Shown here in pieces: positions 1 through 64,000 of a DNA stretch of 64,000 nucleotides. The notes beneath the pieces were generated by a model that saw only the letters and a program-made list of their open reading frames with translations, had not been told where the DNA came from and did not search any database. Made by a program: the position numbers and the translations under genes. This stretch comes from Scleromatobacter humisilvae (GTDB taxonomy: Bacteria; Pseudomonadota; Gammaproteobacteria; Burkholderiales; Burkholderiaceae_C): assembly GCF_023231945.1 (NCBI RefSeq), contig NZ_JAJLJH010000003.1:62001-126000 (forward strand), read 5' to 3'. How positions within the stretch are numbered: position 1 is the first letter of the stretch; each line of letters begins with the position of its first letter.

Positions 1-2
1 GC

Positions 3-1811
3 CTGCCCTTCGTGCTGCTGAACGGCGCCAGCGGCATCGCCGTCGGCCTCGCGACCGAAGTGCCCAGCCACAACCTGCGCGAGGTGGCCGATGCGGCCAT
101 CGCGATGCTGAAGAACGACAAGCTGTCGGACGACGAGCTCTACACGCTGATCCCCGGCCCGGACTTCCCGGGCGGCGGCCAGATCATCAGCAGCGAGTCC
201 GACATCCGCGACGCCTATTCCACGGGCCGCGGCAGCCTGAAGGTGCGCGCGCGCTGGAAGATCGAGGATCTCGCGCGCGGACAGTGGCAGCTGATCGTCA
301 CCGAGCTGCCGCCCGGCGCCAGCACGCAGCGCGTGCTCGAGGAGATCGAGGAGCTGACCAACCCGAAGATCAAGGCCGGCAAGAAGGCCTTGAGCGCGGA
401 GCAGCTGCAGCTCAAGGCGACGATCCTCGCCGTGCTCGATGCGGCGCGCGACGAGTCGGGCCGCGAGGCGTCCGTGCGCCTCGTCTTCGAGCCCAAGAGC
501 CGCACGATCTCGCCACAGGAGCTGATCAACACGCTGCTCGCGCACACCAGCCTCGAGAGCTCCGCGTCGATCAACCTGACGATGATCGGCGGCGATGGCC
601 GCCCGACGCTGAAGAGCCTGCGCCAGATCCTCATCGAATGGACGACGTTCCGCGCGCACACCGTCAAGCTGCGCACCGAGCATCGTCTCTCGAACGTCCT
701 CGCGCGCATCCACATCCTCGAAGGCCGGCAGCTGGTGCTGCTGAACATCGACGAGGTGATCCGCATCATCCGCGAGAGCGACGAGCCCAAGCCGGCGCTG
801 ATCGAGGCGTTCAAGCTGACCGAGATCCAGGCCGACGACATCCTCGATATCCGGCTTCGCCAACTCGCGCGACTGGAGGCCATCAAGATCCAGCAGCAGT
901 TGGACGAGGCGCGCAGCCAGCAGCAGAAGCTCGAGGACATCCTGTCCAGCCCTGCCGCATTGAAGCGCACGGTGATCAAGGAGATCGAGGCCGACGCCAA
1001 GGCGCACGCCGACGAGCGCCGCACGCTGATCCAGGCCGAGAAGCGCGCCGTCGTCGAAGTCAGGATCGTCGACGAGCCGGTGACGGTGGTGGTCAGCCTC
1101 AAGGGCTGGGTGCGCGCGATGAAGGGCCACGGGCACGAGGCCGGCGGCTTCGCGTTCAAGTCCGGCGACGCGTTGTATGGCACCTTCGAATGCCGCAGCG
1201 TCGACACGCTGCTCGTGTTCGGCAGCAACCAGGGCGGCACCGGGCGCGTCTACACGGTGGCCGTCAGCCTGCTGCCGGGCGCGCGCGGCGACGGCACGCC
1301 GATCACCACGCTGATCGACCTCGAGGCCGGCACCCAGCCGCTGCACTACTTCGCCGCGTCCTCCGATGCGACGCTGCTGCTGGCCAACACCGGTGGCTTC
1401 GGCCTGCTGGCGAAGGTGGGCGACATGACCAGCCGCCAGAAGGGCGGCAAGAGCTTTCTCAGCATCGCCGACACCGACCGCCTCCTCCCGCCCATGCCGC
1501 TGCAGGCCGGGCACACGCAGGTCGCCTGCCTGAGCCTGAGCAGCCGGCTGCTCGTCTTCCCGCTCGACGAGCTGAAGCTGCAGTCCAACGGCGGCAAGGG
1601 CCTCACGCTGATGGACGTCGACGCCAAGGATCCGCTCGTCTCGGTGGCCACCTGCGCCAACGGCGTCAAGGTGCTGGGCCTGGGCCGCGGCCAGAAGCCG
1701 AAGGAGGAAGACCTCAAGGGGGCGACGCTCGCCGCGTACGCGGGCAAGCGCGCGCGCAAGGGCAAGGCGATCGATGCGGCCATCAAGGGGCAGCGCGTGA
1801 TCGCGCTCTGA
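3..1811 (+). CDS. parC: DNA topoisomerase IV subunit A, C-terminal part (cut by window start)
   Basis: ParC is the DNA-cleaving subunit of topoisomerase IV, which decatenates daughter chromosomes together with ParE. About 602 residues are present. The first complete codons read LPFVLLNGASGIAVGLAT, a hallmark of the GyrA/ParC breakage-reunion domain just downstream of the catalytic tyrosine, so the tyrosine and roughly the first 170 residues lie outside the window. A coiled-coil stretch follows (about residues 270-350), then a beta-pinwheel C-terminal domain. ParC is preferred over GyrA because the GyrA box is not intact; the nearest match is SRQKGGKSFL. The gene stops at TGA 1809-1811 and a hairpin terminator follows. 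Confidence 0.93.
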   Translation: MPFVLLNGASGIAVGLATEVPSHNLREVADAAIAMLKNDKLSDDELYTLIPGPDFPGGGQIISSESDIRDAYSTGRGSLKVRARWKIEDLARGQWQLIVTELPPGASTQRVLEEIEELTNPKIKAGKKALSAEQLQLKATILAVLDAARDESGREASVRLVFEPKSRTISPQELINTLLAHTSLESSASINLTMIGGDGRPTLKSLRQILIEWTTFRAHTVKLRTEHRLSNVLARIHILEGRQLVLLNIDEVIRIIRESDEPKPALIEAFKLTEIQADDILDIRLRQLARLEAIKIQQQLDEARSQQQKLEDILSSPAALKRTVIKEIEADAKAHADERRTLIQAEKRAVVEVRIVDEPVTVVVSLKGWVRAMKGHGHEAGGFAFKSGDALYGTFECRSVDTLLVFGSNQGGTGRVYTVAVSLLPGARGDGTPITTLIDLEAGTQPLHYFAASSDATLLLANTGGFGLLAKVGDMTSRQKGGKSFLSIADTDRLLPPMPLQAGHTQVACLSLSSRLLVFPLDELKLQSNGGKGLTLMDVDAKDPLVSVATCANGVKVLGLGRGQKPKEEDLKGATLAAYAGKRARKGKAIDAAIKGQRVIAL

Positions 1812-1835
1812 CGTCGGACAACTTCGAGGTCGAGG

Positions 1836-1857
1836 ACGCCCGGCTTGCCGGGCGTTT
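1836..1857 (+). terminator. Rho-independent terminator after parC
   Basis: An 8-bp perfect GC stem (ACGCCCGG / CCGGGCGT) with a CTTG loop lies 25 bases after the parC stop and is followed by a short T-rich run. The position and shape fit an intrinsic terminator. Confidence 0.7.
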
Positions 1858-2037
1858 CCATTTCCGTTGCCCGCCCCGGCCCTTGTGGGGGCATGGGCAC
1901 GCGCCGGCTGAACATCCGTACCGTACGGGCCCGTCGGTTGCCTTAGGATGACGGCTCGGCGTCGCGGAACGGTGAAGGTGCTGTTGCACAGCAGCCCGGC
2001 AACGGGTTCTGGCTTCGAACCCGGACTCGTCCATTCC

Positions 2038-3141
2038 ATGTTTCCACGCTCCCAGTTTCAATCGATCTTCCTCGTCGTCGCCGGCCTGGTGCTGGCGGCC
2101 TGCGTCGGCTGCCATTCGCCCGACAGTGTTCGCATCGGCTTCGTGGGCGACCTGATCTCGGAACTCGGCGCCGGCGGCCGCAACGGCGCGCAACTGGCCG
2201 TGGAGACGCTGGACGCCAAGCCGGGCGCGCGCTACGAACTGCTGGTGCAGGACGACCGCAACGACCCGGAGGCCGCGCGGGCCGCCATCGCGTCGTTCGC
2301 GTCGCGCGGGGCCGCGTTCGCGGTCGGGCCGATGACCAGCGAGATGGCCGTCGCCGCCGTTCCCGAGGCCAACCGCCGCGGACTCGTGCTGATCTCGCCG
2401 ACGGCCACGACGGACGAGCTCTCGGGCAAGGACGACTTCTTCTTCCGCAACGCCGCCGACGCGCCGGCCGGCGCGCGCCAGCTCGCCCACGTGCTGCACG
2501 ATCGCGGCGCGCGCTCGGTGGTCGTGCTGATGGATTCGGCCAACCGCGCGTACTCGGCGAGCTTCGGTCATGCCGCCGCCGTCGAATTCCGCAGCCTCGG
2601 CGGCACGACCGCCACCGAGATCGACTATCGATCCGGCAACTCGCTGGACTTCGCCGACGTCATGGGCCGCGTCGTCGCCACGCCCTGCGATGCCGTCATC
2701 CTCGTCAACAGCCCCGGCGACGCGGCGATCGTGACGCAGCACTTGCGCCGCGTCGTCCCCAAGGTCGCCATCGCCTTGTCGCCGTGGGGCGCGAACGTGC
2801 AATTCCTGCAGGTCGGCGGCCACTCGACCGAGGGCGCGATCGCGTTGCAGGCGGTCGATCTCGAGAGCCCGCTGCCTCGCATGCGCGACTTCGTCAGCCG
2901 CTATCGCGAGCGCTTCGGCGAACTGCCCACGACGCCGGCCGTCCAGGCCTACGAGGCCGTGATGCTGGGCGTCGCGGCGCTCGATCGAGGCGGCGCGAAG
3001 GCGCTGCGGGCGACGCTGTCGGTGCCGGGCGAGTGGACGGGCCTGGACGGCGAGTATTCGCTCGACGCGCATGGCGATGCGCGGCGCGCGCTGCACTTGA
3101 TGGAGGTCCGCAATGGCCGCCTCGAGGCGCTGCGTCCGTGA
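2038..3141 (+). CDS. Branched-chain amino acid-type ABC transporter substrate-binding lipoprotein
   Basis: Periplasmic binding protein of the Leu/Ile/Val (PBP1, peripla_BP_6) family, 367 residues from the ATG at 2038. That start is preferred over an upstream in-frame ATG at 1948 because it leads directly into a signal peptide ending in LAAC, a lipobox, so the protein is probably anchored to a membrane. The mature part starts with SVRIGFVGDLISELGAGGRNGAQLA, seen here as VRIGFVGDL and NGAQLAVETL, the usual opening of this fold. Two alpha/beta lobes follow, with GPMTSEM and SPTATTDELSG near the ligand cleft. No permease or ATPase genes are adjacent, so it may be an orphan receptor or serve a transporter elsewhere. 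The ligand is unknown. Confidence 0.82.
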   Translation: MFPRSQFQSIFLVVAGLVLAACVGCHSPDSVRIGFVGDLISELGAGGRNGAQLAVETLDAKPGARYELLVQDDRNDPEAARAAIASFASRGAAFAVGPMTSEMAVAAVPEANRRGLVLISPTATTDELSGKDDFFFRNAADAPAGARQLAHVLHDRGARSVVVLMDSANRAYSASFGHAAAVEFRSLGGTTATEIDYRSGNSLDFADVMGRVVATPCDAVILVNSPGDAAIVTQHLRRVVPKVAIALSPWGANVQFLQVGGHSTEGAIALQAVDLESPLPRMRDFVSRYRERFGELPTTPAVQAYEAVMLGVAALDRGGAKALRATLSVPGEWTGLDGEYSLDAHGDARRALHLMEVRNGRLEALRP

Positions 3142-3165
3142 GCGCGCCGAGGACTATCCCGCGAC

Positions 3166-4443
3166 TCAGTCGTTGACCCAGTCCTTGAACTCGGCCCAGT
3201 TGTAGGTCATCTGCGCCGCCAGCATGCCGGCCGCGCCCCAGACGCGCGGCAGCCCGTAGGCGGCGAAGCCTGGCGGGATCGGCGCGCCGGCCGCGATCGC
3301 GTCGGCGATCAGCTCGCCGGCGGCGGTCGTCGGCCCGACACCATGGCCTCCGAAGCCCAGTGCGTGCCAGGTGCCGTCAGGCAGTTGGCCGATCTGCGGC
3401 ATCTGGTGGCGCGCGTAGCTCATGAGGCCGCCCCAGGCGTAGTCCACTTTCGCGTCGCGCAGCTCCGGGTAGACCTTGAGCATGTCGCGCTTGAGCAGGC
3501 GCGCAATGGGCTCGGCGGCGCGGTCGAGGATGGAGATGCGGCCGCCCCACAGGATGCGCGTGTCGGGCAGCGCGCGGTAGTAGTCGAACGAGAAGCGCGT
3601 GTCGTAGATCGCGGCGCGGCCGGGGATGGAACGGCCGAGCGCGTCGCCCAGCGGCTCGGTGGCCATCACGTAGGTGGCGATCGGCAGCATCGCGCGTTCC
3701 AGCGGCGCCGACACGCCGCGCAGGTAGCCGCCGCCGGCGACGACCACGTGGCGCGCATGCACGACACCCTCGGCCGTGCGCACCTCGAAGCCGCCGCCGG
3801 GCGCGCGCGGCGCGACGAACCGGGTCACGCGCGACTGCTCGTGGATGCGGCCGCCCTCGCGCTCGATCGCCGCCGCGAGGCCGCGCGCGTACTTCAGCGG
3901 ATGGAAGTGGAACGCGTCGGGTTCCAGCAGGCCGCCGGCGTAGCGCTGCGAGCGCGTGTAGGCGCCGAGCTCGTCGTGCGACAGCAGCTGCCAGTGCACG
4001 TCGAACTCCCTGGCCATGAATTCCTGGCGCTTGCGCAGGATCGCGTCGTCGTCGAACCAGTTGGCCAGCACGACGCCGCCCTCGATCGCGTCGCAGGCGA
4101 TCGCGTACTGCCCGATGCGGCGCCGGATCGTCGCGACGGCCTGGCGCGTCAGGTCGTACAGCGCGCGCGCGCCGGCCGGGCCCTGGTCGGCCAGCAGCTG
4201 CGCGTTGTCGAGGCTGAAGCCGCCGAAGACGAAGCCGCCGTTGCGGCCCGAGGCGCCATGGCCGACGGTCTCGCCCTCGACGATCACGACGTCGCGCATG
4301 CCGCGCTCGATCAGCCCGATGGCCGTGGCGAGCCCGGCAAAGCCGCCGCCGACCACGCACACGTGCGCGTGCACGCGCCCGCGCAGCGCGGGACGCGCGG
4401 GCGCGGGGCCGGCGCTGGCGGCGTAGTACGTTCCGGGATTCAC
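3166..4443 (-). CDS. FAD-dependent oxidoreductase, gamma-glutamylputrescine oxidase-like (PuuB/DAO family)
   Basis: A 425-residue flavoprotein of the D-amino-acid oxidase (DAO) superfamily. The dinucleotide-binding motif VVGGGFAGLATAIGL is at about residues 31-45, followed by the acidic residue of the second strand (IVEGE) and HGASGRNGGFVFGG. The C-terminal GFGGHGVGPTTAAGELIADAI is the FAD-contacting region of this family. PuuB-like enzymes oxidise gamma-glutamylated putrescine with oxygen, giving aldehyde, ammonia and peroxide. The N-terminal YYAAS resembles PuuB proteins, but many related oxidases act on other amines, so the substrate is unproven. No other putrescine-catabolic genes are nearby. 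The gene runs toward dsbB in the same direction after it. Confidence 0.8.
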   Translation of the reverse strand: MNPGTYYAASAGPAPARPALRGRVHAHVCVVGGGFAGLATAIGLIERGMRDVVIVEGETVGHGASGRNGGFVFGGFSLDNAQLLADQGPAGARALYDLTRQAVATIRRRIGQYAIACDAIEGGVVLANWFDDDAILRKRQEFMAREFDVHWQLLSHDELGAYTRSQRYAGGLLEPDAFHFHPLKYARGLAAAIEREGGRIHEQSRVTRFVAPRAPGGGFEVRTAEGVVHARHVVVAGGGYLRGVSAPLERAMLPIATYVMATEPLGDALGRSIPGRAAIYDTRFSFDYYRALPDTRILWGGRISILDRAAEPIARLLKRDMLKVYPELRDAKVDYAWGGLMSYARHQMPQIGQLPDGTWHALGFGGHGVGPTTAAGELIADAIAAGAPIPPGFAAYGLPRVWGAAGMLAAQMTYNWAEFKDWVND

Positions 4444-4459
4444 GCGCGTCGCAGGCGGA

Positions 4460-4948
4460 TCAACGCGTCCTCATCGACGCGCGCAGCGTCCACGCCAGCA
4501 GCAGCGCGAGGATCGCGAACAGGATGCAGCTCCAGACTGCGAACGGGATGTGCAGCACCGACACCGCGGCATCGGCGCAGGAGGCGTAGGCGACGAACAG
4601 CTGCGGCAACAGCTGGTCCAGCTTCAACCAGGCGATGAAGCGCTCGGCCATGCTGAGGTCGCACGACGCCTCGTTGACGGCGTGCAGCTGCTGGTACAGC
4701 GCGGTGCCGATTCCCCACAGCGCGCCCAGGAACGCCAGCCCCACGGCGAGCCGCCGCGGCGTGTTGGACAGCACCGCGCCCAGCAGCGCCAGCACGCCCA
4801 CGACGATGTAGATCAGGCGCTGCAGCACGCACCACGGGCAGGGCTGCATGTCGAACCGATATTGCGCAATCGCGGCCAGTCCGACGGCGCCGAGCGCCAC
4901 CAGGCCGATGATCGTCAGGACCTGCGGAATGCGGATCCGGATCCTCAC
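4460..4948 (-). CDS. dsbB: Disulfide bond formation protein B (DsbB)
   Basis: Inner-membrane quinone reductase that reoxidises DsbA. The 162 residues form four hydrophobic segments. The first periplasmic loop has the CPWC pair (Cys37, Cys40) and the second has Cys96 and Cys124, so both redox pairs needed for electron flow from DsbA to ubiquinone are present. The start is a GTG at 4948 that overlaps the stop of the upstream ridA-like gene (GTGA), which indicates translational coupling. The length is typical for the family. Confidence 0.92.
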   Translation of the reverse strand: MRIRIRIPQVLTIIGLVALGAVGLAAIAQYRFDMQPCPWCVLQRLIYIVVGVLALLGAVLSNTPRRLAVGLAFLGALWGIGTALYQQLHAVNEASCDLSMAERFIAWLKLDQLLPQLFVAYASCADAAVSVLHIPFAVWSCILFAILALLLAWTLRASMRTR

Positions 4949-5406
4949 GCCGCGAGCTCCGCGATCAGCTCGATCTCGACGCACGCGCCCATCGGGATCT
5001 GCGCCACGCCGAAGGCGCTGCGCGCATGCTTGCCGGCGTCGCCGAAGATCTCGCCCAGCAACTCGGAGCAGCCGTTGGTGACCAGGTGCTGCTCGGTGAA
5101 CGTGGGCGTGCTGTTGACGAGGCTCATCACCTTGACGATGCGCTTGACGCGCTCGAGGTCGCCGCCGGCGGCGGCCTTCAGCGTGCCCATCAGGTCGATC
5201 GCGATCGAGCGCGCGGCGGCCTTGCCTTCCTCGGTGGTCATCGTCAGGCCCAGCTGGCCCACCCACGCCTTGCCGTCCTTCTTGGCGATGTGGCCCGAGA
5301 TGAACACGAGCGAGCCGGTCTGCACGAAGGGCAGGTAGGCGGCGGCGGGGATGGCGAGCGGCGGGAGCTCGATTCCGAGGGCTTGCAGGCGGGCGGCGAT
5401 CGTCAT
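4945..5406 (-). CDS. RidA family protein (YjgF/YER057c/UK114)
   Basis: A 153-residue member of the RidA superfamily, whose founding members hydrolyse reactive enamine/imine intermediates from PLP enzymes. The start MTIAARLQAL is chosen because a good Shine-Dalgarno (GGAGA) lies about 9 bases upstream; a longer in-frame reading to 5499 has no family-like sequence. The body includes VFISGHIAKKDGKAWVGQLG and ends with VEIELIAELAA, typical of the longer RidA subgroup. Whether it retains deaminase activity cannot be judged: the conserved Arg of archetypal RidA is not obvious. It is coupled to dsbB by a 4-base overlap. Confidence 0.86.
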   Translation of the reverse strand: MTIAARLQALGIELPPLAIPAAAYLPFVQTGSLVFISGHIAKKDGKAWVGQLGLTMTTEEGKAAARSIAIDLMGTLKAAAGGDLERVKRIVKVMSLVNSTPTFTEQHLVTNGCSELLGEIFGDAGKHARSAFGVAQIPMGACVEIELIAELAA

Positions 5407-5563
5407 GAGGGATTCTCCGTGCGGGCCGGCCCGCCACCGACTGGACGCGGTGGCGCGGGGTGGCCCGATGATGGGCTCGGATGCTACACGCAGCCCCAAT
5501 CACCTGTCCCGCGGCGGGGGCGCGGGCGGCGGTTTCGCGCGGACAAGCGGCGGTCGGCGCCGG

Positions 5564-6022
5564 TCAGAGGTCGGCCGTGTTGAGCCCCGGGCGCAAGTAG
5601 TTCAGCAGCAGCAGCTCCAGCCGGCGCGCCTCGGCCTCGTCGTGCGTGACCGCCCAGCGGTAGAAGATGCCCGACGGCGCCGTGCCGCGCGAACGCTGCT
5701 GGATCTGCACCAGCAGGCCGACCTTGCCCGCATGCTTCAGCGAGGTGCTGAGGCCGCCGCCGCGGCCCGTGACGCTCAGCGTGGCCGGATCGATCATGTA
5801 GGCCTTCATGCGCGAGCGCAGCGTCGTGGCCTTGCCGACGTAGAGCACGCCCAGCCTCGTCGCCAGCGTGATCGGGCCGTCGAACAGCGTGAAGGCATAC
5901 ACGCCGGGCGCCTTCGGCACAAGGTCGCGGTTGACGCCGCCGCGGCGCAGCGTCTCGACGGCCTGCGGGGCCGACCACGGGATCGCGGTGAACCAGTTCT
6001 CGTCGGTGCTGGCCTCGGGCAT
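5564..6022 (-). CDS. GIY-YIG nuclease-fold protein
   Basis: A 152-residue protein with the GIY-YIG signature: GVYAFTLFDG at about residues 40-49 and VLYVGKATTLRSRMKAY at about 59-75. The arginine and lysine after the second motif are those expected in this nuclease fold, and a late glutamate (about residue 130, EAEARRLELLLLNYL) could be the metal-binding residue. It stands alone, without a helicase or homing domain, so its DNA substrate is unknown. A GGAGA ribosome site precedes the ATG at 6022. Confidence 0.8.
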   Translation of the reverse strand: MPEASTDENWFTAIPWSAPQAVETLRRGGVNRDLVPKAPGVYAFTLFDGPITLATRLGVLYVGKATTLRSRMKAYMIDPATLSVTGRGGGLSTSLKHAGKVGLLVQIQQRSRGTAPSGIFYRWAVTHDEAEARRLELLLLNYLRPGLNTADL

Positions 6023-6072
6023 GGCGCGTCTCCATCGATGGGCGTGACGTGCAGAGTATGCGCAACATCGCC

Positions 6073-6843
6073 TCAGTCAGGGGTGACGGATGGCAACGCC
6101 AGCAGCGGTGCGAGCGCCTGCTGCCCCGGCGGCGTCAGCTCGAGCGCGCGCTCGCTGCCGATGCGGCGCAGCCAGCCTCGTTCGATGAAATGCGTCAACA
6201 GGCTGCTGGCCAGCTTGCCGGCCAGGTGGTCGCGGCGCTCGGACCAGTCCAGGCAGGGATAGGCGATGCGATGCGACGCGCTTGCACCCAGCGCGGCGGC
6301 ATCGAAGCCGAACTCGGCCAGTCCGGCGATGCCGGCGTCGGTCAGCGCGTAACCGTCGGGCGCGTCGACCAGCCAGCCGTGCGCCAGCAGGCGCTCGAGC
6401 AGCGCGACGCCGCGGCGTCCGGCCAGATGGCCGTAGCAGCAGCGCGCTTCGCGCAACCGCAGGCGCGCCGGCGCCGACCAGGTGCGGTCGTGCGACGAGC
6501 GCTCCGCCACCATCGCGAGCGCCTCCAGCGCGTGCGCGACGTCGGCGTCCGCGATGCGAAAGTAGCGATGCCGGCCGCGCGGCTCGCACACGAGCAGCCC
6601 CGCGTCGACCAGCTTGACCAGGTGCGCGCTCGCCGTGGCCGCGCCGACCGAGGCGGTGCGCGCGAGCTCGCCCGCGCTCGCGTACTCGCCCGACAGCAGG
6701 AAGGCCAGCATGCGCGCCCGCGACGGCTCCGCCACCAGCGCGGCGATGCGCGCGAGGCGCGGTTCGTGCGGAGCGTCGGAAGGCGCGGGCGTCGCGCGGC
6801 GCGAAGTGGGCATGGTGGAAGCGTCAAGCAACGTTTGCATCAC
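6073..6843 (-). CDS. ArsR-type winged-helix transcriptional regulator
   Basis: A 256-residue repressor-like protein. The ArsR winged helix is at about residues 30-110: [21 protein letters not shown] then the recognition helix [20 protein letters not shown] and the wing [11 protein letters not shown]. The rest (about 110-256) is an alpha-helical extension of unknown ligand, seen in a subgroup of long ArsR proteins. The start could be the ATG at 6843, which overlaps the preceding NIPSNAP gene by 20 bases, or the ATG at 6813, which would avoid overlap. The two genes are probably one transcript and the regulator may control it. Confidence 0.83.
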
Positions 6844-7174
6844 TGTATTCCGATGGGCGCAAGTAGGCGCCGTCGACGACCTCGGTGAACGTGCGCTCCT
6901 CGCGCACGATGAAGCGCTCGCGCTGCGCGAACTCGAAGTTGGCGCGGCCTTCGGCGTCGGCGCGCAGGCGCCTGCGGTACGCCTCGTACGCGGCCAGGCT
7001 GTCGAACGAGATCAGCCCCCAGGCCTCGTAGTTCGTGCCCTCGCTGGGCAGGAAGTAGCCGATCAGGTGGCCGCCGCAGCGCGGGATGATGCGGCCCCAT
7101 TCCTCGCAGTAGCGGCGAAACAGGTCGCGCTTGAACGGGTCGATCTCGTAGCGGATGAAGCAGGTCAGGGTCAT
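6824..7174 (-). CDS. NIPSNAP family protein
   Basis: A 116-residue protein of the NIPSNAP (dimeric alpha-beta barrel) family. Recognisable elements are [11 protein letters not shown]-like opening ([13 protein letters not shown]), the central [22 protein letters not shown] and the helix [12 protein letters not shown]. Family members are small ferredoxin-like folds of poorly known function, sometimes acting on aromatic or reactive metabolites. It lies upstream of, and overlaps, the ArsR-type regulator gene, which suggests co-regulation. Confidence 0.82.
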
Positions 7175-7317
7175 GGCGGACTCGCATGGCGGGGTGACCG
7201 CAGTCTCGCGCCGGATGCCTGCTCGTTGTTTCGTCGTGGGGCGAAGGATGGCAAATGCGGGCGAAATGCGGCAATCGGCGCAGGGCGGCGTTTGGACGAC
7301 GTCTCTACGATGAGCTC

Positions 7318-10098
7318 ATGCACGACGACCGCACTGTCACTTCATCGGACGCCGCCGGCGCCTGGTGGCGTGCCGCCGCGGCGCTTTCCTGGGTCGGCGG
7401 CGTGGCGTGGCAGTTGCAGCAGCAGACACTGTGGGTCCGCGATGCGTATCCACTGATTGATGCCGCGGCGCTGGTCATGCTGCTTGTCGCCTTGCGACGC
7501 CGATGGCGTGTCGGCATCTGCGTCGCCGTGGCCACGGCCGGCTTCGGCTATGCGGGTTGGCGCGCGGACGCCCGCCTCGCCGATGCGCTCGCGCCCGCAT
7601 GGGAGGGCTGCGATGTCGAGCTCGTCGGCGTCATCGACGACATGCCGCAGCTCGCGCAGGACGGCGAGCACTTCGCCTTCGTCGTCGAGTCGGCGCGGGC
7701 GCTCGGGATGACCTCGCGCGAACTGAAGCGAGTGCGCTCGCTGGACGTCGCGGCCGGGCGTCCGTTGCCCGACGCGGTCGCCCAGGCCGAGGAGGCGGCG
7801 GCACGCGACCACGCCTCGAGCGACGGCTTCGACGAGGACGACGACAGCCCGGCCGCGGCGGCGCCGTCGCCCGGCGCCGGCGGGCCGGTCGTCCCGTCGC
7901 GCGTCTGGCTCGCATGGAGCCGCAACCAGCGCGACGACCGCGCGGTCGCGGCGTCGCCCGCGCCCTTGCGCGCCGGCCAGCGCTGGCGCCTGCCGGTGCG
8001 CCTGCGGCGTCCGCACGGCGCGATGAATCCCGACGGCTTCGACGCCGAGCTGTGGTTGTTCGACCAGGGCCTGCGCGCGACCGGCACGGTGCGCGGCAAC
8101 GGCCAGTTGCTGGACACCTCGTGGGCGCCGGTCGCGACTGCTCGCCAATGGGTGCGCGACCGGTTGATGCTCAGCGCGCAATCGGCCGACGACGCCGCGG
8201 CCACCGGCGCGCTGGCGGCGCTGGCCGTCGGCGACCAGGCCGCCATCGACGGGCCGGGCTGGGAGGTGTTCCGCAACACGGGCGTCGCGCACCTGATGTC
8301 GATCTCGGGCCTGCACATCACCATGCTGGGCTGGCTGGGCGGCGCGGCGGTCGGCGCGGTGTGGCGGCGTTCGGAGCGTGCGGCGCTGTGGCTGCCGACC
8401 CCCGCGGCCGCGCGCTGGGGCGGCGTCGCGGTGGCCTGGCTCTACGCGCTGCTGGCGGGCTGGGGCGTGCCGGCGCAGCGCACGGTGCTGATGCTGGCGG
8501 CCACGGCGTTCCTGCGCAGCGCGGGTCTGAACTGGCCGGCATCGCTGGTGGCGCTGGGCGCGATGGTGCCGGTGACCTTGCTCGACCCCTGGGCGCTGCT
8601 TCAACCGGGGTTCTGGCTGTCGTTCGCGGCGGTCGGGCTGTTGATGGTGTCCGAGCCCGCGCGCGAGGCCGTGGCCGCGCGCGCGCGGGACGCGAGCCCG
8701 CACGTTGGCGCGCGCACGGACGCCGGGGACGGTGCCGTGCCGACGTGCGCGTCGAGAAAGGCGCAGCGACCGTCGCCAGGGTGGCGCGCGGCCGCACTGC
8801 GATTCGGATCGGGCCTGCGTCGGCTTGGCCACGGGGTCGCCGCGGAACTGCGCGGCGGCGTGCGGGCCCAGGTCATCGCGAGCGTCGGCTTGGCGCCGTT
8901 GACGCTGGTGGCCTTCGAGCAGCTGTCGCTGGTCGGGCTGCTGGCCAACCTCGTCGCCGAGCCCTGGGTGACGCTGGTGGTGACGCCGTTGACGCTGCTG
9001 GGCGTCGCGCTGCCGCCCCTGTGGCAACTGGCGGCGCTGGCCTTGAAGCCCTTGCTGGCGTTCCTGGCCTGGCTCGCGCGATGGCCGCAGGCCAGCGTCC
9101 ACGTCGCGACGGCGCCTGGCTGGGCACTGGTGGCCGGGCTCGCGGGCGGCGCCCTGCTGATGCTGCCGCTGCCTTGGCGCGTGCGCGCGCTCGGCGCGGC
9201 GATGCTGCCGCCGCTGCTGTGGCCCTTCGTCGCGCGGCCGCCGCCCGGACGCTTCGAGCTGGTGGCGGCCGACGTCGGGCAAGGCACCGCGGTGCTGGTG
9301 CGCACGCACGCGCACCTGCTGCTGTTCGACACCGGCCCGCGCTTCGGCGACGACAACGACGCCGGCAAGCGCCTGCTGCTGCCGTTGATGCAGGCGCGCG
9401 GCGAGCCCCGGGTCGACGTGCTGATGCTGAGCCATGCCGACGCCGACCACGTGGGCGGCGCGCAGTCCATCATCGACCGGATGCCGGTGCTCGCGCTGCG
9501 CAGCTCGCTCGCGGCCGACAATCCGTTGCGCGCGAACCCGCTGCCGCATGTCGCCTGCGAGGCCGGACAGGGCTGGTCGTGGGACGGCGTGCGCTTCGCG
9601 ATCCTTCACCCTTTCGCAAGCGACTATCGACCCGGCGCGAAGACCAACGCGCTGAGCTGCGTGCTGCGCGTCGTCGGCGCGGACGGCGCGAGCGCGTTGC
9701 TGACCGGCGACGTCGAGGCGCCCGGCGAGGCGCGGCTCGTCGCCCGCGCGCGCGGCGAGCCCGCCGCGGCGCTGCGCAGCGACGTGCTGGTCGTGCCCCA
9801 TCACGGCAGCCACACGTCGTCGACCGACGCCTTCCTCGACGCCGTGCGTCCCCAGGTGGCGGTGATCCAGGTCGGCTACCGCAGCCGTTACGGCCATCCG
9901 GCCCCCGAGGTCGTGGCGCGCTACGCCGCACATGGCATCCCGGTCGTGCGCACCGACCACTGCGGCGCCTGGCTGTGGGCCGGCGGCGGGGCGCGCTGTA
10001 CCCGGACGCTGCGGCGGCGCTACTGGCAGTGGCAGGGGACGGATGAGCCGTCGACACCGGCGTGGCCCGGGTCGCGCGGCCCTCCGCCCGACCCCTGA
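7318..10098 (+). CDS. comEC: DNA internalisation competence protein ComEC/Rec2
   Basis: Inner-membrane channel that carries single-stranded DNA into the cytoplasm during natural transformation. From the ATG at 7318 it is 926 residues. The N-terminal half holds membrane segments and a soluble domain (DUF4131-like, with an acidic low-complexity stretch FDEDDDSP). The central Competence domain shows VFRNTGVAHLMSISGLHITM and YALLAGWGVPAQRT. The C-terminal metallo-beta-lactamase domain has ADVGQGTAVLV, the metal motif HADADHVGG and VVPHHGSHTSS. All three expected modules are present in order. The start is preferred over an upstream in-frame one because 7318 begins family-like sequence. Confidence 0.93.
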   Translation: MHDDRTVTSSDAAGAWWRAAAALSWVGGVAWQLQQQTLWVRDAYPLIDAAALVMLLVALRRRWRVGICVAVATAGFGYAGWRADARLADALAPAWEGCDVELVGVIDDMPQLAQDGEHFAFVVESARALGMTSRELKRVRSLDVAAGRPLPDAVAQAEEAAARDHASSDGFDEDDDSPAAAAPSPGAGGPVVPSRVWLAWSRNQRDDRAVAASPAPLRAGQRWRLPVRLRRPHGAMNPDGFDAELWLFDQGLRATGTVRGNGQLLDTSWAPVATARQWVRDRLMLSAQSADDAAATGALAALAVGDQAAIDGPGWEVFRNTGVAHLMSISGLHITMLGWLGGAAVGAVWRRSERAALWLPTPAAARWGGVAVAWLYALLAGWGVPAQRTVLMLAATAFLRSAGLNWPASLVALGAMVPVTLLDPWALLQPGFWLSFAAVGLLMVSEPAREAVAARARDASPHVGARTDAGDGAVPTCASRKAQRPSPGWRAAALRFGSGLRRLGHGVAAELRGGVRAQVIASVGLAPLTLVAFEQLSLVGLLANLVAEPWVTLVVTPLTLLGVALPPLWQLAALALKPLLAFLAWLARWPQASVHVATAPGWALVAGLAGGALLMLPLPWRVRALGAAMLPPLLWPFVARPPPGRFELVAADVGQGTAVLVRTHAHLLLFDTGPRFGDDNDAGKRLLLPLMQARGEPRVDVLMLSHADADHVGGAQSIIDRMPVLALRSSLAADNPLRANPLPHVACEAGQGWSWDGVRFAILHPFASDYRPGAKTNALSCVLRVVGADGASALLTGDVEAPGEARLVARARGEPAAALRSDVLVVPHHGSHTSSTDAFLDAVRPQVAVIQVGYRSRYGHPAPEVVARYAAHGIPVVRTDHCGAWLWAGGGARCTRTLRRRYWQWQGTDEPSTPAWPGSRGPPPDP

Positions 10099-10631
10099 CG
10101 GCGGCCGCGTCGCCAAGGCTGCCGGGCGACCGATACGCGTGCCCGTTGACTCGCGAGTCCGCGGGCCCGCCTGTGCACCTGTCCAACAGTCCGTCGGAAG
10201 GCGAGACCGCCGTGGCTGCCAGCCGCCAGGGGCGCCAGGGCCGCCAGGGCTGTCAGGGCGGCCAGGCCGCCAGGCTGCCAGGCTGCCGGGCTGCCAGGCT
10301 GCCAGGCTGCCGCCGATGCCCTCAGGGCGCCCGCCTGCCAGCGTCGGTGCCGGTGCGCGCCCAGCGACGCCCGGCCTTGCCATGGTGCGGGCCGGCGTGT
10401 CGGCGAGCTCAATGTGGTGCGCGACAACGCGTCGCCGGGCGCCGCATTGCACACCGGCGGTGCGTCGTCGATACTGGGGTGGCCAGTCCGCACGCCGGAA
10501 CGGCGCTGTCGGCCGGTTTGGCGGGCATCGCCGCCAGGACGGGGCGCCGGGGTCGGCTGGATCGGTTGTTGCTATGCATTCACACGGAACGCCGCGCGGC
10601 GCGGCGCCGCACCAGGGAGCCCGAGCTCGCC
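10099..10631 (+). other. Intergenic region between comEC and the ATP-grasp operon
   Basis: A 533-base stretch with no recognisable gene. Its left half holds a tandem repeat (10,210-10,308). Its right half (about 10,560-10,631) contains TTGTTGCTATGCATTC, a possible extended minus-10 element, and ends with GGGAGC about 10 bases before the ATG at 10,632. Long open frames across it have no family-like sequence. Confidence 0.5.
10210..10308 (+). repeat. Short tandem repeat, GCCAGGCT units
   Basis: Five consecutive 8-base units GCCAGGCT (one with a single change, GCCGGGCT) occupy 10,269-10,308. Degenerate 9-base relatives (GCCAGGGGC, GCCAGGGCC and similar) extend the array upstream to about 10,210. 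The unit length is not a multiple of three and no gene covers it. Confidence 0.85.
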
Positions 10632-12140
10632 ATGAATTCGCCTTTCGATGAAATGCACGCCGCGGGCAACGCGGTGCGTGAGCATTACAAGGACTACGCG
10701 CGCTGGCTGGCCGAGCAGCCGGCCGACCTGATGCGCGACCGTCGGAACGAGGCCGAGCTGATCTTCCGGCGGGTCGGCATCACCTTCGCCGTCTATGGCG
10801 ACAAGGACTCCGGCGAGGGCACCGAGCGGCTGATCCCGTTCGACCAGATCCCGCGCGTGATCCCGTCGCACGAGTGGCGCGAGATGGAGAAGGGCCTGGC
10901 GCAGCGGGTCACCGCGCTCAACCGGTTCATCCACGACGTCTACCACGAGCAGGAGATCCTCAAGGCCGGCATCGTGCCGCGCGAGCAGGTCGTCGACAAC
11001 GCGCAGTTCCGCCCCGAGATGATCGGCGTGAACGTGCCGGGCGACGTCTACTCGCACATCGCGGGCGTCGACATCGTGCGTGCCGGCAACGCCGACGGCA
11101 CCGGCAGCTACTTCGTGCTGGAGGACAACCTGCGGGTGCCCAGCGGCGTGTCCTACATGCTCGAGAACCGCAAGATGATGATGCGGCTGTTCCCCGAGCT
11201 GTTCTCCATGCACGCGGTCGCGCCGGTCGCGCACTACCCCGACCTGCTGCTCGAGACGCTGCGCAGCGTCGCCCCGGGCGGCAGCAACGATCCGACCGTC
11301 GTCGTGCTGACCCCCGGCATGTACAACTCGGCCTACTTCGAGCACGCCTTCCTCGCGCAGCAGATGGGCGTGGAGCTGGTCGAGGGCCAGGACCTGTTCG
11401 TCAAGGACGACTTCGTCTACATGCGCACGACGCAGGGCCCGAAGCGTGTCGACGTGATCTACCGCCGCCTCGACGACGACTTCCTCGATCCGGAAGTCTT
11501 CCGCAAGGATTCGACGCTGGGCTGCGCGGGGCTGCTGCGCGCGTACAAGGCCGGCAACGTGACGCTGTCCAACGCGATCGGCACCGGCGTGGGCGACGAC
11601 AAGTCGATCTATCCATACGTGCCGAAGATGATCGAGTTCTACCTCGGCGAGAAGCCGATCCTCAACAACGTGCCCACCTACCAGTGCCGCGACCCGAAGG
11701 AGCTGAGCTACGTGCTGGCCAACCTGGCCGAGCTCGTCGTCAAGGAGGTGCACGGCGCCGGCGGCTACGGCATGCTGGTCGGGCCCGCGGCCACCAAGGC
11801 CGAGGTCGAGGCGTTCCGCCAGGTGCTCGTCGCCAACCCGGGGAACTACATCGCGCAGCCGACGCTGAGCCTGTCGACGTGTCCGACCTACGTCGAGTCG
11901 GGCATCGCGCCGCGCCACATCGACCTGCGGCCCTACGTGCTGTCCGGCAAGGAAGTGCAGATGGTGCCGGGCGGACTCACGCGCGTGGCGTTGAAGGCGG
12001 GGTCGCTGGTCGTCAACAGCAGCCAGGGCGGCGGCACGAAGGACACCTGGGTGCTGGAGGCGGAGCCGCAGGCGCAGAAGGGCGCGCCGACGCCGCCGCA
12101 GGCCCCGTCGCAGTCGCAATCGCAAACGAAATCGGCCTGA
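10632..12140 (+). CDS. Circularly permuted ATP-grasp protein (DUF404/DUF407)
   Basis: A 502-residue member of the circularly permuted ATP-grasp family, predicted to ligate a carboxylate to an amine with ATP. Start MNSPFDEMHAAGNAVREHY at 10,632. Family landmarks are DRRNEAELIFRRVGITFAVYGD (about 36-57), PRVIPSHEWREMEKGLAQR (about 75-94), VLEDNLRVPSGVSYMLENR (about 160-178) and the late GGYGMLVGPAATKAE. The C-terminal tail is a Ser/Gln-rich SQSQSQTKSA. It is followed after 14 bases by an alpha-E gene and then a transglutaminase, an arrangement proposed to be a peptide-synthesis and processing system of unknown product. Confidence 0.88.
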   Translation: MNSPFDEMHAAGNAVREHYKDYARWLAEQPADLMRDRRNEAELIFRRVGITFAVYGDKDSGEGTERLIPFDQIPRVIPSHEWREMEKGLAQRVTALNRFIHDVYHEQEILKAGIVPREQVVDNAQFRPEMIGVNVPGDVYSHIAGVDIVRAGNADGTGSYFVLEDNLRVPSGVSYMLENRKMMMRLFPELFSMHAVAPVAHYPDLLLETLRSVAPGGSNDPTVVVLTPGMYNSAYFEHAFLAQQMGVELVEGQDLFVKDDFVYMRTTQGPKRVDVIYRRLDDDFLDPEVFRKDSTLGCAGLLRAYKAGNVTLSNAIGTGVGDDKSIYPYVPKMIEFYLGEKPILNNVPTYQCRDPKELSYVLANLAELVVKEVHGAGGYGMLVGPAATKAEVEAFRQVLVANPGNYIAQPTLSLSTCPTYVESGIAPRHIDLRPYVLSGKEVQMVPGGLTRVALKAGSLVVNSSQGGGTKDTWVLEAEPQAQKGAPTPPQAPSQSQSQTKSA

Positions 12141-12154
12141 GGAGACCTGCAAAG

Positions 12155-13108
12155 ATGCTTTCCCGCACCGCCGACCACCTGTTCTGGATGTCGCGCTACA
12201 TGGAGCGCGCCGAGAACACCGCGCGCATGCTCGACGTCAACTACCAGACCGCGCTGCTGCCGCAATCCGACGCCGTCGCCGAGCTGGGCTGGCGCGGGCT
12301 GCTGGCCATCAGCGAGCTCACCGGCGACTACACCAAGCGCTATGGCGACATCCATCCGGCCAAGCTGATGGAGTTCATGGTCGCCGACGAGGAAAACCCG
12401 TCGTCTATCGTCAGCTGCCTGCGTGCCGCGCGCGAGAACGCCCGCGCCGTGCGGGGCACGCTCACCACCGAGGTCTGGGAGACGACCAACCAGACCTGGC
12501 TCGAGTTCAACAAGCTGCTGGCCAGCGGCGAGCTGCGGCGCGATCCGGCCAACGTGTTCGAATGGGTCAAGTTCCGCTCGCACCTGTCGCGCGGCGTCGT
12601 CGTGGGCACCATGCTGCAGGACGAGGCCTTTCACTTCGTGCGCATCGGCTCGTTCCTCGAGCGGGCCGACAACACGGCGCGCATGCTGGACGTCAAGTTC
12701 CACGACGTCGACAGCGACTTCTACGGCCACGCCGACGAGCGCGACAACGAGTACGAGTTCTATCACTGGTCGGCGATCCTGCGCTCGGTGTCCGGCTTCG
12801 AGGTCTATCGCAAGGTCTACCGCAACGTGATCCAGCCCGAGAAGGTGGCCGAGCTGCTGATCCTGCGCGCCGACATGCCGCGCTCGCTGGCGCACTGCAT
12901 GAACCGCATGAGCAGCAACTTGCGCTCCGTCGCCAACGCGAACTCGGGCGAGACGCTGCGCCGCGCCGGCCGTCTCGAGGCCGACCTGCGCTATGGCCGC
13001 ATCGACGAGATCCTGTCCACCGGCCTGCACGCGTTCCTGACACAGTTCCTGGCGAACGTCGGCGAGCTGGGCGTGGGCATCAGCAAGGACTTCCTCGTCA
13101 CGCAGTGA
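12155..13108 (+). CDS. Alpha-E domain protein (DUF403)
   Basis: A 317-residue, almost entirely helical protein. The opening MLSRTADHLFWMSRYMERAENTARML is seen as SRTADHLFWMSRYMERAEN, the signature of the alpha-E family, and a related motif recurs at about residue 165 (FLERADNTARMLDVKFH). A GGAG ribosome site precedes the ATG at 12,155. Alpha-E proteins occur almost only next to circularly permuted ATP-grasp and transglutaminase genes and are thought to be partners or scaffolds; no catalytic role is established. Confidence 0.9.
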   Translation: MLSRTADHLFWMSRYMERAENTARMLDVNYQTALLPQSDAVAELGWRGLLAISELTGDYTKRYGDIHPAKLMEFMVADEENPSSIVSCLRAARENARAVRGTLTTEVWETTNQTWLEFNKLLASGELRRDPANVFEWVKFRSHLSRGVVVGTMLQDEAFHFVRIGSFLERADNTARMLDVKFHDVDSDFYGHADERDNEYEFYHWSAILRSVSGFEVYRKVYRNVIQPEKVAELLILRADMPRSLAHCMNRMSSNLRSVANANSGETLRRAGRLEADLRYGRIDEILSTGLHAFLTQFLANVGELGVGISKDFLVTQ

Positions 13109-13203
13109 CCCGCACGGCGCGCCGCACGCCGGCGCGCCGTCCACGTTTCGAGTCCGCCGCCGGCATCGGCGTGCGGGCCAGCATTTTTTTGGGGAGTTCG
13201 TCC

Positions 13204-16200
13204 TTGGCCATCCACGTCGCACTGAGTCACGTCACGCACTACAAGTACGACCGGCTCGTCTCGCTCGGCCCGCAGATCGTGCGCCTGCGTCCGGCGCCGC
13301 ACTGCCGCACCACGATCCTGTCGTACTCGCTGAAGATCGAGCCGGCCGACCACTTCATCAACTGGCAGCAGGATCCGTTCGCCAACTATCTCGCGCGCCT
13401 GGTGTTCCCGGAGAAGACGCGCGAGTTCAAGGTGACCGTCGATCTGGTCGCCGAGATGGCGGTCTACAACCCGTTCGACTTCTTCCTTGAGGACAGCGCC
13501 GAAAAGTTCCCGTTCAAGTACGACGAGGCGCTGGCCACCGAGCTCGCGCCCTACACGGTCGTCGATGAGCAGGGTCCCGCGTTCGACGCCTTCGTCGCGA
13601 GCATCCCGCTCGAGCCCACGGCGACGATGGACTTCCTCGTCTCGCTGAACCAGCGCCTGCAGGGCGACATCCGCTACCTGATCCGCATGGAGCCCGGCGT
13701 GCAGACGCCCGAGGAGACGCTGACGCTGGCCTCCGGTTCGTGCCGCGACTCCGGCTGGCTGATGGTGCAGGTGCTGCGCAAGCTGGGCCTGGCGGCGCGC
13801 TTCGTCTCGGGCTACCTGATCCAGCTCGCGCCCGACCAGAAGGCGCTCGACGGCCCCAGCGGCACCGAGATCGACTTCACCGACCTGCACGCCTGGTGCG
13901 AGGTCTACCTGCCCGGCGCCGGCTGGATCGGCTTCGACCCGACCTCGGGCCTGCTCGCCGGCGAGGGCCACGTGCCGCTGGCGTGCACGCCGCAGCCCTC
14001 GAGCGCGGCGCCGATCAGCGGCGGCGTCGACGAGTCCGAGGTGGAGTTCAGCCACCACATGGCCGTCACGCGCATCTGGGAGTCGCCGCGCGTCACGCTG
14101 CCGTATTCCGAGGAGCAGTGGCAGGCGGTGCTGCGGCTGGGCGAGCAGGTCGACGCGCAGCTGGTGGCCGGCGACGTCCGCCTGACGATGGGCGGCGAGC
14201 CCACGTTCGTCTCGATCGACGACCGCGACGGCGCCGAATGGAACACCGACGCGCTGGGCCCGACCAAGCGCATGCGCGCGCAGGAGCTGGTGCTGCGGCT
14301 GCGCGACCACTACGGCGCCGGCGGCTTCCTGCACTACGGCCAGGGCAAGTGGTATCCGGGCGAGCAGTTGCCGCGCTGGGCGCTGTCGATCTGCTGGCGC
14401 GCGGACGGCACGCCGTGCTGGAACGACCCGTCGCTGTTCGCCGACGAGCGCGTCCCGCAGAACTACACCGCGGCCGATGCCCAGCGCTTCGGCCGGACGC
14501 TGGCGCGCAAGCTGGGGCTGGTCGACACCACGGTGCAGGCCGGCTTCGAGGACACGTTCTACTACCTCTGGCGCGAGCGCCAGCTGCCGGTCAACGTCGA
14601 TCCGTTCGAGTCCCGGCTGTCCGACGAACTCGAACGCAACCGCCTGCGCCGCGTCTACACGCAAGGGCTGGACGCGCCCGTCGGCTACGTGCTGCCGCTG
14701 CGCCGCGAGCCCGGCCCGGGCCTGGTCGGCGGCCGCTGGGTCACCGGCCCGTGGCACTTCCGCGGCGAGCGCATGTACCTGATCCCGGGCGATTCGCCGA
14801 TGGGCTATCGGCTGCCGCTCGACTCGCTCGCCTGGGTGCGCGAGAACGAATACCCGTACATGATCGAGCGCGATCCGATGGATTCGCGCGGCGCCTTGCC
14901 GACGTCGTTCCCGGTCGCGGGCGGTACGCCGTCGACGACGGTGCCGGGGGTGTTCGGTGCGCGCGGCGCGGTCGGATCGGCCGGCGGCGGCGCGCCGATC
15001 TCGCCGCAGTCCGCGGCCGATGCCAGGGCGGTGCCGACACGCATCGTCGGCGGCGTCACGCCGGGCGCGACGGGCGCCGCCGCGACGCTGGCCGCCAATC
15101 GCGCGGCCAACGCCGCCGCGAGCGCCTCGCCGTCGCCGGTCGACGAACGCATTCCCGGCAAGTTCGAGTCGGCCAACTGGGTCACGCGTTCGGCGCTGTG
15201 CATCGAGGTGCGCGACCCGCGCCGCGCCAACGGCCCGAAGGCCGAGCGCGTGGGCTCGCCGAGCGGCGTGATGTACGTGTTCATGCCGCCGCTGGAGCGC
15301 CTGGAGGACTACCTCGAGTTGCTCGCCGCGATCGAGGCCACCTGCCGGGAGCTGGGCACGAAGATCGTGCTGGAGGGCTATCCGCCGCCGCGCGATCCGC
15401 GCCTGAAGCTGCTGCAGGTCACGCCCGATCCCGGTGTCATCGAGGTCAACATCCACCCGGCCTTCAACTGGACGGAGTTGGTCGAGCACACCGAGTTCCT
15501 GTATCACGCGGCGTGGGAGTCGCGGCTGTCCACCGAGAAGTTCCTGATCGACGGCAAGCACACCGGCACCGGCGGCGGCAACCACTTCGTGCTGGGGGGT
15601 GCGACGCCGTCCGACTCGCCGTTCCTGCGCCGCCCCGACGTCCTCGGCAGCCTGCTGGCGTACTGGCACAACCACCCGTCGCTGAGCTATCTGTTCTCCG
15701 GCCTGTTCATCGGTCCGACCAGCCAGGCGCCGCGCATCGACGAGGCGCGCAACGACCAGCTCTACGAACTCGAGATCGCGCTGGCCGAGATCGCGCGCGC
15801 CACGCGCGAGCGCGGCGACACGGTGCCGCCGTGGCTCGTGGATCGCAGCCTGCGCAACATCCTGGTCGACGCCACCGGCAATACGCACCGCAGCGAGTTC
15901 TGCATCGACAAGCTGTACTCGCCCGACTCGTCTACCGGACGCCTCGGCCTGCTGGAGCTGCGCGCGTTCGAGATGCCGCCGCATTCGCGCATGAGCATCG
16001 TGCAGCAGCTGCTGCTGCGCGCGCTGGTGGCGCGTTTCTGGGCCAAGGCCTACGACCAGCCGCTGGTGCGCTGGGGCACCGAGCTGCACGACCGCTTCCT
16101 GCTGCCGCATTTCATCCAGACCGACTTCGCGGACGTGCTGCTCGAGATGACCGACGCCGGCATGGCCTTCGACCCCGAGTGGTTCGCGCCGCACCTGGAG

Positions 16201-16749
16201 TTCCGCTTCCCGAAGGTGGGCGAATTCGCAGCGGGCGGCGTGCACGTGACGCTGCGCAATGCGCTGGAGCCCTGGCACGTGATGGGCGAGGAGGGCAGCG
16301 CCGGCGGCACGGTGCGCTATGTCGACTCGTCGCTGGAACGCATCGAGCTGAAGGTGACCGGCCTGATCGACTCGCGCCACGTGCTCACCGTCAACGGCCA
16401 GCCGGTGCCGCTGCAGCCGACGGGCAGGGTCGGCGAGTTCGTCGGCGGCGTGCGCTACCGCGCGTGGCAGCCGCCGTCGGGGCTGCATCCGACGATTCCC
16501 GTCCAGGCGCCGCTGACGGTCGACCTGGTGGACCGGTGGTCGCAGCGGTCGATGGGCGGCTGCCAGTACCACGTGGCGCATCCGGGCGGTCGCAACTATG
16601 CAACGCTTCCGGTCAATGCGTACGAGGCGGAGAGCCGCCGGCTGGCGCGTTTCTTCGCGCTCGGCCATACACCTGGGAAAATGGCGGTGTCGCGGCCGCA
16701 GCGCAGCCTGGAGTTTCCGTTCACACTCGATCTGCGCCGAAACCGCTAG
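13204..16749 (+). CDS. Large transglutaminase-like protease with DUF2126 region
   Basis: A 1,181-residue protein with an N-terminal bacterial transglutaminase-N domain and a transglutaminase core. The Cys-His-Asp triad is visible: Cys in [16 protein letters not shown], His in [16 protein letters not shown] and Asp in IGFDPTSGL. The long remainder matches the DUF2126 type, including [19 protein letters not shown] low-complexity Ala/Gly/Pro linker at about residues 565-650 separates two parts. The start is the TTG at 13,204: GGGGAG lies 7 bases upstream and the protein then begins [16 protein letters not shown] as relatives do. Such proteins probably cleave or cross-link peptides made by the neighbouring ATP-grasp. 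Confidence 0.88.
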
Positions 16750-16761
16750 TTGCCCCGCAAG

Positions 16762-16781
16762 AAGGCGGCCCCGGCCGCCTT
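16762..16781 (+). terminator. Possible terminator hairpin between the two ATP-grasp/transglutaminase sets
   Basis: An 8-bp stem (AAGGCGGC / GCCGCCTT) with a CCCG loop is followed by TGTCTTGTC. It lies 12 bases after the stop of the large transglutaminase gene. If it works, the next gene cannot start at the TTG at 16,750, whose reading would pass through the hairpin. The T-tract is weak. Confidence 0.45.
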
Positions 16782-16794
16782 TGTCTTGTCCCCG

Positions 16795-19416
16795 ATGCCG
16801 ACATCCGTCCAGACCAGCTTTCTTTCCGACGACGCCCCCGAGGCCGCGGCCCTCGCGCGCGCCGCGGCGCAGCGTGGCACGCCGGGCAGCTTCGACGAGC
16901 TGCACGGCGTCATCGCGGAGGAGGCCGCGGCCGGCGCGGAACTCGCGCCGCCCTGGCGCCAGTTCTTCGACGCCGCCGGCTCCGACGGCTGGGTCGACCT
17001 GGCGCAGACCAAGGCGCGCATCGGCCGCCGCGTGCAGGACGACGGCGTCACCTACAACGTCTACGCCGAAGGCGCCGCCGCAGCCAACGCCTGGCCGCTG
17101 GAGCCGCTGCCCTTTCTGATCGACGCCACGGCCTGGGCCGCGATCGAGGAGGGCGTCAAGCAGCGCGCGCGCCTGCTCGATGCGGTGCTGGCCGACGTCT
17201 ACGGCAGCCGCCGCCTGCTCGACGAAGGGCTGCTGCCGGCGTCGCTGGTGCTCGCGCATCCGCAGTACCTGCGCGCGATGCACGGCTGCAGTCCGTCGGG
17301 CGGCGTGCACCTGCACGTGGCCGCGTTCGACCTCGCGCGCGGCCGCGACGGCGACTGGCGCGTCGTCAGCCAGCGCACGCAGGCGCCGTCCGGGCTCGGC
17401 TACCTGCTGCAGAACCGGCTCATCATCTCGCAGCAATTCCCCGCGGCCTTCCGCGACCTGCACGTGCAGCGCGTGGCCGCCGGCTTCCTCGGCCTGCTGC
17501 AGGGCCTGCAGCGGCTGAGCCCGGAGGGCGACAGCGCCCGCGTCGTGCTGCTGACGCCGGGCCCGCACAACGAGACGTACTTCGAGCACGCGTTCCTCTC
17601 GCGCTATCTGGGCGTGACGCTGGTCGAGGGCGGCGACCTCACCGTGCGCGGCGAGCGCCTGTTCCTGAAGACGCTGCACGGCCTGGAGCCGGTGCACGTG
17701 CTGCTGCGCCGGGTCGACGACGAGTACCTCGACCCGCTGGAGCTGCGCGGCGATTCCGCGCTCGGCGTGCCGGGGCTGCTGGGCGTGATCCGCGCGGGCC
17801 AGGTGGTGGTCGCCAACGCGCCCGGCGCCGGCTTTCTCGAGAGCCCCGGCCTGGCCGCGTTCTGGCCCGCCGTCGCGCGCCGGCTGCTGGGCGAGGAGCT
17901 GCTGCTGCCGTCGACCACGAGCTGGTGGTGCGGCGAGGACGCCGTCTGGCAGGCGCAGCGCGATCGTCTCGCCGACTTCGTCGTCGCGCCCACGTTCCCC
18001 AGCAGCGCGACCACCGAGGGCTTCGCGCCGCACGGCGTGGCCGAGCTGTCGGCCGCCGCACGCGAGAGCCTGCTGTCCGACATCGATGCCCGCCCCGCCG
18101 CCTACACGCTGCAGGCGCGGGTGCGGCCGTCCGAGATCCCGGTCTGGAACGACGGCGCGCTGGAGCCGCGCGCGGCGCTGGTGCGCGTCTACGCGATGAC
18201 CGACGGCCGCGGCGGCTGGCACGTGATGCCGGGCGCGCTGACGCGCGTGGCCACGCGGCGCGACGCCGCGCAGGACGCGTGGCTGTCGATGCAGCACGGC
18301 AGCGTGTCGGTCGACACCTGGGTGATGACCGAAGGCCAGGTCGACGCCACGACGCTGCTGCCCAAGCCGCTCAGCGCGGGCGATCTCTCGCGCACGCGCC
18401 GCACCGTCACCAGCCGCTCCGCCGAGAACCTGTACTGGCTGGGCCGCTACACCGAGCGCGCCGACAACAGCGTGCGGCTCGCGCGCATCACGCTCGAATC
18501 GCTCAACAACGCGAACCCGGTGATGCTGGACGCGCTCGGCCGGCTGGCGCTGCGCAACGGGTTGATCGGCGGCGCCGTGCCGTCGCCGGTGCAGTCGGTG
18601 CGCGTGTTCGAGCGCTCGCTGGTGCACACGATGGCCGACACCTCCGCGATGAGCGTCGCGTTCAACCTGCGCGCGCTGCGCCACTGCGCGCAGGCGCTGC
18701 GCGAGCGGCTGTCGGTGGAGCACTGGAAGCTGATCGACGCCGTCGGCCGCAACTTCGAGGAGCGGCTCGGCGCGGTGCTGCAGCCGCGCGCGGCGGGCGT
18801 CGCCGCGGGCGGCACGGGGCACGCGGTCGAGTCCGTCGACGACGTCATGGTGGTGCTGCAGCGCGCCGCCACGCACCTGGCGGCGATCACCGGGGCGCAG
18901 TCCGACCGCATGACGCGGGACGACGGCTGGCGCCTGCTGAGCGTGGGCCGCCAGACCGAGCGCCTGGATTTCCTCACGCAGGCGCTGATGCTGGGCCTGC
19001 AGCTCGACCTGCCGGCGCGCGACGACGGCTTTGCGCTGCTGCTGGGCCTGTTCGATTCGACGATCACCTACCGCGCGCAGTTCCAGGCCCGTCGCGAGCT
19101 GCCGCCGCTGCTGCACCTGCTGGTGCTGGAGCTGGACAACCCGCGCTCGCTCGCGGGCGTCGCACGCACGCTGCGCGACCGCGTCGAGCGCCTGGCGCGC
19201 CACGAGCAGCGCTGGGTGCAACGCATGCTGGACGAGCTGCCGGCGCCCGACGAATGGTCGCTGGAACAGCTGCTGGAAGTGGACGAGGACGGCCGCCACG
19301 CGGTGCTGCTGTCGTCGCTGAAGACCCTCAGCGAGCGCACGCAGGCCCTGTCGGCCGAGGTCGGGCGGCGGCTGTTCTCGCACGTCGGGCCGGGCGATCA
19401 CACGGTGTGGCAATGA
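16795..19416 (+). CDS. Circularly permuted ATP-grasp fused to alpha-E domain
   Basis: An 873-residue fusion. The N-terminal ATP-grasp part has TYNVYAEG (about 83-90), QRTQAPSGLGYLLQNRLIIS (about 200-220) and LLTPGPHNETYFEHAFLSRYLG (about 255-276). The C-terminal alpha-E part begins near residue 540 with SRSAENLYWLGRYTERADN. It is a paralogue of the separate ATP-grasp and alpha-E genes at 10.6-13.1 kb, here joined in one chain. Some ATP-grasp positions differ between the copies, so the products may differ. The start MPTSVQTSF at 16,795 is chosen; a TTG at 16,750 directly after the upstream stop is an alternative. It overlaps the next gene by ATGA. Confidence 0.87.
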   Translation: MPTSVQTSFLSDDAPEAAALARAAAQRGTPGSFDELHGVIAEEAAAGAELAPPWRQFFDAAGSDGWVDLAQTKARIGRRVQDDGVTYNVYAEGAAAANAWPLEPLPFLIDATAWAAIEEGVKQRARLLDAVLADVYGSRRLLDEGLLPASLVLAHPQYLRAMHGCSPSGGVHLHVAAFDLARGRDGDWRVVSQRTQAPSGLGYLLQNRLIISQQFPAAFRDLHVQRVAAGFLGLLQGLQRLSPEGDSARVVLLTPGPHNETYFEHAFLSRYLGVTLVEGGDLTVRGERLFLKTLHGLEPVHVLLRRVDDEYLDPLELRGDSALGVPGLLGVIRAGQVVVANAPGAGFLESPGLAAFWPAVARRLLGEELLLPSTTSWWCGEDAVWQAQRDRLADFVVAPTFPSSATTEGFAPHGVAELSAAARESLLSDIDARPAAYTLQARVRPSEIPVWNDGALEPRAALVRVYAMTDGRGGWHVMPGALTRVATRRDAAQDAWLSMQHGSVSVDTWVMTEGQVDATTLLPKPLSAGDLSRTRRTVTSRSAENLYWLGRYTERADNSVRLARITLESLNNANPVMLDALGRLALRNGLIGGAVPSPVQSVRVFERSLVHTMADTSAMSVAFNLRALRHCAQALRERLSVEHWKLIDAVGRNFEERLGAVLQPRAAGVAAGGTGHAVESVDDVMVVLQRAATHLAAITGAQSDRMTRDDGWRLLSVGRQTERLDFLTQALMLGLQLDLPARDDGFALLLGLFDSTITYRAQFQARRELPPLLHLLVLELDNPRSLAGVARTLRDRVERLARHEQRWVQRMLDELPAPDEWSLEQLLEVDEDGRHAVLLSSLKTLSERTQALSAEVGRRLFSHVGPGDHTVWQ

Positions 19417-20597
19417 GCAACGATGTCGGGACCCCGCTGACCTGGCAGCTCCGCTGGCAGCCGCAGCCGATGGCGCAGTCGCAGGACGGCCAGCAGCAGG
19501 AGCAGGCGCAGTCGCCGCCGGGATCGCCTTCGCCTTCGCAATCGCAATCCCAGTCGCAGGGCTCCGACAGCGACGATCCTGAACCGCGCATTGCAGCGGA
19601 TGGGGCGATCGAGCAGGATGTCGAGTCCGAGGTTGTCGTCCCCGAAGTGCGCTGGCTGCACGTGCGCCACCAGACGAGCTACCGCTACGACTCCGAAGTG
19701 GAGGGCGCGCACCACCTCGCGCACCTGCGCCCGCGCGACACGGCCACGCAGCAGATCCGCGCCTGGTCGCTGGTCGTCTCGCCGCATCCCGACGCCGGCG
19801 TCGACCTGGCCAGCGGCATCCGCGAGACGGTCGACCCCTGGGGCAACGCGCGCCAGGTCTTCGCGCACTCGCAGGTGCACGACGAGCTCGACGTCACCTC
19901 CGCATTCGAGGCCGGCGTCAGCGCGCAGCCGCTGCCCGAGCCCGGCACGAGCCAGCCCTGGCGCGCGGTCGCGCGCGACCTGCGCCTGCACGCGGGCGCG
20001 AGCGCGCACGACGTCAACGCGGGCGGCTCGTCGGAGGAACGCCGCGCCGAGCGCGCCGCCTTCGAGGCCGCCGAGTTCGCGCTCGACTCCGCGCTCGCGC
20101 CGCGCGCGAAGGCGCTGGCCGACTGGGCGCGTCCGTCCGCCGACGACAACGAGGGCGTCGTCGAGCTGGCGCTCGCGCTGATGCACCGGATCCACGACGA
20201 GTTCGAGTACCTGCCGCAGTCGACGTCGGTCACCACCGGCGCGCTGGAGGCGCTGTCGCTGCGCCACGGCGTCTGCCAGGACTTCGCCCACGTGCTGATC
20301 GGCGCCTGCCGCTCCCTCGGCCTGGCGGCGCGATACGTCAGCGGGTATCTGCTGACCCAGCCGCCGCCCGGCAAGCCGCGCCTGGTCGGCGCCGACGCGT
20401 CGCACGCCTGGGCCCAGGTCTGGTGCCCGCCGCACGGCTGGCTGGCGCTGGATCCGACCAACGACGTGCCGGTGGGGCAGGATCACGTCACGCTGGCGTG
20501 GGGGCGCGACTATGCCGACGTGGCGCCGCTGCGCGGCGTCATCCGCGGCGGGTCGGGCAATGCGCCTTGGGTGGGAGTGACGGTCGAGCCGCTGTGA
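19413..20597 (+). CDS. Transglutaminase-like cysteine protease
   Basis: A 394-residue protein with the transglutaminase triad: Cys in RHGVCQDFAHVLIGACR, His in ADASHAWAQVWCPPHGW and Asp in LALDPTNDVPVGQDH. A transglutaminase-N domain precedes it (about residues 85-190, starting LHVRHQTSYRYDSEVEGAHH). The first 75 residues are low-complexity and Gln/Ser/Pro-rich, with a SQSQSQSQ run, which is unusual for the family. The ATG overlaps the stop of the preceding gene by 4 bases, indicating coupling. It completes the second ATP-grasp/alpha-E/transglutaminase set. Confidence 0.9.
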   Translation: MSNDVGTPLTWQLRWQPQPMAQSQDGQQQEQAQSPPGSPSPSQSQSQSQGSDSDDPEPRIAADGAIEQDVESEVVVPEVRWLHVRHQTSYRYDSEVEGAHHLAHLRPRDTATQQIRAWSLVVSPHPDAGVDLASGIRETVDPWGNARQVFAHSQVHDELDVTSAFEAGVSAQPLPEPGTSQPWRAVARDLRLHAGASAHDVNAGGSSEERRAERAAFEAAEFALDSALAPRAKALADWARPSADDNEGVVELALALMHRIHDEFEYLPQSTSVTTGALEALSLRHGVCQDFAHVLIGACRSLGLAARYVSGYLLTQPPPGKPRLVGADASHAWAQVWCPPHGWLALDPTNDVPVGQDHVTLAWGRDYADVAPLRGVIRGGSGNAPWVGVTVEPL

Positions 20598-20698
20598 AGT
20601 GCCGAAGGGGGCTGGCATTGCCTCATCCGCGATCGCCATCCCCTCTGCGGCCCACGTGATCTCGCGGACGGGGAGAAGCCAGACCCCGCCGGTCCCAC

Positions 20699-21229
20699 TC
20701 ACTCCGCGCTGTAGACCCACCCCGGCTTGTCGAAGTCGTAGCTGTAGCCGTCGTACACGGTGAACTCCGCCGCGTAGGACACGCGGTGCTGTCCGTCGTG
20801 CGTCCAGTAGCGCACCTGCCAGTCGCGGCGCAGCGCGTCCGCATCGAGGCCGACCTGCGCAAGATCGTCCGGATAACTGCCGTGCTGGACGTGGTATGCG
20901 GTGACGGCGTCGACGACCCGCTGCGCCTGCGCGCGCGCCTCGCTTTCGTAGCGGCCGTGCGCGAACGCGCTCACGGCCAGTGCGGCCACGATCGCGACCG
21001 CCTTGATGCCTTGGGCCTTGCGCCGCGCCGGACGTCGCCAGGCGAGCCAGGCCATGCGCGGGAACCAGACCAGCAGGATCGGCAGCCAGAGCGGCAGCAG
21101 GAACCCGGCACCGGGTCGCGCGCTGGACAGGATGAGCAGCGTGGCGAGGATCGTCGGCCAGAACTCGCGCACCCAGCCCGGCTTGCGCGCCGGCTCCACG
21201 CTCGTGTTGTCGACGACGGCGTCAGCCAC
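20699..21229 (-). CDS. Membrane protein with pilin-like C-terminal domain, function unknown
   Basis: A 176-residue protein read from a GTG at 21,229. It has hydrophobic segments at about residues 24-58 and 75-92, and a soluble C-terminal domain containing AVTAYHVQHGSYPDDLAQVGL, a pattern shared with type II secretion pseudopilins (a GxYPxxL turn). No prepilin peptidase site is visible, so it is not a classical pilin. It overlaps the end of the upstream diguanylate cyclase gene by 8 bases, so the two are probably cotranscribed. Confidence 0.6.
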   Translation of the reverse strand: MADAVVDNTSVEPARKPGWVREFWPTILATLLILSSARPGAGFLLPLWLPILLVWFPRMAWLAWRRPARRKAQGIKAVAIVAALAVSAFAHGRYESEARAQAQRVVDAVTAYHVQHGSYPDDLAQVGLDADALRRDWQVRYWTHDGQHRVSYAAEFTVYDGYSYDFDKPGWVYSAE

Positions 21230-22325
21230 GCTCCACCCGGTTCCGTCCCAGGGTCTTGGCCTGGTAGCAGAGCTTGTCCGCCCGCTCCAGCGTCTCGGCC
21301 ACGCTCTCGCCGCGCAGGTGCTCGGTCAGTCCGGCCGAGAAAGACACCGGCAGCGTGATGTCCTGCACCACCAGCGGGTGGCCGTGGAAGTGCTCGCGCA
21401 GCCTTTCCAGCGAGATGACCGCTTGCGCCAACGGCGTGTTGGGCAGCAGCAGCACGAACTCCTCGCCGCCCCAGCGCGCGAGCACGTCGGTGCGGCGGAT
21501 CAGCGTGTGGGCGTGCCGGCTCAGCGCGCGCAGCACCTCGTCGCCGATGGCATGGCCGTGGGCGTCGTTGACCGACTTGAAGTGGTCGAGGTCGATCAGC
21601 GCGACGCACCAGTCCTGCTCGCTGCGCTCGAGCCGCATGCGCTCGTTCTCGAGCAGCTCCTGCATGTGGCGGCGGTTGACCAGGCCGGTGAGGTCGTCAT
21701 GCGTGGCCAGGCGATGGATGTGCGCCAGCGCGGCCTCGAGCTCGAGCTTCTGGCGTCGCAGCCGGTCGCGCATGCGGTGCAGGCGCACGGTGAGCAGGCC
21801 CACGCCGATGACCATGATGCACAGCATCATGAAGTAGACGATCTCGCCGCCCGGCGGGTAGTGCTCGGGGTTGCGGCGCGAGGCGAGCATCATCACGAAG
21901 CCGAACAGGCCCAGCGTGTAGAAGCCGACCCAGATCACCTGCCGGCTCGACAGCCCGAACATGCCGAACATCAGGATCACGGCGAGGATGATGCCCACCA
22001 GGCTGTGCGCCTGGCCCGCGAACGAATACGCCCAGGCCGCGCACAGGATCGCGTAGAGCATCTGTTGCATCGTCAGCGCCGGGTCGGCGAAGCGCTTGTT
22101 GGCACCGCCGCGGATCACGCTGACGACCACCAGCATGCCAGCCACCGAGGCGGCCGACCACCACCAGATCGGGCCGGTGTCGACGAGGCCGAAGCCGTTG
22201 GCGATGTGCAGCGCGAGCACGCAGAAGCACATCATCGCCGACGCGAGCCAGGCCTGCGCGAGGCGGAAGCGCTGGCGGCGATCGGTGGTCAACAGCGCGT
22301 CGGTGAACCCTCGCAGGGATGCCAT
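21222..22325 (-). CDS. Membrane diguanylate cyclase (GGDEF domain)
   Basis: A 367-residue enzyme predicted to make the second messenger c-di-GMP from two GTP. The N-terminal half is a sensor region of about six membrane helices (residues about 20-200) without a known named domain. The GGDEF domain follows a short coiled coil, with HDDLTGLVNRRHM and the active-site signature RWGGEEFVLLLP. The feedback inhibition site RxxD is intact: RRTD lies exactly five residues before GGEEF. The ATG at 22,325 is chosen because the longer reading is not family-like. Confidence 0.92.
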   Translation of the reverse strand: MASLRGFTDALLTTDRRQRFRLAQAWLASAMMCFCVLALHIANGFGLVDTGPIWWWSAASVAGMLVVVSVIRGGANKRFADPALTMQQMLYAILCAAWAYSFAGQAHSLVGIILAVILMFGMFGLSSRQVIWVGFYTLGLFGFVMMLASRRNPEHYPPGGEIVYFMMLCIMVIGVGLLTVRLHRMRDRLRRQKLELEAALAHIHRLATHDDLTGLVNRRHMQELLENERMRLERSEQDWCVALIDLDHFKSVNDAHGHAIGDEVLRALSRHAHTLIRRTDVLARWGGEEFVLLLPNTPLAQAVISLERLREHFHGHPLVVQDITLPVSFSAGLTEHLRGESVAETLERADKLCYQAKTLGRNRVERG

Positions 22326-22445
22326 GTCCGGTCTGTCTCGTCCATTTTTATAGACGTGCAGACTAACGGAGTTTGGCGGCCCCTGGCATCCGAAAGATGC
22401 CCAAAACAACGCGCAGTTGCAGGTTTCTTCCTTGACGAAGAATTA

Positions 22446-22466
22446 ACGCCCGCGCAAGGCGGGCGT
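22446..22466 (-). terminator. Terminator after ETF-ubiquinone oxidoreductase gene
   Basis: On the minus strand an 8-bp stem (ACGCCCGC / GCGGGCGT) with a CTTGC loop lies 8 bases after the stop and runs into TAATTCTT. Confidence 0.72.
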
Positions 22467-22474
22467 CGAGGGCA

Positions 22475-24157
22475 TCACATGCCGGCGTAGTTCGGGCCGC
22501 CGCCGCCCTCGGGCGTGACCCACACGATGTTCTGCGTCGGATCCTTGATGTCGCAGGTCTTGCAGTGCACGCAGTTCTGCGCGTTGATCTGCAGGCGGTC
22601 GGTGTCGTCCTCGTTCTTGACGAACTCGTACACGCCGGCCGGGCAGTAGCGGCTTTCGGGGCCGGCGTACTTCGCGAGGTTGACGTTGACCGGGACCGAG
22701 TTGTCCTTCAGCGTCAGGTGGATCGGCTGGTCTTCGGCATGGTTGGTGTTGCTGACGAAGACGGAGCTGAGGCGGTCGAAGGTGAGCTTGTTGTCCGGCT
22801 TCGGATACGCGATCTTCGGCATCTCGGCGGCCGGGCGCAGCGTCTCGTTGTCCTTGACCGTGCCGTGCAGCGTCCACGGCGGGATCATGCCGAGCTTGGG
22901 CATCAGCCACTGCTCGATGCCGGTCATGATGTTGCCGATCAGCTTGCCCTTCTTGAACCACAGCTTGAAGTTCTTGGTGCGCTGCAGCTCGGTGTGCAGC
23001 CAGCTCTTGTCGAACGCATCGGGATACGCGGCGAGCTCGTCGCCCTGGCGGCCGGCCTGCAGCGCGGCGAACGCGGCCTCGGCGGCAAGCATGCCGGTCT
23101 TGATCGCGGCGTGGCTGCCCTTGATGCGCGACGCGTTGAGCGTGCCCGCGTCGCAGCCCACCAGCGCGCCGCCCGGGAACACCATCTTGGGCAGCGCCTG
23201 CAGGCCGCCGTTGTTGATGGCGCGCGCGCCGTACGAGATGCGCTTGCCGCCTTCGAGGTGCGCGCGGATCGCGGGGTGCGTCTTCCAGCGCTGCATCTCC
23301 TCGAACGGGCTCATCCACGGGTTCTTGTAGTCGAGGCCGATGACGAAGCCCAGCGTCACCTTGTTGCCTTCGAGGTGGTACAGGAAGCCGCCGCCGAAGG
23401 TGTCGTCCATCATCGGCCAGCCGCCGGTGTGCATCACGTGGCCGGGCCTGGCCTTGTCGGCCGGGATCTCCCACAGCTCCTTGATGCCGATGGCCCAGCT
23501 CTGCGGGTCACGGCCTTCCTGCAGGTTGAACTTCGCAAGGATCTGCTTGCCCAGATGGCCACGCGCGCCCTCCGCGAAGATCGTGTACTTGCCGTGCAGC
23601 TCCATGCCCAGCTGGAAGCCGTCGTGCGGCTCGCCGTTGCGGCCGACGCCCACGTTGCCGGTGGCCACGCCCTTGACCGCGCCCTTGTCGTCGTACAGCA
23701 CCTCCGCCGCGGCGAAGCCGGGGAAGATCTCGACGCCCAGCGCCTCGGCCTGGCTCGCCATCCACTTGACGACGTTGCCCAGGCTGATGACGTAGTTGCC
23801 CTTGTTGTGGAACGGCATGGGCATCAGCCACTCGGGCACGCTCTTCGAACCCGTCTCCGACAGGAACAGGAACTCGTCGCCCGTGACCGGCTGCAGCAGC
23901 GGGCCGCCGTCGGCCTTCCAGTTCGGCAGCAGCTCGTTGATCGCGATCGGATCCATCACGGCGCCCGACAGGATGTGCGCCCCCGGTTCCGAGCCCTTCT
24001 CGAGCACGACCACGGAGACTTCCTTGCCGGACTCCGCGGCCAGCTGCTTCAGGCGGATCGCGGTGGACAGCCCGGCCGGGCCGGCCCCCACGATCACGAC
24101 GTCGTATTCCATCGCCTCGCGCGGGCCGTATTGAGCAATGAGTTCTTGCGGGGTCAT
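22475..24157 (-). CDS. Electron transfer flavoprotein-ubiquinone oxidoreductase
   Basis: A 560-residue membrane-associated flavoprotein that passes electrons from ETF, reduced by acyl-CoA and amino acid dehydrogenases, to ubiquinone. The FAD motif VVIVGAGPAGLSTAIRLKQL is at about residues 19-38. The C-terminal 4Fe-4S cluster motif CVHCKTCDI is near residue 530, with the first of the four cysteines upstream in SRYCPAG. GGLQALPKMVFPGGALVGCDAG is typical of the family. The start MTPQELIAQYG at 24,157 has a GGAAAG ribosome site. It diverges from an SDR/thioesterase pair, consistent with fatty-acid oxidation. Confidence 0.95.
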   Translation of the reverse strand: MTPQELIAQYGPREAMEYDVVIVGAGPAGLSTAIRLKQLAAESGKEVSVVVLEKGSEPGAHILSGAVMDPIAINELLPNWKADGGPLLQPVTGDEFLFLSETGSKSVPEWLMPMPFHNKGNYVISLGNVVKWMASQAEALGVEIFPGFAAAEVLYDDKGAVKGVATGNVGVGRNGEPHDGFQLGMELHGKYTIFAEGARGHLGKQILAKFNLQEGRDPQSWAIGIKELWEIPADKARPGHVMHTGGWPMMDDTFGGGFLYHLEGNKVTLGFVIGLDYKNPWMSPFEEMQRWKTHPAIRAHLEGGKRISYGARAINNGGLQALPKMVFPGGALVGCDAGTLNASRIKGSHAAIKTGMLAAEAAFAALQAGRQGDELAAYPDAFDKSWLHTELQRTKNFKLWFKKGKLIGNIMTGIEQWLMPKLGMIPPWTLHGTVKDNETLRPAAEMPKIAYPKPDNKLTFDRLSSVFVSNTNHAEDQPIHLTLKDNSVPVNVNLAKYAGPESRYCPAGVYEFVKNEDDTDRLQINAQNCVHCKTCDIKDPTQNIVWVTPEGGGGPNYAGM

Positions 24158-24235
24158 GAGCAGCTTTCCTGGGAAGATGAATGCCTGGGGCGCCGGCTTG
24201 GAGCCATTGGGGCTGCATTCTACGGGGCACGCGGA

Positions 24236-24263
24236 CGAAAATAGCACGATCGTTCGATTTTTG
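24236..24263. promoter_or_regulatory. Long palindrome in the ETF-QO / SDR divergent promoter region
   Basis: Centred on ACGATCGT, the two arms match at 11 of 14 positions over 28 bases, including the AT-rich outer parts (AAAAT / ATTTT). It lies between two divergent genes of likely acyl-CoA metabolism. The shape is that of a TetR-type operator; TetR regulators of fatty-acid genes are known in beta-proteobacteria, but the binding protein is not in this window. Confidence 0.55.
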
Positions 24264-24373
24264 CGCTGCATGCTATGGTGGCACCCATCTAATCCAGGCG
24301 GGACGGCGTCGCCGACGTCGCCGCAGCGTGCTCGCACGCCCGCCTCAAAACGAACTCACGGAGAGAGCAGATC

Positions 24374-25156
24374 ATGGCCATGAAGATCGACCTGGAAGGC
24401 CGCGTCGCCTTCGTCACCGGCGCGTCCAGCGGGCTCGGCGCGCAGTTCGCGAAGACGCTGGCGAACTCGGGTGCCGGCGTCGTGCTGGCCGCGCGCCGCG
24501 TCGAGCGGCTGAAGACGCTGCGCGCCGAGATCGAGGCGGCCGGCGGCGACGCGCACGTCGTCGAGCTCGACGTCACCGACCCCGACAGCATCAAGGCCGC
24601 CGTCGCCCACGCAGAGACCGAGATGGGCGTCATCGACATCCTCGTCAACAACTCCGGCGTCAGCACCACGCAAAAGCTGACCGACGTCACGCCCGAGGAC
24701 TTCGACTACGTGTTCGATGTCAACGCCCGCGGCGCCTTCTTCGTCGCGCAGGAAGTGGCCAAGCGCATGATCGCGCGCGCCCGCGGCGCCGCGCCCGGCA
24801 CGTATACCGGTGGCCGTATCGTCAACGTCGCCTCCATGGCCGGCCTGCGGCCGCTGTCGCAGATCGGCGTCTACGCGATGAGCAAGGCCTCGGTGATCCA
24901 CATGACGCGCGCGATGGCGCTCGAATGGGGCCGCTACGACATCAACGTCAACGCGCTGTGCCCCGGCTACATCGACACCGAGATCAACCACCACCACTGG
25001 GCGACCGAGTCGGGCCAGAAGCTGATCCAGATGACGCCGCGCAAGCGCATCGGCAAGCCGTCCGACCTCGACAGCGCGCTGCTGATGCTGTGCGCCAACG
25101 AGAGCCACTTCATCAACGGCGCCGTCCTGCAGGCGGACGACGGCTTCGGCCTCTGA
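24374..25156 (+). CDS. Short-chain dehydrogenase/reductase (3-ketoacyl-CoA/ACP reductase-like)
   Basis: A 260-residue classical SDR. The cofactor motif TGASSGLGAQFA is at about residues 16-27, VNNSGVS at about 94-100 and the catalytic Ser-Tyr-Lys set in NVASMAGLRPLSQIGVYAMSK is seen as VASMAG and YAMSK. The second beta strand ends AARRVERL, which favours NADP(H). Its partner downstream, after 3 bases, is an acyl-CoA thioesterase, and ETF-QO lies opposite, so a role in fatty acyl or hydroxyacyl-CoA metabolism is likely. The exact substrate is not visible. Confidence 0.85.
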   Translation: MAMKIDLEGRVAFVTGASSGLGAQFAKTLANSGAGVVLAARRVERLKTLRAEIEAAGGDAHVVELDVTDPDSIKAAVAHAETEMGVIDILVNNSGVSTTQKLTDVTPEDFDYVFDVNARGAFFVAQEVAKRMIARARGAAPGTYTGGRIVNVASMAGLRPLSQIGVYAMSKASVIHMTRAMALEWGRYDINVNALCPGYIDTEINHHHWATESGQKLIQMTPRKRIGKPSDLDSALLMLCANESHFINGAVLQADDGFGL

Positions 25157-25159
25157 ACG

Positions 25160-25585
25160 ATGCGCTTCGACCTGCCGGAAGGCCTGAAGCTCGTCCACGA
25201 GATGCGCATCCCGGTGCGCTGGGGCGACCTCGACGCGATGGGCCACGTCAACAACACGATCTACTTCCGCTACTTCGAGTCGCTGCGCATCGAGTGGCTG
25301 CAGACGTTCGGCGCCGAGCCCAACCCGGAAGGCGTCGGGCCGGTGATGGCCAACGGCTTCTGCAACTTCATCCGCCAGATCGAGTATCCCGGCGAGATCG
25401 TCGCGCGCCACTTCGTGACGCCGCCGAAGCCGGGCTCCAGGAGCCTGGACACCTACTTCACGCTCTCGATGTCCGACACGCCCGACCTCGTCTCCGCCAA
25501 CGGCGGCGCGACGCTGGTGTGGCTGGACTTCCCCAACAAGAAGACCGTTCCCTTGCCCGACCACCTGCGGGTTGCCTGCAATTGA
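25160..25585 (+). CDS. Acyl-CoA thioesterase, 4HBT hot-dog family
   Basis: A 141-residue thioesterase of the 4-hydroxybenzoyl-CoA thioesterase type. The active-site segment RWGDLDAMGHVNNTIYFRYF carries the conserved aspartate and the D-xx-GHVNN pattern. It should release free acid from an acyl-CoA. It starts 3 bases after the SDR stop, so the pair is one transcription unit. Confidence 0.9.
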   Translation: MRFDLPEGLKLVHEMRIPVRWGDLDAMGHVNNTIYFRYFESLRIEWLQTFGAEPNPEGVGPVMANGFCNFIRQIEYPGEIVARHFVTPPKPGSRSLDTYFTLSMSDTPDLVSANGGATLVWLDFPNKKTVPLPDHLRVACN

Positions 25586-25600
25586 GGCTCCAGTGCCATC

Positions 25601-25623
25601 GCGTCCGCCGGTGACACGGACGC
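25601..25623. terminator. Possible shared hairpin between convergent genes
   Basis: A 7-bp stem (GCGTCCG / CGGACGC) with a 9-base loop lies between the thioesterase stop and the end of the convergent DyP-patatin gene. There is no clear T-tract on either strand. Confidence 0.35.
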
Positions 25624-25685
25624 CACGGCGGCGGCGGCTTCCGCAGGATGCACCGCGCCGACTGCGCCGGCAGTGACCGGACGGT

Positions 25686-28600
25686 TCACGAAGGATGCCG
25701 GATGTGCAGGCCCGGGCGCGGCACCGCATCGAAAGCGGCGGGCGCGGTCGCGGCGACGAACGACTTCTCGAGGGTGAGCAAGGCAGCCTGCAGCGCCTGC
25801 AAGTCCGCGACCTGCGGTGCGTCGATCGGCATCTCCGACGGCCAGGGCGGACCCGTGCGAGCCGCGCGCAGCGGCGGCGAAGTGGCTGCTGCCGCGATCT
25901 GCTGCGCCAGTGCTGGAGTATCCGGCTGGGTTCCGACTGCGGAGGCCAGTCCGGTGACACGCTCGCGCAGTGCCGTCAGCAGGGCATTGAAGCGCACCCA
26001 GCGGTGCTCGATCCAGCCGACGCTGCCAGGCATCGCGAATTTTTCGATGAAGGCCTTGGCCACGGCGGTGCCGTATTCGTCGGCCAGTTCAAGTATCTGC
26101 CTGCCCGACATTCGGATGTTGATTCCGCCCTCGTCCGGCAGCAGGTAGACGCGTGCGACCCGGTCGCGCACGCCCGGCATGCGCGTGGCCGTGCCGTCAT
26201 TCCAGCGCCAGGTCGTCGTGAAGAGCGCTACCGTGAATGAGATCAGGCTGGCCAGGCCGGTGCGGGTACGCACCTCGTCGGGGTCCCATGTGTCGGCTCG
26301 GCCCTCCCGGTTCTGCTTCGGCAGCCAGACCGGCGGCCCGGCGTCCCGGCTCGCGCGGGACTGCAGTGAGATTCCGAAAGTCGGCCACCTGGGTACCCAG
26401 GTGTCGAACAGGTGGATCGGGAAGTTCGAGCACAGCCCGCCGTCGGACATCCAGCAGCGCCTCGCACCTGGCTTGGTGTAGGGGGTTTCGTATACCAGCG
26501 CCCACAAGGGCACCGCCGAGATCAGGAACGGGAAACTCATCGCCATGCGTGCGGCAACGACGATCGGCAATGCGCCGGTCGGCAGCTCGCGCAGGCCCTC
26601 GGGAACCGCGCTGACCGGCGGATCGAGGGCATCGCGTGGCATGTAGCTGCTCGACATTCCTTCCAGGTAATCCAGCAACCCTTGCGGAAAGTAGTCCTTC
26701 AAGTCGTCGGGAAGGAAGAACAGCCTCTCCATGTCATCGGACTCGTCCAACGGAAACAGATAGGGCCGCCCGTGGGACAGGTTGCTCACGTAGACCTGCA
26801 GATCGATGGAGCGTTGGTCAGCATCCACCGCGTCGTATTTCAGAACCTCGGATGGCGGGGATGGCGCATCCCACAGATCCGCAAAGGTGAGCGGCGCATC
26901 GGCCGCAGGGTCGCGCCCGGCTGCCTGCTGGATGGATGCGTGCAGGAATTCGACGAGGTCCGGTTCGCCCGCAGCGGCCTCGCCGCCGTGACCTCGGCAC
27001 AGGCCGAAGCCGTTCGGGACCAGGCCACGCGCCAGATCCCATGTGATGCCGACCAGCACTGCCAGCCCCAGCGTCACCACGAACACCAGCAAGGCCAGCA
27101 GCCACCATGGCGCCCAGAAGTTGATCGTCAGAATGGTGGCCTTGCCGATGTTCCCTGCCCCTGTCCAGGCCAGCACGGTCCAGATGCAGCCGAGCACAAG
27201 CGCGATGACCGGCACGCAATACACGATGCGCATCGACTTGCCGTACTGCCGCAAGGCCTCGACAGCCGCGGCCCCCAGGCGCGACGCGGCAGACCCGTGA
27301 TTCAGCGCAGCCAGGAAGATCTTGAACAGCCGGCGCGTTCGCGGCTGCGGATTGAACAGGCGCTCCAATTGGGAACGCTGGTCGCCCTCGACCTCGGCGG
27401 CGAGCTTGCTCGGTACGTTCTCCAGCAGTTCGAAGCCGTCGGCGAAGCCATGACGCCGGCGATATTCAGCCGCGGCCGTCAGGGCGGCGGCGAAGGCTCC
27501 GATCGAACTGCCACCGATGCTTCGGAACCTGTACTGCCGCGACAATCCGGCCACGGCCGTCGCATAGATGATGCCGCTGGTGATGCCGCCTTCCAGGATG
27601 ATGTCGCAGAAGCGGTTGCGCGGGGCCCCGCGCGCTTCGATGGACCCGATGTCGTCGGTGTCCGGCTTCACGGGTGCCGCGGGAGACGGGGCAGGGGTTG
27701 CCGTCGAGCCGGCGCTCTGGTCGCCCCAGTCGGCCAGTTCGCCAAGCGCCTGCCGGCTCGGAAAGAGCGCGTAGAGAGTGCCGCGCGTCGTGACGAAGGG
27801 TTCGAACCCCTGGACCCGGATGGGTTCGCCGCCGGCCTGCGGAATCTCGAAGACGGCCTCCGGATCTTCGTGATGGCCGACCAGCGGATCCTTGGCACGT
27901 CCGCGGTTGTCCGGTCCCATCGGCTTCTTCTCGATCCATTCCGAGACCAGGCTTTCGAACTGGTCTTCGATGCTGGCGCAGAAGAAGGCGGCCATGAGCC
28001 CCCGGGGCACCTCCGGGGCCTTCTCGAAGCTGGGCCCATAAGGGATGCCGCGCCGGAACAGTGTGCGCAGTCCTGGAGGCACCACGGGATCATCGCGCGG
28101 ATTGGCGCGCCGGATGTGCGCGCCGAAGGGGCAGCCTGTTCCGCTCGGATCCTCGCTCGGCTTCAGCATCGCGACCGGCACGGCTCCGCTGGCGCCGGCA
28201 GCCGGGGCAAGGAGAACTCCGGGCTGTACAAGCGCGCCGTTGGTCCATCGGCCGCACAACTTGGCCTTCAGGTATTCGATGTCGCGTGTCTCGGGGTTGC
28301 TCGCAACGGTGCGCTGGAGCCACTTGTTGAAGCGGTCCTCGTGCTGCTCGACTTTGCGCAGGATCCCGAAGCTGGCATTGCGCGCGAAGCGAGCGGCGTC
28401 GGCCGGCGTGCTCTTGCCGACCCAGTAGTTGAATTGCTTGTCGTTGTCGTGGCCCAGCAGCAGTTCGCCGGCGGAGTGCAGTTGTTGCGTGCGGGATCGA
28501 CCGGTCACCACGGGCTGCGAGATGTTGTCGCGGAAGCCGAAATGCACGACCCGGACCGGCGCAGGCGCCTTGGGCCTGATCTTGCGCGTCAGGTGGGCGG

Positions 28601-29147
28601 CGTCCAGCATGGTCTCCCATCCCTCGAAGCAGTCCTCGCCGCACATGGCGAACCGGAGCAGCCGCGTCATCTTCTCCAGGTCGTCCTTCTCGTCGGCATG
28701 CAGGCTCAGCCAGACATGCGCGCGATCCAGCGCGAAGGGCCCCTCCCAGCGATCCGCAGCGCCGTCGTCCGAGTCGCCGAGGTGCACACCGGCACGCGAG
28801 GGTGCCCCCTCCGTGAACGCGGGCGACTTCTGCGCAAGGATGTCGAGGTACCCGGCCGCCAACCCGAGCGCCTGCAATCCGCGATAGGTGAACCCGATGT
28901 TGATCGCGACGTCGGGGCGGCCGGCCTCGCCGAACGTGATCAAGCGCCGGCGCAGCAAGCGGTCGAGGAAGCCGCGTGCGGCACCCGCTTCCTTGATCTT
29001 CAGGACGATGTGGCGAGCGAAGTCGGTGTCGTAGCCGGTGAGCGCGAGGCGCTGCACGTCGCGCTCTTCCGCCTTGTCCAAGGGTGTCGGGGGCGGGTGG
29101 GCGCCGGGCGCGGGAGCGTCTCCGTCGATGCGGGGGGTGATGACCAT
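25686..29147 (-). CDS. DyP-type heme peroxidase fused to patatin-like phospholipase
   Basis: A 1,153-residue two-enzyme fusion. Residues about 28-470 are a full DyP-type peroxidase: DVQRLALTGYDTDFARHIVL, the distal motif GFRDNISQP (Asp207; the usual GxxDG ends in Asn208 here), the proximal heme His344 in GAHIRRANPRD, and distal Arg in RRGIPYG. Residues about 510-1,050 are patatin-like: GGITSGIIYA (oxyanion loop), nucleophile Ser548 in GGSSIGA and the catalytic Asp902 in MSDGGLCSNFP. Two hydrophobic segments (about 641-661 and 681-701) sit inside the patatin part, so it may dock in the membrane. It starts 5 bases after the P450 stop. The fusion could release and oxidise membrane acyl chains; this is inference. 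No signal peptide was seen. Confidence 0.86.
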   Translation of the reverse strand: MVITPRIDGDAPAPGAHPPPTPLDKAEERDVQRLALTGYDTDFARHIVLKIKEAGAARGFLDRLLRRRLITFGEAGRPDVAINIGFTYRGLQALGLAAGYLDILAQKSPAFTEGAPSRAGVHLGDSDDGAADRWEGPFALDRAHVWLSLHADEKDDLEKMTRLLRFAMCGEDCFEGWETMLDAAHLTRKIRPKAPAPVRVVHFGFRDNISQPVVTGRSRTQQLHSAGELLLGHDNDKQFNYWVGKSTPADAARFARNASFGILRKVEQHEDRFNKWLQRTVASNPETRDIEYLKAKLCGRWTNGALVQPGVLLAPAAGASGAVPVAMLKPSEDPSGTGCPFGAHIRRANPRDDPVVPPGLRTLFRRGIPYGPSFEKAPEVPRGLMAAFFCASIEDQFESLVSEWIEKKPMGPDNRGRAKDPLVGHHEDPEAVFEIPQAGGEPIRVQGFEPFVTTRGTLYALFPSRQALGELADWGDQSAGSTATPAPSPAAPVKPDTDDIGSIEARGAPRNRFCDIILEGGITSGIIYATAVAGLSRQYRFRSIGGSSIGAFAAALTAAAEYRRRHGFADGFELLENVPSKLAAEVEGDQRSQLERLFNPQPRTRRLFKIFLAALNHGSAASRLGAAAVEALRQYGKSMRIVYCVPVIALVLGCIWTVLAWTGAGNIGKATILTINFWAPWWLLALLVFVVTLGLAVLVGITWDLARGLVPNGFGLCRGHGGEAAAGEPDLVEFLHASIQQAAGRDPAADAPLTFADLWDAPSPPSEVLKYDAVDADQRSIDLQVYVSNLSHGRPYLFPLDESDDMERLFFLPDDLKDYFPQGLLDYLEGMSSSYMPRDALDPPVSAVPEGLRELPTGALPIVVAARMAMSFPFLISAVPLWALVYETPYTKPGARRCWMSDGGLCSNFPIHLFDTWVPRWPTFGISLQSRASRDAGPPVWLPKQNREGRADTWDPDEVRTRTGLASLISFTVALFTTTWRWNDGTATRMPGVRDRVARVYLLPDEGGINIRMSGRQILELADEYGTAVAKAFIEKFAMPGSVGWIEHRWVRFNALLTALRERVTGLASAVGTQPDTPALAQQIAAAATSPPLRAARTGPPWPSEMPIDAPQVADLQALQAALLTLEKSFVAATAPAAFDAVPRPGLHIRHPS

Positions 29148-29152
29148 GATTG

Positions 29153-30880
29153 TCAAACCCCCGCATTGGCGATGTCTGCCACGGTCGTCAGCGGATACGC
29201 GCTGAAGAAGTAGCCGGCGATCGGCTCGCGATGGTACTGTCGAATGGCATTCACGAACTCGTTCGGGTACTCGCGGATCGGCCGCGGCAGATTCACATCG
29301 AGGTAGTTGAACTGCAGATCGAACAAGGGCACGAGCAGTGCGAAGAATTCGACGTAGGCATCGAATTCCCCGTCGTAGGCCGTCGACATGCAAAGGTGGG
29401 TGCGCGTCTCGTCGAAATTGAACCAGGCGAAATGCACGTGCTTGGACATCGCGAGGGCGTCTTCCACGATGTGCGCACCGGCTCGTATGATCTGCTCGAG
29501 CTTGTAGGCGCTCTGCAGCACCGGCTCCTTGATCGGCAGCACCACATGCAACGGCTGCTGGTTCAGCCTCAGGGTGCGTTGGAATTGCAGCGGGAAGCTT
29601 TCGCAGATGGCGCCCCAGCGCGTGCGCAGTCGCATCGGCAACCCGGTGTCCGGTGCAATGACGCGCGAGAGACCAGGCAGCAGCAGGACCTGCATGACGG
29701 CCTCCACCACCAGCGGCATCACGAAGCGCTGCCCGGCGCATCGATGGGGATAGTCCTTCCGCGGTGCCTGCCAGCCGAATCGCAGGTCATCCTGCGAATC
29801 GGCGCCCAGTGCCAGCAGCACCAGTGCGCCGTCCGGAATGCCTGCCAGCCGGGCCCCGCTGCCAGGGTCGCCCGGGTCGGCACGCGCAACCCGGGTCAGG
29901 AACGGGGCCGCTGGCCTGGCGTTCAGGGCGGCGTCGATCAAGGCGGCGAGTCGCGCTCTGTCGCCCGCCCTGGCTGCTGCTCGTGCAGCCCCGATCGACG
30001 GCGTCCCCTCTGCGCGCGCCTGATCGTCGAAGAAGAAGTCGATGGCGATCGAGACGGCCGCCGTGATGTTTCCGACGGTTCCCGCCATCAGTCCGAGAGC
30101 CACCATGATCGGATACGCCGGGTCGCCGGAGCCGTTCTGCGCGAACAGGCGCGAGATCACCGTCTGCCGCGACAGGCCCTTGTCCAGCAGGTCCCGGTCC
30201 CGCGTGGCTGTCGCGGCGTCGTTCACGAAGGCCTCGAGCAGGCTCTTCAAGGCGAGGGCCTCCGGCGATTCGAGCGGCGCCAGGCCCGGGTCGGTGACGA
30301 AGTGCCGACCGATGATCTGGAAGATGAGCCGCTCGTACGTGGCTGCCATCCCGAGTTCGAGGTGCACGTGCGATTCCGGCGGCAAGCCGAACAGCAATTC
30401 GACGAAGCGCAATCCGGCCTGCTGCGCAACGTTGCCGACTAGGTCGAACTCGCTGGTCTTGAAGGGGCGGACGCACGCCTGCCGCACGGCTTCGCGGGCC
30501 GTGGCTTCGATCTCGCCGTTGCTGAACGTCAGCGCTTTCACGGCATCGAGCTTCTGCTTGTCGTGAAGGGCACGATCATCGATACCCAACATGAAACGTC
30601 CTTGGCTGTCGAGCGACGCATAGGGTTGGACGCTGTAGTGCTGGAGTGCGTGGGCGACGTCGTCACGGCCCGAGACGACATAGAGGTCATGGCTCGGCCA
30701 CGACGCCGTATCGTCGGGCTCGCGCACGAGGCTCTTCAGCTGCAGCAGGCGGAAGCCCGCATCTCGCAGCTCCCGGTACAGATCCTGCCGCGCCTCATCG
30801 TCGCGCAACCAGTCGAACAGCAGCCGATTGCGGCGAAACGGGTTGGTCTCGCGATCGAAGACGTCGAGCTTGTCGGTCAT
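29153..30880 (-). CDS. Divergent cytochrome P450 with extra C-terminal domain
   Basis: A 575-residue protein. The heme-binding loop FGWQAPRKDYPHRCAGQRF (Cys381, with His379 and Gly383 as in HxCxG) identifies a P450. The I-helix region reads LMAGTVGNITAAVSIAIDFF, with Asn in place of the usual acid-threonine pair, and the K-helix ExxR is not found (IDAALNARPAAPFLTR instead). Such changes occur in P450s that rearrange peroxides rather than activate oxygen, but they may also mark a degenerate enzyme. Residues about 430-575 form an added domain (HVHFAWFNFDETRTH, STAYDGEFDAYVEFF, GYFFSAYPLTTVADI) that I could not name; it resembles sequences next to DyP peroxidases. It lies between the STAND ATPase and DyP-patatin genes. 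Confidence 0.78.
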   Translation of the reverse strand: MTDKLDVFDRETNPFRRNRLLFDWLRDDEARQDLYRELRDAGFRLLQLKSLVREPDDTASWPSHDLYVVSGRDDVAHALQHYSVQPYASLDSQGRFMLGIDDRALHDKQKLDAVKALTFSNGEIEATAREAVRQACVRPFKTSEFDLVGNVAQQAGLRFVELLFGLPPESHVHLELGMAATYERLIFQIIGRHFVTDPGLAPLESPEALALKSLLEAFVNDAATATRDRDLLDKGLSRQTVISRLFAQNGSGDPAYPIMVALGLMAGTVGNITAAVSIAIDFFFDDQARAEGTPSIGAARAAARAGDRARLAALIDAALNARPAAPFLTRVARADPGDPGSGARLAGIPDGALVLLALGADSQDDLRFGWQAPRKDYPHRCAGQRFVMPLVVEAVMQVLLLPGLSRVIAPDTGLPMRLRTRWGAICESFPLQFQRTLRLNQQPLHVVLPIKEPVLQSAYKLEQIIRAGAHIVEDALAMSKHVHFAWFNFDETRTHLCMSTAYDGEFDAYVEFFALLVPLFDLQFNYLDVNLPRPIREYPNEFVNAIRQYHREPIAGYFFSAYPLTTVADIANAGV

Positions 30881-30921
30881 TCCTCACCTCCCACTGTGTC
30901 GTTGCCGCGCCGACCCTGGAC

Positions 30922-33900
30922 TCAGGGCGACTCCACCCGTTCCCTGCGAGCCAGCCAGTTGCGAGCCTGAAGCACGTCGCGCGTCGTGTGCCCCTCCGTG
31001 ATGGCGTCGTAGGCCGGCTTGAGCACCTCGGCCGCCTGGCGGTGCCAGCCCTGGCCGTGCCACAGTTCTGCCAGGCTCGTCGCCGCGCGCAAGGCCAGCG
31101 AGCGCTGATCGAGCGACGTCGCGTCCGCGAGTGCGCCGCGCAGCCAGATCTCGGCGTCGGCGGCGCGATCCTGGCCGGATCGCACGGCGCGCTGCAACAG
31201 GATCTGCCCCGTCAGGCGCCGGATCTCGGCGATGTAGTAGCGCTCGCCGGTGCGTTCCACGATGGCGAGCGCCTGTTCCAGGAGGGCCAGCGCTTCGTCG
31301 AGTCGAAGGCCTCGGGCCAGCGCCTCGGCCCGCATGGCCAGGTAGAAAGGGGTCGTGACGACGGCGCCGGTGGCCGCCCAGAGTTCAAAGCCCTTGTGCA
31401 TCTCCTCGATGCCTTCGGCGCACTCCCCCAACTCGGCGAGGATGCGTCCGCGCATGATCCGCGCGTGGGCGAGCCAGACCGTGAATCCGTTCTCCTCGCA
31501 GACCGTCACGGCGGTCGTGGCGCTGCCCAGCGCGGCTTGGTCCTCGCCGCGGAAATGCTGCACGGCTGCCCGGAAGCCGTGCGCTTCGCCGAGGCTGAAT
31601 GAATGGTTCAGGCGCTGCGCGAGTTCGACGACGGCGTCGACGCGCTGAAGGGCCTGATCGGGAAAGCCCAGTTCCCAAAGCGACCAGGCCGAGTAGCACA
31701 AGCACATGACGCCGGGGTTCTGCATGCCCTCGGGCTTGCGCTCGAGGCGATCGTATTCGGCGCGGCACTCGTCCATCTGGCGCACGGCCAGACCCATCTC
31801 TCCCTGGTGCATGAGGATGTTGGCCAGGGCCCACTGGGTCTGGATGCGATGCAAGGGGCTGTCGCGATGGCCGTCGACCGCCGCGGCTTGAAGCGCGTAG
31901 TCCCGCGCCTGCGCAAAATTGGCGCGCATGAAGTGATAGCCCTCGAGGCCGAGGAGAACGCGCATGAGCGCGGCCTGATCACCAAGATCACGGGTCAGCG
32001 CCATGGCACGTGCATAGGCTTGTTCGACGCTCTGTGCTCCGTAGCCGTGCGTGGCGATGAGGCGAGCGGCCAGCAGCAGTTGTAGCCGGAGCTCGAGTCG
32101 ATCGCGCTCCTGGCATTCGGGCGTGCGGTGCAGCACGCTCAACGCCTGTTCGAGATGCCCTATCGCCTCGGCATGGGCCGAGCGCGCCGTGGCCTGCCTG
32201 GCGGCGATCTCCCACAGGTGAAGCGCCTGGGAATCGAGCCGCGCCTGTGTCAGGTGGAAGGCCAGCAGTTCGGGCTGGCGTTGCGCCAGTCCAGCAAACC
32301 GCTCTTCGATGACCTGCGCGATGACCTGGTGCAGGCGCGCACGCCGCGGCAGCAACAGGGAACGATACGCCGCGTCGCGCAACAACACGTGCCGGAATGC
32401 CAGGCGCGTTTCGTCGTCGTCGCGCCTGGAGATGAGTACCCCGGAACGGAGCAGCGCCGCGAGCTGCACCTGAAGATCCTGCAGGGGGAAGGAGGAGCCG
32501 GGGTGTTCGAAGACGGCCTGTATCAACGCCTGCGGGAACTCGCGGCCGATCACCGCGCCAAGCTGGGCCACCGGCTTTGCGGGTCCGAGCTGGTCAAGGC
32601 GTGCGGTCAGGAGGTCCAGCAACGTGGTGGGGACGGGAGGCACGGCAGTCGGATCGAGGACCCCTCCCGTGGCACCGACGTCCATGGCCATCCGGGTCGA
32701 CTCCTCGATGAAGAGCGGAACGCCATCGGCTCGCGCGGCAATGAGATGCACCAGTTCGGTCGGCAACCTCGACGCCGCGCAGGTGCGCTCCACCATTGAA
32801 CGCGACAGCGCCGGCGAGAGGCCGCGCAACTGCATCTCGTGCACCGGCCTTCGCGGGTACCACCAGCCATGCGCGTCGGTGCGCATCGTGACGATGATCA
32901 ACAGGGGGAGCGCGCGCCCTTCCTCGGCGAAGCGATTCACGAAGTCGGCCGTCGATGGATCCGCCCAATGCGCGTCTTCCACGATCATGCAGGAAGCACT
33001 TTCGCGCATCAGCTTGACGGCCAGCGCCACCAGGAGTTCCACGGTCAGATGGCGCCGCCGTTCGGGCGCCAGATCAAGGACCGGATGGCGCCGAGGCATG
33101 GCGATGCCCAGGAGGTCGGCAGCAAGCGCCAACGTCCCTTCATCGGCACGGACGCGCGCCACCAGATGGCGCAAGCGGTCCAGGGTGGTCGGATCGCCGA
33201 GGTCTTCCATGTTGAGCTGGGCACGCAGCGCCTCGATCAGCGGCTGGAACGCGCTGTTCGTGTGATCGGGCGAGCAGCGACACTCGAACACGGGGGATCC
33301 TCGCGCGACCAGGACGGTCTTGGCTTCGCGCACGAGTCTCGACTTGCCGATCCCGGCTTCGCCGACGATCCGAACGAGGCGCAGCGAGCCGGCGCACGCA
33401 GCGTTCCAATGGTTGTCCAGCGCTTCCAGTTCGGCATGGCGTCCGACGAAAGGCGTCATGCGGGGATTGGCGATGCGGGTCGCTCCGTGCTGCTCGGTCG
33501 ACAACACCTTGCCCGACGCGAAGAAGGCGAAGACCGGCTTCTCGATCCCTTTCAGCTCGTCGTACAGGTGCCCTGGAATCTCGAATCGGAAGGCGTCCCG
33601 CACGATGCTCCACGTGGGACTTGCCACCAGCATGCGACCCGCGCCGGCCTTGTCGCGCAGGCGCGCTGCCGTGACGATCGGATCGCCCGTCGGCACGCCA
33701 TCGCGCACCACGACTTCGCCCGTGCAGACGCCAACCCGTACCGAGAGTCCGAACGCGGGCGCAGCCTCGACCAGTTCGAAGGCGGCGTTGACGGCCTTGG
33801 CAGCCGCATCTTCGCGTGCCACGGGCAATCCGAAATAGCACATCCGGCTGTCGTCGCCCTGCGGGTCATCGGCGACGCCGCCGTAGGATTCGACAATGGC

Positions 33901-35058
33901 GGCGACGCGGTGGTCGTAGGCGGCCTGCAATTCGCTGAAGCGCTCGGTTCCCAGCCGGTGCATACGCCCCATGGAATCGTCGACGTCGATCGACACCACC
34001 GTCACCTGGCGCCAGGTGTCGTCGTTGCGCCGTCGGCGATGCTCCGGAAACGGGACGAATGCCCCGTCGCCATAAATCTCCGGTCGCAGCGTGGCGAGGC
34101 GGTCGATGCCCATCCTGTCGTGGAGGTGGACGCGCGCCTCTGCCGCGGCGATCGCCAGCGGCGCAGCGTTGATGAGCTGGCCGTAGAAGCAGGTCAGGAA
34201 CTCGAGCGACCCCGGGTCTTCCGGCATCGAGCCACAGGCAAGCGTCCCCGCGGCGTTGTGACAAGCCGCACGCCAGTCGCCCGCGAGCGGCGCGCCGGCG
34301 CACTGGACGACGAGGAGCCGCGGCCAATGCACGCCGGCAAGGAGTTCCTGCGCATCGAACAGTTCGCCATTGCGCCAGGAAAGGGGCGGTCCGTCGACTG
34401 TCAGGCGACCGCTGAACGTGCCGAGGCAATGCAGGACGTCGCACTCGGTGACCAGGTCGAGCAGTTCGTCGCGCCGCACGTCGGTCACGTGCGCGACGCT
34501 TACCGCGACCCCGTCCATCGTGCGCAGGCGCTCGATCAAGGGGAGGACGGGATCCTCGCCGCCGGGGCGCGCCACCAGTCCGACCAGGACCGAGACCTGC
34601 AGCGGGCCGTGCCTCGGCGGCGCAGCCGCACTGGCATGGACGCCATCGTCGACGACGAGCTGCCGGCTGATCGCAAACCGTTCGCCCAGGAATCGATCAC
34701 CATCGAATGCCAGCTCCCATGGCAACCATGCCAACGCCGGCTCGAGTTGCAGCGTGAGCGGCCGAGGGCCGCTTTCTCGCAGGACGGCGGCGATGGGCGC
34801 CGGCAGAAGGGCCGACGACAGCAAGGCCCCGAACTCGCACCATGCAGAAGCGCCGGCGCTGCGCAGTTCCGGTTCGCCCGGTCGAGCCCGTGCAGTCAGA
34901 GCCAGGAATCGCCGGTGCAATTCCTCGATCCTCGGCGTGGCGTTCGGAATCGAAGCGAAGCGTACGGTGCGACGCGAGTCGGTGAGCGCGAGGAGCAGCT
35001 CGTCCCCGGGCGACATCGCAGCAAGGACGAGGCCTTGCGAGTCCCACGCGGACGCCAC
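30922..35058 (-). CDS. CHAT-like / nucleotide cyclase / STAND ATPase / TPR signalling protein
   Basis: A 1,378-residue multidomain protein from a GTG at 35,058 with an AAAGGA ribosome site. Residues about 1-340 look like a CHAT (caspase-fold) domain: LPWELAFDGDRFLGERFAISR, DVLHCLGTFSG and LLVVQCAGAPLAG, though the catalytic His position appears to be Thr214, with Cys253 nearby. Residues about 350-515 are a class III cyclase domain: both metal Asp are present (Asp358, Asp402) but the transition-state Asn is Val462, so activity is doubtful. A STAND/AAA_16 ATPase follows (Walker A GEAGIGKS 566-573, Walker B MIVEDAHWAD 691-700), then a helical, TPR-like C-terminus (about 950-1,378). It is first in the operon and probably senses a signal for the two enzymes downstream. 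Confidence 0.84.
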   Translation of the reverse strand: MASAWDSQGLVLAAMSPGDELLLALTDSRRTVRFASIPNATPRIEELHRRFLALTARARPGEPELRSAGASAWCEFGALLSSALLPAPIAAVLRESGPRPLTLQLEPALAWLPWELAFDGDRFLGERFAISRQLVVDDGVHASAAAPPRHGPLQVSVLVGLVARPGGEDPVLPLIERLRTMDGVAVSVAHVTDVRRDELLDLVTECDVLHCLGTFSGRLTVDGPPLSWRNGELFDAQELLAGVHWPRLLVVQCAGAPLAGDWRAACHNAAGTLACGSMPEDPGSLEFLTCFYGQLINAAPLAIAAAEARVHLHDRMGIDRLATLRPEIYGDGAFVPFPEHRRRRNDDTWRQVTVVSIDVDDSMGRMHRLGTERFSELQAAYDHRVAAIVESYGGVADDPQGDDSRMCYFGLPVAREDAAAKAVNAAFELVEAAPAFGLSVRVGVCTGEVVVRDGVPTGDPIVTAARLRDKAGAGRMLVASPTWSIVRDAFRFEIPGHLYDELKGIEKPVFAFFASGKVLSTEQHGATRIANPRMTPFVGRHAELEALDNHWNAACAGSLRLVRIVGEAGIGKSRLVREAKTVLVARGSPVFECRCSPDHTNSAFQPLIEALRAQLNMEDLGDPTTLDRLRHLVARVRADEGTLALAADLLGIAMPRRHPVLDLAPERRRHLTVELLVALAVKLMRESASCMIVEDAHWADPSTADFVNRFAEEGRALPLLIIVTMRTDAHGWWYPRRPVHEMQLRGLSPALSRSMVERTCAASRLPTELVHLIAARADGVPLFIEESTRMAMDVGATGGVLDPTAVPPVPTTLLDLLTARLDQLGPAKPVAQLGAVIGREFPQALIQAVFEHPGSSFPLQDLQVQLAALLRSGVLISRRDDDETRLAFRHVLLRDAAYRSLLLPRRARLHQVIAQVIEERFAGLAQRQPELLAFHLTQARLDSQALHLWEIAARQATARSAHAEAIGHLEQALSVLHRTPECQERDRLELRLQLLLAARLIATHGYGAQSVEQAYARAMALTRDLGDQAALMRVLLGLEGYHFMRANFAQARDYALQAAAVDGHRDSPLHRIQTQWALANILMHQGEMGLAVRQMDECRAEYDRLERKPEGMQNPGVMCLCYSAWSLWELGFPDQALQRVDAVVELAQRLNHSFSLGEAHGFRAAVQHFRGEDQAALGSATTAVTVCEENGFTVWLAHARIMRGRILAELGECAEGIEEMHKGFELWAATGAVVTTPFYLAMRAEALARGLRLDEALALLEQALAIVERTGERYYIAEIRRLTGQILLQRAVRSGQDRAADAEIWLRGALADATSLDQRSLALRAATSLAELWHGQGWHRQAAEVLKPAYDAITEGHTTRDVLQARNWLARRERVESP

Positions 35059-35371
35059 GTCATCGTCCTTTTGTCGCGCGTGGGCCGTGTTCGTGAGGCC
35101 CGGTCACTGCACCTTCGACCGGTCCGACGCACACACAAGGCGAGGGAAGTGCCAATGGGCCCATAACCTACCTCCCGCGGTTCTCGCTTGTTGGCGCACA
35201 TCATGCACAGGTCACAGGGCGACCGCAAGGGGGCCGGCGGTCGCGGCGCCGAGGACGCTGACAGCGGCCACCCGCCGGCATGCCGGAAGCCGCGGCGTGC
35301 AATCGAGGAAGACCTGCCTGCCGATCGCGGGCGAACTCCCGAAGCCCGCCGGCGAGCCGCGAAGACCAAGA
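35059..35371 (-). other. Upstream region of the STAND/P450/DyP-patatin operon
   Basis: About 310 bases between a terminator for the secreted-protein gene and the GTG at 35,058. It must hold the operon promoter, but no convincing minus-35/minus-10 pair was found. No gene is supported here. Confidence 0.4.
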
Positions 35372-35394
35372 GGCGCCCGCATGGCGCGGGCGCC
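35372..35394 (-). terminator. Terminator after the secreted-protein gene
   Basis: On the minus strand a 9-bp perfect stem (GGCGCCCGC / GCGGGCGCC) with a GCCAT loop, 20 bases after the stop, runs into TCTTGGTCTT. It separates this gene from the operon that starts at 35,058. Confidence 0.7.
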
Positions 35395-35414
35395 CAGGGT
35401 TGACGCCGGCAGGC

Positions 35415-36041
35415 TCACCGTTCACCGAACTCCAGCTGATGAGCAGATCGCGCCAGTGCCAGTTCCTGCCTGACCGCAGCGCGCGTCGTTGCGATCGAAG
35501 CGCGGGGGGCAACGACGCTGCTCAATTGCGCATCGGACAGTTCACCGACCCTGTCGAATTGCCCGGAGGCCTGGGCATTGCGCAGTTCCGCGACGACGGC
35601 TTCCCGGGCCCGCTCGCTGCGGGCCTCGCAGTGCATCACGTCCAGGACGTTCGTGCTGCATCGGTCCCGGCTTGCGCCGTCGGTTACGGACAGCGCCGCG
35701 CCTGGCGCCGAGATGTCGGGCGACAGCCGTACGGCGCCCGTATCCGCCGCCGAAACGACCGGTTCGCCAACCGGGCAAACCTGCGCCTGGATGTTGCGGG
35801 CCCAGGCATCGACTTCCCGGATGTCGAGCAGATGGACCCCACGTTCGTTGAACACGAACTCGCGCAGCGAGGCCGGACCGGCCAGGAAATGCCCATAGAG
35901 GCGCTGCTGGAAGGACGACAGCGCGTGCCCGCAGGCGTCGGACGTCGGCGCCGCTTGCGCCATGGCTGCATAGGACAGGATCGAAAATGCGACGACGGCG
36001 AAGTAGCGCAGAAGCGGTCTGATGGAAAAAGACTGACTCAT
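35415..36041 (-). CDS. Predicted exported protein, function unknown
   Basis: A 208-residue protein with a signal peptide: MSQSFSIRPLLRYFAVVAF then SILSYAAMAQAAPTSD, with probable cleavage after AQA. The mature part has three or four cysteines (DACGH, AQVCPVG, DRCSTN, MHCEARS), which suggests disulfides in the periplasm. The start at 36,041 is preferred because GGAG lies 7 bases upstream; an earlier in-frame ATG at 36,068 has none. No family was recognised. It stands 61 bases after a tiny membrane-peptide frame and upstream of the STAND ATPase operon, separated by a terminator. Confidence 0.7.
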   Translation of the reverse strand: MSQSFSIRPLLRYFAVVAFSILSYAAMAQAAPTSDACGHALSSFQQRLYGHFLAGPASLREFVFNERGVHLLDIREVDAWARNIQAQVCPVGEPVVSAADTGAVRLSPDISAPGAALSVTDGASRDRCSTNVLDVMHCEARSERAREAVVAELRNAQASGQFDRVGELSDAQLSSVVAPRASIATTRAAVRQELALARSAHQLEFGER

Positions 36042-36102
36042 GATGATCTCCGTGGAGGTGAGGGGCATCGCGCCAGGCGAAGCCCTCGGGCTGGCTATCG
36101 AT

Positions 36103-36195
36103 TCACGACAGCAGCAGCACCAGGAAAGACACGTTGGCGGCGCACAGCACCAGGCCCAACAAGGATGAAACGAAGTCTTCGGTCTGCAATTTCAT
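36103..36195 (-). CDS. Possible 30-residue membrane peptide
   Basis: MKLQTEDFVSSLLGLVLCAA followed by a hydrophobic end makes one membrane helix. GAGGG lies about 7 bases upstream of the ATG. It precedes the exported-protein gene by 61 bases on the same strand. Small membrane peptides of this kind are common, but the evidence here is only a start site and composition. Confidence 0.35.
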   Translation of the reverse strand: MKLQTEDFVSSLLGLVLCAANVSFLVLLLS

Positions 36196-36548
36196 GGGTG
36201 CCCTCGCTTTTGGTTTCGCCGCACGAACTGCTCGTGGGGCCAGGACAGTCTCTTTCCGCCACGCGACGCAAACCAGCGCACTGCGCACCACGCAGACGGT
36301 GAATCTTCACGCTCGGCGGCGAACGTTCGCAGTCGTGGCATCGCAGCGCCTTGCTCATGACCCGCGGCTGCAACATGCCGTGAGAAGGCCTGGGACGGGC
36401 TGGAACCAGGTCGAACAGCGCACCAACCGGGTGCTGGTGAATTTGTCACCGCGTCAGGCGCAAAGATGTCACTGTCCGGCACGCGGGCGACCGCCTAGTC
36501 TCTGCACTGCCAGGACGCCTTTGTCCGGGCGAGCCTGAGGAGAAATCC
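36196..36548. other. Regulatory region between divergent genes
   Basis: A 353-base stretch without a supported gene. It contains two direct TGTCAC repeats (36,444-36,449 and 36,467-36,472; 23 bases apart) and ends with the strong ribosome site GAGGAGA before the LuxR-family ATG. No clear promoter was found. Confidence 0.4.
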
Positions 36549-37241
36549 ATGTCAATGGCGATCGATCAAAGACTCGAGGCCGGCGCGCTCGCCGCCGCGT
36601 CCCCCGCCGACCCTGCCATGGCGTCGACCGCAAGGACCGGACATTGGTTGGCCGGTCTGTTGGACCAGATCGACTACGGCCTCGTCGTGCTGGACGAAAC
36701 GGCCGATGCGTTGCACGTCAACCGCGCCGCGCGAGATTGGCTGTCGTCGGCAGCCGCACCGTTGCGGATCCACGGCGGCCGCATCGAAGCCGTGTCCGTC
36801 CGGGAAGCCGGCGTGTTCCGCCGTGCTCTGGCTGGCGCGGTCGTGCGCGGATGGCGGGCCTTGCTCGCCTTCGACGAGGGCGGCGAGGGCGTCGTGGCCA
36901 CCGTCGGACCCCTGCCGGGGCCCCGTGCGGCGATCCCCGGCCTGGCGCTGCTGGTGATCGGCCGGCGTCATGCCTGTGACGCCCTGACGGCACAGATGTT
37001 CGCGAGCCGCCACGGATTGACCCCAACCGAAGCCCAGGTGCTCGATCTGTTGTGCACCGGCCTGACCCCCCGCGAGATCGCGCGCCGCCAAGGCATCGCG
37101 GTGTCGACGGTGCGCTCGCACGTCGGCAACATCCGGTCGAAGACGCGCGCGAAGTCGATCGGCAGGCTGGTGCGCGAGGTCGCGCTGCTTCCTCCATCGG
37201 GACATGCGCTGGGCGCGAGTTCGGGGCTGGCGGTCAGCTGA
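36549..37241 (+). CDS. LuxR-family transcriptional regulator with PAS-like N-terminus
   Basis: A 230-residue regulator. The N-terminal half (about 34-135) has a PAS-like opening (LDQIDYGLVVLDETADALHVN) for an unknown signal. The C-terminal LuxR helix-turn-helix is at about 158-215: LTPTEAQVLDLLCTGLTPRE and GIAVSTVRSHVGNIRSK. No receiver domain, so it is not a response regulator. It lies upstream of a Crp/Fnr gene and near the STAND/P450/DyP operon, which runs the other way. Confidence 0.87.
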   Translation: MSMAIDQRLEAGALAAASPADPAMASTARTGHWLAGLLDQIDYGLVVLDETADALHVNRAARDWLSSAAAPLRIHGGRIEAVSVREAGVFRRALAGAVVRGWRALLAFDEGGEGVVATVGPLPGPRAAIPGLALLVIGRRHACDALTAQMFASRHGLTPTEAQVLDLLCTGLTPREIARRQGIAVSTVRSHVGNIRSKTRAKSIGRLVREVALLPPSGHALGASSGLAVS

Positions 37242-37323
37242 GGACACCATGCCGACGGCCAACATCTCCTGGGCTTGCCGCGCTACCATTCGCCCTGCAC
37301 CCACTTGCGGAGGCACCGAAGCG

Positions 37324-38004
37324 ATGACACAAGCAGTCCAAGGAGCGGTTTCCGTCCTTAGGCGCAGCATCGAGGCGCCGCCGCTGCCTGCCATGACCCC
37401 GCTCCTGGGCGAGCTGGCAGCGTGCGGCCTGATGCGGCGCTATCGCAAGGGAACCGTCCTGATCGAGGAAGGCGACCAGGGCGATGCCCTCTACATCATC
37501 ATGGCAGGCCGGCTGCGGGCGTTCTCGTCGGCTGCCAACGGCCGCGAGATCACCTTCGGGATCTACGGTCCGGGCGAATACCTTGGCGAGATGAGCCTGG
37601 ATGGCGGCCCGCGCTGCGCCAGCGTCGAGACGATCGAGGCCTCGCTATGTTCGGTCGTGAGGCGCGAGACGCTGGATCGATTCATCGACGAGCATCCGGC
37701 GTTCGCCTTCGAGTTGCTGACCAAGGTGATACGGCGCGCTCGCGCGGCGACCCTGTCGGCCAAGAACCTGGCCCTCAACAGCGTCTACGGCAGCCTGAAG
37801 CAACTGCTGGAGTCGGCCTCGAGTCCCCGGGCGGACGGGACGGCGGTCGTCGGCGAACGACTGACGCACCGGGATCTCGCCAATCGCATCGGATGCTCGC
37901 GCGAGATGGTCAGCAGGGTCATGAAGGATCTCGAGACGGGCCAGTACGTGCGCCAGCAGGAAGGCCGACTGATCATTGCCCATCCGCTGCCTATTCGCTG
38001 GTAG
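37324..38004 (+). CDS. Crp/Fnr-family transcriptional regulator
   Basis: A 226-residue regulator. The cyclic-nucleotide-binding fold is at about residues 25-140 (GTVLIEEGDQGDALYIIMAG, GPGEYLGEMSLDGGPRCASV) and the Crp helix-turn-helix at about 175-215 (LTHRDLANRIGCSREMVSRV). FNR-type cysteines are absent, so it is not an oxygen-sensing FNR. The phosphate-binding stretch GEMSLDGGPRCASV is close to the GEMAL/RSA pattern of CRP, so cAMP or a related ligand is possible. GGAGG lies about 9 bases before the ATG. Confidence 0.88.
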   Translation: MTQAVQGAVSVLRRSIEAPPLPAMTPLLGELAACGLMRRYRKGTVLIEEGDQGDALYIIMAGRLRAFSSAANGREITFGIYGPGEYLGEMSLDGGPRCASVETIEASLCSVVRRETLDRFIDEHPAFAFELLTKVIRRARAATLSAKNLALNSVYGSLKQLLESASSPRADGTAVVGERLTHRDLANRIGCSREMVSRVMKDLETGQYVRQQEGRLIIAHPLPIRW

Positions 38005-38029
38005 GGGCGCGCGGTTCGCCTCCGCCAGT

Positions 38030-38638
38030 TCAGCCTGCCAGCAGCTTGTGCACCAGCTCCGCCGTCGTCGACGCCCCCACCTTGCGCATCAGCCGCGCCC
38101 GATAGACGTCCACGGTGCGCGGGCTGATGCCCAGGCGCTTGCCCACCATCTTGCTGGTCAGTCCCTCGATCAGCAGCGCCGCGATCTCGCGTTCGCGGGC
38201 GGTGAAATCGAGCTTGAGCGAGCGCTTGGACGACAGGTCCTCGAAGCTCCAGATGCCCGCGGCGTGCGGGTCGGCGGCGTCGAGGGCGTGGCCCCAGACG
38301 TGGCACCAGAACAGCTCGCCGTCGACGCGGCGCATCACGCGCTCGTCGGCGTAGCGGCCCTCGGTGTCCAGGCTCGCGAGGATGCGCTCGCCGGTGCGCT
38401 CGTACTCGCCCTGCGTCGGATAGAGCACGCGGAACGACTGGCCGATCAGCTGCTCGCGCTCGGCGCGGAACATCGCGAGCACGGCGCGGTTGCAGTCGAT
38501 CATCAGGCGATGGCGCGACAGCACCAGGCCGATCGGCGCGAACTCGAACGCGGTGCGGTAGTCGAAGCCGGCGCGCAGGTCGGCCGCGCGCGCGAGCGCC
38601 TCGGCCGACGGGGAGGGCGTGGGCGTGTCGCGGCTCAC
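38030..38638 (-). CDS. PAS domain LuxR-family regulator
   Basis: A 202-residue protein. A PAS domain (about 25-135: FDYRTAFEFAPIGLVLSRHR, and YADERVMRRVDGELFWCHVWG) precedes a LuxR helix-turn-helix (about 145-200: LDFTAREREIAALLIEGLTS, GISPRTVDVYRARLMRKVGA). The GTG start at 38,638 overlaps the stop of the thioesterase gene (GTGA), so the two are translationally coupled and may respond to the same acyl compound. Confidence 0.86.
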   Translation of the reverse strand: MSRDTPTPSPSAEALARAADLRAGFDYRTAFEFAPIGLVLSRHRLMIDCNRAVLAMFRAEREQLIGQSFRVLYPTQGEYERTGERILASLDTEGRYADERVMRRVDGELFWCHVWGHALDAADPHAAGIWSFEDLSSKRSLKLDFTAREREIAALLIEGLTSKMVGKRLGISPRTVDVYRARLMRKVGASTTAELVHKLLAG

Positions 38639-39042
38639 AGCAGTGCGCTGGTGCTGGTCGCGTGCGCGGCGACCTGGCCGTCGGGCAAGCGCAGCGTCAC
38701 CTCGCCGAACACGAGGCTGCGGCCGCTCTTGAGGATGCGCGCCTCGACCGTGACCTCGGCGACGTCCTTGCCCACCGGCCGCAGGAAACTCGTCTGCAGC
38801 TGCACGGTGGTCTGCGGGCGGAAGCCGCCGAGCCTGTGGCTGATCGCGAGCACGAGCGCGGTGTCGGCGGCGGCCATCAGCGTCTGGCCGCAGACGACCC
38901 CGCCCGCGTGCACGTGACGCGCGCGCACGGGCAGCGCGAGCGTGACGCCGTCGTCGCTCGTGGCGCGCACTTCGAGCTCGAGCTCGCGCACCCACTCGGC
39001 GAAGATGTCGGCGTACAGGGATTGCAGGGCGGCGATGTCCAT
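38635..39042 (-). CDS. PaaI-type thioesterase
   Basis: A 135-residue hot-dog fold thioesterase of the PaaI group. HVHAGGVVCGQTLMAAADTAL carries the HxGG-type active-site loop with the acidic residue a few positions later (D in AADTA). Such enzymes hydrolyse aromatic or short acyl-CoA. The ATG at 39,042 directly abuts a palindrome and has no visible ribosome site, so either the message is leaderless or translation begins further in. It diverges from scoA/scoB. Confidence 0.85.
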   Translation of the reverse strand: MDIAALQSLYADIFAEWVRELELEVRATSDDGVTLALPVRARHVHAGGVVCGQTLMAAADTALVLAISHRLGGFRPQTTVQLQTSFLRPVGKDVAEVTVEARILKSGRSLVFGEVTLRLPDGQVAAHATSTSALL

Positions 39043-39067
39043 GTAGTCAATTCTACGTAATGACTAC
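39043..39067. promoter_or_regulatory. Operator-like inverted repeat between paaI-type gene and scoA
   Basis: Perfect 7-base arms GTAGTCA / TGACTAC with an 11-base spacer. A second pair of TACGTA boxes (39,054-39,059 and 39,065-39,070) overlaps it. It starts at the base next to the thioesterase ATG, so a bound regulator would block that gene's start. Confidence 0.6.
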
Positions 39068-39156
39068 GTAACGCCTTAAGTAGTACGCTTCGGGACATCG
39101 ACACCGGAGCAGACTCCGGGCTTCCGCATCTCGATTTCCACCGGAGACAAGCGCGC

Positions 39157-39861
39157 ATGAACAAGGTCTACCCGAGCGCCGCCGCGGCGCTGCAAGGCAT
39201 CGTCAAGGACGGCCAGCTGCTCGCCGTCGGGGGCTTCGGCCTCTGCGGCATTCCCGAGGCGCTGATCGACGCGTTGCGCGATTCCGGCGCCAAGGACCTC
39301 ACGGTCATCTCGAACAACGCGGGCGTCGACGGCTTCGGCCTCGGCAAGCTGCTGCAGACGCGCCAGATCAGCAAGATGATCTCGAGCTACGTCGGCGAGA
39401 ACAAGGAGTTCGAGCGCCAGTACCTGGCCGGCGAACTCAAGCTCGACTTCACGCCGCAGGGCACGCTGGCCGAGAAGCTGCGCGCCGGCGGCGCGGGCAT
39501 CCCGGCGTTCTTCACGAAGACCGGCGTGGGCACCATCGTGGCCGACGGCAAGGAGATCCGCGAGTTCAACGGCCAGAAGTACGTGATGGAGCTGGCGCTG
39601 AACCCCGAGGTCTCGCTGGTCAAGGCGTGGAAGGCCGACAAGTCCGGCAACCTGATGTTCCGCCGCACCGCGCGCAACTTCAACCCGAACGTGGCGCAGG
39701 CCGGCAGGATCACCGTCGTCGAAGTGGAGGAGATCGTCGAGACCGGCACCTTCGACCCCGACACCATCCACCTGCCCGGGATCTTCGTGCACCGCATCGT
39801 GCTGAACGCCCACCCCGAGAAGCGCATCGAACAACGCACGGTCACGAAGACCGCCGCCTGA
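39157..39861 (+). CDS. scoA: Succinyl-CoA:3-ketoacid CoA-transferase subunit A
   Basis: A 234-residue alpha subunit of the CoA-transferase that activates acetoacetate with succinyl-CoA (ketone body use). GGFGLCGIPEALIDAL is at about residues 24-39 and the GAGIPAFFTKTGVGT stretch at about 115-130. It is followed after 21 bases by the beta subunit. Related AtoD/PcaI subunits use other acids, so the substrate is not certain. Confidence 0.92.
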   Translation: MNKVYPSAAAALQGIVKDGQLLAVGGFGLCGIPEALIDALRDSGAKDLTVISNNAGVDGFGLGKLLQTRQISKMISSYVGENKEFERQYLAGELKLDFTPQGTLAEKLRAGGAGIPAFFTKTGVGTIVADGKEIREFNGQKYVMELALNPEVSLVKAWKADKSGNLMFRRTARNFNPNVAQAGRITVVEVEEIVETGTFDPDTIHLPGIFVHRIVLNAHPEKRIEQRTVTKTAA

Positions 39862-39882
39862 CCGAACACGGAGACAGACACA

Positions 39883-40521
39883 ATGGCTTGGACGCGAGAC
39901 GAGATGGCGGCACGTGCCGCCAGGGAACTGCAGGACGGCTTCTACGTGAACCTGGGCATCGGCCTGCCGACGCTGGTCGCCAACCACGTGCCTTCGGGCA
40001 TGGAGGTGTGGCTGCAGAGCGAGAACGGCCTGCTGGGCATCGGCCCGTTCCCGACGGAAGACCAGGTCGACGCCGACATGATCAACGCCGGCAAGCAGAC
40101 GGTGACGACGCTGCCCGGCTCCAGCATCTTCTCCAGCGCCGACAGCTTCGGCATGATCCGCGGCGGCAAGATCAATCTCGCCATCCTCGGCGCGATGCAG
40201 GTCAGCGAGTTCGGCGACCTCGCCAACTGGATGATCCCGGGCAAGATGGTCAAGGGCATGGGCGGCGCGATGGACCTCGTCGCCGGCGTCGGCCGCGTCG
40301 TGGTGCTGATGGAGCACGTCGCGACGAAGAAGGACGGCTCGACCGACCTCAAGATCATCCCGAAGTGCACGCTGCCGCTGACGGGCGTGGGCGTCGTCAA
40401 CCGCGTCATCACCGACCTGTGCGTGCTGGACGTGACGGCCGAGGGGCTCAAGCTCGTCGAGCTGGCGCCCGGCGTGACGAAGGAACAGGTGCAGGAGCGC
40501 ACGGGCGCGACGATCCACTGA
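39883..40521 (+). CDS. scoB: Succinyl-CoA:3-ketoacid CoA-transferase subunit B
   Basis: A 212-residue beta subunit. The catalytic glutamate that forms the enzyme-CoA thioester is in [11 protein letters not shown] (about residues 45-55). [13 protein letters not shown] and [19 protein letters not shown] are typical. It is the second gene of the transferase unit and a terminator follows. Confidence 0.93.
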
Positions 40522-40545
40522 TCGAGACGCTGCTCGCCGCATGAG

Positions 40546-40568
40546 GACGGGGCCTGCGCGGCCCCGTC
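40546..40568. terminator. Hairpin terminator after scoB
   Basis: A 9-bp perfect stem (GACGGGGCC / GGCCCCGTC) with a TGCGC loop follows scoB by 24 bases. It runs into GTCATTT, and its other strand lies 2 bases past the end of the convergent gene at 40,570. Confidence 0.75.
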
Positions 40569-40569
40569 G

Positions 40570-41124
40570 TCATTTGCCGGCCGGCGCCGATGCCGCTTCC
40601 GGCGCCGGGGCGGTCGGCTTGAGGAGCACGGCGTAGTAGTCCGCCACGTTGTCTTCCGGCCCGTTGACCAGTCGATTCCGCACGCGGCCCCAGGGCCAGA
40701 ACGTGCCTCCGCTTCCGCCGGCCTGCATGCCGGGGAACGACTGTCCGCCGAGTGTGACGATGCCCCACTCGCCGCCGTGTTGGTGTCGATAGACCTCGCC
40801 GATGTAGCTGCCGTAGGCCTTGGCGTAGGACATCACCACGTCCTCGGACGGCTTGGGCTGCGCGCGCGCGTAGGCGTCGTGCATCGACGACAGGATGCGT
40901 TCCACCCACTGGATGCTCTTCTCCGAGCCGTCCAACGCGACGGCGTGCTTGTCGCGGGCATCGTCGACCGCATCCTTGGCATATGCCTCGGCGATCTGTT
41001 CGATGCGCACGTCGTGTACGAACGCCGGAGGCGAGGCAAGCTTGTCGGCGGCGGCTGCCTCCGTCGAGACGCCGGTGGCCGCCAGGGCCAGCATGACCGC
41101 CAGCGCTTGCAGCGTGCGCGTCAT
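40570..41124 (-). CDS. Predicted exported protein, function unknown
   Basis: A 184-residue protein with a signal peptide ([20 protein letters not shown], cleavage near AAA-A-DKL). The mature part has a helical start ([21 protein letters not shown]), a central [20 protein letters not shown] and [19 protein letters not shown]. The C-terminal tail is Ala/Pro-rich. Relatives were not recognised. Its ATG overlaps the pyrD stop (ATGA), so it is co-translated with pyrD, though a functional link is not evident. Confidence 0.72.
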
Positions 41125-42158
41125 CGCTTGATGGCCAGCGCCGCGTCGCGCACCAGCGGCGCGCCCTGGTAGATCAGGCCGGTGTAGATCTGCACGAGGT
41201 CCGCGCCCGCCGCGATCTTGGACTTTGCATCCGCGCCCGACATCACGCCGCCCACGCCGATGATCGGGAACTTCGGGCCGAGCTCGCCGCGCAGCTGGCG
41301 GATCACGTGGTTGCTGGATTCGAGCACCGGCTTGCCGGACAGCCCGCCGGCTTCTTCCGCGTGCTTCAGGCCCTTGACCGCGTCGCGCGAGATTGTCGTG
41401 TTGGTGGCGATGACGCCGTCCATGCCGTGCCGGCCCAGCGTGGCGGCGATGACGTGGACCTGGCCCTCGTCGAGGTCGGGCGCGATCTTCAGGAACATCG
41501 GCACCTGGCGGCCGTGCTCCCTGGCGAGCGCGGCGCGGCGTTCGGTCAGCGCGCCCAGCAGCGCGTCGAGGGCCTCGTCGCTCTGCAGCGCGCGCAGGTT
41601 CTTGGTGTTGGGGCTGGAGATGTTGACGGTGACGTAGTCGGCGTGCGGATAGACGCCGGCCAGGCCGATCAGGTAGTCGTCGGTGGCGTTCTCGATCGGC
41701 GTCGCGGCGTTCTTGCCGATGTTCAGGCCGAGGATGCCGCCGGCCGCGCGGAAGGTGCGCGCGCGCTTGACGTTGTCGAGGAAGGCCGGCAGCCCGAGGT
41801 TGTTGAAGCCCAGGCGGTTGATCAGCGCGCCGGCCTCGGGCAGGCGGAACATGCGCGGCTTCGGGTTGCCCGGCTGCGCCTTCGGCGTGACCGTGCCGAC
41901 CTCGATGAAGCCGAAGCCCATCGCGCCCAGGCCGTCGATGCAGCGGCCGTTCTTGTCGAGGCCCGCGGCCAGGCCGACGCGGTTCGGGAACTTCAGTCCG
42001 GCGAGGGTCACCGGATCGTCGACCCGCGCCTCGGACCACAGGCATTGCAGCGGCGTGTTCTGCAGCCGCGCGATCGCGTCCAGCGCGATCTCGTGGGCGT
42101 GCTCCGGGTCGAGGCCGAACAGGAAGGGGCGGGTGAGGGCGTACGGGACGAGCGACAT
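41121..42158 (-). CDS. pyrD: Dihydroorotate dehydrogenase (quinone), class 2
   Basis: A 345-residue membrane-associated flavoenzyme that oxidises dihydroorotate to orotate in pyrimidine synthesis, passing electrons to ubiquinone. The FMN-binding and substrate segments are visible: [49 protein letters not shown] and the catalytic-serine loop TNTTISRDA. An N-terminal helical part (about 1-40) fits the class 2 quinone-binding region. Confidence 0.95.
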
Positions 42159-42225
42159 GGAGGCTGAGGTGGCGCGAAACGGGGACGGTGCCGCATTGTC
42201 CCCGATGGCGCGCCGCGGCGCGCCA

Positions 42226-42678
42226 TCAGCGCGGCGCGAACGCCAGCAGGATCAGCGTCAGCGCCGTGCACGCGTGCAGCGCGACATGCGCCGTGTTGGG
42301 CGCGAAGCCATTGCGCACCGGCAGGAACGCATGCGTGCGGCCGAACATCGTGCGGTAGCGCGCCGCGCGCGCCGGGTCGGGCCGCACGAGGTACGGCCAC
42401 CACCAGCCGCGCAGTTCGCCGGCCAGCAGGATCGAGTACGCGATCCACAGCGCGAGCGTCAGCCCGTGCGGCCGCGGCTCGCCCCAGTGCGCCAGGCACA
42501 GCGCGAGCAGCACGGTGAACGGCAGGCTCTGGATCAGCGTGACGGCGACGAGCCGCGCGGTGGAGTCCGCGCCGCGCACCGCGGCGACGTCGTTGAAGCG
42601 GCCGAGCGGGATCCAGTCGTGCGTCCACAGGAGCGCGACGAGGAGTGCCTGCGCGACGACGAGGGCGATGTCCACCAT
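42226..42678 (-). CDS. Small four-helix membrane protein
   Basis: A 150-residue protein with about four membrane helices ([70 protein letters not shown]). A loop has [14 protein letters not shown]. No family was recognised. The ATG at 42,678 is chosen; rpiA diverges 74 bases upstream. Confidence 0.7.
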
Positions 42679-42751
42679 GGGCGGCTTTGTACCAGAGCGC
42701 CGCACCCAGACTTTCCGGCAACCGGCCGGCCGCGCCGGGGATAATCGCGCC

Positions 42752-43420
42752 ATGACCCAAGACGAACTCAAGGCCCTCGTCGGCCAGGCCGCCATCGCCT
42801 ACGTCCAACCCGGCAGCATCGTCGGCGTGGGCACCGGCTCCACCGTCAACCACTTCATCGACGCGCTCGGGCGCATGCCGGTGCGCGTGGCGGGCGCGGT
42901 GTCGAGCTCGGTGCAGAGCACGGCGCGGCTGAAGGCGCTGGGCATCCCGGTGCTGGAAGCCAACGACGTCACCCGCCTGGGCGTCTACGTCGACGGCGCC
43001 GACGAGATCGACGCGCACGGCTGCATGATCAAGGGCGGCGGCGCGGCGCTGACGCGCGAGAAGATCTGCGCCGACCTGGCCGACAAGTTCGTCTGCATCG
43101 CCGACGAATCGAAGCGCGTCGACGTGCTGGGGCGCTTCCCCCTGCCGGTCGAGGTCATCGCCATCGCCGTCGCGCAGATCATGCGCCGCTTCGCCGCGAT
43201 GGGCGGCCAGCCGAGCGTGCGTGCCAACGTGCTCACCGACAACGGCCACCCCATCATCGACGTGCGCGGCCTGTCCATCACCGACCCCGAGGCGCTCGAG
43301 CGCGAGATCAACCAGTGGCCGGGCGTGGTCAGCGTGGGGATCTTCGCGCGCCATCGCGCGGACGTGTGCCTGCTGGGGACATCGTCGGGCGTGCAGACGC
43401 TGACTTACGACCGCGACTGA
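42752..43420 (+). CDS. rpiA: Ribose-5-phosphate isomerase A
   Basis: A 222-residue enzyme interconverting ribose-5-phosphate and ribulose-5-phosphate in the pentose phosphate pathway. Family motifs are [15 protein letters not shown] (about 27-41), YVDGADEID (about 80-88) and [11 protein letters not shown] (about 95-105, with the catalytic Lys and Glu region). Length is typical. Confidence 0.95.
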
Positions 43421-43442
43421 GGCCCTTCCGGAGCGCACGCCG

Positions 43443-44063
43443 TTGCGGGCCGACAGCACCTGGTGGCGCGAGGCGCGCGGCCGTCTCGCGCGCTGGGGCG
43501 CGCGGGAAGTCGCCGCGGTGCTGGGATTCTGGGCGCTCTTGTCGGCGGTGGGCATGTTCCACGGCTGGGGCGCGTGGTCGCTGCTGAGCCTGCCGCTGTT
43601 CGCCGGCGTGGTCGCCGCACTCGCCTGGCTGACGCTGGCGCTGCTGCGGCCGGTGCCGCGCTTCGTGCCCGGCCGGCCACACAAGATCCGCTATTCCTCG
43701 ACGCAACGGCGCGTGACGACCCAGGCGACGCTGTCGCTGGCCGACGGCGCGGCGACAGCGGCCTGGTACGTCTTCGAGGAGGACGGCGACGACGAGCGCG
43801 TGCTCCAGCGCGGCGAGGCGCCGCTGGACGTCGCGGCCTTCCGGGCGATCTGGCGCCGCGCGCGCGCGACGCGGGCGCTCAAGCCGTTCGCGATCCGGAA
43901 CCGCTCCGGCGGGCGGTCGTCGGGACGCGATGTCGTGCTGTCGTTCCACGTCGAGGACGATGGCGGCAACGCCTTCGCGACCTTCGTGATGCCGCGTCAG
44001 GACGTGCCGGGTGGCGTCGCGGACCTGCTCGCGCGGATCCGCGCGACGATGCCGGCCGACTGA
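43443..44063 (+). CDS. Two-helix membrane protein with a soluble C-terminal domain, function unknown
   Basis: A 206-residue reading from a TTG at 43,443 with GGAG about 10 bases upstream. Hydrophobic segments are at about residues 22-40 and 45-68 (VAAVLGFWALLSAVGMFHG, LLSLPLFAGVVAALAWLTLA), followed by a cytoplasmic or periplasmic domain of about 130 residues. It follows rpiA by 22 bases. Its last 67 bases overlap the 3' end of the convergent MFS gene, which is unusual. No family was recognised. Confidence 0.6.
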   Translation: MRADSTWWREARGRLARWGAREVAAVLGFWALLSAVGMFHGWGAWSLLSLPLFAGVVAALAWLTLALLRPVPRFVPGRPHKIRYSSTQRRVTTQATLSLADGAATAAWYVFEEDGDDERVLQRGEAPLDVAAFRAIWRRARATRALKPFAIRNRSGGRSSGRDVVLSFHVEDDGGNAFATFVMPRQDVPGGVADLLARIRATMPAD

Positions 44064-45232
44064 GCGTTGCCGCGCGGCGCGATCGTGGCGCCGGCCGCCA
44101 GTAGCGCGCCGCCCAATCCGAGCAGCGCGCCCACGAGCCCCGTCGCGGCCACCAGCGCGCCGAGCGCGGTCGGCAGGGTCGCGGCGCCCAGCCCTAGCAC
44201 CGCCTGGCGCAGGCCCAGCACCTCGGCGCGTCGTCCCGGCGGCGTGCGTTGCTCGATCAACGCGAGCACCGACGGCAGCGCGCAGCCCAGCCCGCCGCCG
44301 AACAGGGCTTCGAAGACGTAGGGCCCGAGCGCGCCGCTGGCCAGCGGCAGCAGCGCGAGCGCCCCGCCGCTGATCGCCAGCGCACGCGCGATCACGCGCC
44401 AGTCGCCCCCGCGCGCGCGCAACGAGTCCGGCAGCGCGCGCACGAGCATCACCGCGGCGCCGAAGCAGCCGAGCAGGTTGCCGACGGTGTCGGCCGGCCA
44501 GCCGTGGCGTTGGCCGACCAGCGGCGCGACGAAGCCGTTGGCGTTCCAGGCGAAGGCCATCAGCAGGTCGGCCAGCATCAGGCGCCGCAGGCCGCCGAGT
44601 CCGGCGAATGTGGCGCGCGAGAACAGCGCTGCCCGCGCGCCGGGCGCGGCCGTCCGCGTCGCGATCAGTCGGCGCGAGTTCGCCATGCCGCCGCACCAGG
44701 CGGCGAACGACACCAGTGCCAGCGCGCCGAATGCCGCCTGTACGCCGGTGCGCGCGATGCATTGCCCGGCCAGGAACGGCCCGAAGCCGCCCGAGGCCGC
44801 GGTGCCGATCGCGAAGCCGGCGAAGCCGGACTGGCGCGTGCGCTCGTCGCGGTCGCGCGCGAGCTCGCCCTGCAGCGCGATCAGCGAGGCGGTGTAGCCG
44901 AGGCCGACGAGCGCGGCTGCCAGCGTCAGCACGGCGACTTGCGGGCGCCACGCCGCGGCGGCCAGCCCGATCGTCGTCGTCGCCATGCCCGCGAGCGCCG
45001 GCACGCGCGCGCCGACGCGGTCGACCCAGCGGCCCAGCGGCAGCGCTGCCAGCGTGGAGGCCAGCGCGAAGGGCGCCAGCATCAGCGCGAGTCCGACCGA
45101 CGGCACGCCCAGCCGCAGCGCCTGCAGCGCGAGCGCGACCCGGCTGCCGGACAGGGCGACGTGATTGAGCACGCACAGCGCGACGAGGGCGTGGACGTGC
45201 GGCGGTAGCGGGCGGGTGGCGTCGGTGTTCAT
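43997..45232 (-). CDS. MFS transporter
   Basis: A 411-residue protein with about 12 membrane helices and the MFS loop motif LGRWVDRVGARVPALAG (about 66-82, form of GxxxDRxGxR). Ala/Gly/Leu-rich helices make substrate prediction impossible. It diverges from a LysR regulator 69 bases upstream, which probably controls it. Confidence 0.87.
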   Translation of the reverse strand: MNTDATRPLPPHVHALVALCVLNHVALSGSRVALALQALRLGVPSVGLALMLAPFALASTLAALPLGRWVDRVGARVPALAGMATTTIGLAAAAWRPQVAVLTLAAALVGLGYTASLIALQGELARDRDERTRQSGFAGFAIGTAASGGFGPFLAGQCIARTGVQAAFGALALVSFAAWCGGMANSRRLIATRTAAPGARAALFSRATFAGLGGLRRLMLADLLMAFAWNANGFVAPLVGQRHGWPADTVGNLLGCFGAAVMLVRALPDSLRARGGDWRVIARALAISGGALALLPLASGALGPYVFEALFGGGLGCALPSVLALIEQRTPPGRRAEVLGLRQAVLGLGAATLPTALGALVAATGLVGALLGLGGALLAAGATIAPRGNAQSAGIVARIRASRSATPPGTS

Positions 45233-45301
45233 GGCAGGCTATGCTGCCGTCGGCCGTGGCATCGGGGAAGTCGAGATTCCTGGCCAAAGCTATCAGGAAA
45301 G

Positions 45302-46195
45302 ATGATGAGAGAACTGAACCTCGACCAACTGCGCACGCTCGTCGCGATCGCCGACCTCGGCACCTTCTCCGCGGCTGGTCGCGCGCTGCATCTCGCGCAG
45401 CCGACGGTCAGCCTGCACATCAGCGAGCTGGAGGGCCGGCTCGGCACGCCGCTGCTGCTGCGCGGCCCGCGCCGCGTGACGCCCACGGCCGCCGGGGCCG
45501 ACCTCGTGGCCCGCGCGCGCCGACTGCTGCGCGAGGCCGACGACGCGGTCGCGGCCGTCCAGCGCCACCGCGACGGCCAGGAGGGCCGCGTGCGCCTCGC
45601 GTGCTCGGCTGGCGCCACCACCTACCTGCTGCCCAAGCTCGTCGAGGCGTTCGAGGCGGCGCATCCGAACATCGACGTGCAGCTGACGCTCGGCACGTCG
45701 GCGGCGCTGATGGCCAGGCTCTTCACCGACGACGCCGACCTCGCGCTCGTCGCGCTGCCGCAGACGGGCTATCCGACGCTGGCGCTGACGCCGATGCGGC
45801 GCACGCCGATCATGGCGATCCTGCCGGCCGCGTGCAAGGCGCCGGCCGCCGTGACGCCGGCGTGGCTCGCGAAGCAGCCGCTGATCCTCGACGAGCCGGC
45901 CACGCACGTCGCACAGGCCGTGCATGCCTGGCTTGCCAACGCGGGGCTGCGCGCCAGGCTGCGCGTCGAGGTCACGATCAACGAGATCACGCGCCAGCTG
46001 GTGGCCGCGGGCTACGGCGTGTCGGTGCTGCCCTTCGAACACCCGGACGAGACGCTGGGCGGCCGGCTGCAGGTGCGTCCGCTGCGGCCCGCGCTGGTGC
46101 GCCGGCTCGGCGTCGCGCATCGGCCGCTGGAGCAACTGGCAGCGCCGACACGCCGCGTGCTGGACACGCTGATGACGTTCCGCGAAGCGAGGTGA
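45302..46195 (+). CDS. LysR-family transcriptional regulator
   Basis: A 297-residue regulator. The helix-turn-helix is at about residues 8-65 (LRTLVAIADLGTFSAAGRAL, AQPTVSLHISELEGRLGTPL) and the type 2 periplasmic-binding ligand domain from about 90 on. GGAAAG precedes the ATG at 45,302 (a second ATG lies at 45,305). It diverges from the MFS transporter gene and its stop abuts the mnmC stop on the other strand. Confidence 0.9.
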   Translation: MMRELNLDQLRTLVAIADLGTFSAAGRALHLAQPTVSLHISELEGRLGTPLLLRGPRRVTPTAAGADLVARARRLLREADDAVAAVQRHRDGQEGRVRLACSAGATTYLLPKLVEAFEAAHPNIDVQLTLGTSAALMARLFTDDADLALVALPQTGYPTLALTPMRRTPIMAILPAACKAPAAVTPAWLAKQPLILDEPATHVAQAVHAWLANAGLRARLRVEVTINEITRQLVAAGYGVSVLPFEHPDETLGGRLQVRPLRPALVRRLGVAHRPLEQLAAPTRRVLDTLMTFREAR

Positions 46196-48223
46196 TCAGC
46201 CCGGCCGGCGTGACGCGCGCACCCGGCGCGTGCAGAAGCGCGCGGGGTCGAGCGCGTCGACGAGGTCGGCCGGCAGCGGATAGGGCGCGTCGGCGATCCA
46301 GCTCGCGATGAGGCGGCCGGCCAGCGGCGCCCACGTGAGGCCGCGCGAGCCGAGGCCCGAGACGACGAACAGGCCCGGCACGCGCGGCCAGTGGCGCGGC
46401 TGGTCGGTCAGGGCGGCGTCGCCGTCCGGCGGCTGCAGCGGCACCGCGCCCACCAGCGGCAGGCGGTCGGCGGCGGTCGCGCGCCAGCCGACGCGCCCGT
46501 GCAGGCGGCCGCGCGCCACCAGGGTCGCGGCGAGGTGCTCGTCGTCGTCGGCCGGCGCCACCCATTCGGGCAGCGGCGCCTTCAGCCGCGAGCCGGTGAC
46601 GGCCGCGAGCTGGCGCAGGTTGTGCGCGTGGTCGGCGAGGCGCACGTCGGTGTCGGGGTCGTCGGCGGTGGTCGTGGCGCCGCACATCACGGCGCCGTCC
46701 TTCAACGTCAACGCGTAGCCCGCGCCGGCGATGGGCCACGCCGGCGGACGCAGGCCCGGCGTGTCGGCGGCGACGATGCTGACCTGGCCGCGCGTCATCG
46801 CGAGCGGGGCGATCCAGCTCGCATCGGCAGCGAGCGCGCGGCCCTGCGCGTCGGTCGCGCGCGACCACAGTGCCGTCGCGTCGCCGGCGTTGGCGAGGAC
46901 GACGGCGTCCGCGGTCGCGAGCGGCGCGCCGGAGGCGTCGAACAGGTGCCAGCCGTCTTCGCGGCGCTCGAGGCGCGCCACGCTGGCGTTGCCGCGCCAC
47001 GCGATGCCGTCGCCGCGCAGCCACCAGCGCGCGAGTTCGGCGGGCGCGATCCAGCCGCCGCCCGGATAGAACCACGCCGCGCAGGCCGGCCCGCCGGCGG
47101 CCTCGACCTGGTCGGCCGACCAGGCCTGCAGGTAGTCGGCGGGCAGTCCGCTGCGGGCGAGCTCGCCGAGCAACGGCGCAGGGTCGGCATGCTCGGGCAC
47201 CAGCCGCACGAGGCCCGCGCACTGGCCCTCGACGCCGGCCACGATCGCGCGCGCATGCGCGTCACGCGCGGCAAGCGCGGCCGCGCGGTGCGCGCGCGCG
47301 TGCATGCCGTCCTCGGGATGCAGGACGCCATGGAACAGGCCCGCGACATTGCCCGAGGCGGCGCTCGCGGGCTGCGCCTGGCGGTCGAACACCGTGCAGC
47401 GCAGGCCCTCGCGCGCGAGCGCCCGCGCGCACGCCGCGCCCGCGAGGCCGCCGCCGACGATGGCCACCGTCCTCGTGCGCGGATCGCCGGTGCGCGCGAC
47501 GGGCTTGCGCAGCGGCGCGCGCGGTTCGAACGTCGCGAGCGTGACGTGGCGCTTGCCGCCGATGCCGTCTGCCGCGCGCCACGCGAAGCCGGCCTGCTGC
47601 AGGCCGTCGCGCACGGCGCGCGCGGCGCTCCACGTGGCCGCCGTCGCGCCCGGCGCGGCCAGGCGCGACAAGGCCTTGAAGATGCCGGGCGACCACATCT
47701 GCGGATTGCGGTCGGGCGCGAAGCCGTCGAGGTAGAACGCGTCGACGCTCGCGACGATCTCGCGCAGCCGCTCGCTCGCGTCGCCCAGCGCCAGCAGCAG
47801 CTCGACGCGGCCCTCGTCGAACGACAGCAGGTGCAGGTCGGGCGTCAGCGGCGGCCAGGCCTCGCACAGCTGCGCGGCGAGCGCGGGCTCGCTCGAACCG
47901 GCGAGCGCGCGGCGCAGGTCGTCGAATCGCAGCGGGTGCTTCTCGATCGACACGAAGCGCAGGCGCGCGCTGCGCTGCGGATCGGCGCGCCACGCGGCCC
48001 AGGTCGCGAGGAAGTTGTTGCCCAGGCCGAAGCCGGTCTCCAGGATCGTGAAGGCGTCGCACCCCTGCCAGCGCGCGGGCAGCCCGTTGCCGCCCAGGAA
48101 CACGTGCGCCGCCTGCTCGAATGCGCCGTACGCCGCGTGATAGCGGTCGTCGAAGCGCGGCGAGCGCGGCGACAGCGGATCGCTGAAGTCGATCTCGGCG
48201 GGGACGATGGGCGCGTGCTTCAT
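46196..48223 (-). CDS. mnmC: Bifunctional tRNA mnm5s2U34 methyltransferase/oxidoreductase MnmC
   Basis: A 675-residue fusion that completes the wobble-uridine modification mnm5s2U34. The N-terminal MnmD methyltransferase domain (about 1-230) has ILETGFGLGNNFLATWAAWR and AFYLDGFAPDRNPQMWSP. The C-terminal FAD-dependent oxidoreductase (about 250-675) has VAIVGGGLAGAACARALARE and a C-terminal GLGSRGLTWAPLAGRLIAS. The ATG at 48,223 is preferred over a GTG at 48,247. A dense repeat field lies just upstream. Confidence 0.92.
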   Translation of the reverse strand: MKHAPIVPAEIDFSDPLSPRSPRFDDRYHAAYGAFEQAAHVFLGGNGLPARWQGCDAFTILETGFGLGNNFLATWAAWRADPQRSARLRFVSIEKHPLRFDDLRRALAGSSEPALAAQLCEAWPPLTPDLHLLSFDEGRVELLLALGDASERLREIVASVDAFYLDGFAPDRNPQMWSPGIFKALSRLAAPGATAATWSAARAVRDGLQQAGFAWRAADGIGGKRHVTLATFEPRAPLRKPVARTGDPRTRTVAIVGGGLAGAACARALAREGLRCTVFDRQAQPASAASGNVAGLFHGVLHPEDGMHARAHRAAALAARDAHARAIVAGVEGQCAGLVRLVPEHADPAPLLGELARSGLPADYLQAWSADQVEAAGGPACAAWFYPGGGWIAPAELARWWLRGDGIAWRGNASVARLERREDGWHLFDASGAPLATADAVVLANAGDATALWSRATDAQGRALAADASWIAPLAMTRGQVSIVAADTPGLRPPAWPIAGAGYALTLKDGAVMCGATTTADDPDTDVRLADHAHNLRQLAAVTGSRLKAPLPEWVAPADDDEHLAATLVARGRLHGRVGWRATAADRLPLVGAVPLQPPDGDAALTDQPRHWPRVPGLFVVSGLGSRGLTWAPLAGRLIASWIADAPYPLPADLVDALDPARFCTRRVRASRRPG

Positions 48224-48305
48224 GGCGGGTGCGATTGTCGCGGACACGGGCGCGAGGGCTCCGGCATCTCCTCGCTTCGCGCTGACTCGTCGATCGCAGT
48301 CGTGA

Positions 48306-48755
48306 GGAGCTGGGGTCAGGGGAGGCGGGAGCTGGGGTCACGCGAGCTGGCTGGGGTCAAGCTGGCTGCGAGCTAGCTGGGGTCAGAGCTGGCTGGGGTC
48401 AGGTCTTGCCTTTTGCCTCCGCTGTGGGGTCAGGTCTTGCCTTTTGCCCGTGGCTGCAAGCTGGCTGGGGTCAGGTCTTGCCTTTTGCCTCCGCTGTGGG
48501 GTCAGGTCTTGCCTTTTGCCCGTGGCTGCACGGGGTAGTTGGCCGCTCCTGCACAGAAAAGTCGAGGCTCGATTTGCCGTCTCGAAATTGCGTGCAAGGT
48601 CGCTTTCCATAGGTGGACGAGAGGCAAAAGGCAAGACCTGACCCCAGCCGGAAGGCAAAAGGCAAGACCTGACCCCAACGAGGGCGTGACCCCAACGAGG
48701 GCCGGAAGGCAAAAGGCAAGACCTGACCCCAACGAGGGCCCGACCCCAACGAGAA
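48306..48755. repeat. REP-like inverted repeat field between mnmC and efp
   Basis: A field of 23-base units GGGGTCAGGTCTTG...TTTTGCC. Four plus-orientation copies lie at 48,395-48,417, 48,426-48,448, 48,467-48,489 and 48,498-48,520; the first two are tandemly duplicated with a 72-base period. Three inverted copies lie at 48,623-48,645, 48,654-48,676 and 48,708-48,730. About 100 bases of unique sequence separate the two blocks, and partial GCTGGGGTCA or GACCCCAACGAG copies flank them. The arms could form a large hairpin. Units of this type occur around REP-associated transposases, but no transposase is present. Confidence 0.88.
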
Positions 48756-48761
48756 GTGCAA

Positions 48762-48796
48762 AGAAAAAGCGCCTGCGGCATCTGCCGGCAGGCGCT
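48762..48796 (-). terminator. Terminator after efp
   Basis: On the minus strand a 9-bp perfect stem (AGCGCCTGC / GCAGGCGCT) with an 11-base loop that can pair further runs directly into TTTTTCTTT. It lies 23 bases after the efp stop. Confidence 0.88.
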
Positions 48797-48819
48797 CTTC
48801 GCGCGAAGCCTCGGAGGGC

Positions 48820-49371
48820 TCAGACGCGCTTGCGGTACTCGTGCGTGCGCGTGTCGATTTCGATCTTGTCGCCCGATTCGACGAACATCGGCACCGAGAT
48901 CTCGAAGCCCGTGGCGATCTTGCCCGGCTTCATGACCTTGCCCGAGGTGTCGCCCTTGACGGCCGGCTCGGTGGTGATCTCGCGCACGACGCTGGTGGGC
49001 ATTTCGACCGAGATGGCCTTGCCGTCGTAGAACACGACTTCGCAGGTCATGTTGTCTTCGAGGTAGTTGATGGCGTCGCCCATGTTCTCGGCTTCGACCT
49101 CGAACTGGTTGTACTCGGCGTCCATGAACACGTACATCGGGTCGGCGAAGTACGTGTAGGTGCATTCCTTCTTGTCGAGGATGATCTGGTCCATCTTGTC
49201 GTCGGCCTTGAAGACGACTTCGGCACCGGAACCGTTGAGCAGGTTCTTCATCTTCATGCGCACGGTGGCGGCGTTGCGGCCACCGCGGCTGTATTCGGTC
49301 TTCAGCACGACCATCGGGTCCTTGCCCTGCATGATGACGTTGCCGGCGCGGATTTCCTGAGCGATTTTCAT
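48820..49371 (-). CDS. efp: Elongation factor P
   Basis: A 183-residue translation factor that relieves ribosome stalling at polyproline. Three OB/KOW-type domains are recognisable. The loop tip is [10 protein letters not shown] with Arg32, not lysine; in such species Arg32 is rhamnosylated by EarP, whose gene is encoded next to it (49,501-50,610) on the same strand. This fits the rhamnosylation branch of EF-P modification rather than the EpmA/lysyl branch. Confidence 0.96.
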
Positions 49372-49500
49372 GGGTCGATTTCCAGAGCTGCGTTACTGTT
49401 GGTCGAGGACGGAACAGCCGGACGGCCAAGAGGACCGGTCATCGGCGTTCGCTCGCGCAGCCGGACATCCTGCCGCTGACGTAACGCAAAGCCCTGTATT

Positions 49501-50610
49501 TTAGCGCTTTTCGCGGACAAAGGCGAGCAGGCGCGTGACGAGGTCGGCGGAGCCCGTCAATCGGTCACGCCACGCGCGGGCGGCCGCGCCGGTGGCGGCC
49601 AGGGCCTGCGGCGTCCAGGCCGGCAGCGCGGCGGCGGGGTCGTCGAGCGCGTTCCAGGCGGCGGTCCAGTCGCGGATCGTCTCCGCGGCGTCCGGCGCCG
49701 CCGTGGCCAGCGACAGGGCCAGGAAGGCGCCGATCTTCGGGCCGTGCGCGCCGTCGTCCTGCGGATAGGCCTGCCAGACGAAGGGCCTGCCGGCCCATTG
49801 GGCGCGCACCCAGGAATCCTCGCCGCGCACGAAGTTGAGGTCGGCTGCCCACAGCAGGCGGTCGAAGCCGGACTGCGTCAGCCAGGGCAGCGGGTGCTGG
49901 CGCAAGGCCGCCGGCTCGCCCAGCGTCGCCAGCGCGGCGCGCACGGCGCCGGTGGCCGCGCCGGGCGCGGTGGCCAGCAGCGTGGGCCGGCCGTCGGCGG
50001 CCAGCGACGCGGCGAGCCGATCGACCGGCGCGCCGGGATAGCAGAACACGCTGACCAGGCGCTCGCCGTCGCGCAGCCCGAGGCCTTGCGCGGCGAGCCA
50101 CGCGTCGCGGTCGAACACGGCCTGCTCGGCGGACAGCGCCGGCTCGCGCAGCAGGCCGCCGGTGACCGCCGTGAAGCCGGGATAGAAGAACCACTTCGCC
50201 AGGCCGCGCGCCGGGCCGCTCATCTGCGGCGACGCGAGCGCGTGGCTGCGCTCGACGTAGGGCTCGGCGCTGAGGTACTCGAGGTTGATCCACACGGGCG
50301 GACGATCGGCGGCGGCCATCGCGGCGAGGAAGGCCGGCGCGGGGTCGCAGCCGAAGGCCTCGACGACGACGTCGCCGGGCGGCGGAAAGCTCGTCGCCGC
50401 GAGCCAGGCCGCCACCTCGACGCCGTCGTGGCCGTCGGGCGCCATCCAGCGCAGCGCGGTCGTGTCGTCGATCCACAGCCGCACGCGCTGGCCGCGCTCG
50501 GCCAGGTTGCAGGCCAGGCGCCAGCAGACGCCGATGTCGCCGAAGTTGTCGATGACGCGGCAGAAGACGTCCCACAGCAGCGCGGGCGTGGCGATGGATG
50601 AAGCGGGCAT
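49501..50610 (-). CDS. earP: EF-P arginine rhamnosyltransferase EarP
   Basis: A 369-residue glycosyltransferase (GT104 family) that adds rhamnose from dTDP-L-rhamnose to Arg32 of EF-P. Family landmarks are [20 protein letters not shown] (about 15-35), [20 protein letters not shown] and the C-terminal [20 protein letters not shown] (dTDP-rhamnose site). The start is the ATG at 50,610; an in-frame ATG at 50,622 would add four residues. It lies upstream of efp with 129 bases between. Confidence 0.95.
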
Positions 50611-50691
50611 CGCGGCGATCATACGCAGGCATGTTTCCCGTTTCTTGCGGTGACGACATGCCCCGGCGCGGCGCGGCACAATGACGGGCTC

Positions 50692-52977
50692 ATGCCCCGT
50701 TCTCCATCCTCGAAGCCGTCGCCGGGCGACGCCAAGATTCCCGCCGCCGTCGCCAAGAAGGGCGGCCCGACGGCGTTCCCCGTCTCGTCGGCCCAGCTCG
50801 GAAGCGCCGAGGACGTCGAGGCCTGGATCGAGAGCTCGGCCGCCGAGGACACGCGCGCCAGCCGGGCCGAGGAGGCCGACCGCGCGGCCGTCGAGGCAGC
50901 GCGTGTCGCGCGCGACAAGCTGCTCGCCGAGGTCAACGCGCTGCCGGCGATGCCTGGCGTCTATCGCTACTTCGACGTCGCCTCCACCGTGCTCTACGTC
51001 GGCAAGGCGCGCAACCTGAAGCGCCGTGTCGCGAGCTACTTCCAGAAGGATCACGGCGGCACGCGCATCGGCCACATGATCGGGCGCATCGCGCGGCTCG
51101 AGACCACGGTCGTGCGCACCGAGGCCGAGGCGCTGCTGCTCGAGAACAACCTGATCAAGACGTTGAACCCGAAGTTCAACATCCTGTTCCGCGACGACAA
51201 GAGCTACCCGTACCTGCGGCTCGTCTCGCACCCGTTCCCGCGCGTGGCCTACTACCGCGGCGCCGTCGACCGCAAGCACAAGTACTTCGGGCCGTATCCG
51301 GGCGCGTGGGCCGTCAAGGAGACGATCCAGCTGATCCAGAAGGTGTTCAAGCTGCGCACCTGCGAGGACACCGTCTTCGCCAACCGCTCGCGGCCCTGCC
51401 TGCTGTACCAGATCCAGCGCTGCTCGGGCCCGTGCGTCGGGCTCGTCTCCGCACCCGACTACGCACGCGACGTCAGCGACGCCGAGCGCTTCCTGCTGGG
51501 CGACCACGAGACCGTCATGACGGAGCTGCAGACGTCGATGATGAAGCACGCCGACGCGCTCGAGTTCGAGCGCGCGGCCGAATACCGCAACCGCATCTCG
51601 GCGCTGTCGCGCGTGCTGCACCAGCAGGCGATGGACGAGTCGAGCCTGTCGGCGCGCGACAAGGACGTCGACATCCTCGCCGTCAAGCTGCAGGGCGGAC
51701 GCGCCTGCGTCAACCTCGCGATGGTGCGCGGCGGCCGCCACCTGGGCGACCGCGCGTACTTCCCGACCCACGTCGAGGACGCCACGGCCATAGTCGGCGG
51801 GCTGGAGGTCGACGACGACGCGGTCGCCGAGCCCGTCGAGCCCGCGGTGCAGGTGCTCGAGGCCTTCATCGCGCAGCACTACATCGGCAGCGCGCCGCCG
51901 CCGCAGTGGGTGACGAGTCATGCCGTGTCCAGGTCGCTGGTCGAGGCCTTGTCGCAGCAGACGGGCATGAAGATCGCCGTGCAGTCCAACCCGCGCGAGC
52001 AGCGCCGCATCTGGCTCGAGATGTGCGAGAAGGGCGCCGACCTCGCGCTCGGCCGCCTGCTGGCCGAGGAAGGCTCGCAGCGCGAGCGCACCCGCGCACT
52101 GGCCGACGCGATCGACCTGGTGCCAGACGATCTCGACACGCTGCGCATCGAATGCTTCGACATCTCGCACACCGCGGGCGAGGCGACGCAGGCGTCCTGC
52201 GTGGTCTACGAAGGCCACAAGATGCAGAGCGCGCAGTACCGGCGCTTCAACATCACCGGCATCATCGGCGGCGACGACTACGCCGCGATGCGCCAGGTGC
52301 TGACGCGGCGCTACTCGCGCTTCGGCGTGGCGCCGGTGGTCGCGCAGGAGGTCTCGCAGGACGTGGCGGCCGATGCGCAGTCCGACCCGCTGACCGGCGC
52401 GCCGCTCGCTGCCGAAAGCACGGGCAGCGAGGAGCCGCTGGTCGACGCCGCGCTGGACGAACCGGCCGTTGCAGCGGACAGCGAACCGGAGGCGCCGGCG
52501 GCGAAGCGGTCGTCGAGCGCGCGCCTGCCCGACCTGGTGCTGGTGGACGGCGGGCGCGGCCAGGTGTCGATGGCGCGCGAGGTCTTCCGGTCGCTCGGGC
52601 TGGACATCTCGCGCATCGTGGGCGTCGAGAAGGGCGAGGGCCGCAAGGTCGGCCTGGAGGAACTCGTGTTCGCCGACGGCCGCGAGAAGCTGACGCTGCC
52701 GGCCGACTCCGCCGCGCTGATGCTGGTGGCGCAGATCCGCGACGAGGCGCACCGCTTCGCGATCACGGGCATGCGCGCGAAGCGGGCCAGCGTGCGCACC
52801 GGCAGCGGCAGCAGCAAGCTCGAGGAGATCCCGGGCATCGGTGCAAAGAAACGCGCGAAGTTGTTACAGCGTTTTGGCGGTGTCCGCGGCGTGGGGGCCG
52901 CGAGCGTTGAGGAATTGATGGCCGTCGACGGCATTTCGCGAACCCTGGCCGAGGAGATCTACCGTGCCCTGCATTGA
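50692..52977 (+). CDS. uvrC: UvrABC excinuclease subunit C
   Basis: A 761-residue nuclease that makes both cuts in nucleotide excision repair. The GIY-YIG domain (about 82-160, [20 protein letters not shown]), UVR motif ([14 protein letters not shown], about 280-295), RNase H-like nuclease ([20 protein letters not shown]) and tandem HhH motifs ([20 protein letters not shown]) are all present. An acidic, Ala/Glu-rich insertion of about 60 residues (about 553-612) breaks the RNase H domain, and the N-terminus carries about 70 extra residues. Both are longer than in E. coli UvrC. Confidence 0.95.
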
Positions 52978-53479
52978 AAACGACACGGCGTCGCGCGCGC
53001 CCGGACGCCTGCGCCGCGCGGCGGCCTGGCTGGGCCTGTGCGCCGTCTCGGCCTGCCAGTCGCCCGCGCCGCAGCCCGTGCGCGCGCCGGCCCCCGCGCC
53101 CGCGCCGCGCGTGACGCCCGCCCCCGCGCCCGCACCGGCGCCGTACATGCGGCCCGCGCAGTCGGTCAAGGAGTACCAGCTGCAGATCGCCGCGCGCCTG
53201 CTCGCGGCCAACCCGAAGATCACCTACACCTCGCGCGCGCCCGACATCCTGCTGGCGATCCCCGTCCTCGAGCTCGAGGTCAACGCCGACGGCAGCATCC
53301 GCCACATCGGCGTCATCCGCACGCCGACCCAGGCCACCGACACGATCCAGATCGCGACCGATGCGCTCAGGCGCGCCGCGCCGTTCGGGGACGCGTCGCG
53401 CGTGCCCGGGCCGTGGAAGTTCACCGAGGTGTTCCTGTTCAACGACGACCGCCATTTCAAGCCGCGGGTGCTTGACTGA
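52964..53479 (+). CDS. Proline-rich lipoprotein, TonB-C-terminal-like
   Basis: A 171-residue protein. The signal peptide ends in [13 protein letters not shown], which includes a possible lipobox at SAC. An Ala/Pro repeat linker (APAPAPAP, about 40-60) spans the periplasm, and the C-terminal domain (about 70-171) has the rough form of TonB C-terminal or TonB-related domains ([32 protein letters not shown]). It overlaps the end of uvrC by 14 bases. Function unknown; the fold call is by eye. Confidence 0.62.
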
Positions 53480-53538
53480 GTCCGGCCGATGCGGACACCC
53501 ACATCCTGGCGTCACGCATTGCAAGGCAGAATGGCTCG

Positions 53539-54117
53539 ATGTTCTTCACGATCCCCACTCTGCTGACCTGGGCGCGCATCGTCGCGATCCCGTTGATCGT
53601 CGGCGTGTTCTACCTGCCGATCACGGATCCGATGCGCAACCTGATCGCGACGGTGCTGTTCGTGGTGACCGCGTTGACCGACTGGCTCGATGGCTATCTC
53701 GCGCGCAAGCTCGACCAGACCTCGGCCTTCGGCGCCTTCCTCGATCCGGTGGCCGACAAGTTCCTCGTCTGCGCGTCGCTGCTGGTGCTGGTGCACCTGG
53801 ATCGCTGCAACGCGCTGCTCGCGCTGGTGATCATCGGCCGCGAGATCGCGATCTCGTCGCTGCGCGAATGGATGGCCCAGATCGGCGCGTCCAAGAGCGT
53901 GGCCGTGCACATGCTCGGCAAGTGGAAGACCACGATGCAGATGGTCGCGATCCCGTTCCTGCTGTACGACGGCGTCGGCGAGCATCGCCTGTTCGGCCTG
54001 ATCGACACCCACCTGTGGGGCACGGGCCTGCTCGTCATTGCGGCCGTGCTGACCATCTGGTCGATGGTCTATTACCTGCAGAAGGCCATCCCCGAAATCC
54101 GTGCAAAGGCGAAGTGA
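53539..54117 (+). CDS. pgsA: CDP-diacylglycerol-glycerol-3-phosphate 3-phosphatidyltransferase
   Basis: A 192-residue membrane enzyme making phosphatidylglycerophosphate, the precursor of phosphatidylglycerol and cardiolipin. The CDP-alcohol phosphotransferase motif D-G-x2-A-R-x8-G-x3-D-x3-D is intact: DGYLARKLDQTSAFGAFLDP with VADK following. About five membrane helices are present. Confidence 0.94.
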   Translation: MFFTIPTLLTWARIVAIPLIVGVFYLPITDPMRNLIATVLFVVTALTDWLDGYLARKLDQTSAFGAFLDPVADKFLVCASLLVLVHLDRCNALLALVIIGREIAISSLREWMAQIGASKSVAVHMLGKWKTTMQMVAIPFLLYDGVGEHRLFGLIDTHLWGTGLLVIAAVLTIWSMVYYLQKAIPEIRAKAK

Positions 54118-54279
54118 CTGCCCCCTCGCTCCTCCCGTCGCTGCCCCCCGAGGGGGAGCTCGGTTTGGCTCGGCTGCGAGCCTCGCTTCCCGACTCTCCG
54201 TAATCAGGGTTTGCGCTGACGGTGCCGCGGTTCTGCAAGCAAGCCTGTGTAACGAAAGCCAATACAATCCGCCTCTCCC

Positions 54280-54309
54280 TTGACACTGTCAGGGCACAAG
54301 GTCTGTAAT
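54280..54309 (+). promoter_or_regulatory. Sigma-70 type promoter for the HU gene
   Basis: A perfect minus-35 TTGACA (54,280-54,285) and a minus-10 TGTAAT (54,304-54,309) are separated by 18 bases. The start would be near 54,316, giving a leader of about 118 bases before the GTG at 54,434. The rest of the 316-base gap after pgsA has no gene that I can support; a second AT-rich TACAAT lies at about 54,263. Confidence 0.7.
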
Positions 54310-54433
54310 CATCCATGGCCGTCGAGGCCAACGTTTTTTTCGGCGTGCGCCGGCTTTCCGGCGGCTCGCCGCGGTCGGTCAGGGCCGCTTCCATCAAACA
54401 ATCGCCAGCGTATTTCCGAGAGGGGGTTCCTTC

Positions 54434-54706
54434 GTGAACAAGTCTGAATTGATCGAACACATCGCCCGCCAGGCCGACATCTCCAAGGCCGCGGCAACCC
54501 GCGCGCTGGAGGCGGTCATCGGCGGCGTGAAGACCACCTTGAAAAAGGGTGGCAGCGTGTCGATCGTCGGGTTCGGCACCTTTGCCGTGACCAAGCGCGC
54601 CGCGCGTGTCGGCCGCAATCCGCGCACCAACGAACCCATCAAGATCAAGTCGGCCAAGGTGCCGAAGTTCCGTCCGGGCAAGGGCCTGAAGGACGCGGTC
54701 AACTGA
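54434..54706 (+). CDS. hup: HU-family DNA-binding protein
   Basis: A 90-residue nucleoid protein. The full HU fold is seen: [20 protein letters not shown], the core [22 protein letters not shown] and the arm signature [20 protein letters not shown]. It starts at GTG 54,434, after AGGGGG about 10 bases upstream. Confidence 0.95.
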
Positions 54707-54759
54707 AGGCCGGCCGGCGCGGCGTCCGCATCCGGACAGTCGCGCCGCAAGGTTCCAGC

Positions 54760-54835
54760 GGGTGCTTAGCTCAGTTGGTAGAGCAGCGCCCTTACACGGC
54801 GTAGGTCGGCGGTTCGAGCCCGTCAGCACCCACCA
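54760..54835 (+). tRNA. tRNA-Val (UAC)
   Basis: A 76-base tRNA. Acceptor GGGTGCT pairs with AGCACCC, the anticodon loop CTTACAC reads TAC, the T loop GGTTCGAGC is standard and the CCA end is encoded. Confidence 0.96.
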
Positions 54836-54954
54836 CATCCCGATCGTTTCCCCCAGTCCGGGCTAACCAGGCGAACTCCCGCAACCGAGTTCGCCTTTGT
54901 CGTTTTGGCCATGGCGGCCTGCCCGCCTCGCCCCAGTGTCCCAAGAGGCTTTCC

Positions 54955-56871
54955 ATGTTTGATTTCGTCCGGTCGCACAACCGTGTCCTGCAGGTGATGC
55001 TGGGCATCGTGATCATCCCGGTGTTCGGTTTCGTCGGCCTCCAGAGCTACCTGCAGCCCAACGAGTCGGCCGTTCCCGTGGCCTCGGTGGACGGCCACGA
55101 CATCTCGCACGCCGAGTGGGACACGCAGCGCCGCCAGGACGTCGACCTGATCCGCGCGCGCAATCCGCAGATCGACCTCAAGCAGCTCGACACGCCGGAG
55201 GCGCAGCGCCTGTCGCTCGACAAGCTGGTTCGCGACCGCGTGCTGCTGGCTGCCGTCAACCACGAGAACCTGGCGGTGAGCGAGGAGCGCATCGTCCACG
55301 AGTACCAGACCAACCCGGAGTTCGAACAGCTGCGCGCGATGCCCAAGGCGACGCGCGACGCCGTCCTGGCGCAGCAGGGCCTGAGCGGGAACGGGCTGCT
55401 CGAGAACATCGGCCGGACGCTGGCGCGCGAGCAGGCGCAGCAGGGCGTGGCGATCAGCGGCTTCCTGCCCGCGGCGTCGTTCAAGGCCGGCACCGACGCC
55501 TGGTTCGACCAGCGCGACATCCAGTGGCAGCGCTTCGACGTCAAGGAATACGCCGCGAAGATCCAGCCGACCGACGCCGAGGTCGAGGCGTACTACAAGG
55601 CTCACGCCGCCGACTTCGTCGCGCCCGAGCAGGCGAAGATCGACTACCTGGTGCTCGAGCCGGCCGCGCTGCAGGCGCAGGTCAAGGCCGACCCCACGCT
55701 GGTGCAGGGCTACTACGACGCCAACAAGAGCCGCTTCACGACGCCCGAGGAACGCAGCGCCAGCTACATCCTCGCCAAGGTCGCGCCCAACGCGTCGGCC
55801 GCCGACGTGGCCAAGGCCAAGGCGCTGGCCGACAGCGAGCTCGCCCTGGTTCGCAAGAACCCGGCCGCGTTCTCCGACACCGCCAGGAAGATCCCGCAGG
55901 ACGGCGGCCCGCTCGAAGGCGGCGACCTCGACTTCATGCGCAAGGGCGCGCTCGGCGTGCCGGCGCTCGACGACGCGCTGTTCTCGATGAAGCCCGACCA
56001 GATCAGCGACGTCATCCGCATCGACGGCGGCTTCCAGATCGTCAAGCTCACCGGCGTGCGCGGCGGCGCGGTCAAGTCCTTCGACGAGGTCAAGCCGCAG
56101 ATCGAGGACCAGCTGAAGACGCAGGAGGCGCAGAAGCTGTTCTCGGCCGACGCGGAGAAGTTCAAGGACACCGTCTACGAGCAGGCCGACAGCCTCGACG
56201 CGGCGGCCAAGGCCTTCCAGCTGACCAAGCAGACGGCCACCGTCACCCGCGTGCCCGCCGCCGGCGCGCCCGGCCCGCTCGCGTCGCCCAAGCTGCTCGC
56301 GGCCGTGTTCGCCACCGATGCGGTGAAGAACAAGCACAACACCGAGGCCGTCGAGACCGGCACGAACCAGCTCGCGGCCGCGCACGTCGTCGAGTACATG
56401 CCGCAGCACACGCGTCCGCTGGCCGAGGTGCGCGAGATGGTCGTCGCGGCCGTGCGCAACGCCCAGGCCGTCGCCGCCGCCCAGAAGGACGGCGAGGCCC
56501 GCGTGGCCGAGGCGAAGAAGGACCCCGCGCTGGCGCTGCCGCAGGCCGTCACCGTGAGCCGCCTCGACCGCACCGGCGCCGTGCCGCGCCCCATCGTCGA
56601 CGCCGCGCTGAAGGCCGACCTGTCCAAGGGCCCGACGGCCGTCGGACTCGCGCTGCCGGACGGCAGCTACGCGGCCATCCGCGTGCTGAAGTCGACGCCG
56701 CACGTGCCCGACGCCAACGAGTCCGCGCAGTTCAAGACCGTGTTCACGCAGGCCTTCGAGCAGGCCGAAGGCGAGGCCGTGTACGACTCGCTGAAGGCGC
56801 GCTACAAGGTCAAGTACCACGACGACCGCATCGCGAAGTTCACGTCGCAAGCCGCTTCGGCCGCCAACTGA
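54955..56871 (+). CDS. ppiD: Periplasmic peptidyl-prolyl isomerase/chaperone PpiD
   Basis: A 638-residue inner-membrane-anchored chaperone with one parvulin domain. The N-terminal anchor is VLQVMLGIVIIPVFGFVGLQ (about 12-31), followed by a SurA-type N-terminal chaperone region. The parvulin domain is at about residues 260-370 (EERSASYILAKVAP, GGPLEGGDLDFMRKGAL). Its catalytic competence is uncertain, as in many PpiD proteins. Confidence 0.93.
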   Translation: MFDFVRSHNRVLQVMLGIVIIPVFGFVGLQSYLQPNESAVPVASVDGHDISHAEWDTQRRQDVDLIRARNPQIDLKQLDTPEAQRLSLDKLVRDRVLLAAVNHENLAVSEERIVHEYQTNPEFEQLRAMPKATRDAVLAQQGLSGNGLLENIGRTLAREQAQQGVAISGFLPAASFKAGTDAWFDQRDIQWQRFDVKEYAAKIQPTDAEVEAYYKAHAADFVAPEQAKIDYLVLEPAALQAQVKADPTLVQGYYDANKSRFTTPEERSASYILAKVAPNASAADVAKAKALADSELALVRKNPAAFSDTARKIPQDGGPLEGGDLDFMRKGALGVPALDDALFSMKPDQISDVIRIDGGFQIVKLTGVRGGAVKSFDEVKPQIEDQLKTQEAQKLFSADAEKFKDTVYEQADSLDAAAKAFQLTKQTATVTRVPAAGAPGPLASPKLLAAVFATDAVKNKHNTEAVETGTNQLAAAHVVEYMPQHTRPLAEVREMVVAAVRNAQAVAAAQKDGEARVAEAKKDPALALPQAVTVSRLDRTGAVPRPIVDAALKADLSKGPTAVGLALPDGSYAAIRVLKSTPHVPDANESAQFKTVFTQAFEQAEGEAVYDSLKARYKVKYHDDRIAKFTSQAASAAN

Positions 56872-56881
56872 AAAAACACGC

Positions 56882-56887
56882 TATAAT
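56882..56887 (+). promoter_or_regulatory. Minus-10 element for tRNA-His
   Basis: A perfect TATAAT lies 14 bases before the tRNA-His. No good minus-35 box sits at the right distance; the sequence there is in the last codons of ppiD. Confidence 0.6.
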
Positions 56888-56900
56888 CTTTGGCTCCGGT

Positions 56901-56977
56901 GGTGGCTATAGCTCAGTTGGTAGAGTCCCAGATTGTGATTCTGGTTGTCGTGGGTTCGAGTCCCATTAGCCACCCCA
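56901..56977 (+). tRNA. tRNA-His (GUG)
   Basis: Acceptor stem GTGGCTA/TAGCCAC with the extra 5' G characteristic of tRNA-His paired to the discriminator C. The anticodon loop TTGTGAT reads GTG and the CCA is encoded. Confidence 0.96.
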
Positions 56978-56991
56978 CCTGAACCCTCGAG

Positions 56992-57026
56992 AAAAAGCTC
57001 CTGACGACCTCAGGAGCTTTTTTTTT
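56992..57026 (+). terminator. Strong intrinsic terminator after tRNA-His
   Basis: A 13-base stem with AAAAAGCTCCTGA and its reverse TCAGGAGCTTTTT, a CGACC loop and a nine-T tract. Confidence 0.92.
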
Positions 57027-57209
57027 CGCCCGGGCTTCCCTGAGCACGCCGGTCGCGTCATCCCGAACGCTCGGGAATCGCCAGGCGCTGGACTGCATCC
57101 GCTTGTCACGGCGTCGTCGATCCCCGAACCCGCGACGCCGGCCTTGCTGCTGCTGGGCGCGGCGGCGCTGTTGCTGTGCGCCCGCGCCCTTCGGGCTCAG
57201 AACGAGTAG
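57027..57209 (+). pseudogene. Relic of a PEP-CTERM protein C-terminus
   Basis: Read in one plus-strand frame, this stretch ends SIPEPATPALLLLGAAALLL then CARALRAQNE and a TAG at 57,207. That is a PEP-CTERM sorting signal: a PEP box, one hydrophobic helix and a basic end. There is no start codon in this frame between the terminator and the signal, so it looks like the last surviving piece of an exosortase substrate gene. It overlaps the stop of the outer-membrane gene by 13 bases. Confidence 0.5.
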
Positions 57210-58252
57210 CTCACGCCCGCGGATCCCGTCCAGCGCGGTGCGAGCTGGTAGCCCACCAGGTGGCTCGCCACCGGCAGCTGCACGAACGCGAACGCCTGCA
57301 CGTGATCGCCGAGCACGCCCGTCACGCCGGGGCTGAGGTAGACGACGGTGCCGGCGCTGTCCGGGTTGTCGGCGAGCGCGCCCTGGTCGGCGCTCTTGTG
57401 CGAGACGTTGACCTGCAGTTGCGGGACGACCTCCGGATTCGCCTCGTAGCGCGCGCCGAAGCTCGCGAAGGTGGTGTTGCCGACGCGGAAGTCCTGGCCC
57501 GCGCCGTGCAGGCGCTGGGCGAACGCCGACTGGTATTGGGCATTGACGAAGGCGTCGATGTTGGTCGCGACGGCCTGGTGGAAATAGGCGCCGACGATGA
57601 CGTCCGTCGTGCCCGTGCCGGGCTGCAGGCTGGTGTCGACGAGGTTGTCGGGCGAGTCGTTGGTCGACAGCGGGCCGCCCCGGAACGTGGCCGGATGGCG
57701 GCCGACGACGCCGGTGCCGTCGGCATTGGCGCCGCCGTAGTGGCCGGTCGGCAGCTTGATGCCCAGCTGCAGGCCGAGGTTGCGCTCCTCCAGCAGGCCC
57801 TGGTACGTGGCCATGAGGCGCAGGTCGCCGAGCCCCTTGATCTTGGCCGTGCTCAGCTGATCCTGCGTGACGGGGTTGGTCGCCGACGCGTAGGTGGAGT
57901 GGCCGCGATCGACCCAGGGCACGAGCACGCGCAGGCCCCAGTCGTCGTTGGGCGCGTAGGCGATGCCCAGCGTCGTGTAGCGATTGACGGTGTCGTGCTC
58001 GACCTCCTGGTCGCCGCCGGCGTCGTTGATCGCGGCGACGGCCGAGGTCGAGACCGCCCTGCTGCCGTGGCGCAGCTGGCTCTGGTCGATGTCGTCGAAC
58101 TGCAGGCTGACCGACCAGCCGGGCCGCGTCGGGTAGCCGGTGGCCGCGTCGGTGGACAGCGAGCAGCCGCAGGTGGCGCAGGCCGACGCGGAGCCGGCGG
58201 CGAGCGACAGCAGCGCGGCCGCGAAGGCGCTGTGAGTGGGGATCTTCGTCAT
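57197..58252 (-). CDS. Predicted outer-membrane beta-barrel protein
   Basis: A 351-residue protein with a signal peptide (MTKIPTHSAFAAALLSLAAG) and a mature start ACATCGCSLST with a metal-like CxxCxC. The body has alternating aromatic strands and ends in SAGVSYSF with a terminal Phe, as in outer-membrane barrels. The GTG/TPTGHYGGANADG region is typical of transporter-like proteins near metal-handling genes. A DUF2946 protein gene lies upstream on the same strand. Function unknown, copper or other metal possible. Confidence 0.75.
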   Translation of the reverse strand: MTKIPTHSAFAAALLSLAAGSASACATCGCSLSTDAATGYPTRPGWSVSLQFDDIDQSQLRHGSRAVSTSAVAAINDAGGDQEVEHDTVNRYTTLGIAYAPNDDWGLRVLVPWVDRGHSTYASATNPVTQDQLSTAKIKGLGDLRLMATYQGLLEERNLGLQLGIKLPTGHYGGANADGTGVVGRHPATFRGGPLSTNDSPDNLVDTSLQPGTGTTDVIVGAYFHQAVATNIDAFVNAQYQSAFAQRLHGAGQDFRVGNTTFASFGARYEANPEVVPQLQVNVSHKSADQGALADNPDSAGTVVYLSPGVTGVLGDHVQAFAFVQLPVASHLVGYQLAPRWTGSAGVSYSF

Positions 58253-58393
58253 GAGTGTCTGTGCGGGTCGTGAGGCCGGTGTGCGAGCGCTGAGGCAATC
58301 AGCGCACCAAGCCTCGGATCATGGCCGCCCGCGGGCGCGGACGGAATCACGCCACGGCGGGTGTCGACGCTTGTCGGCGCCCCGGGGCGAAGC

Positions 58394-58768
58394 TCAGACG
58401 AAGCGGGGAGGGGCGCGGGGTTGGGCGGAGGCCCAGACCGCGTTGCCGCGCGGCGCGCGCGTGAACGCGAGGGGCAACGCGCGGAAGGCGAGCGCGATGC
58501 CGGCGTCGGCGATGCGCGGGTCGGGCGGCGGCGCCAGGTCGGCGTGCAGCGCGCAATACGGGCAGTGCTCGAAGGCGTGAGGCGACGCGGGCGAATCCGG
58601 CGTGGCGCGCTTGTCGGACGCGACGTTCGCGGCCGAGCAGATCCTGTCCCAGGGCAGGCCGCTCGCGGTGGAGAACGCGCCCGTCACGGTCGGCACGAAG
58701 CTCACCAGCAGGATCGCGAACAGGGCGATCCAGCTCGAGACGGTGCGGCGGCCGCGTTGCGTGGACAT
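58394..58768 (-). CDS. DUF2946 family protein
   Basis: A 124-residue protein. An N-terminal membrane segment (WIALFAILLVSFVPTVTGAF) precedes the DUF2946 motif EHCPYCALHADLAPPP, a Cys/His cluster fit for metal binding. Members often accompany copper-related outer-membrane proteins, and one is encoded downstream here. About 140 bases of spacer separate the two. Confidence 0.8.
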   Translation of the reverse strand: MSTQRGRRTVSSWIALFAILLVSFVPTVTGAFSTASGLPWDRICSAANVASDKRATPDSPASPHAFEHCPYCALHADLAPPPDPRIADAGIALAFRALPLAFTRAPRGNAVWASAQPRAPPRFV

Positions 58769-58795
58769 GGCCGCGATTCTAGGCCTTGCCCGGAA

Positions 58796-59728
58796 TCAGG
58801 CCAGTGCGCGCCGCAACGCGGCACCGGCATGCGCGACGGACGCGCGGCCGTCGTCGAACACCTGTCCCAGCGTGAAGAACGCGTGCAGCATGCCGTCGTA
58901 GCGCCGGCATTCGACGGCCACGCCGGCTTCGGCCAGGCGCCTCGCGTACGCCTCGCCTTCGTCGCACAGCGGATCGCACTCGGCGACGATCACCAGCGCC
59001 GGCGGCAGGCTGCGCAGGTCGGGCGCGAGCAGCGGCGAGGCGAGCGGGTCGCGGCCCGCGGCGGGGTCGGGCAGGTAGTGGTTCCAGTTCCACTGCATGC
59101 CCTCGAGCGTCAGCAGATACCCTTGGCCGTATTCACGATACGACGGCGTGTCGAACGCGTGATGCGTGACCGGATAGACCAGCACCTGGAACGCCAGCGC
59201 CGGGCCGCCGCGGTCGCGGGCCATGATTGCGACGGACGCGGCGAGGTTGCCGCCGGCGCTGTCGCCGCACACCGCGATCCGGCCCGGGTCGGCGCCCAGC
59301 GCGGACGCGTGCACGGCGAGCCATTGCAGCGCGGCGTAGCAGTCGTTCAGTCCGGCCGGGAACTTGTGCTCCGGCGCGAGGCGGTAGTCGATCGCGACGA
59401 CCTTGCAGCCAGACGCGTTGGCCAGCGCGCGGCAGGTGGCGTCGTGGCTCTCGAGGTCGCCGCCGATCCAGCCGCCGCCGTGCAGGAACATGACCAGCGG
59501 CAGCGGCCCGGGTCGCGCGTCGCGGGGCGTGTAGGCGCGGGCGCGCACGGGTTGGCCGTCGGCGCCGGGAAGTTCGAAATCGGCGATCGCACCGACCTTT
59601 TCGTCCGATGGCGGCAGCAATCCCCGCAGGCCGGCGCGCGCCATCTCGACCGTCATCTCCGAGAGCGGCGGCCGGTCGAGCGCGTTGATCGTGTCGACGA
59701 AGGCCTGGGCTTGGGGGTGCAGCGGCAT
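58796..59728 (-). CDS. Alpha/beta hydrolase, hormone-sensitive-lipase family esterase
   Basis: A 310-residue esterase of family IV. The oxyanion motif HGGGW is at about residues 83-87, the nucleophile Ser in GDSAGGNLA at about 155-163, the acid in ECDPLCDEGE at about 248-257 and the His in DGMLHAFF at about 278-285. It should cut short-chain esters in the cytoplasm. A palindrome overlaps its promoter. Confidence 0.92.
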   Translation of the reverse strand: MPLHPQAQAFVDTINALDRPPLSEMTVEMARAGLRGLLPPSDEKVGAIADFELPGADGQPVRARAYTPRDARPGPLPLVMFLHGGGWIGGDLESHDATCRALANASGCKVVAIDYRLAPEHKFPAGLNDCYAALQWLAVHASALGADPGRIAVCGDSAGGNLAASVAIMARDRGGPALAFQVLVYPVTHHAFDTPSYREYGQGYLLTLEGMQWNWNHYLPDPAAGRDPLASPLLAPDLRSLPPALVIVAECDPLCDEGEAYARRLAEAGVAVECRRYDGMLHAFFTLGQVFDDGRASVAHAGAALRRALA

Positions 59729-59760
59729 GGCGAGCTTGTCTCGGTCGAAGGTGGTGACCG

Positions 59761-59788
59761 ACTATGACAGCTGGGCTCGACCTGTCAA
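59761..59788 (-). promoter_or_regulatory. Promoter of the esterase gene
   Basis: On the minus strand a perfect TTGACA (59,783-59,788) and CATAGT (59,761-59,766) are 16 bases apart, so transcription would start about 26 bases before the esterase ATG. The minus-35 lies inside the palindrome at 59,780-59,794. Confidence 0.6.
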
Positions 59789-59794
59789 ACAGGT
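59780..59794. promoter_or_regulatory. Palindromic operator ACCTGT-CAA-ACAGGT
   Basis: Perfect 6-base arms with a 3-base spacer. It covers the minus-35 of the esterase promoter. A second near-copy lies 78 bases away (59,858-59,872), between the esterase and GH15 genes. Confidence 0.65.
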
Positions 59795-59857
59795 TAAACG
59801 AGAATCGGCCAGCCTCTTCCTCTGGAAGCGCTGTCAGGTGGACGCAGGAACGTCGAA

Positions 59858-59872
59858 ACCTGTCGGACAGGA
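59858..59872. promoter_or_regulatory. Second palindromic operator, CCTGT-CGG-ACAGG core
   Basis: Same core as the first site, with the outermost base of one arm changed. It lies 59 bases before the GH15 ATG. The 78-base centre spacing and shared core suggest one regulator binding both. None of the regulators in the window is clearly its owner. Confidence 0.6.
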
Positions 59873-59931
59873 TTGGGGTCGGCCCATCCCTTGCCACGGC
59901 CGAGTCGCCCTTCACGACCCCCGGATTCCGC

Positions 59932-61746
59932 ATGCCCAGTCCCATCGAAGACTACGCCCTGATCGGCAACCAGGAGACCGTCGCCCTGGTCGGCCGCGAC
60001 GGCTCGATCGACTGGATGGGCATGCCGCGCTTCGACAGCCCGGCCTGTTTCGCGGCGCTGCTCGGCGCGCCCGAGCACGGCCGCTGGCTGATCGCGCCGG
60101 TCGACGCCGCGGCCACGGTCACGCGCGCCTACCGCGACGGCTCGACCGTGCTCGAGACGCGCTTCGCGACCGCCGGCGGCGAGGTCAGCGTCATCGACTT
60201 CATGGCGCGGCGCGACGGCGCATCCGACCTGATGCGCATCGTGCGCGGAGTGCGCGGGCGCGTCGCGATGCGCACGGAACTGGTCGTGCGCTTCGACTAC
60301 GGCGTGGTCGTGCCGTGGGTCTCGCGCCAGCAGGACGGTCGGCTGCACTTCACGGCCGGTCCCGATCGTCTCACGCTCGCGACGCCGCTGGAGCTGCGCG
60401 GCGAGGACCTGCGCACCGTCGGCGATTTCGAGCTCGGCGCGGGCGACGAGCTGACGTTCGCGTTGACATGGCAGCCGTCGTGGCGCGACGACCAGCCCGC
60501 GCCGGACGTGGCGCAGGCGTTGACGCAGGTCGAGGCGCAGTGGGACGCGTGGTCGGCCAGGCTGCCCGAGGGCGACCAGGTGTCGGAGGCCGTGCGGCGC
60601 TCGCTGGTCACGCTCAAGGCGCTGGCGCACTGGGAGACGGGCGGCATCATCGCGGCGGCGACGACCTCGCTGCCCGAGAAGATCGGCGGCACGCGCAACT
60701 GGGACTACCGCTTCTGCTGGCTGCGCGACGCCACCTTCACGCTCTACGCGCTGCTCGGACTGGGCTTCGTCGACGAGGCCGAGGCGTGGCGCGCGTGGCT
60801 GGTGCGCGCGGTGGCGGGCAGTCCGGACGACCTGCAGATCATGTACGGCGTGGCCGGCGAGCGGCGGCTCGACGAGTACGAGGTGCCGTGGCTGCCCGGC
60901 TACGAGAACTCCGCGCCCGTGCGCGTAGGCAACGCCGCCGCGGGCCAGGTGCAGCTCGACGTCTACGGCGAGGTGCTGGACGCGCTCTACGTCGCGCGCA
61001 AGGCCGGGCTCGCGTACGACGAGCGCAGCTGGTCGGTCGAGTGCGCGATGGTGCGCCATCTCGAGTCGATCTGGAACGAGCCCGATGACGGCATCTGGGA
61101 GGTGCGCGGCGGCCGCCGGCACTTCGTGCATTCGAAGGTGATGGCCTGGGTCGCGTTCGACCGCGCCGTGCGCTCGGCCACCGAGTTCGGCCTCGAAGGC
61201 CCGGTCGAACACTGGAAGCACGTGCGCGACGCGATCCATGACCAGGTCTGCGAGCGCGGCTTCGACGCGGCGCAGGACTCGTTCGTGCAGTCGTACGGAT
61301 CGAGCGCGCTCGACGCCAGCCTGCTGCTGATCGCCGTCGTCGGCTTCCTGCCGCCCGAGGATCCGCGCATCCGCGGCACGCTGGCCGCCATCGAGAAGGG
61401 CCTGCTGCGCGACGGCCTCGTGCTGCGCTACGACACCGGCGACTCCAAGGACGGCCTGCCGCCCGGCGAGGGCGCGTTTCTCGCCTGCACGTTCTGGTTA
61501 GCCGACAACTACCTGCTGCAGGATCGCGTCGACGAGGCCCAGGCCGTGTTCGACCGGCTGCTCGCCTACCGCAACGACGTGGGCCTGCTGGCCGAGGAAT
61601 ACGACCCGGTCGCGAAGCGGCAGCTGGGCAACTTTCCGCAGGCCTTCTCGCACCTGGCGTTGATCAACACCGCCACCGGCCTGGCCGCCGGGCGCGCGGG
61701 GACGGCGCATCAGCGCGCGGCGGGGAGCAGCGAGACGAAGGGCTGA
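59932..61746 (+). CDS. Glycoside hydrolase family 15 protein (glucoamylase/trehalase type)
   Basis: A 604-residue enzyme of GH15. It opens with a beta-sandwich domain (about 1-230, SPIEDYALIGNQETVALVGR, DGSIDWMGMPRFDSPA) and then an (alpha/alpha)6 barrel with the family motif GGTRNWDYRFCWLRDATFTL and QLDVYGEVLDAL. Family members cleave alpha-glucosidic bonds or trehalose, and this short N-terminal form is often called trehalase-like. The ATG at 59,932 is chosen because the protein starts with family sequence there. The gene follows two palindromes. Confidence 0.88.
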   Translation: MPSPIEDYALIGNQETVALVGRDGSIDWMGMPRFDSPACFAALLGAPEHGRWLIAPVDAAATVTRAYRDGSTVLETRFATAGGEVSVIDFMARRDGASDLMRIVRGVRGRVAMRTELVVRFDYGVVVPWVSRQQDGRLHFTAGPDRLTLATPLELRGEDLRTVGDFELGAGDELTFALTWQPSWRDDQPAPDVAQALTQVEAQWDAWSARLPEGDQVSEAVRRSLVTLKALAHWETGGIIAAATTSLPEKIGGTRNWDYRFCWLRDATFTLYALLGLGFVDEAEAWRAWLVRAVAGSPDDLQIMYGVAGERRLDEYEVPWLPGYENSAPVRVGNAAAGQVQLDVYGEVLDALYVARKAGLAYDERSWSVECAMVRHLESIWNEPDDGIWEVRGGRRHFVHSKVMAWVAFDRAVRSATEFGLEGPVEHWKHVRDAIHDQVCERGFDAAQDSFVQSYGSSALDASLLLIAVVGFLPPEDPRIRGTLAAIEKGLLRDGLVLRYDTGDSKDGLPPGEGAFLACTFWLADNYLLQDRVDEAQAVFDRLLAYRNDVGLLAEEYDPVAKRQLGNFPQAFSHLALINTATGLAAGRAGTAHQRAAGSSETKG

Positions 61747-61792
61747 GCGTCGAGGTCCGGGCCTTGTCCTTGCTCCGCTCGAGCATCGAGCC

Positions 61793-61806
61793 GAAGGCAA
61801 GACCTG
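61793..61806. repeat. Short REP-like remnant
   Basis: GAAGGCAAGACCTG shares 13 bases with the inverted unit at 48.6-48.7 kb. It lies in the 102-base gap between GH15 and the lipoxygenase gene. A single short match could be chance. Confidence 0.35.
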
Positions 61807-61848
61807 CCTCGGGTCGTGGACTCCCTGGTGCACGATGATCGGAACACG

Positions 61849-63849
61849 ATGAAACGCAGAGACATCCTCAAATGGTCCGCTTCGGCGGGTGCCGGCCTGG
61901 GCGTGCTGGCAGGCACGCCTTCCACGGCGACGGCCGCGGTGCCGGTCGCCAGGCCGAGCCTGCCGCAGAAGACCGACCTGGTCGATGCCGCGGCGCGGCG
62001 CCTGCAGCTGATCGCGCAGCAGGCGGTCTACGTCTGGACCGACGCCCACGTCGACCTGGCCGGCGTGCCCATGGGCGTGGCGGTGCCGCCCGGCGAGCTG
62101 CCCACGCTCGAGCACCAGCTGAAGACCTCGCAGGTGGCCGTCGAGGCAGTCACGAATCTCGCCGCCTCGCTCGGCGCCAGTCCTGTCGCGACGAGCAGCC
62201 TGCAGTCGCTGGACGCGCTGCGCAGCCGGCTGGCGGCGACGCAGGCCAGCTTCGCGAGCCTGGCGGCGCAGAACGCGGGCGTGCTCAACCTGCCCGCGAC
62301 CGTCCAGGCGCTGCTGGGCACCTTGACAAGCACCGCGAGCGACATCGCCACGCAGCTCAAGCAGATCCACGCGACTCTGGTCCAGGCCGCGCAAGGCAGC
62401 TCGACCAGGACGGTGGCGCAATACGACGCGCTGTTCGTGACGCTTCCCAGGCCCGCGATTGCGCAGTCGCTGCACGACGACGCTGCCTTCGCGGCCATGC
62501 GCTTAAGTGGACCCAATCCGATGCTGATCGCGAAGGCGTCCACGCTGCCTGCCAAGTTTCCGTTGAGCGACGCGCAGTACCGCCAGGTGATGGGCGCCGA
62601 CGACAGCCTGGTCGACGCCGCCGCCGGCGGCCGGCTCTACCTGCTCGACTATGAAGGCCTCGGAGCCATCGCGCCGGCCGGCCCGGTGAGCAAGCCGCTG
62701 ACGGGCGTCGGCTATTGCTGTGCGCCGATCGCGGCGTTCGCGCGCCCGAAAAGCGGCCGCTCGCTGGTGCCGGTCGCGATCCAGTGCGGCCAGGATCCGT
62801 CGGCCAATCCGATCTTCCTGCGCGTCGGTGACTCGAGCAATGCCGAGGCGTACTGGGCCTGGCAATCGGCCAAGACCGCGGTGCAGGTGGCCGACTTCAA
62901 CTATCACGAGATGTTCGTGCACCTGGGCCGCACGCACCTGATGTCCGAGGCCTTCGCGATGGCGACGCAGCGCCAGCTCGCGACGGCGCATCCGCTCAAC
63001 CGGCTGCTGTCGCCGCATCTCGAAGGCGCGATGTTCATCAACGAGGCGGCCGCGCTGATCATCATGGCGCCGCTGACGACGGGCGACGTGATCCTCGCGG
63101 CGCCGATCGAGACGCTGCAGGGCGAATGCGGGCGCGACCGCCTCGCCTACGACTTCCACGCCAGCATGCTGCCCAACGACCTCAAGGCGCGCGGCGTGGA
63201 CAACACCGACCAGCTGCCCGACTACCCATACCGCGACGACGCGCTGCTGGTCTGGAACGCGATACAGCAGTGGGTATCGGACTACGTCGCCGTCTACTAT
63301 GCGGGCGATGCGGACGTCGTCGGCGACTACGAGCTCAAGGCCTGGGCCGCCGAATTGAGCGCGAGCGGCAAGGTCAAGGGCTTCACCGCCATCACCACCC
63401 GTTCGCAGCTGGTCAGCGTGGTCACGGCGATCATCTTCAATGCGAGCGCGCAGCACGCGGCCGTCAATTTCCCGCAGTCCGACATCATGACCTACGCCCC
63501 GTTCAGCGCGGGCACGGGCGGCACGGCGGCGCCCACGACGACGGCGGGGCAGTCCCAGGCCAGCTGGCCGCAGATGCTGCCCTCCACGCTCGCGGCACGG
63601 GAGCAGATCCTCCTGTTCCACATCCTCGGCGGCGTGGTCTACCGGCCGCTCGGCACCTACCTCGACAACGCCTTCCCCTACCTGCCCGTGCTGCTCGACC
63701 CGGCGATCGCGGGCCCCGGCGGACCGCTGGATCGCTTCCGCGCCGCGCTGGCCGCCATCGAGGCCACCATCCAGCAGCGCAACGCGGCCCGCACGCGGCC
63801 TTACGGCTACCTGCTGCCCAGCCGCATTCCGTCGAGCACGAACATCTAG
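61849..63849 (+). CDS. Lipoxygenase with Tat signal
   Basis: A 666-residue lipoxygenase, an iron enzyme that adds oxygen to polyunsaturated fatty acids to form hydroperoxides. The N-terminus MKRRDILKWSASAGAGLGVL is a twin-arginine signal, predicting export as in Pseudomonas LoxA. All five iron ligands are visible: His358 and His363 in VHLGRTHLMSEAF, His536 and Asn540 in SAQHAAVNF, and the C-terminal Ile666. RQLATAHPLNRLLSPH is the conserved helix. The start is the ATG at 61,849; a GTG at 61,816 in frame lacks any family sequence. A LysR gene ends 4 bases inside it on the other strand. Confidence 0.93.
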   Translation: MKRRDILKWSASAGAGLGVLAGTPSTATAAVPVARPSLPQKTDLVDAAARRLQLIAQQAVYVWTDAHVDLAGVPMGVAVPPGELPTLEHQLKTSQVAVEAVTNLAASLGASPVATSSLQSLDALRSRLAATQASFASLAAQNAGVLNLPATVQALLGTLTSTASDIATQLKQIHATLVQAAQGSSTRTVAQYDALFVTLPRPAIAQSLHDDAAFAAMRLSGPNPMLIAKASTLPAKFPLSDAQYRQVMGADDSLVDAAAGGRLYLLDYEGLGAIAPAGPVSKPLTGVGYCCAPIAAFARPKSGRSLVPVAIQCGQDPSANPIFLRVGDSSNAEAYWAWQSAKTAVQVADFNYHEMFVHLGRTHLMSEAFAMATQRQLATAHPLNRLLSPHLEGAMFINEAAALIIMAPLTTGDVILAAPIETLQGECGRDRLAYDFHASMLPNDLKARGVDNTDQLPDYPYRDDALLVWNAIQQWVSDYVAVYYAGDADVVGDYELKAWAAELSASGKVKGFTAITTRSQLVSVVTAIIFNASAQHAAVNFPQSDIMTYAPFSAGTGGTAAPTTTAGQSQASWPQMLPSTLAAREQILLFHILGGVVYRPLGTYLDNAFPYLPVLLDPAIAGPGGPLDRFRAALAAIEATIQQRNAARTRPYGYLLPSRIPSSTNI

Positions 63850-64000
63850 GCGGCGCCGCGCCGGCGCGAGCGTGCGCGCGCGGGCGCGAGCTCGTGCGGC
63901 TGCAGGAACAGCGCCGGGTTGTCGGCGAGCTGCTCGATCGCCAGGTCGATGAAGGCCCGCACGCGTGCGGGCTGCGCCACGCGGCTGCCGTAGTACACGT
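63846..64000 (-). CDS. LysR-family regulator, C-terminal end (cut by window end)
   Basis: The last 50 residues read VYYGSRVAQPARVRAFIDLA and EQLADNPALFLQPHELAPAR before the stop at 63,846-63,848. The YYGSR-x4-ARVRAFIDL pattern is the usual C-terminus of LysR proteins. The stop overlaps the lipoxygenase stop by 4 bases. The DNA-binding half is outside. Confidence 0.75.
   Translation of the reverse strand, partial: VYYGSRVAQPARVRAFIDLAIEQLADNPALFLQPHELAPARARSRRRGAA

Follow-up and report, generated by a model that had tools for sequence, protein, structure and literature searches.

We wondered what a bacterium might gain from encoding a large signalling ATPase, a cytochrome P450 and a peroxidase joined to a lipase in one operon. 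The genes lie in a 64,000-nt stretch of Scleromatobacter humisilvae DNA (GCF_023231945.1, contig NZ_JAJLJH010000003.1, positions 62,001-126,000 of the forward strand), referred to here as the window; all coordinates are positions within it. The operon (25686-35058) consists of three minus-strand genes separated by 41- and 5-base gaps. Gene 1 (30922-35058, minus strand) encodes a protein of 1378 aa with a CHAT-like N-terminus, a class III cyclase-like domain, an AAA_16 (STAND-type) ATPase and a TPR region. Gene 2 (29153-30880, minus strand; 575 aa) encodes a P450 (residues ~1-436, with haem Cys381 and I-helix Asn271) followed by a companion domain. Gene 3 (25686-29147, minus strand) encodes a DyP peroxidase fused to a patatin and comprises 1153 aa counted from the ATG at 29147, which is probably its start. 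This layout and make-up agree with a first-pass annotation of the sequence. The annotation had also named no described system with this gene set as known to it, and we found none in the literature searched, among the matches listed.

The gene set is apparently undescribed, and it is conserved. The full P450 protein is encoded by 17 of 399 genomes of the source organism's family, and in 17/17 the cyclase-ATPase gene lies directly upstream and the DyP gene directly downstream, with P450 proteins that are 25-47% identical to that of the window. Hence the co-occurrence that the annotation proposed to look for in other genomes exists, and the unit is not restricted to one strain. A homologue of gene 1 directly precedes the P450 gene in 24/24 operons examined. 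The patatin comes next after DyP in 10 of 16 readable family cases and in 15 of the 24 operons overall; two of the other nine are cut by contig ends, and the patatin is absent from 7/22 readable operons. None of three congeners encodes the full P450 protein, and among 369 genomes of the class the source genome alone matches it at E 1e-20. A plasmid-borne element was ruled out, as the P450 protein is unmatched in 72,556 plasmid records.

The DyP class itself spans, by record titles, Proteobacteria, Acidobacteria, Actinobacteria, Bacteroidetes, Cyanobacteria, Myxococcales and Nitrospira. Its partner genes are concentrated around it. Within 5 kb of DyP, compared with farther away, we counted 52.8 vs 3.0 P450 genes per Mb, 41.1 vs 3.0 cyclase-ATPase genes, 29.3 vs 3.0 catalase genes and 14.1 vs 0 patatin genes, while LuxR genes showed no enrichment near DyP in the same comparison (near vs beyond 5 kb). 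DyP stretches shorter than 600 bases (such as locus L087) were left out of these counts and of the partner and alternation counts below. The patatin and the sensor gene are missing from many DyP loci, as might be expected of a cluster that arose by chance or is purely local, its genes having no function in common. Such a cluster is nevertheless extremely improbable, being contradicted by the gene order kept in 17/17 genomes, by this enrichment, and by the repeated fusions and the later set of loci described below.

We tentatively read the operon as a signal-gated lipid-oxidation pathway that resembles an oxylipin cascade and is built largely from unrelated parts, a reading that we regard as quite possible, if short of probable. 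The DyP domain (27738-29060, minus strand) carries intact motifs around Asp207 and His344, which we take to be the catalytic and the proximal residue, respectively, and both motifs are present in 24/24 operons. By sequence it matches DyP peroxidases in the PDB at E 1e-27, with 8re3 and 8re2 as best matches and an ancestral D-type DyP next, and its score lies under the TIGR01413 cut-off. The domain is like D-type DyP peroxidases in its sequence match and its Asp and His motifs, but differs from them in having a companion domain and a P450 or catalase partner. PF04261 gave no match in the source genome; this does not mean that DyP is absent, because both DyP genes of this genome were found by other means. 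To our knowledge, no activity as fatty-acid dioxygenases has been established for DyP enzymes, which counts against the pathway reading, and their natural substrates are largely unknown.

The patatin domain (25689-27605, minus strand) has an intact Ser547 (GSSIG) and Asp902 (DGG), between which lie two hydrophobic segments (27045-27227, minus strand). GxSxG is kept in 15/15 patatins and DGG in 14/14 readable ones; the domain matches Pfam patatin at E 2e-12 and has no PDB sequence homologue at E 0.01. The annotation had considered that the patatin and peroxidase sites might be inactive, yet with their motifs intact neither site appears dead. The DyP-patatin fusion that it highlighted is real in the window but local, as DyP and patatin are mostly encoded by two genes. 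Because this is the usual arrangement, and because the tree (computed without locus L074) forces two changes, so that the fusion arose at least twice, we dropped it as a defining feature. Fusions across the loci include DyP-P450, DyP-patatin and DyP-catalase.

What the annotation had called an extra domain of the P450 is indeed present (about residues 441-575 of gene 2; 29156-29560, minus strand), but it is a companion domain in its own right and the most constant partner of this DyP class: it lies within 5 kb of DyP in 95 of 97 DyP-found loci. The domain is modelled as strand-helix-strand-strand-helices. None of 38 members matches Pfam or NCBIfam, and judged by these profiles the domain is undescribed. 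A duplicate of DyP was ruled out as its identity because there was no profile match.

The P450 fold is present in gene 2, with sequence and structure-model matches spread over a broad range of bacterial P450s; among the matches listed, structure matches cover mainly model residues 4-436, and no prostacyclin synthase or CYP74 structure is in this listing, which has no bearing on a likeness to either. The haem-ligand Cys (HxCxG) is kept in 24/24 operon P450s. The K-helix ExxR, usual but not universal in P450s, is kept in 14 of the 24, and the window has AxxN instead. Because fold and Cys are kept, we still consider gene 2 a P450, though a divergent one. In a sequence alignment of 56 P450s, from which P450 stretches of ≤250 residues from census loci were left out, the I-helix acid-alcohol pair is absent from 24/24 operon P450s, which have G-N (21) or T-N (3) in its place. 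Asn271 of the window aligns with the Thr of relatives retaining the pair. The Asp/Glu-Thr pair is retained in just 8 of the 32 other P450s of the class, and most relatives outside the operon clade (19/32) have Pro-Thr, not Asn. As described in the available part of PMC13049297, prostacyclin synthase, plant allene oxide synthase and the fungal 8R-LDS and 10R-EAS all have Asn at the distal haem position, so that the active site of the operon P450s apparently resembles those of lipid-peroxide-rearranging enzymes of animals and plants (prostacyclin synthase, allene oxide synthase). The Asn is only suggestive, because according to the same part of that source some of the enzymes carrying it can do without it (PMC13049297).

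Elsewhere a catalase-family protein seems to take the place of the P450. Among the 97 DyP-found loci, the partner is a P450 in 46 and a catalase-family protein in 23, and none has both, where 10.9 would be expected, a figure whose associated probability is indicative only because related loci are not independent. The same alternation was seen in a later set of 10 loci (the best 10 of 22 genomes' matches), with four P450s (all from one genus), five catalase-family proteins and no locus with both. The catalase-family partners show matches to the catalase fold, the strongest being 3e4w (E 6e-44). Peroxidases commonly reduce peroxides, and together with the catalase-family partner this raises the alternative of lipid-peroxide repair, in which the patatin would excise damaged acyl chains, DyP and the P450 (or catalase-family protein) would destroy the hydroperoxide and a stress sensor would be in control. 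The motifs and the P450/catalase exclusivity count for repair as they do for the pathway reading. We consider repair unlikely, as such a task would scarcely call for a sensor as large as the cyclase-ATPase or for a P450 whose active site is remodelled, and a set found in 17/399 family genomes and 0/3 congeners is sporadic, unlike housekeeping repair.

Are lipids the substrate at all? DyP enzymes act on aromatics, the P450 matches a broad range of bacterial P450s and the distribution is sporadic, all of which would suit synthesis of a metabolite other than a fatty acid (aromatic, terpenoid or peptide) with the patatin as acyl transferase or esterase. We compared gene families among operon neighbours without the marker genes (n=111; first 25 of 136 families) with those of 111 controls (first 25 of 184). 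No scaffold-making synthase occurs among the recurrent operon neighbours (25 of 136 families), while FadL/TodX was found in 4/111, from two lineages, vs ≤1/111 in controls (25 of 136 families listed; controls 25 of 184). The missing synthase, and the lipase, FadL and membrane segments, which point to lipids, make this alternative quite improbable. Of the loci that fall outside the operon clade, only 8 of 83 have a lipase of one of the three searched types nearby, which counts against the lipid pathway. Other lipases were seen as well: an SGNH-like hydrolase, so labelled from reading the sequence, in loci L055 and L060, and patatins of a second type in L102 and L111.

Gene 1 contains the CHAT-like and cyclase domains named by the annotation. 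In the CHAT-like domain (34024-35058, minus strand) the His and Cys are present in the window copy, but conservation of the dyad is absent across homologues, and window gene 1 scores below the Pfam CHAT cut-off; a protease role was ruled out because the dyad varies. The cyclase-like domain (33499-34026, minus strand) retains both metal Asp and the Arg in 22/22 readable copies, but none of the 22 keeps the usual Asn, its place being taken by His in 21 and by Val in the window, the roles of these residues being presumed from class III cyclases. This excludes an ordinary adenylate cyclase, and without the usual Asn a cyclic-nucleotide output is uncertain. The AAA_16 ATPase domain (32893-33453, minus strand) has Walker A and Walker B motifs. 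Gene 1 shares its cyclase, AAA and TPR layout with TOMM kinase/cyclase proteins (TIGR03903) over ~980 residues, but lacks a match to the first 283 positions of the family, having the CHAT-like N-terminus there instead, scores below the family cut-off and has an altered cyclase site. Two neighbours with uncertain starts recur beside some relatives: a divergent LuxR-type (GerE) regulator (36648-37241, plus strand) and a Crp-type regulator with a cyclic-nucleotide-binding domain (37393-38004, plus strand). A Crp site upstream of the operon was ruled out, with none at ≤2 mismatches in 35059-36700 or in four relatives.

Patatin effectors with cyclases are known from defence systems, and a defence or cell-death module, in which a STAND/CHAT-type sensor triggers patatin attack on membrane lipid with the oxidising enzymes as further effectors, would also fit the sporadic distribution. 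PADLOC gave a weak match to PycC (E 0.013) and no other match for the three proteins. The CHAT residues are not conserved, and the occurrence of Crp and LuxR regulators next to several copies points to control at the level of transcription, so that we regard such a module as very unlikely. Of the annotation's proposal of one signal-gated pathway that cuts and oxidises lipid, the defence role went unsupported, whereas the conserved unit, the intact motifs and the seemingly peroxide-rearranging P450 site speak for its core.

For the lipid-oxidation pathway, we infer substrate, chemistry, direction of flow and signal as follows. The ATPase/TPR/cyclase protein would sense a cue, in some genomes perhaps working with the neighbouring Crp-type regulator, and the membrane-anchored patatin would release acyl chains. 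DyP with its companion domain would then use peroxide (or O2) to oxidise the chain, giving a hydroperoxide or radical. Lacking the O2-activating acid-alcohol pair and carrying the I-helix Asn, the P450 could rearrange this peroxide without a redox partner, a step that elsewhere may fall to the catalase-family protein.

The COX/prostacyclin cascade of animals has an upstream lipase. It and the fungal dioxygenase-P450 fusions (linoleate diol, epoxyalcohol and allene oxide synthases), as far as the available part of PMC13049297 describes them, resemble the operon in pairing or fusing a haem oxygenase/peroxidase-type enzyme with a self-sufficient P450, several with a distal Asn. They use a COX-like dioxygenase, whereas the operon, known here from its genes, has DyP with a new companion domain and includes the signalling ATPase. 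The alternation at DyP loci recalls fatty-acid hydroperoxide metabolism, where P450 and catalase folds are two solutions, namely CYP74 in the available part of PMC10813956 and catalase-related enzymes in that of PMC5617202. No lipoxygenase partner happened to be noticed at the loci. Bacterial fatty-acid oxygenation built from a peroxidase family is also described, in the portion of PMC4496055 at hand, for the oleate-diol synthase of Pseudomonas aeruginosa (PA2077/PA2078); those enzymes are relatives of di-haem cytochrome c peroxidases, instead of DyP, P450 and patatin. More broadly, and on the doubtful side of possible, many phyla might carry an undescribed lipid-mediator machine in which DyP and the new companion domain oxygenate and a P450 or catalase-family protein finishes the product, convergent with animal COX-prostacyclin and plant AOS; the Burkholderiaceae operon would add a phospholipase and a signal-sensing ATPase, making it self-contained, regulated and eicosanoid-like.

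Even apart from the mechanism, the companion domain beside this DyP class (95/97) and the P450-or-catalase alternation (both in 0/97) are new facts. In this operon, bacteria may have a counterpart to a lipid-hormone pathway. If the mechanism is true, bacteria would possess a regulated pathway that releases, oxidises and rearranges lipids with a central oxidising enzyme unrelated to the animal, plant and fungal ones, P450 and catalase folds would have been reused for the last step, and DyP enzymes would gain a concrete, testable role.

We examined the minus-strand operon, which encodes a cyclase-ATPase with a CHAT-like N-terminus (gene 1, 30922..35058), a P450 with a companion domain (gene 2, 29153..30880) and a DyP-patatin fusion (gene 3, 25686..29147). 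The first-pass annotation had treated these genes as one unit, and they do recur together. In a search of 149 relatives, own genome counted, gene 3 matched in 22 genomes and gene 2 in 8. With a profile built from five gene-2 proteins, full-length matches were recovered from 17 of 399 family genomes, among them the window's own (the match of one, G159, lies in two pieces); the remaining genomes among the 88 with matches at E 0.001 hold companion-only, fused or partial P450 matches. The cyclase-ATPase lies directly upstream and DyP directly downstream of the full P450 gene in 17/17 family genomes, the neighborhoods of G414 and G342 being taken from loci L069 and L072, which we infer to be equivalent. 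A patatin follows in 10 of the 17; six lack one within the stretch read and one is cut off. With named loci added, the operons of identical order number 24, of which 15 include a patatin (the L074 and L179 sequences stop within the DyP gene). The full P450 protein was found by profile search in none of three congeners, and a search of 369 class genomes at E 1e-20 recovered it from the window's own genome alone. It is thus well conserved among its carriers and sporadic in distribution.

The companion domain of the P450 protein (residues 441-575) represents a domain type that occurs beside DyP. It lies within 5 kb of DyP in 95 of the 97 loci collected through DyP and near DyP in 109/111 when 14 loci collected through the P450-companion protein are included (in 18 the domain and DyP share an ORF, in 87 they are same-strand neighbors no more than 400 bases apart, and L085 and L144 are without it), counts that apply to this DyP class and not to DyPs in general. 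None of 38 members matched Pfam or NCBIfam at E 0.01, and neither a convincing PDB sequence match nor a profile relation to DyP was found; 3pe7 (E 0.003 over only 34 positions) was judged spurious. The modelled domain runs strand-helix-strand-strand-helices, an order that on our reading would be ferredoxin-like.

Within 5 kb, the 97 DyP-found loci, window counted, contain a P450 in 46, a catalase-family protein in 23 and both in none, with 10.9 joint loci expected (hypergeometric 1.7e-8); omitting the operon clade leaves 32, 23 and 0 of 83, with 8.9 expected (1.1e-6), probabilities that are only indicative because related loci are not independent. A later sample was chosen via the companion domain, which matched in 22 of 299 phylum genomes, and comprised the ten best-scoring places from these. 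In these best ten, DyP stood beside the companion domain in 10/10, with P450 in four, catalase in five, both in none, and neither in one, at a contig end. Because the four P450 loci all belong to a single genus (g524), they carry hardly more weight than a single case; each of the five with catalase is from a different genus. A second companion-domain/DyP operon, this one of the catalase type, is present in the window's own genome (G000:C1:1215888-1219901; L200:9889-13902). The catalase-family partners are assigned to the catalase fold, with 3e4w as their best PDB match (E 6e-44); this entry is reportedly a mycobacterial protein for which coral allene oxide synthase served as the comparison. 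The partners in L057, L061, L116, L136 and L200 read NTKTQG or NTKTHG and most others are HxKxHG-like, which suggests a changed distal haem pocket in the former subgroup.

Using 96 loci, we compared gene density within 5 kb of DyP (852 kb in total) with that farther out (661 kb). Per Mb, P450, cyclase-ATPase and catalase reached 52.8, 41.1 and 29.3 near DyP, as against 3.0 each farther out; patatin stood at 14.1 vs 0 and Crp at 7.0 vs 1.5 (6 and 1 genes). A second patatin type (4.7 vs 3.0) and LuxR (4.7 vs 4.5) have close rates and hence no clear enrichment. Outside the marker set, Pfam matches among 111 operon neighbors were catalase 7, enoyl-CoA hydratase 4, FadL/TodX 4 (L102, L111, L108, L118; two lineages), patatin 3 and abhydrolase 3. 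In a comparison set of 111 distant genes from those loci (34,146 vs 41,264 residues), each occurs at most once, since every family with at least two matches is accounted for there. Enoyl-CoA hydratase-like genes precede the operon in L043, L068 and L071; the match itself is that of L043, to which the other two are 86-90% identical. In the window, 21222-25585 holds fatty-acid-type neighbors (ETF-QO, short-chain dehydrogenase, thioesterase) and a GGDEF protein. LuxR and Crp genes occur together in the stretches of 6/24 operons (window, L042, L045, L176-L178), and LuxR without Crp in L179.

The first-pass reading depended on working patatin and peroxidase sites, and their motifs are intact in all readable operon rows: DyP Asp and His in 24/24, patatin GxSxG in 15/15 and DGG in 14/14. 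The P450 Cys is kept in 24/24. ExxR survives in 14/24 but not in the window, and this counts against a simple account. The I-helix pair is G-N in 21/24 and T-N in 3/24 operon P450s; in 32 others of the class (those longer than 250 residues, together with four added later) the counts are PT 19, ET 5, DT 3, AP 2, VN 2 and VP 1. The acid-alcohol pair is retained in 8 of the 56. PMC13049297 places Asn287 of prostacyclin synthase close to the haem iron, and likewise an Asn in 8R-LDS, 10R-EAS and the allene oxide synthase of plants. The same paper states that such Asn residues can be dispensable and that the bacterial HxC motif is retained in fungal LDS. By sequence alignment, Asn271 of gene 2 would correspond to these Asn residues.

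In gene 1, Walker motifs were found in the readable rows of the 24 operons with minor variation. The cyclase-like domain keeps its metal Asp residues and Arg in 22/22 readable rows, with His in place of the usual Asn in 21 rows and Val in that of the window. The CHAT-like region was recognized in 11 of 21 such regions, and conservation of its His-Cys dyad was not found across homologues.

Fusion of DyP to patatin was seen twice, in the window and in Comamonas sp. lk (L068); a 23-row tree, omitting the truncated L074, requires two fusion-state changes on strongly supported branches. DyP-P450 fusions (L047, L053, L108, L118, L134 and others) and DyP-catalase fusions (L112, L137) parallel each other. 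In another family of the phylum, L201, L202, L203 and L207 (one genus) encode P450, companion domain and DyP as a single long protein, with hydrophobic stretches in L207; Crp and cyclase genes adjoin these.

Besides the window, membrane-type patatins occur in 12 DyP loci and L181-L185, with a weak partial match in L139; the second type occurs in L102 and L111. An SGNH-like hydrolase, so labelled from our reading of the sequence, is fused to or adjoins the companion-DyP-P450 protein (L060:6292-11223, L055:6523-7386) and perhaps stands in for patatin. Any of these three lipase types lies near DyP in 18/97 DyP-found loci, 16 with P450, and outside the operon clade in 8/83, six with P450. A possible alpha/beta lipase lies beside the Nitrospira DyP-P450 fusions (L108:3345-4340, L118:8246-9208; Lipase_3 E 0.005, below cut-off, scanned in L108 alone). 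On a simple scale, at least one hydrophobic segment separates the patatin Ser and Asp in 14/14 sequences examined, so the enzyme is probably membrane-anchored.

Among the open-access papers listed (in one search 10 of 526), none describes the gene set by its title or abstract (subscription papers and preprints lay outside this scope), and the first 300,000 characters of an octadecanoid review contain no DyP or patatin term (PMC11719350). PMC4496055 offers a precedent in bacteria, where members of a peroxidase family have become fatty-acid oxygenases. Putative patatin anchoring, FadL neighbors and P450/catalase alternation may point to lipid peroxides, and the operon's parts would fit lipid release, oxidation and rearrangement under the control of a signal.
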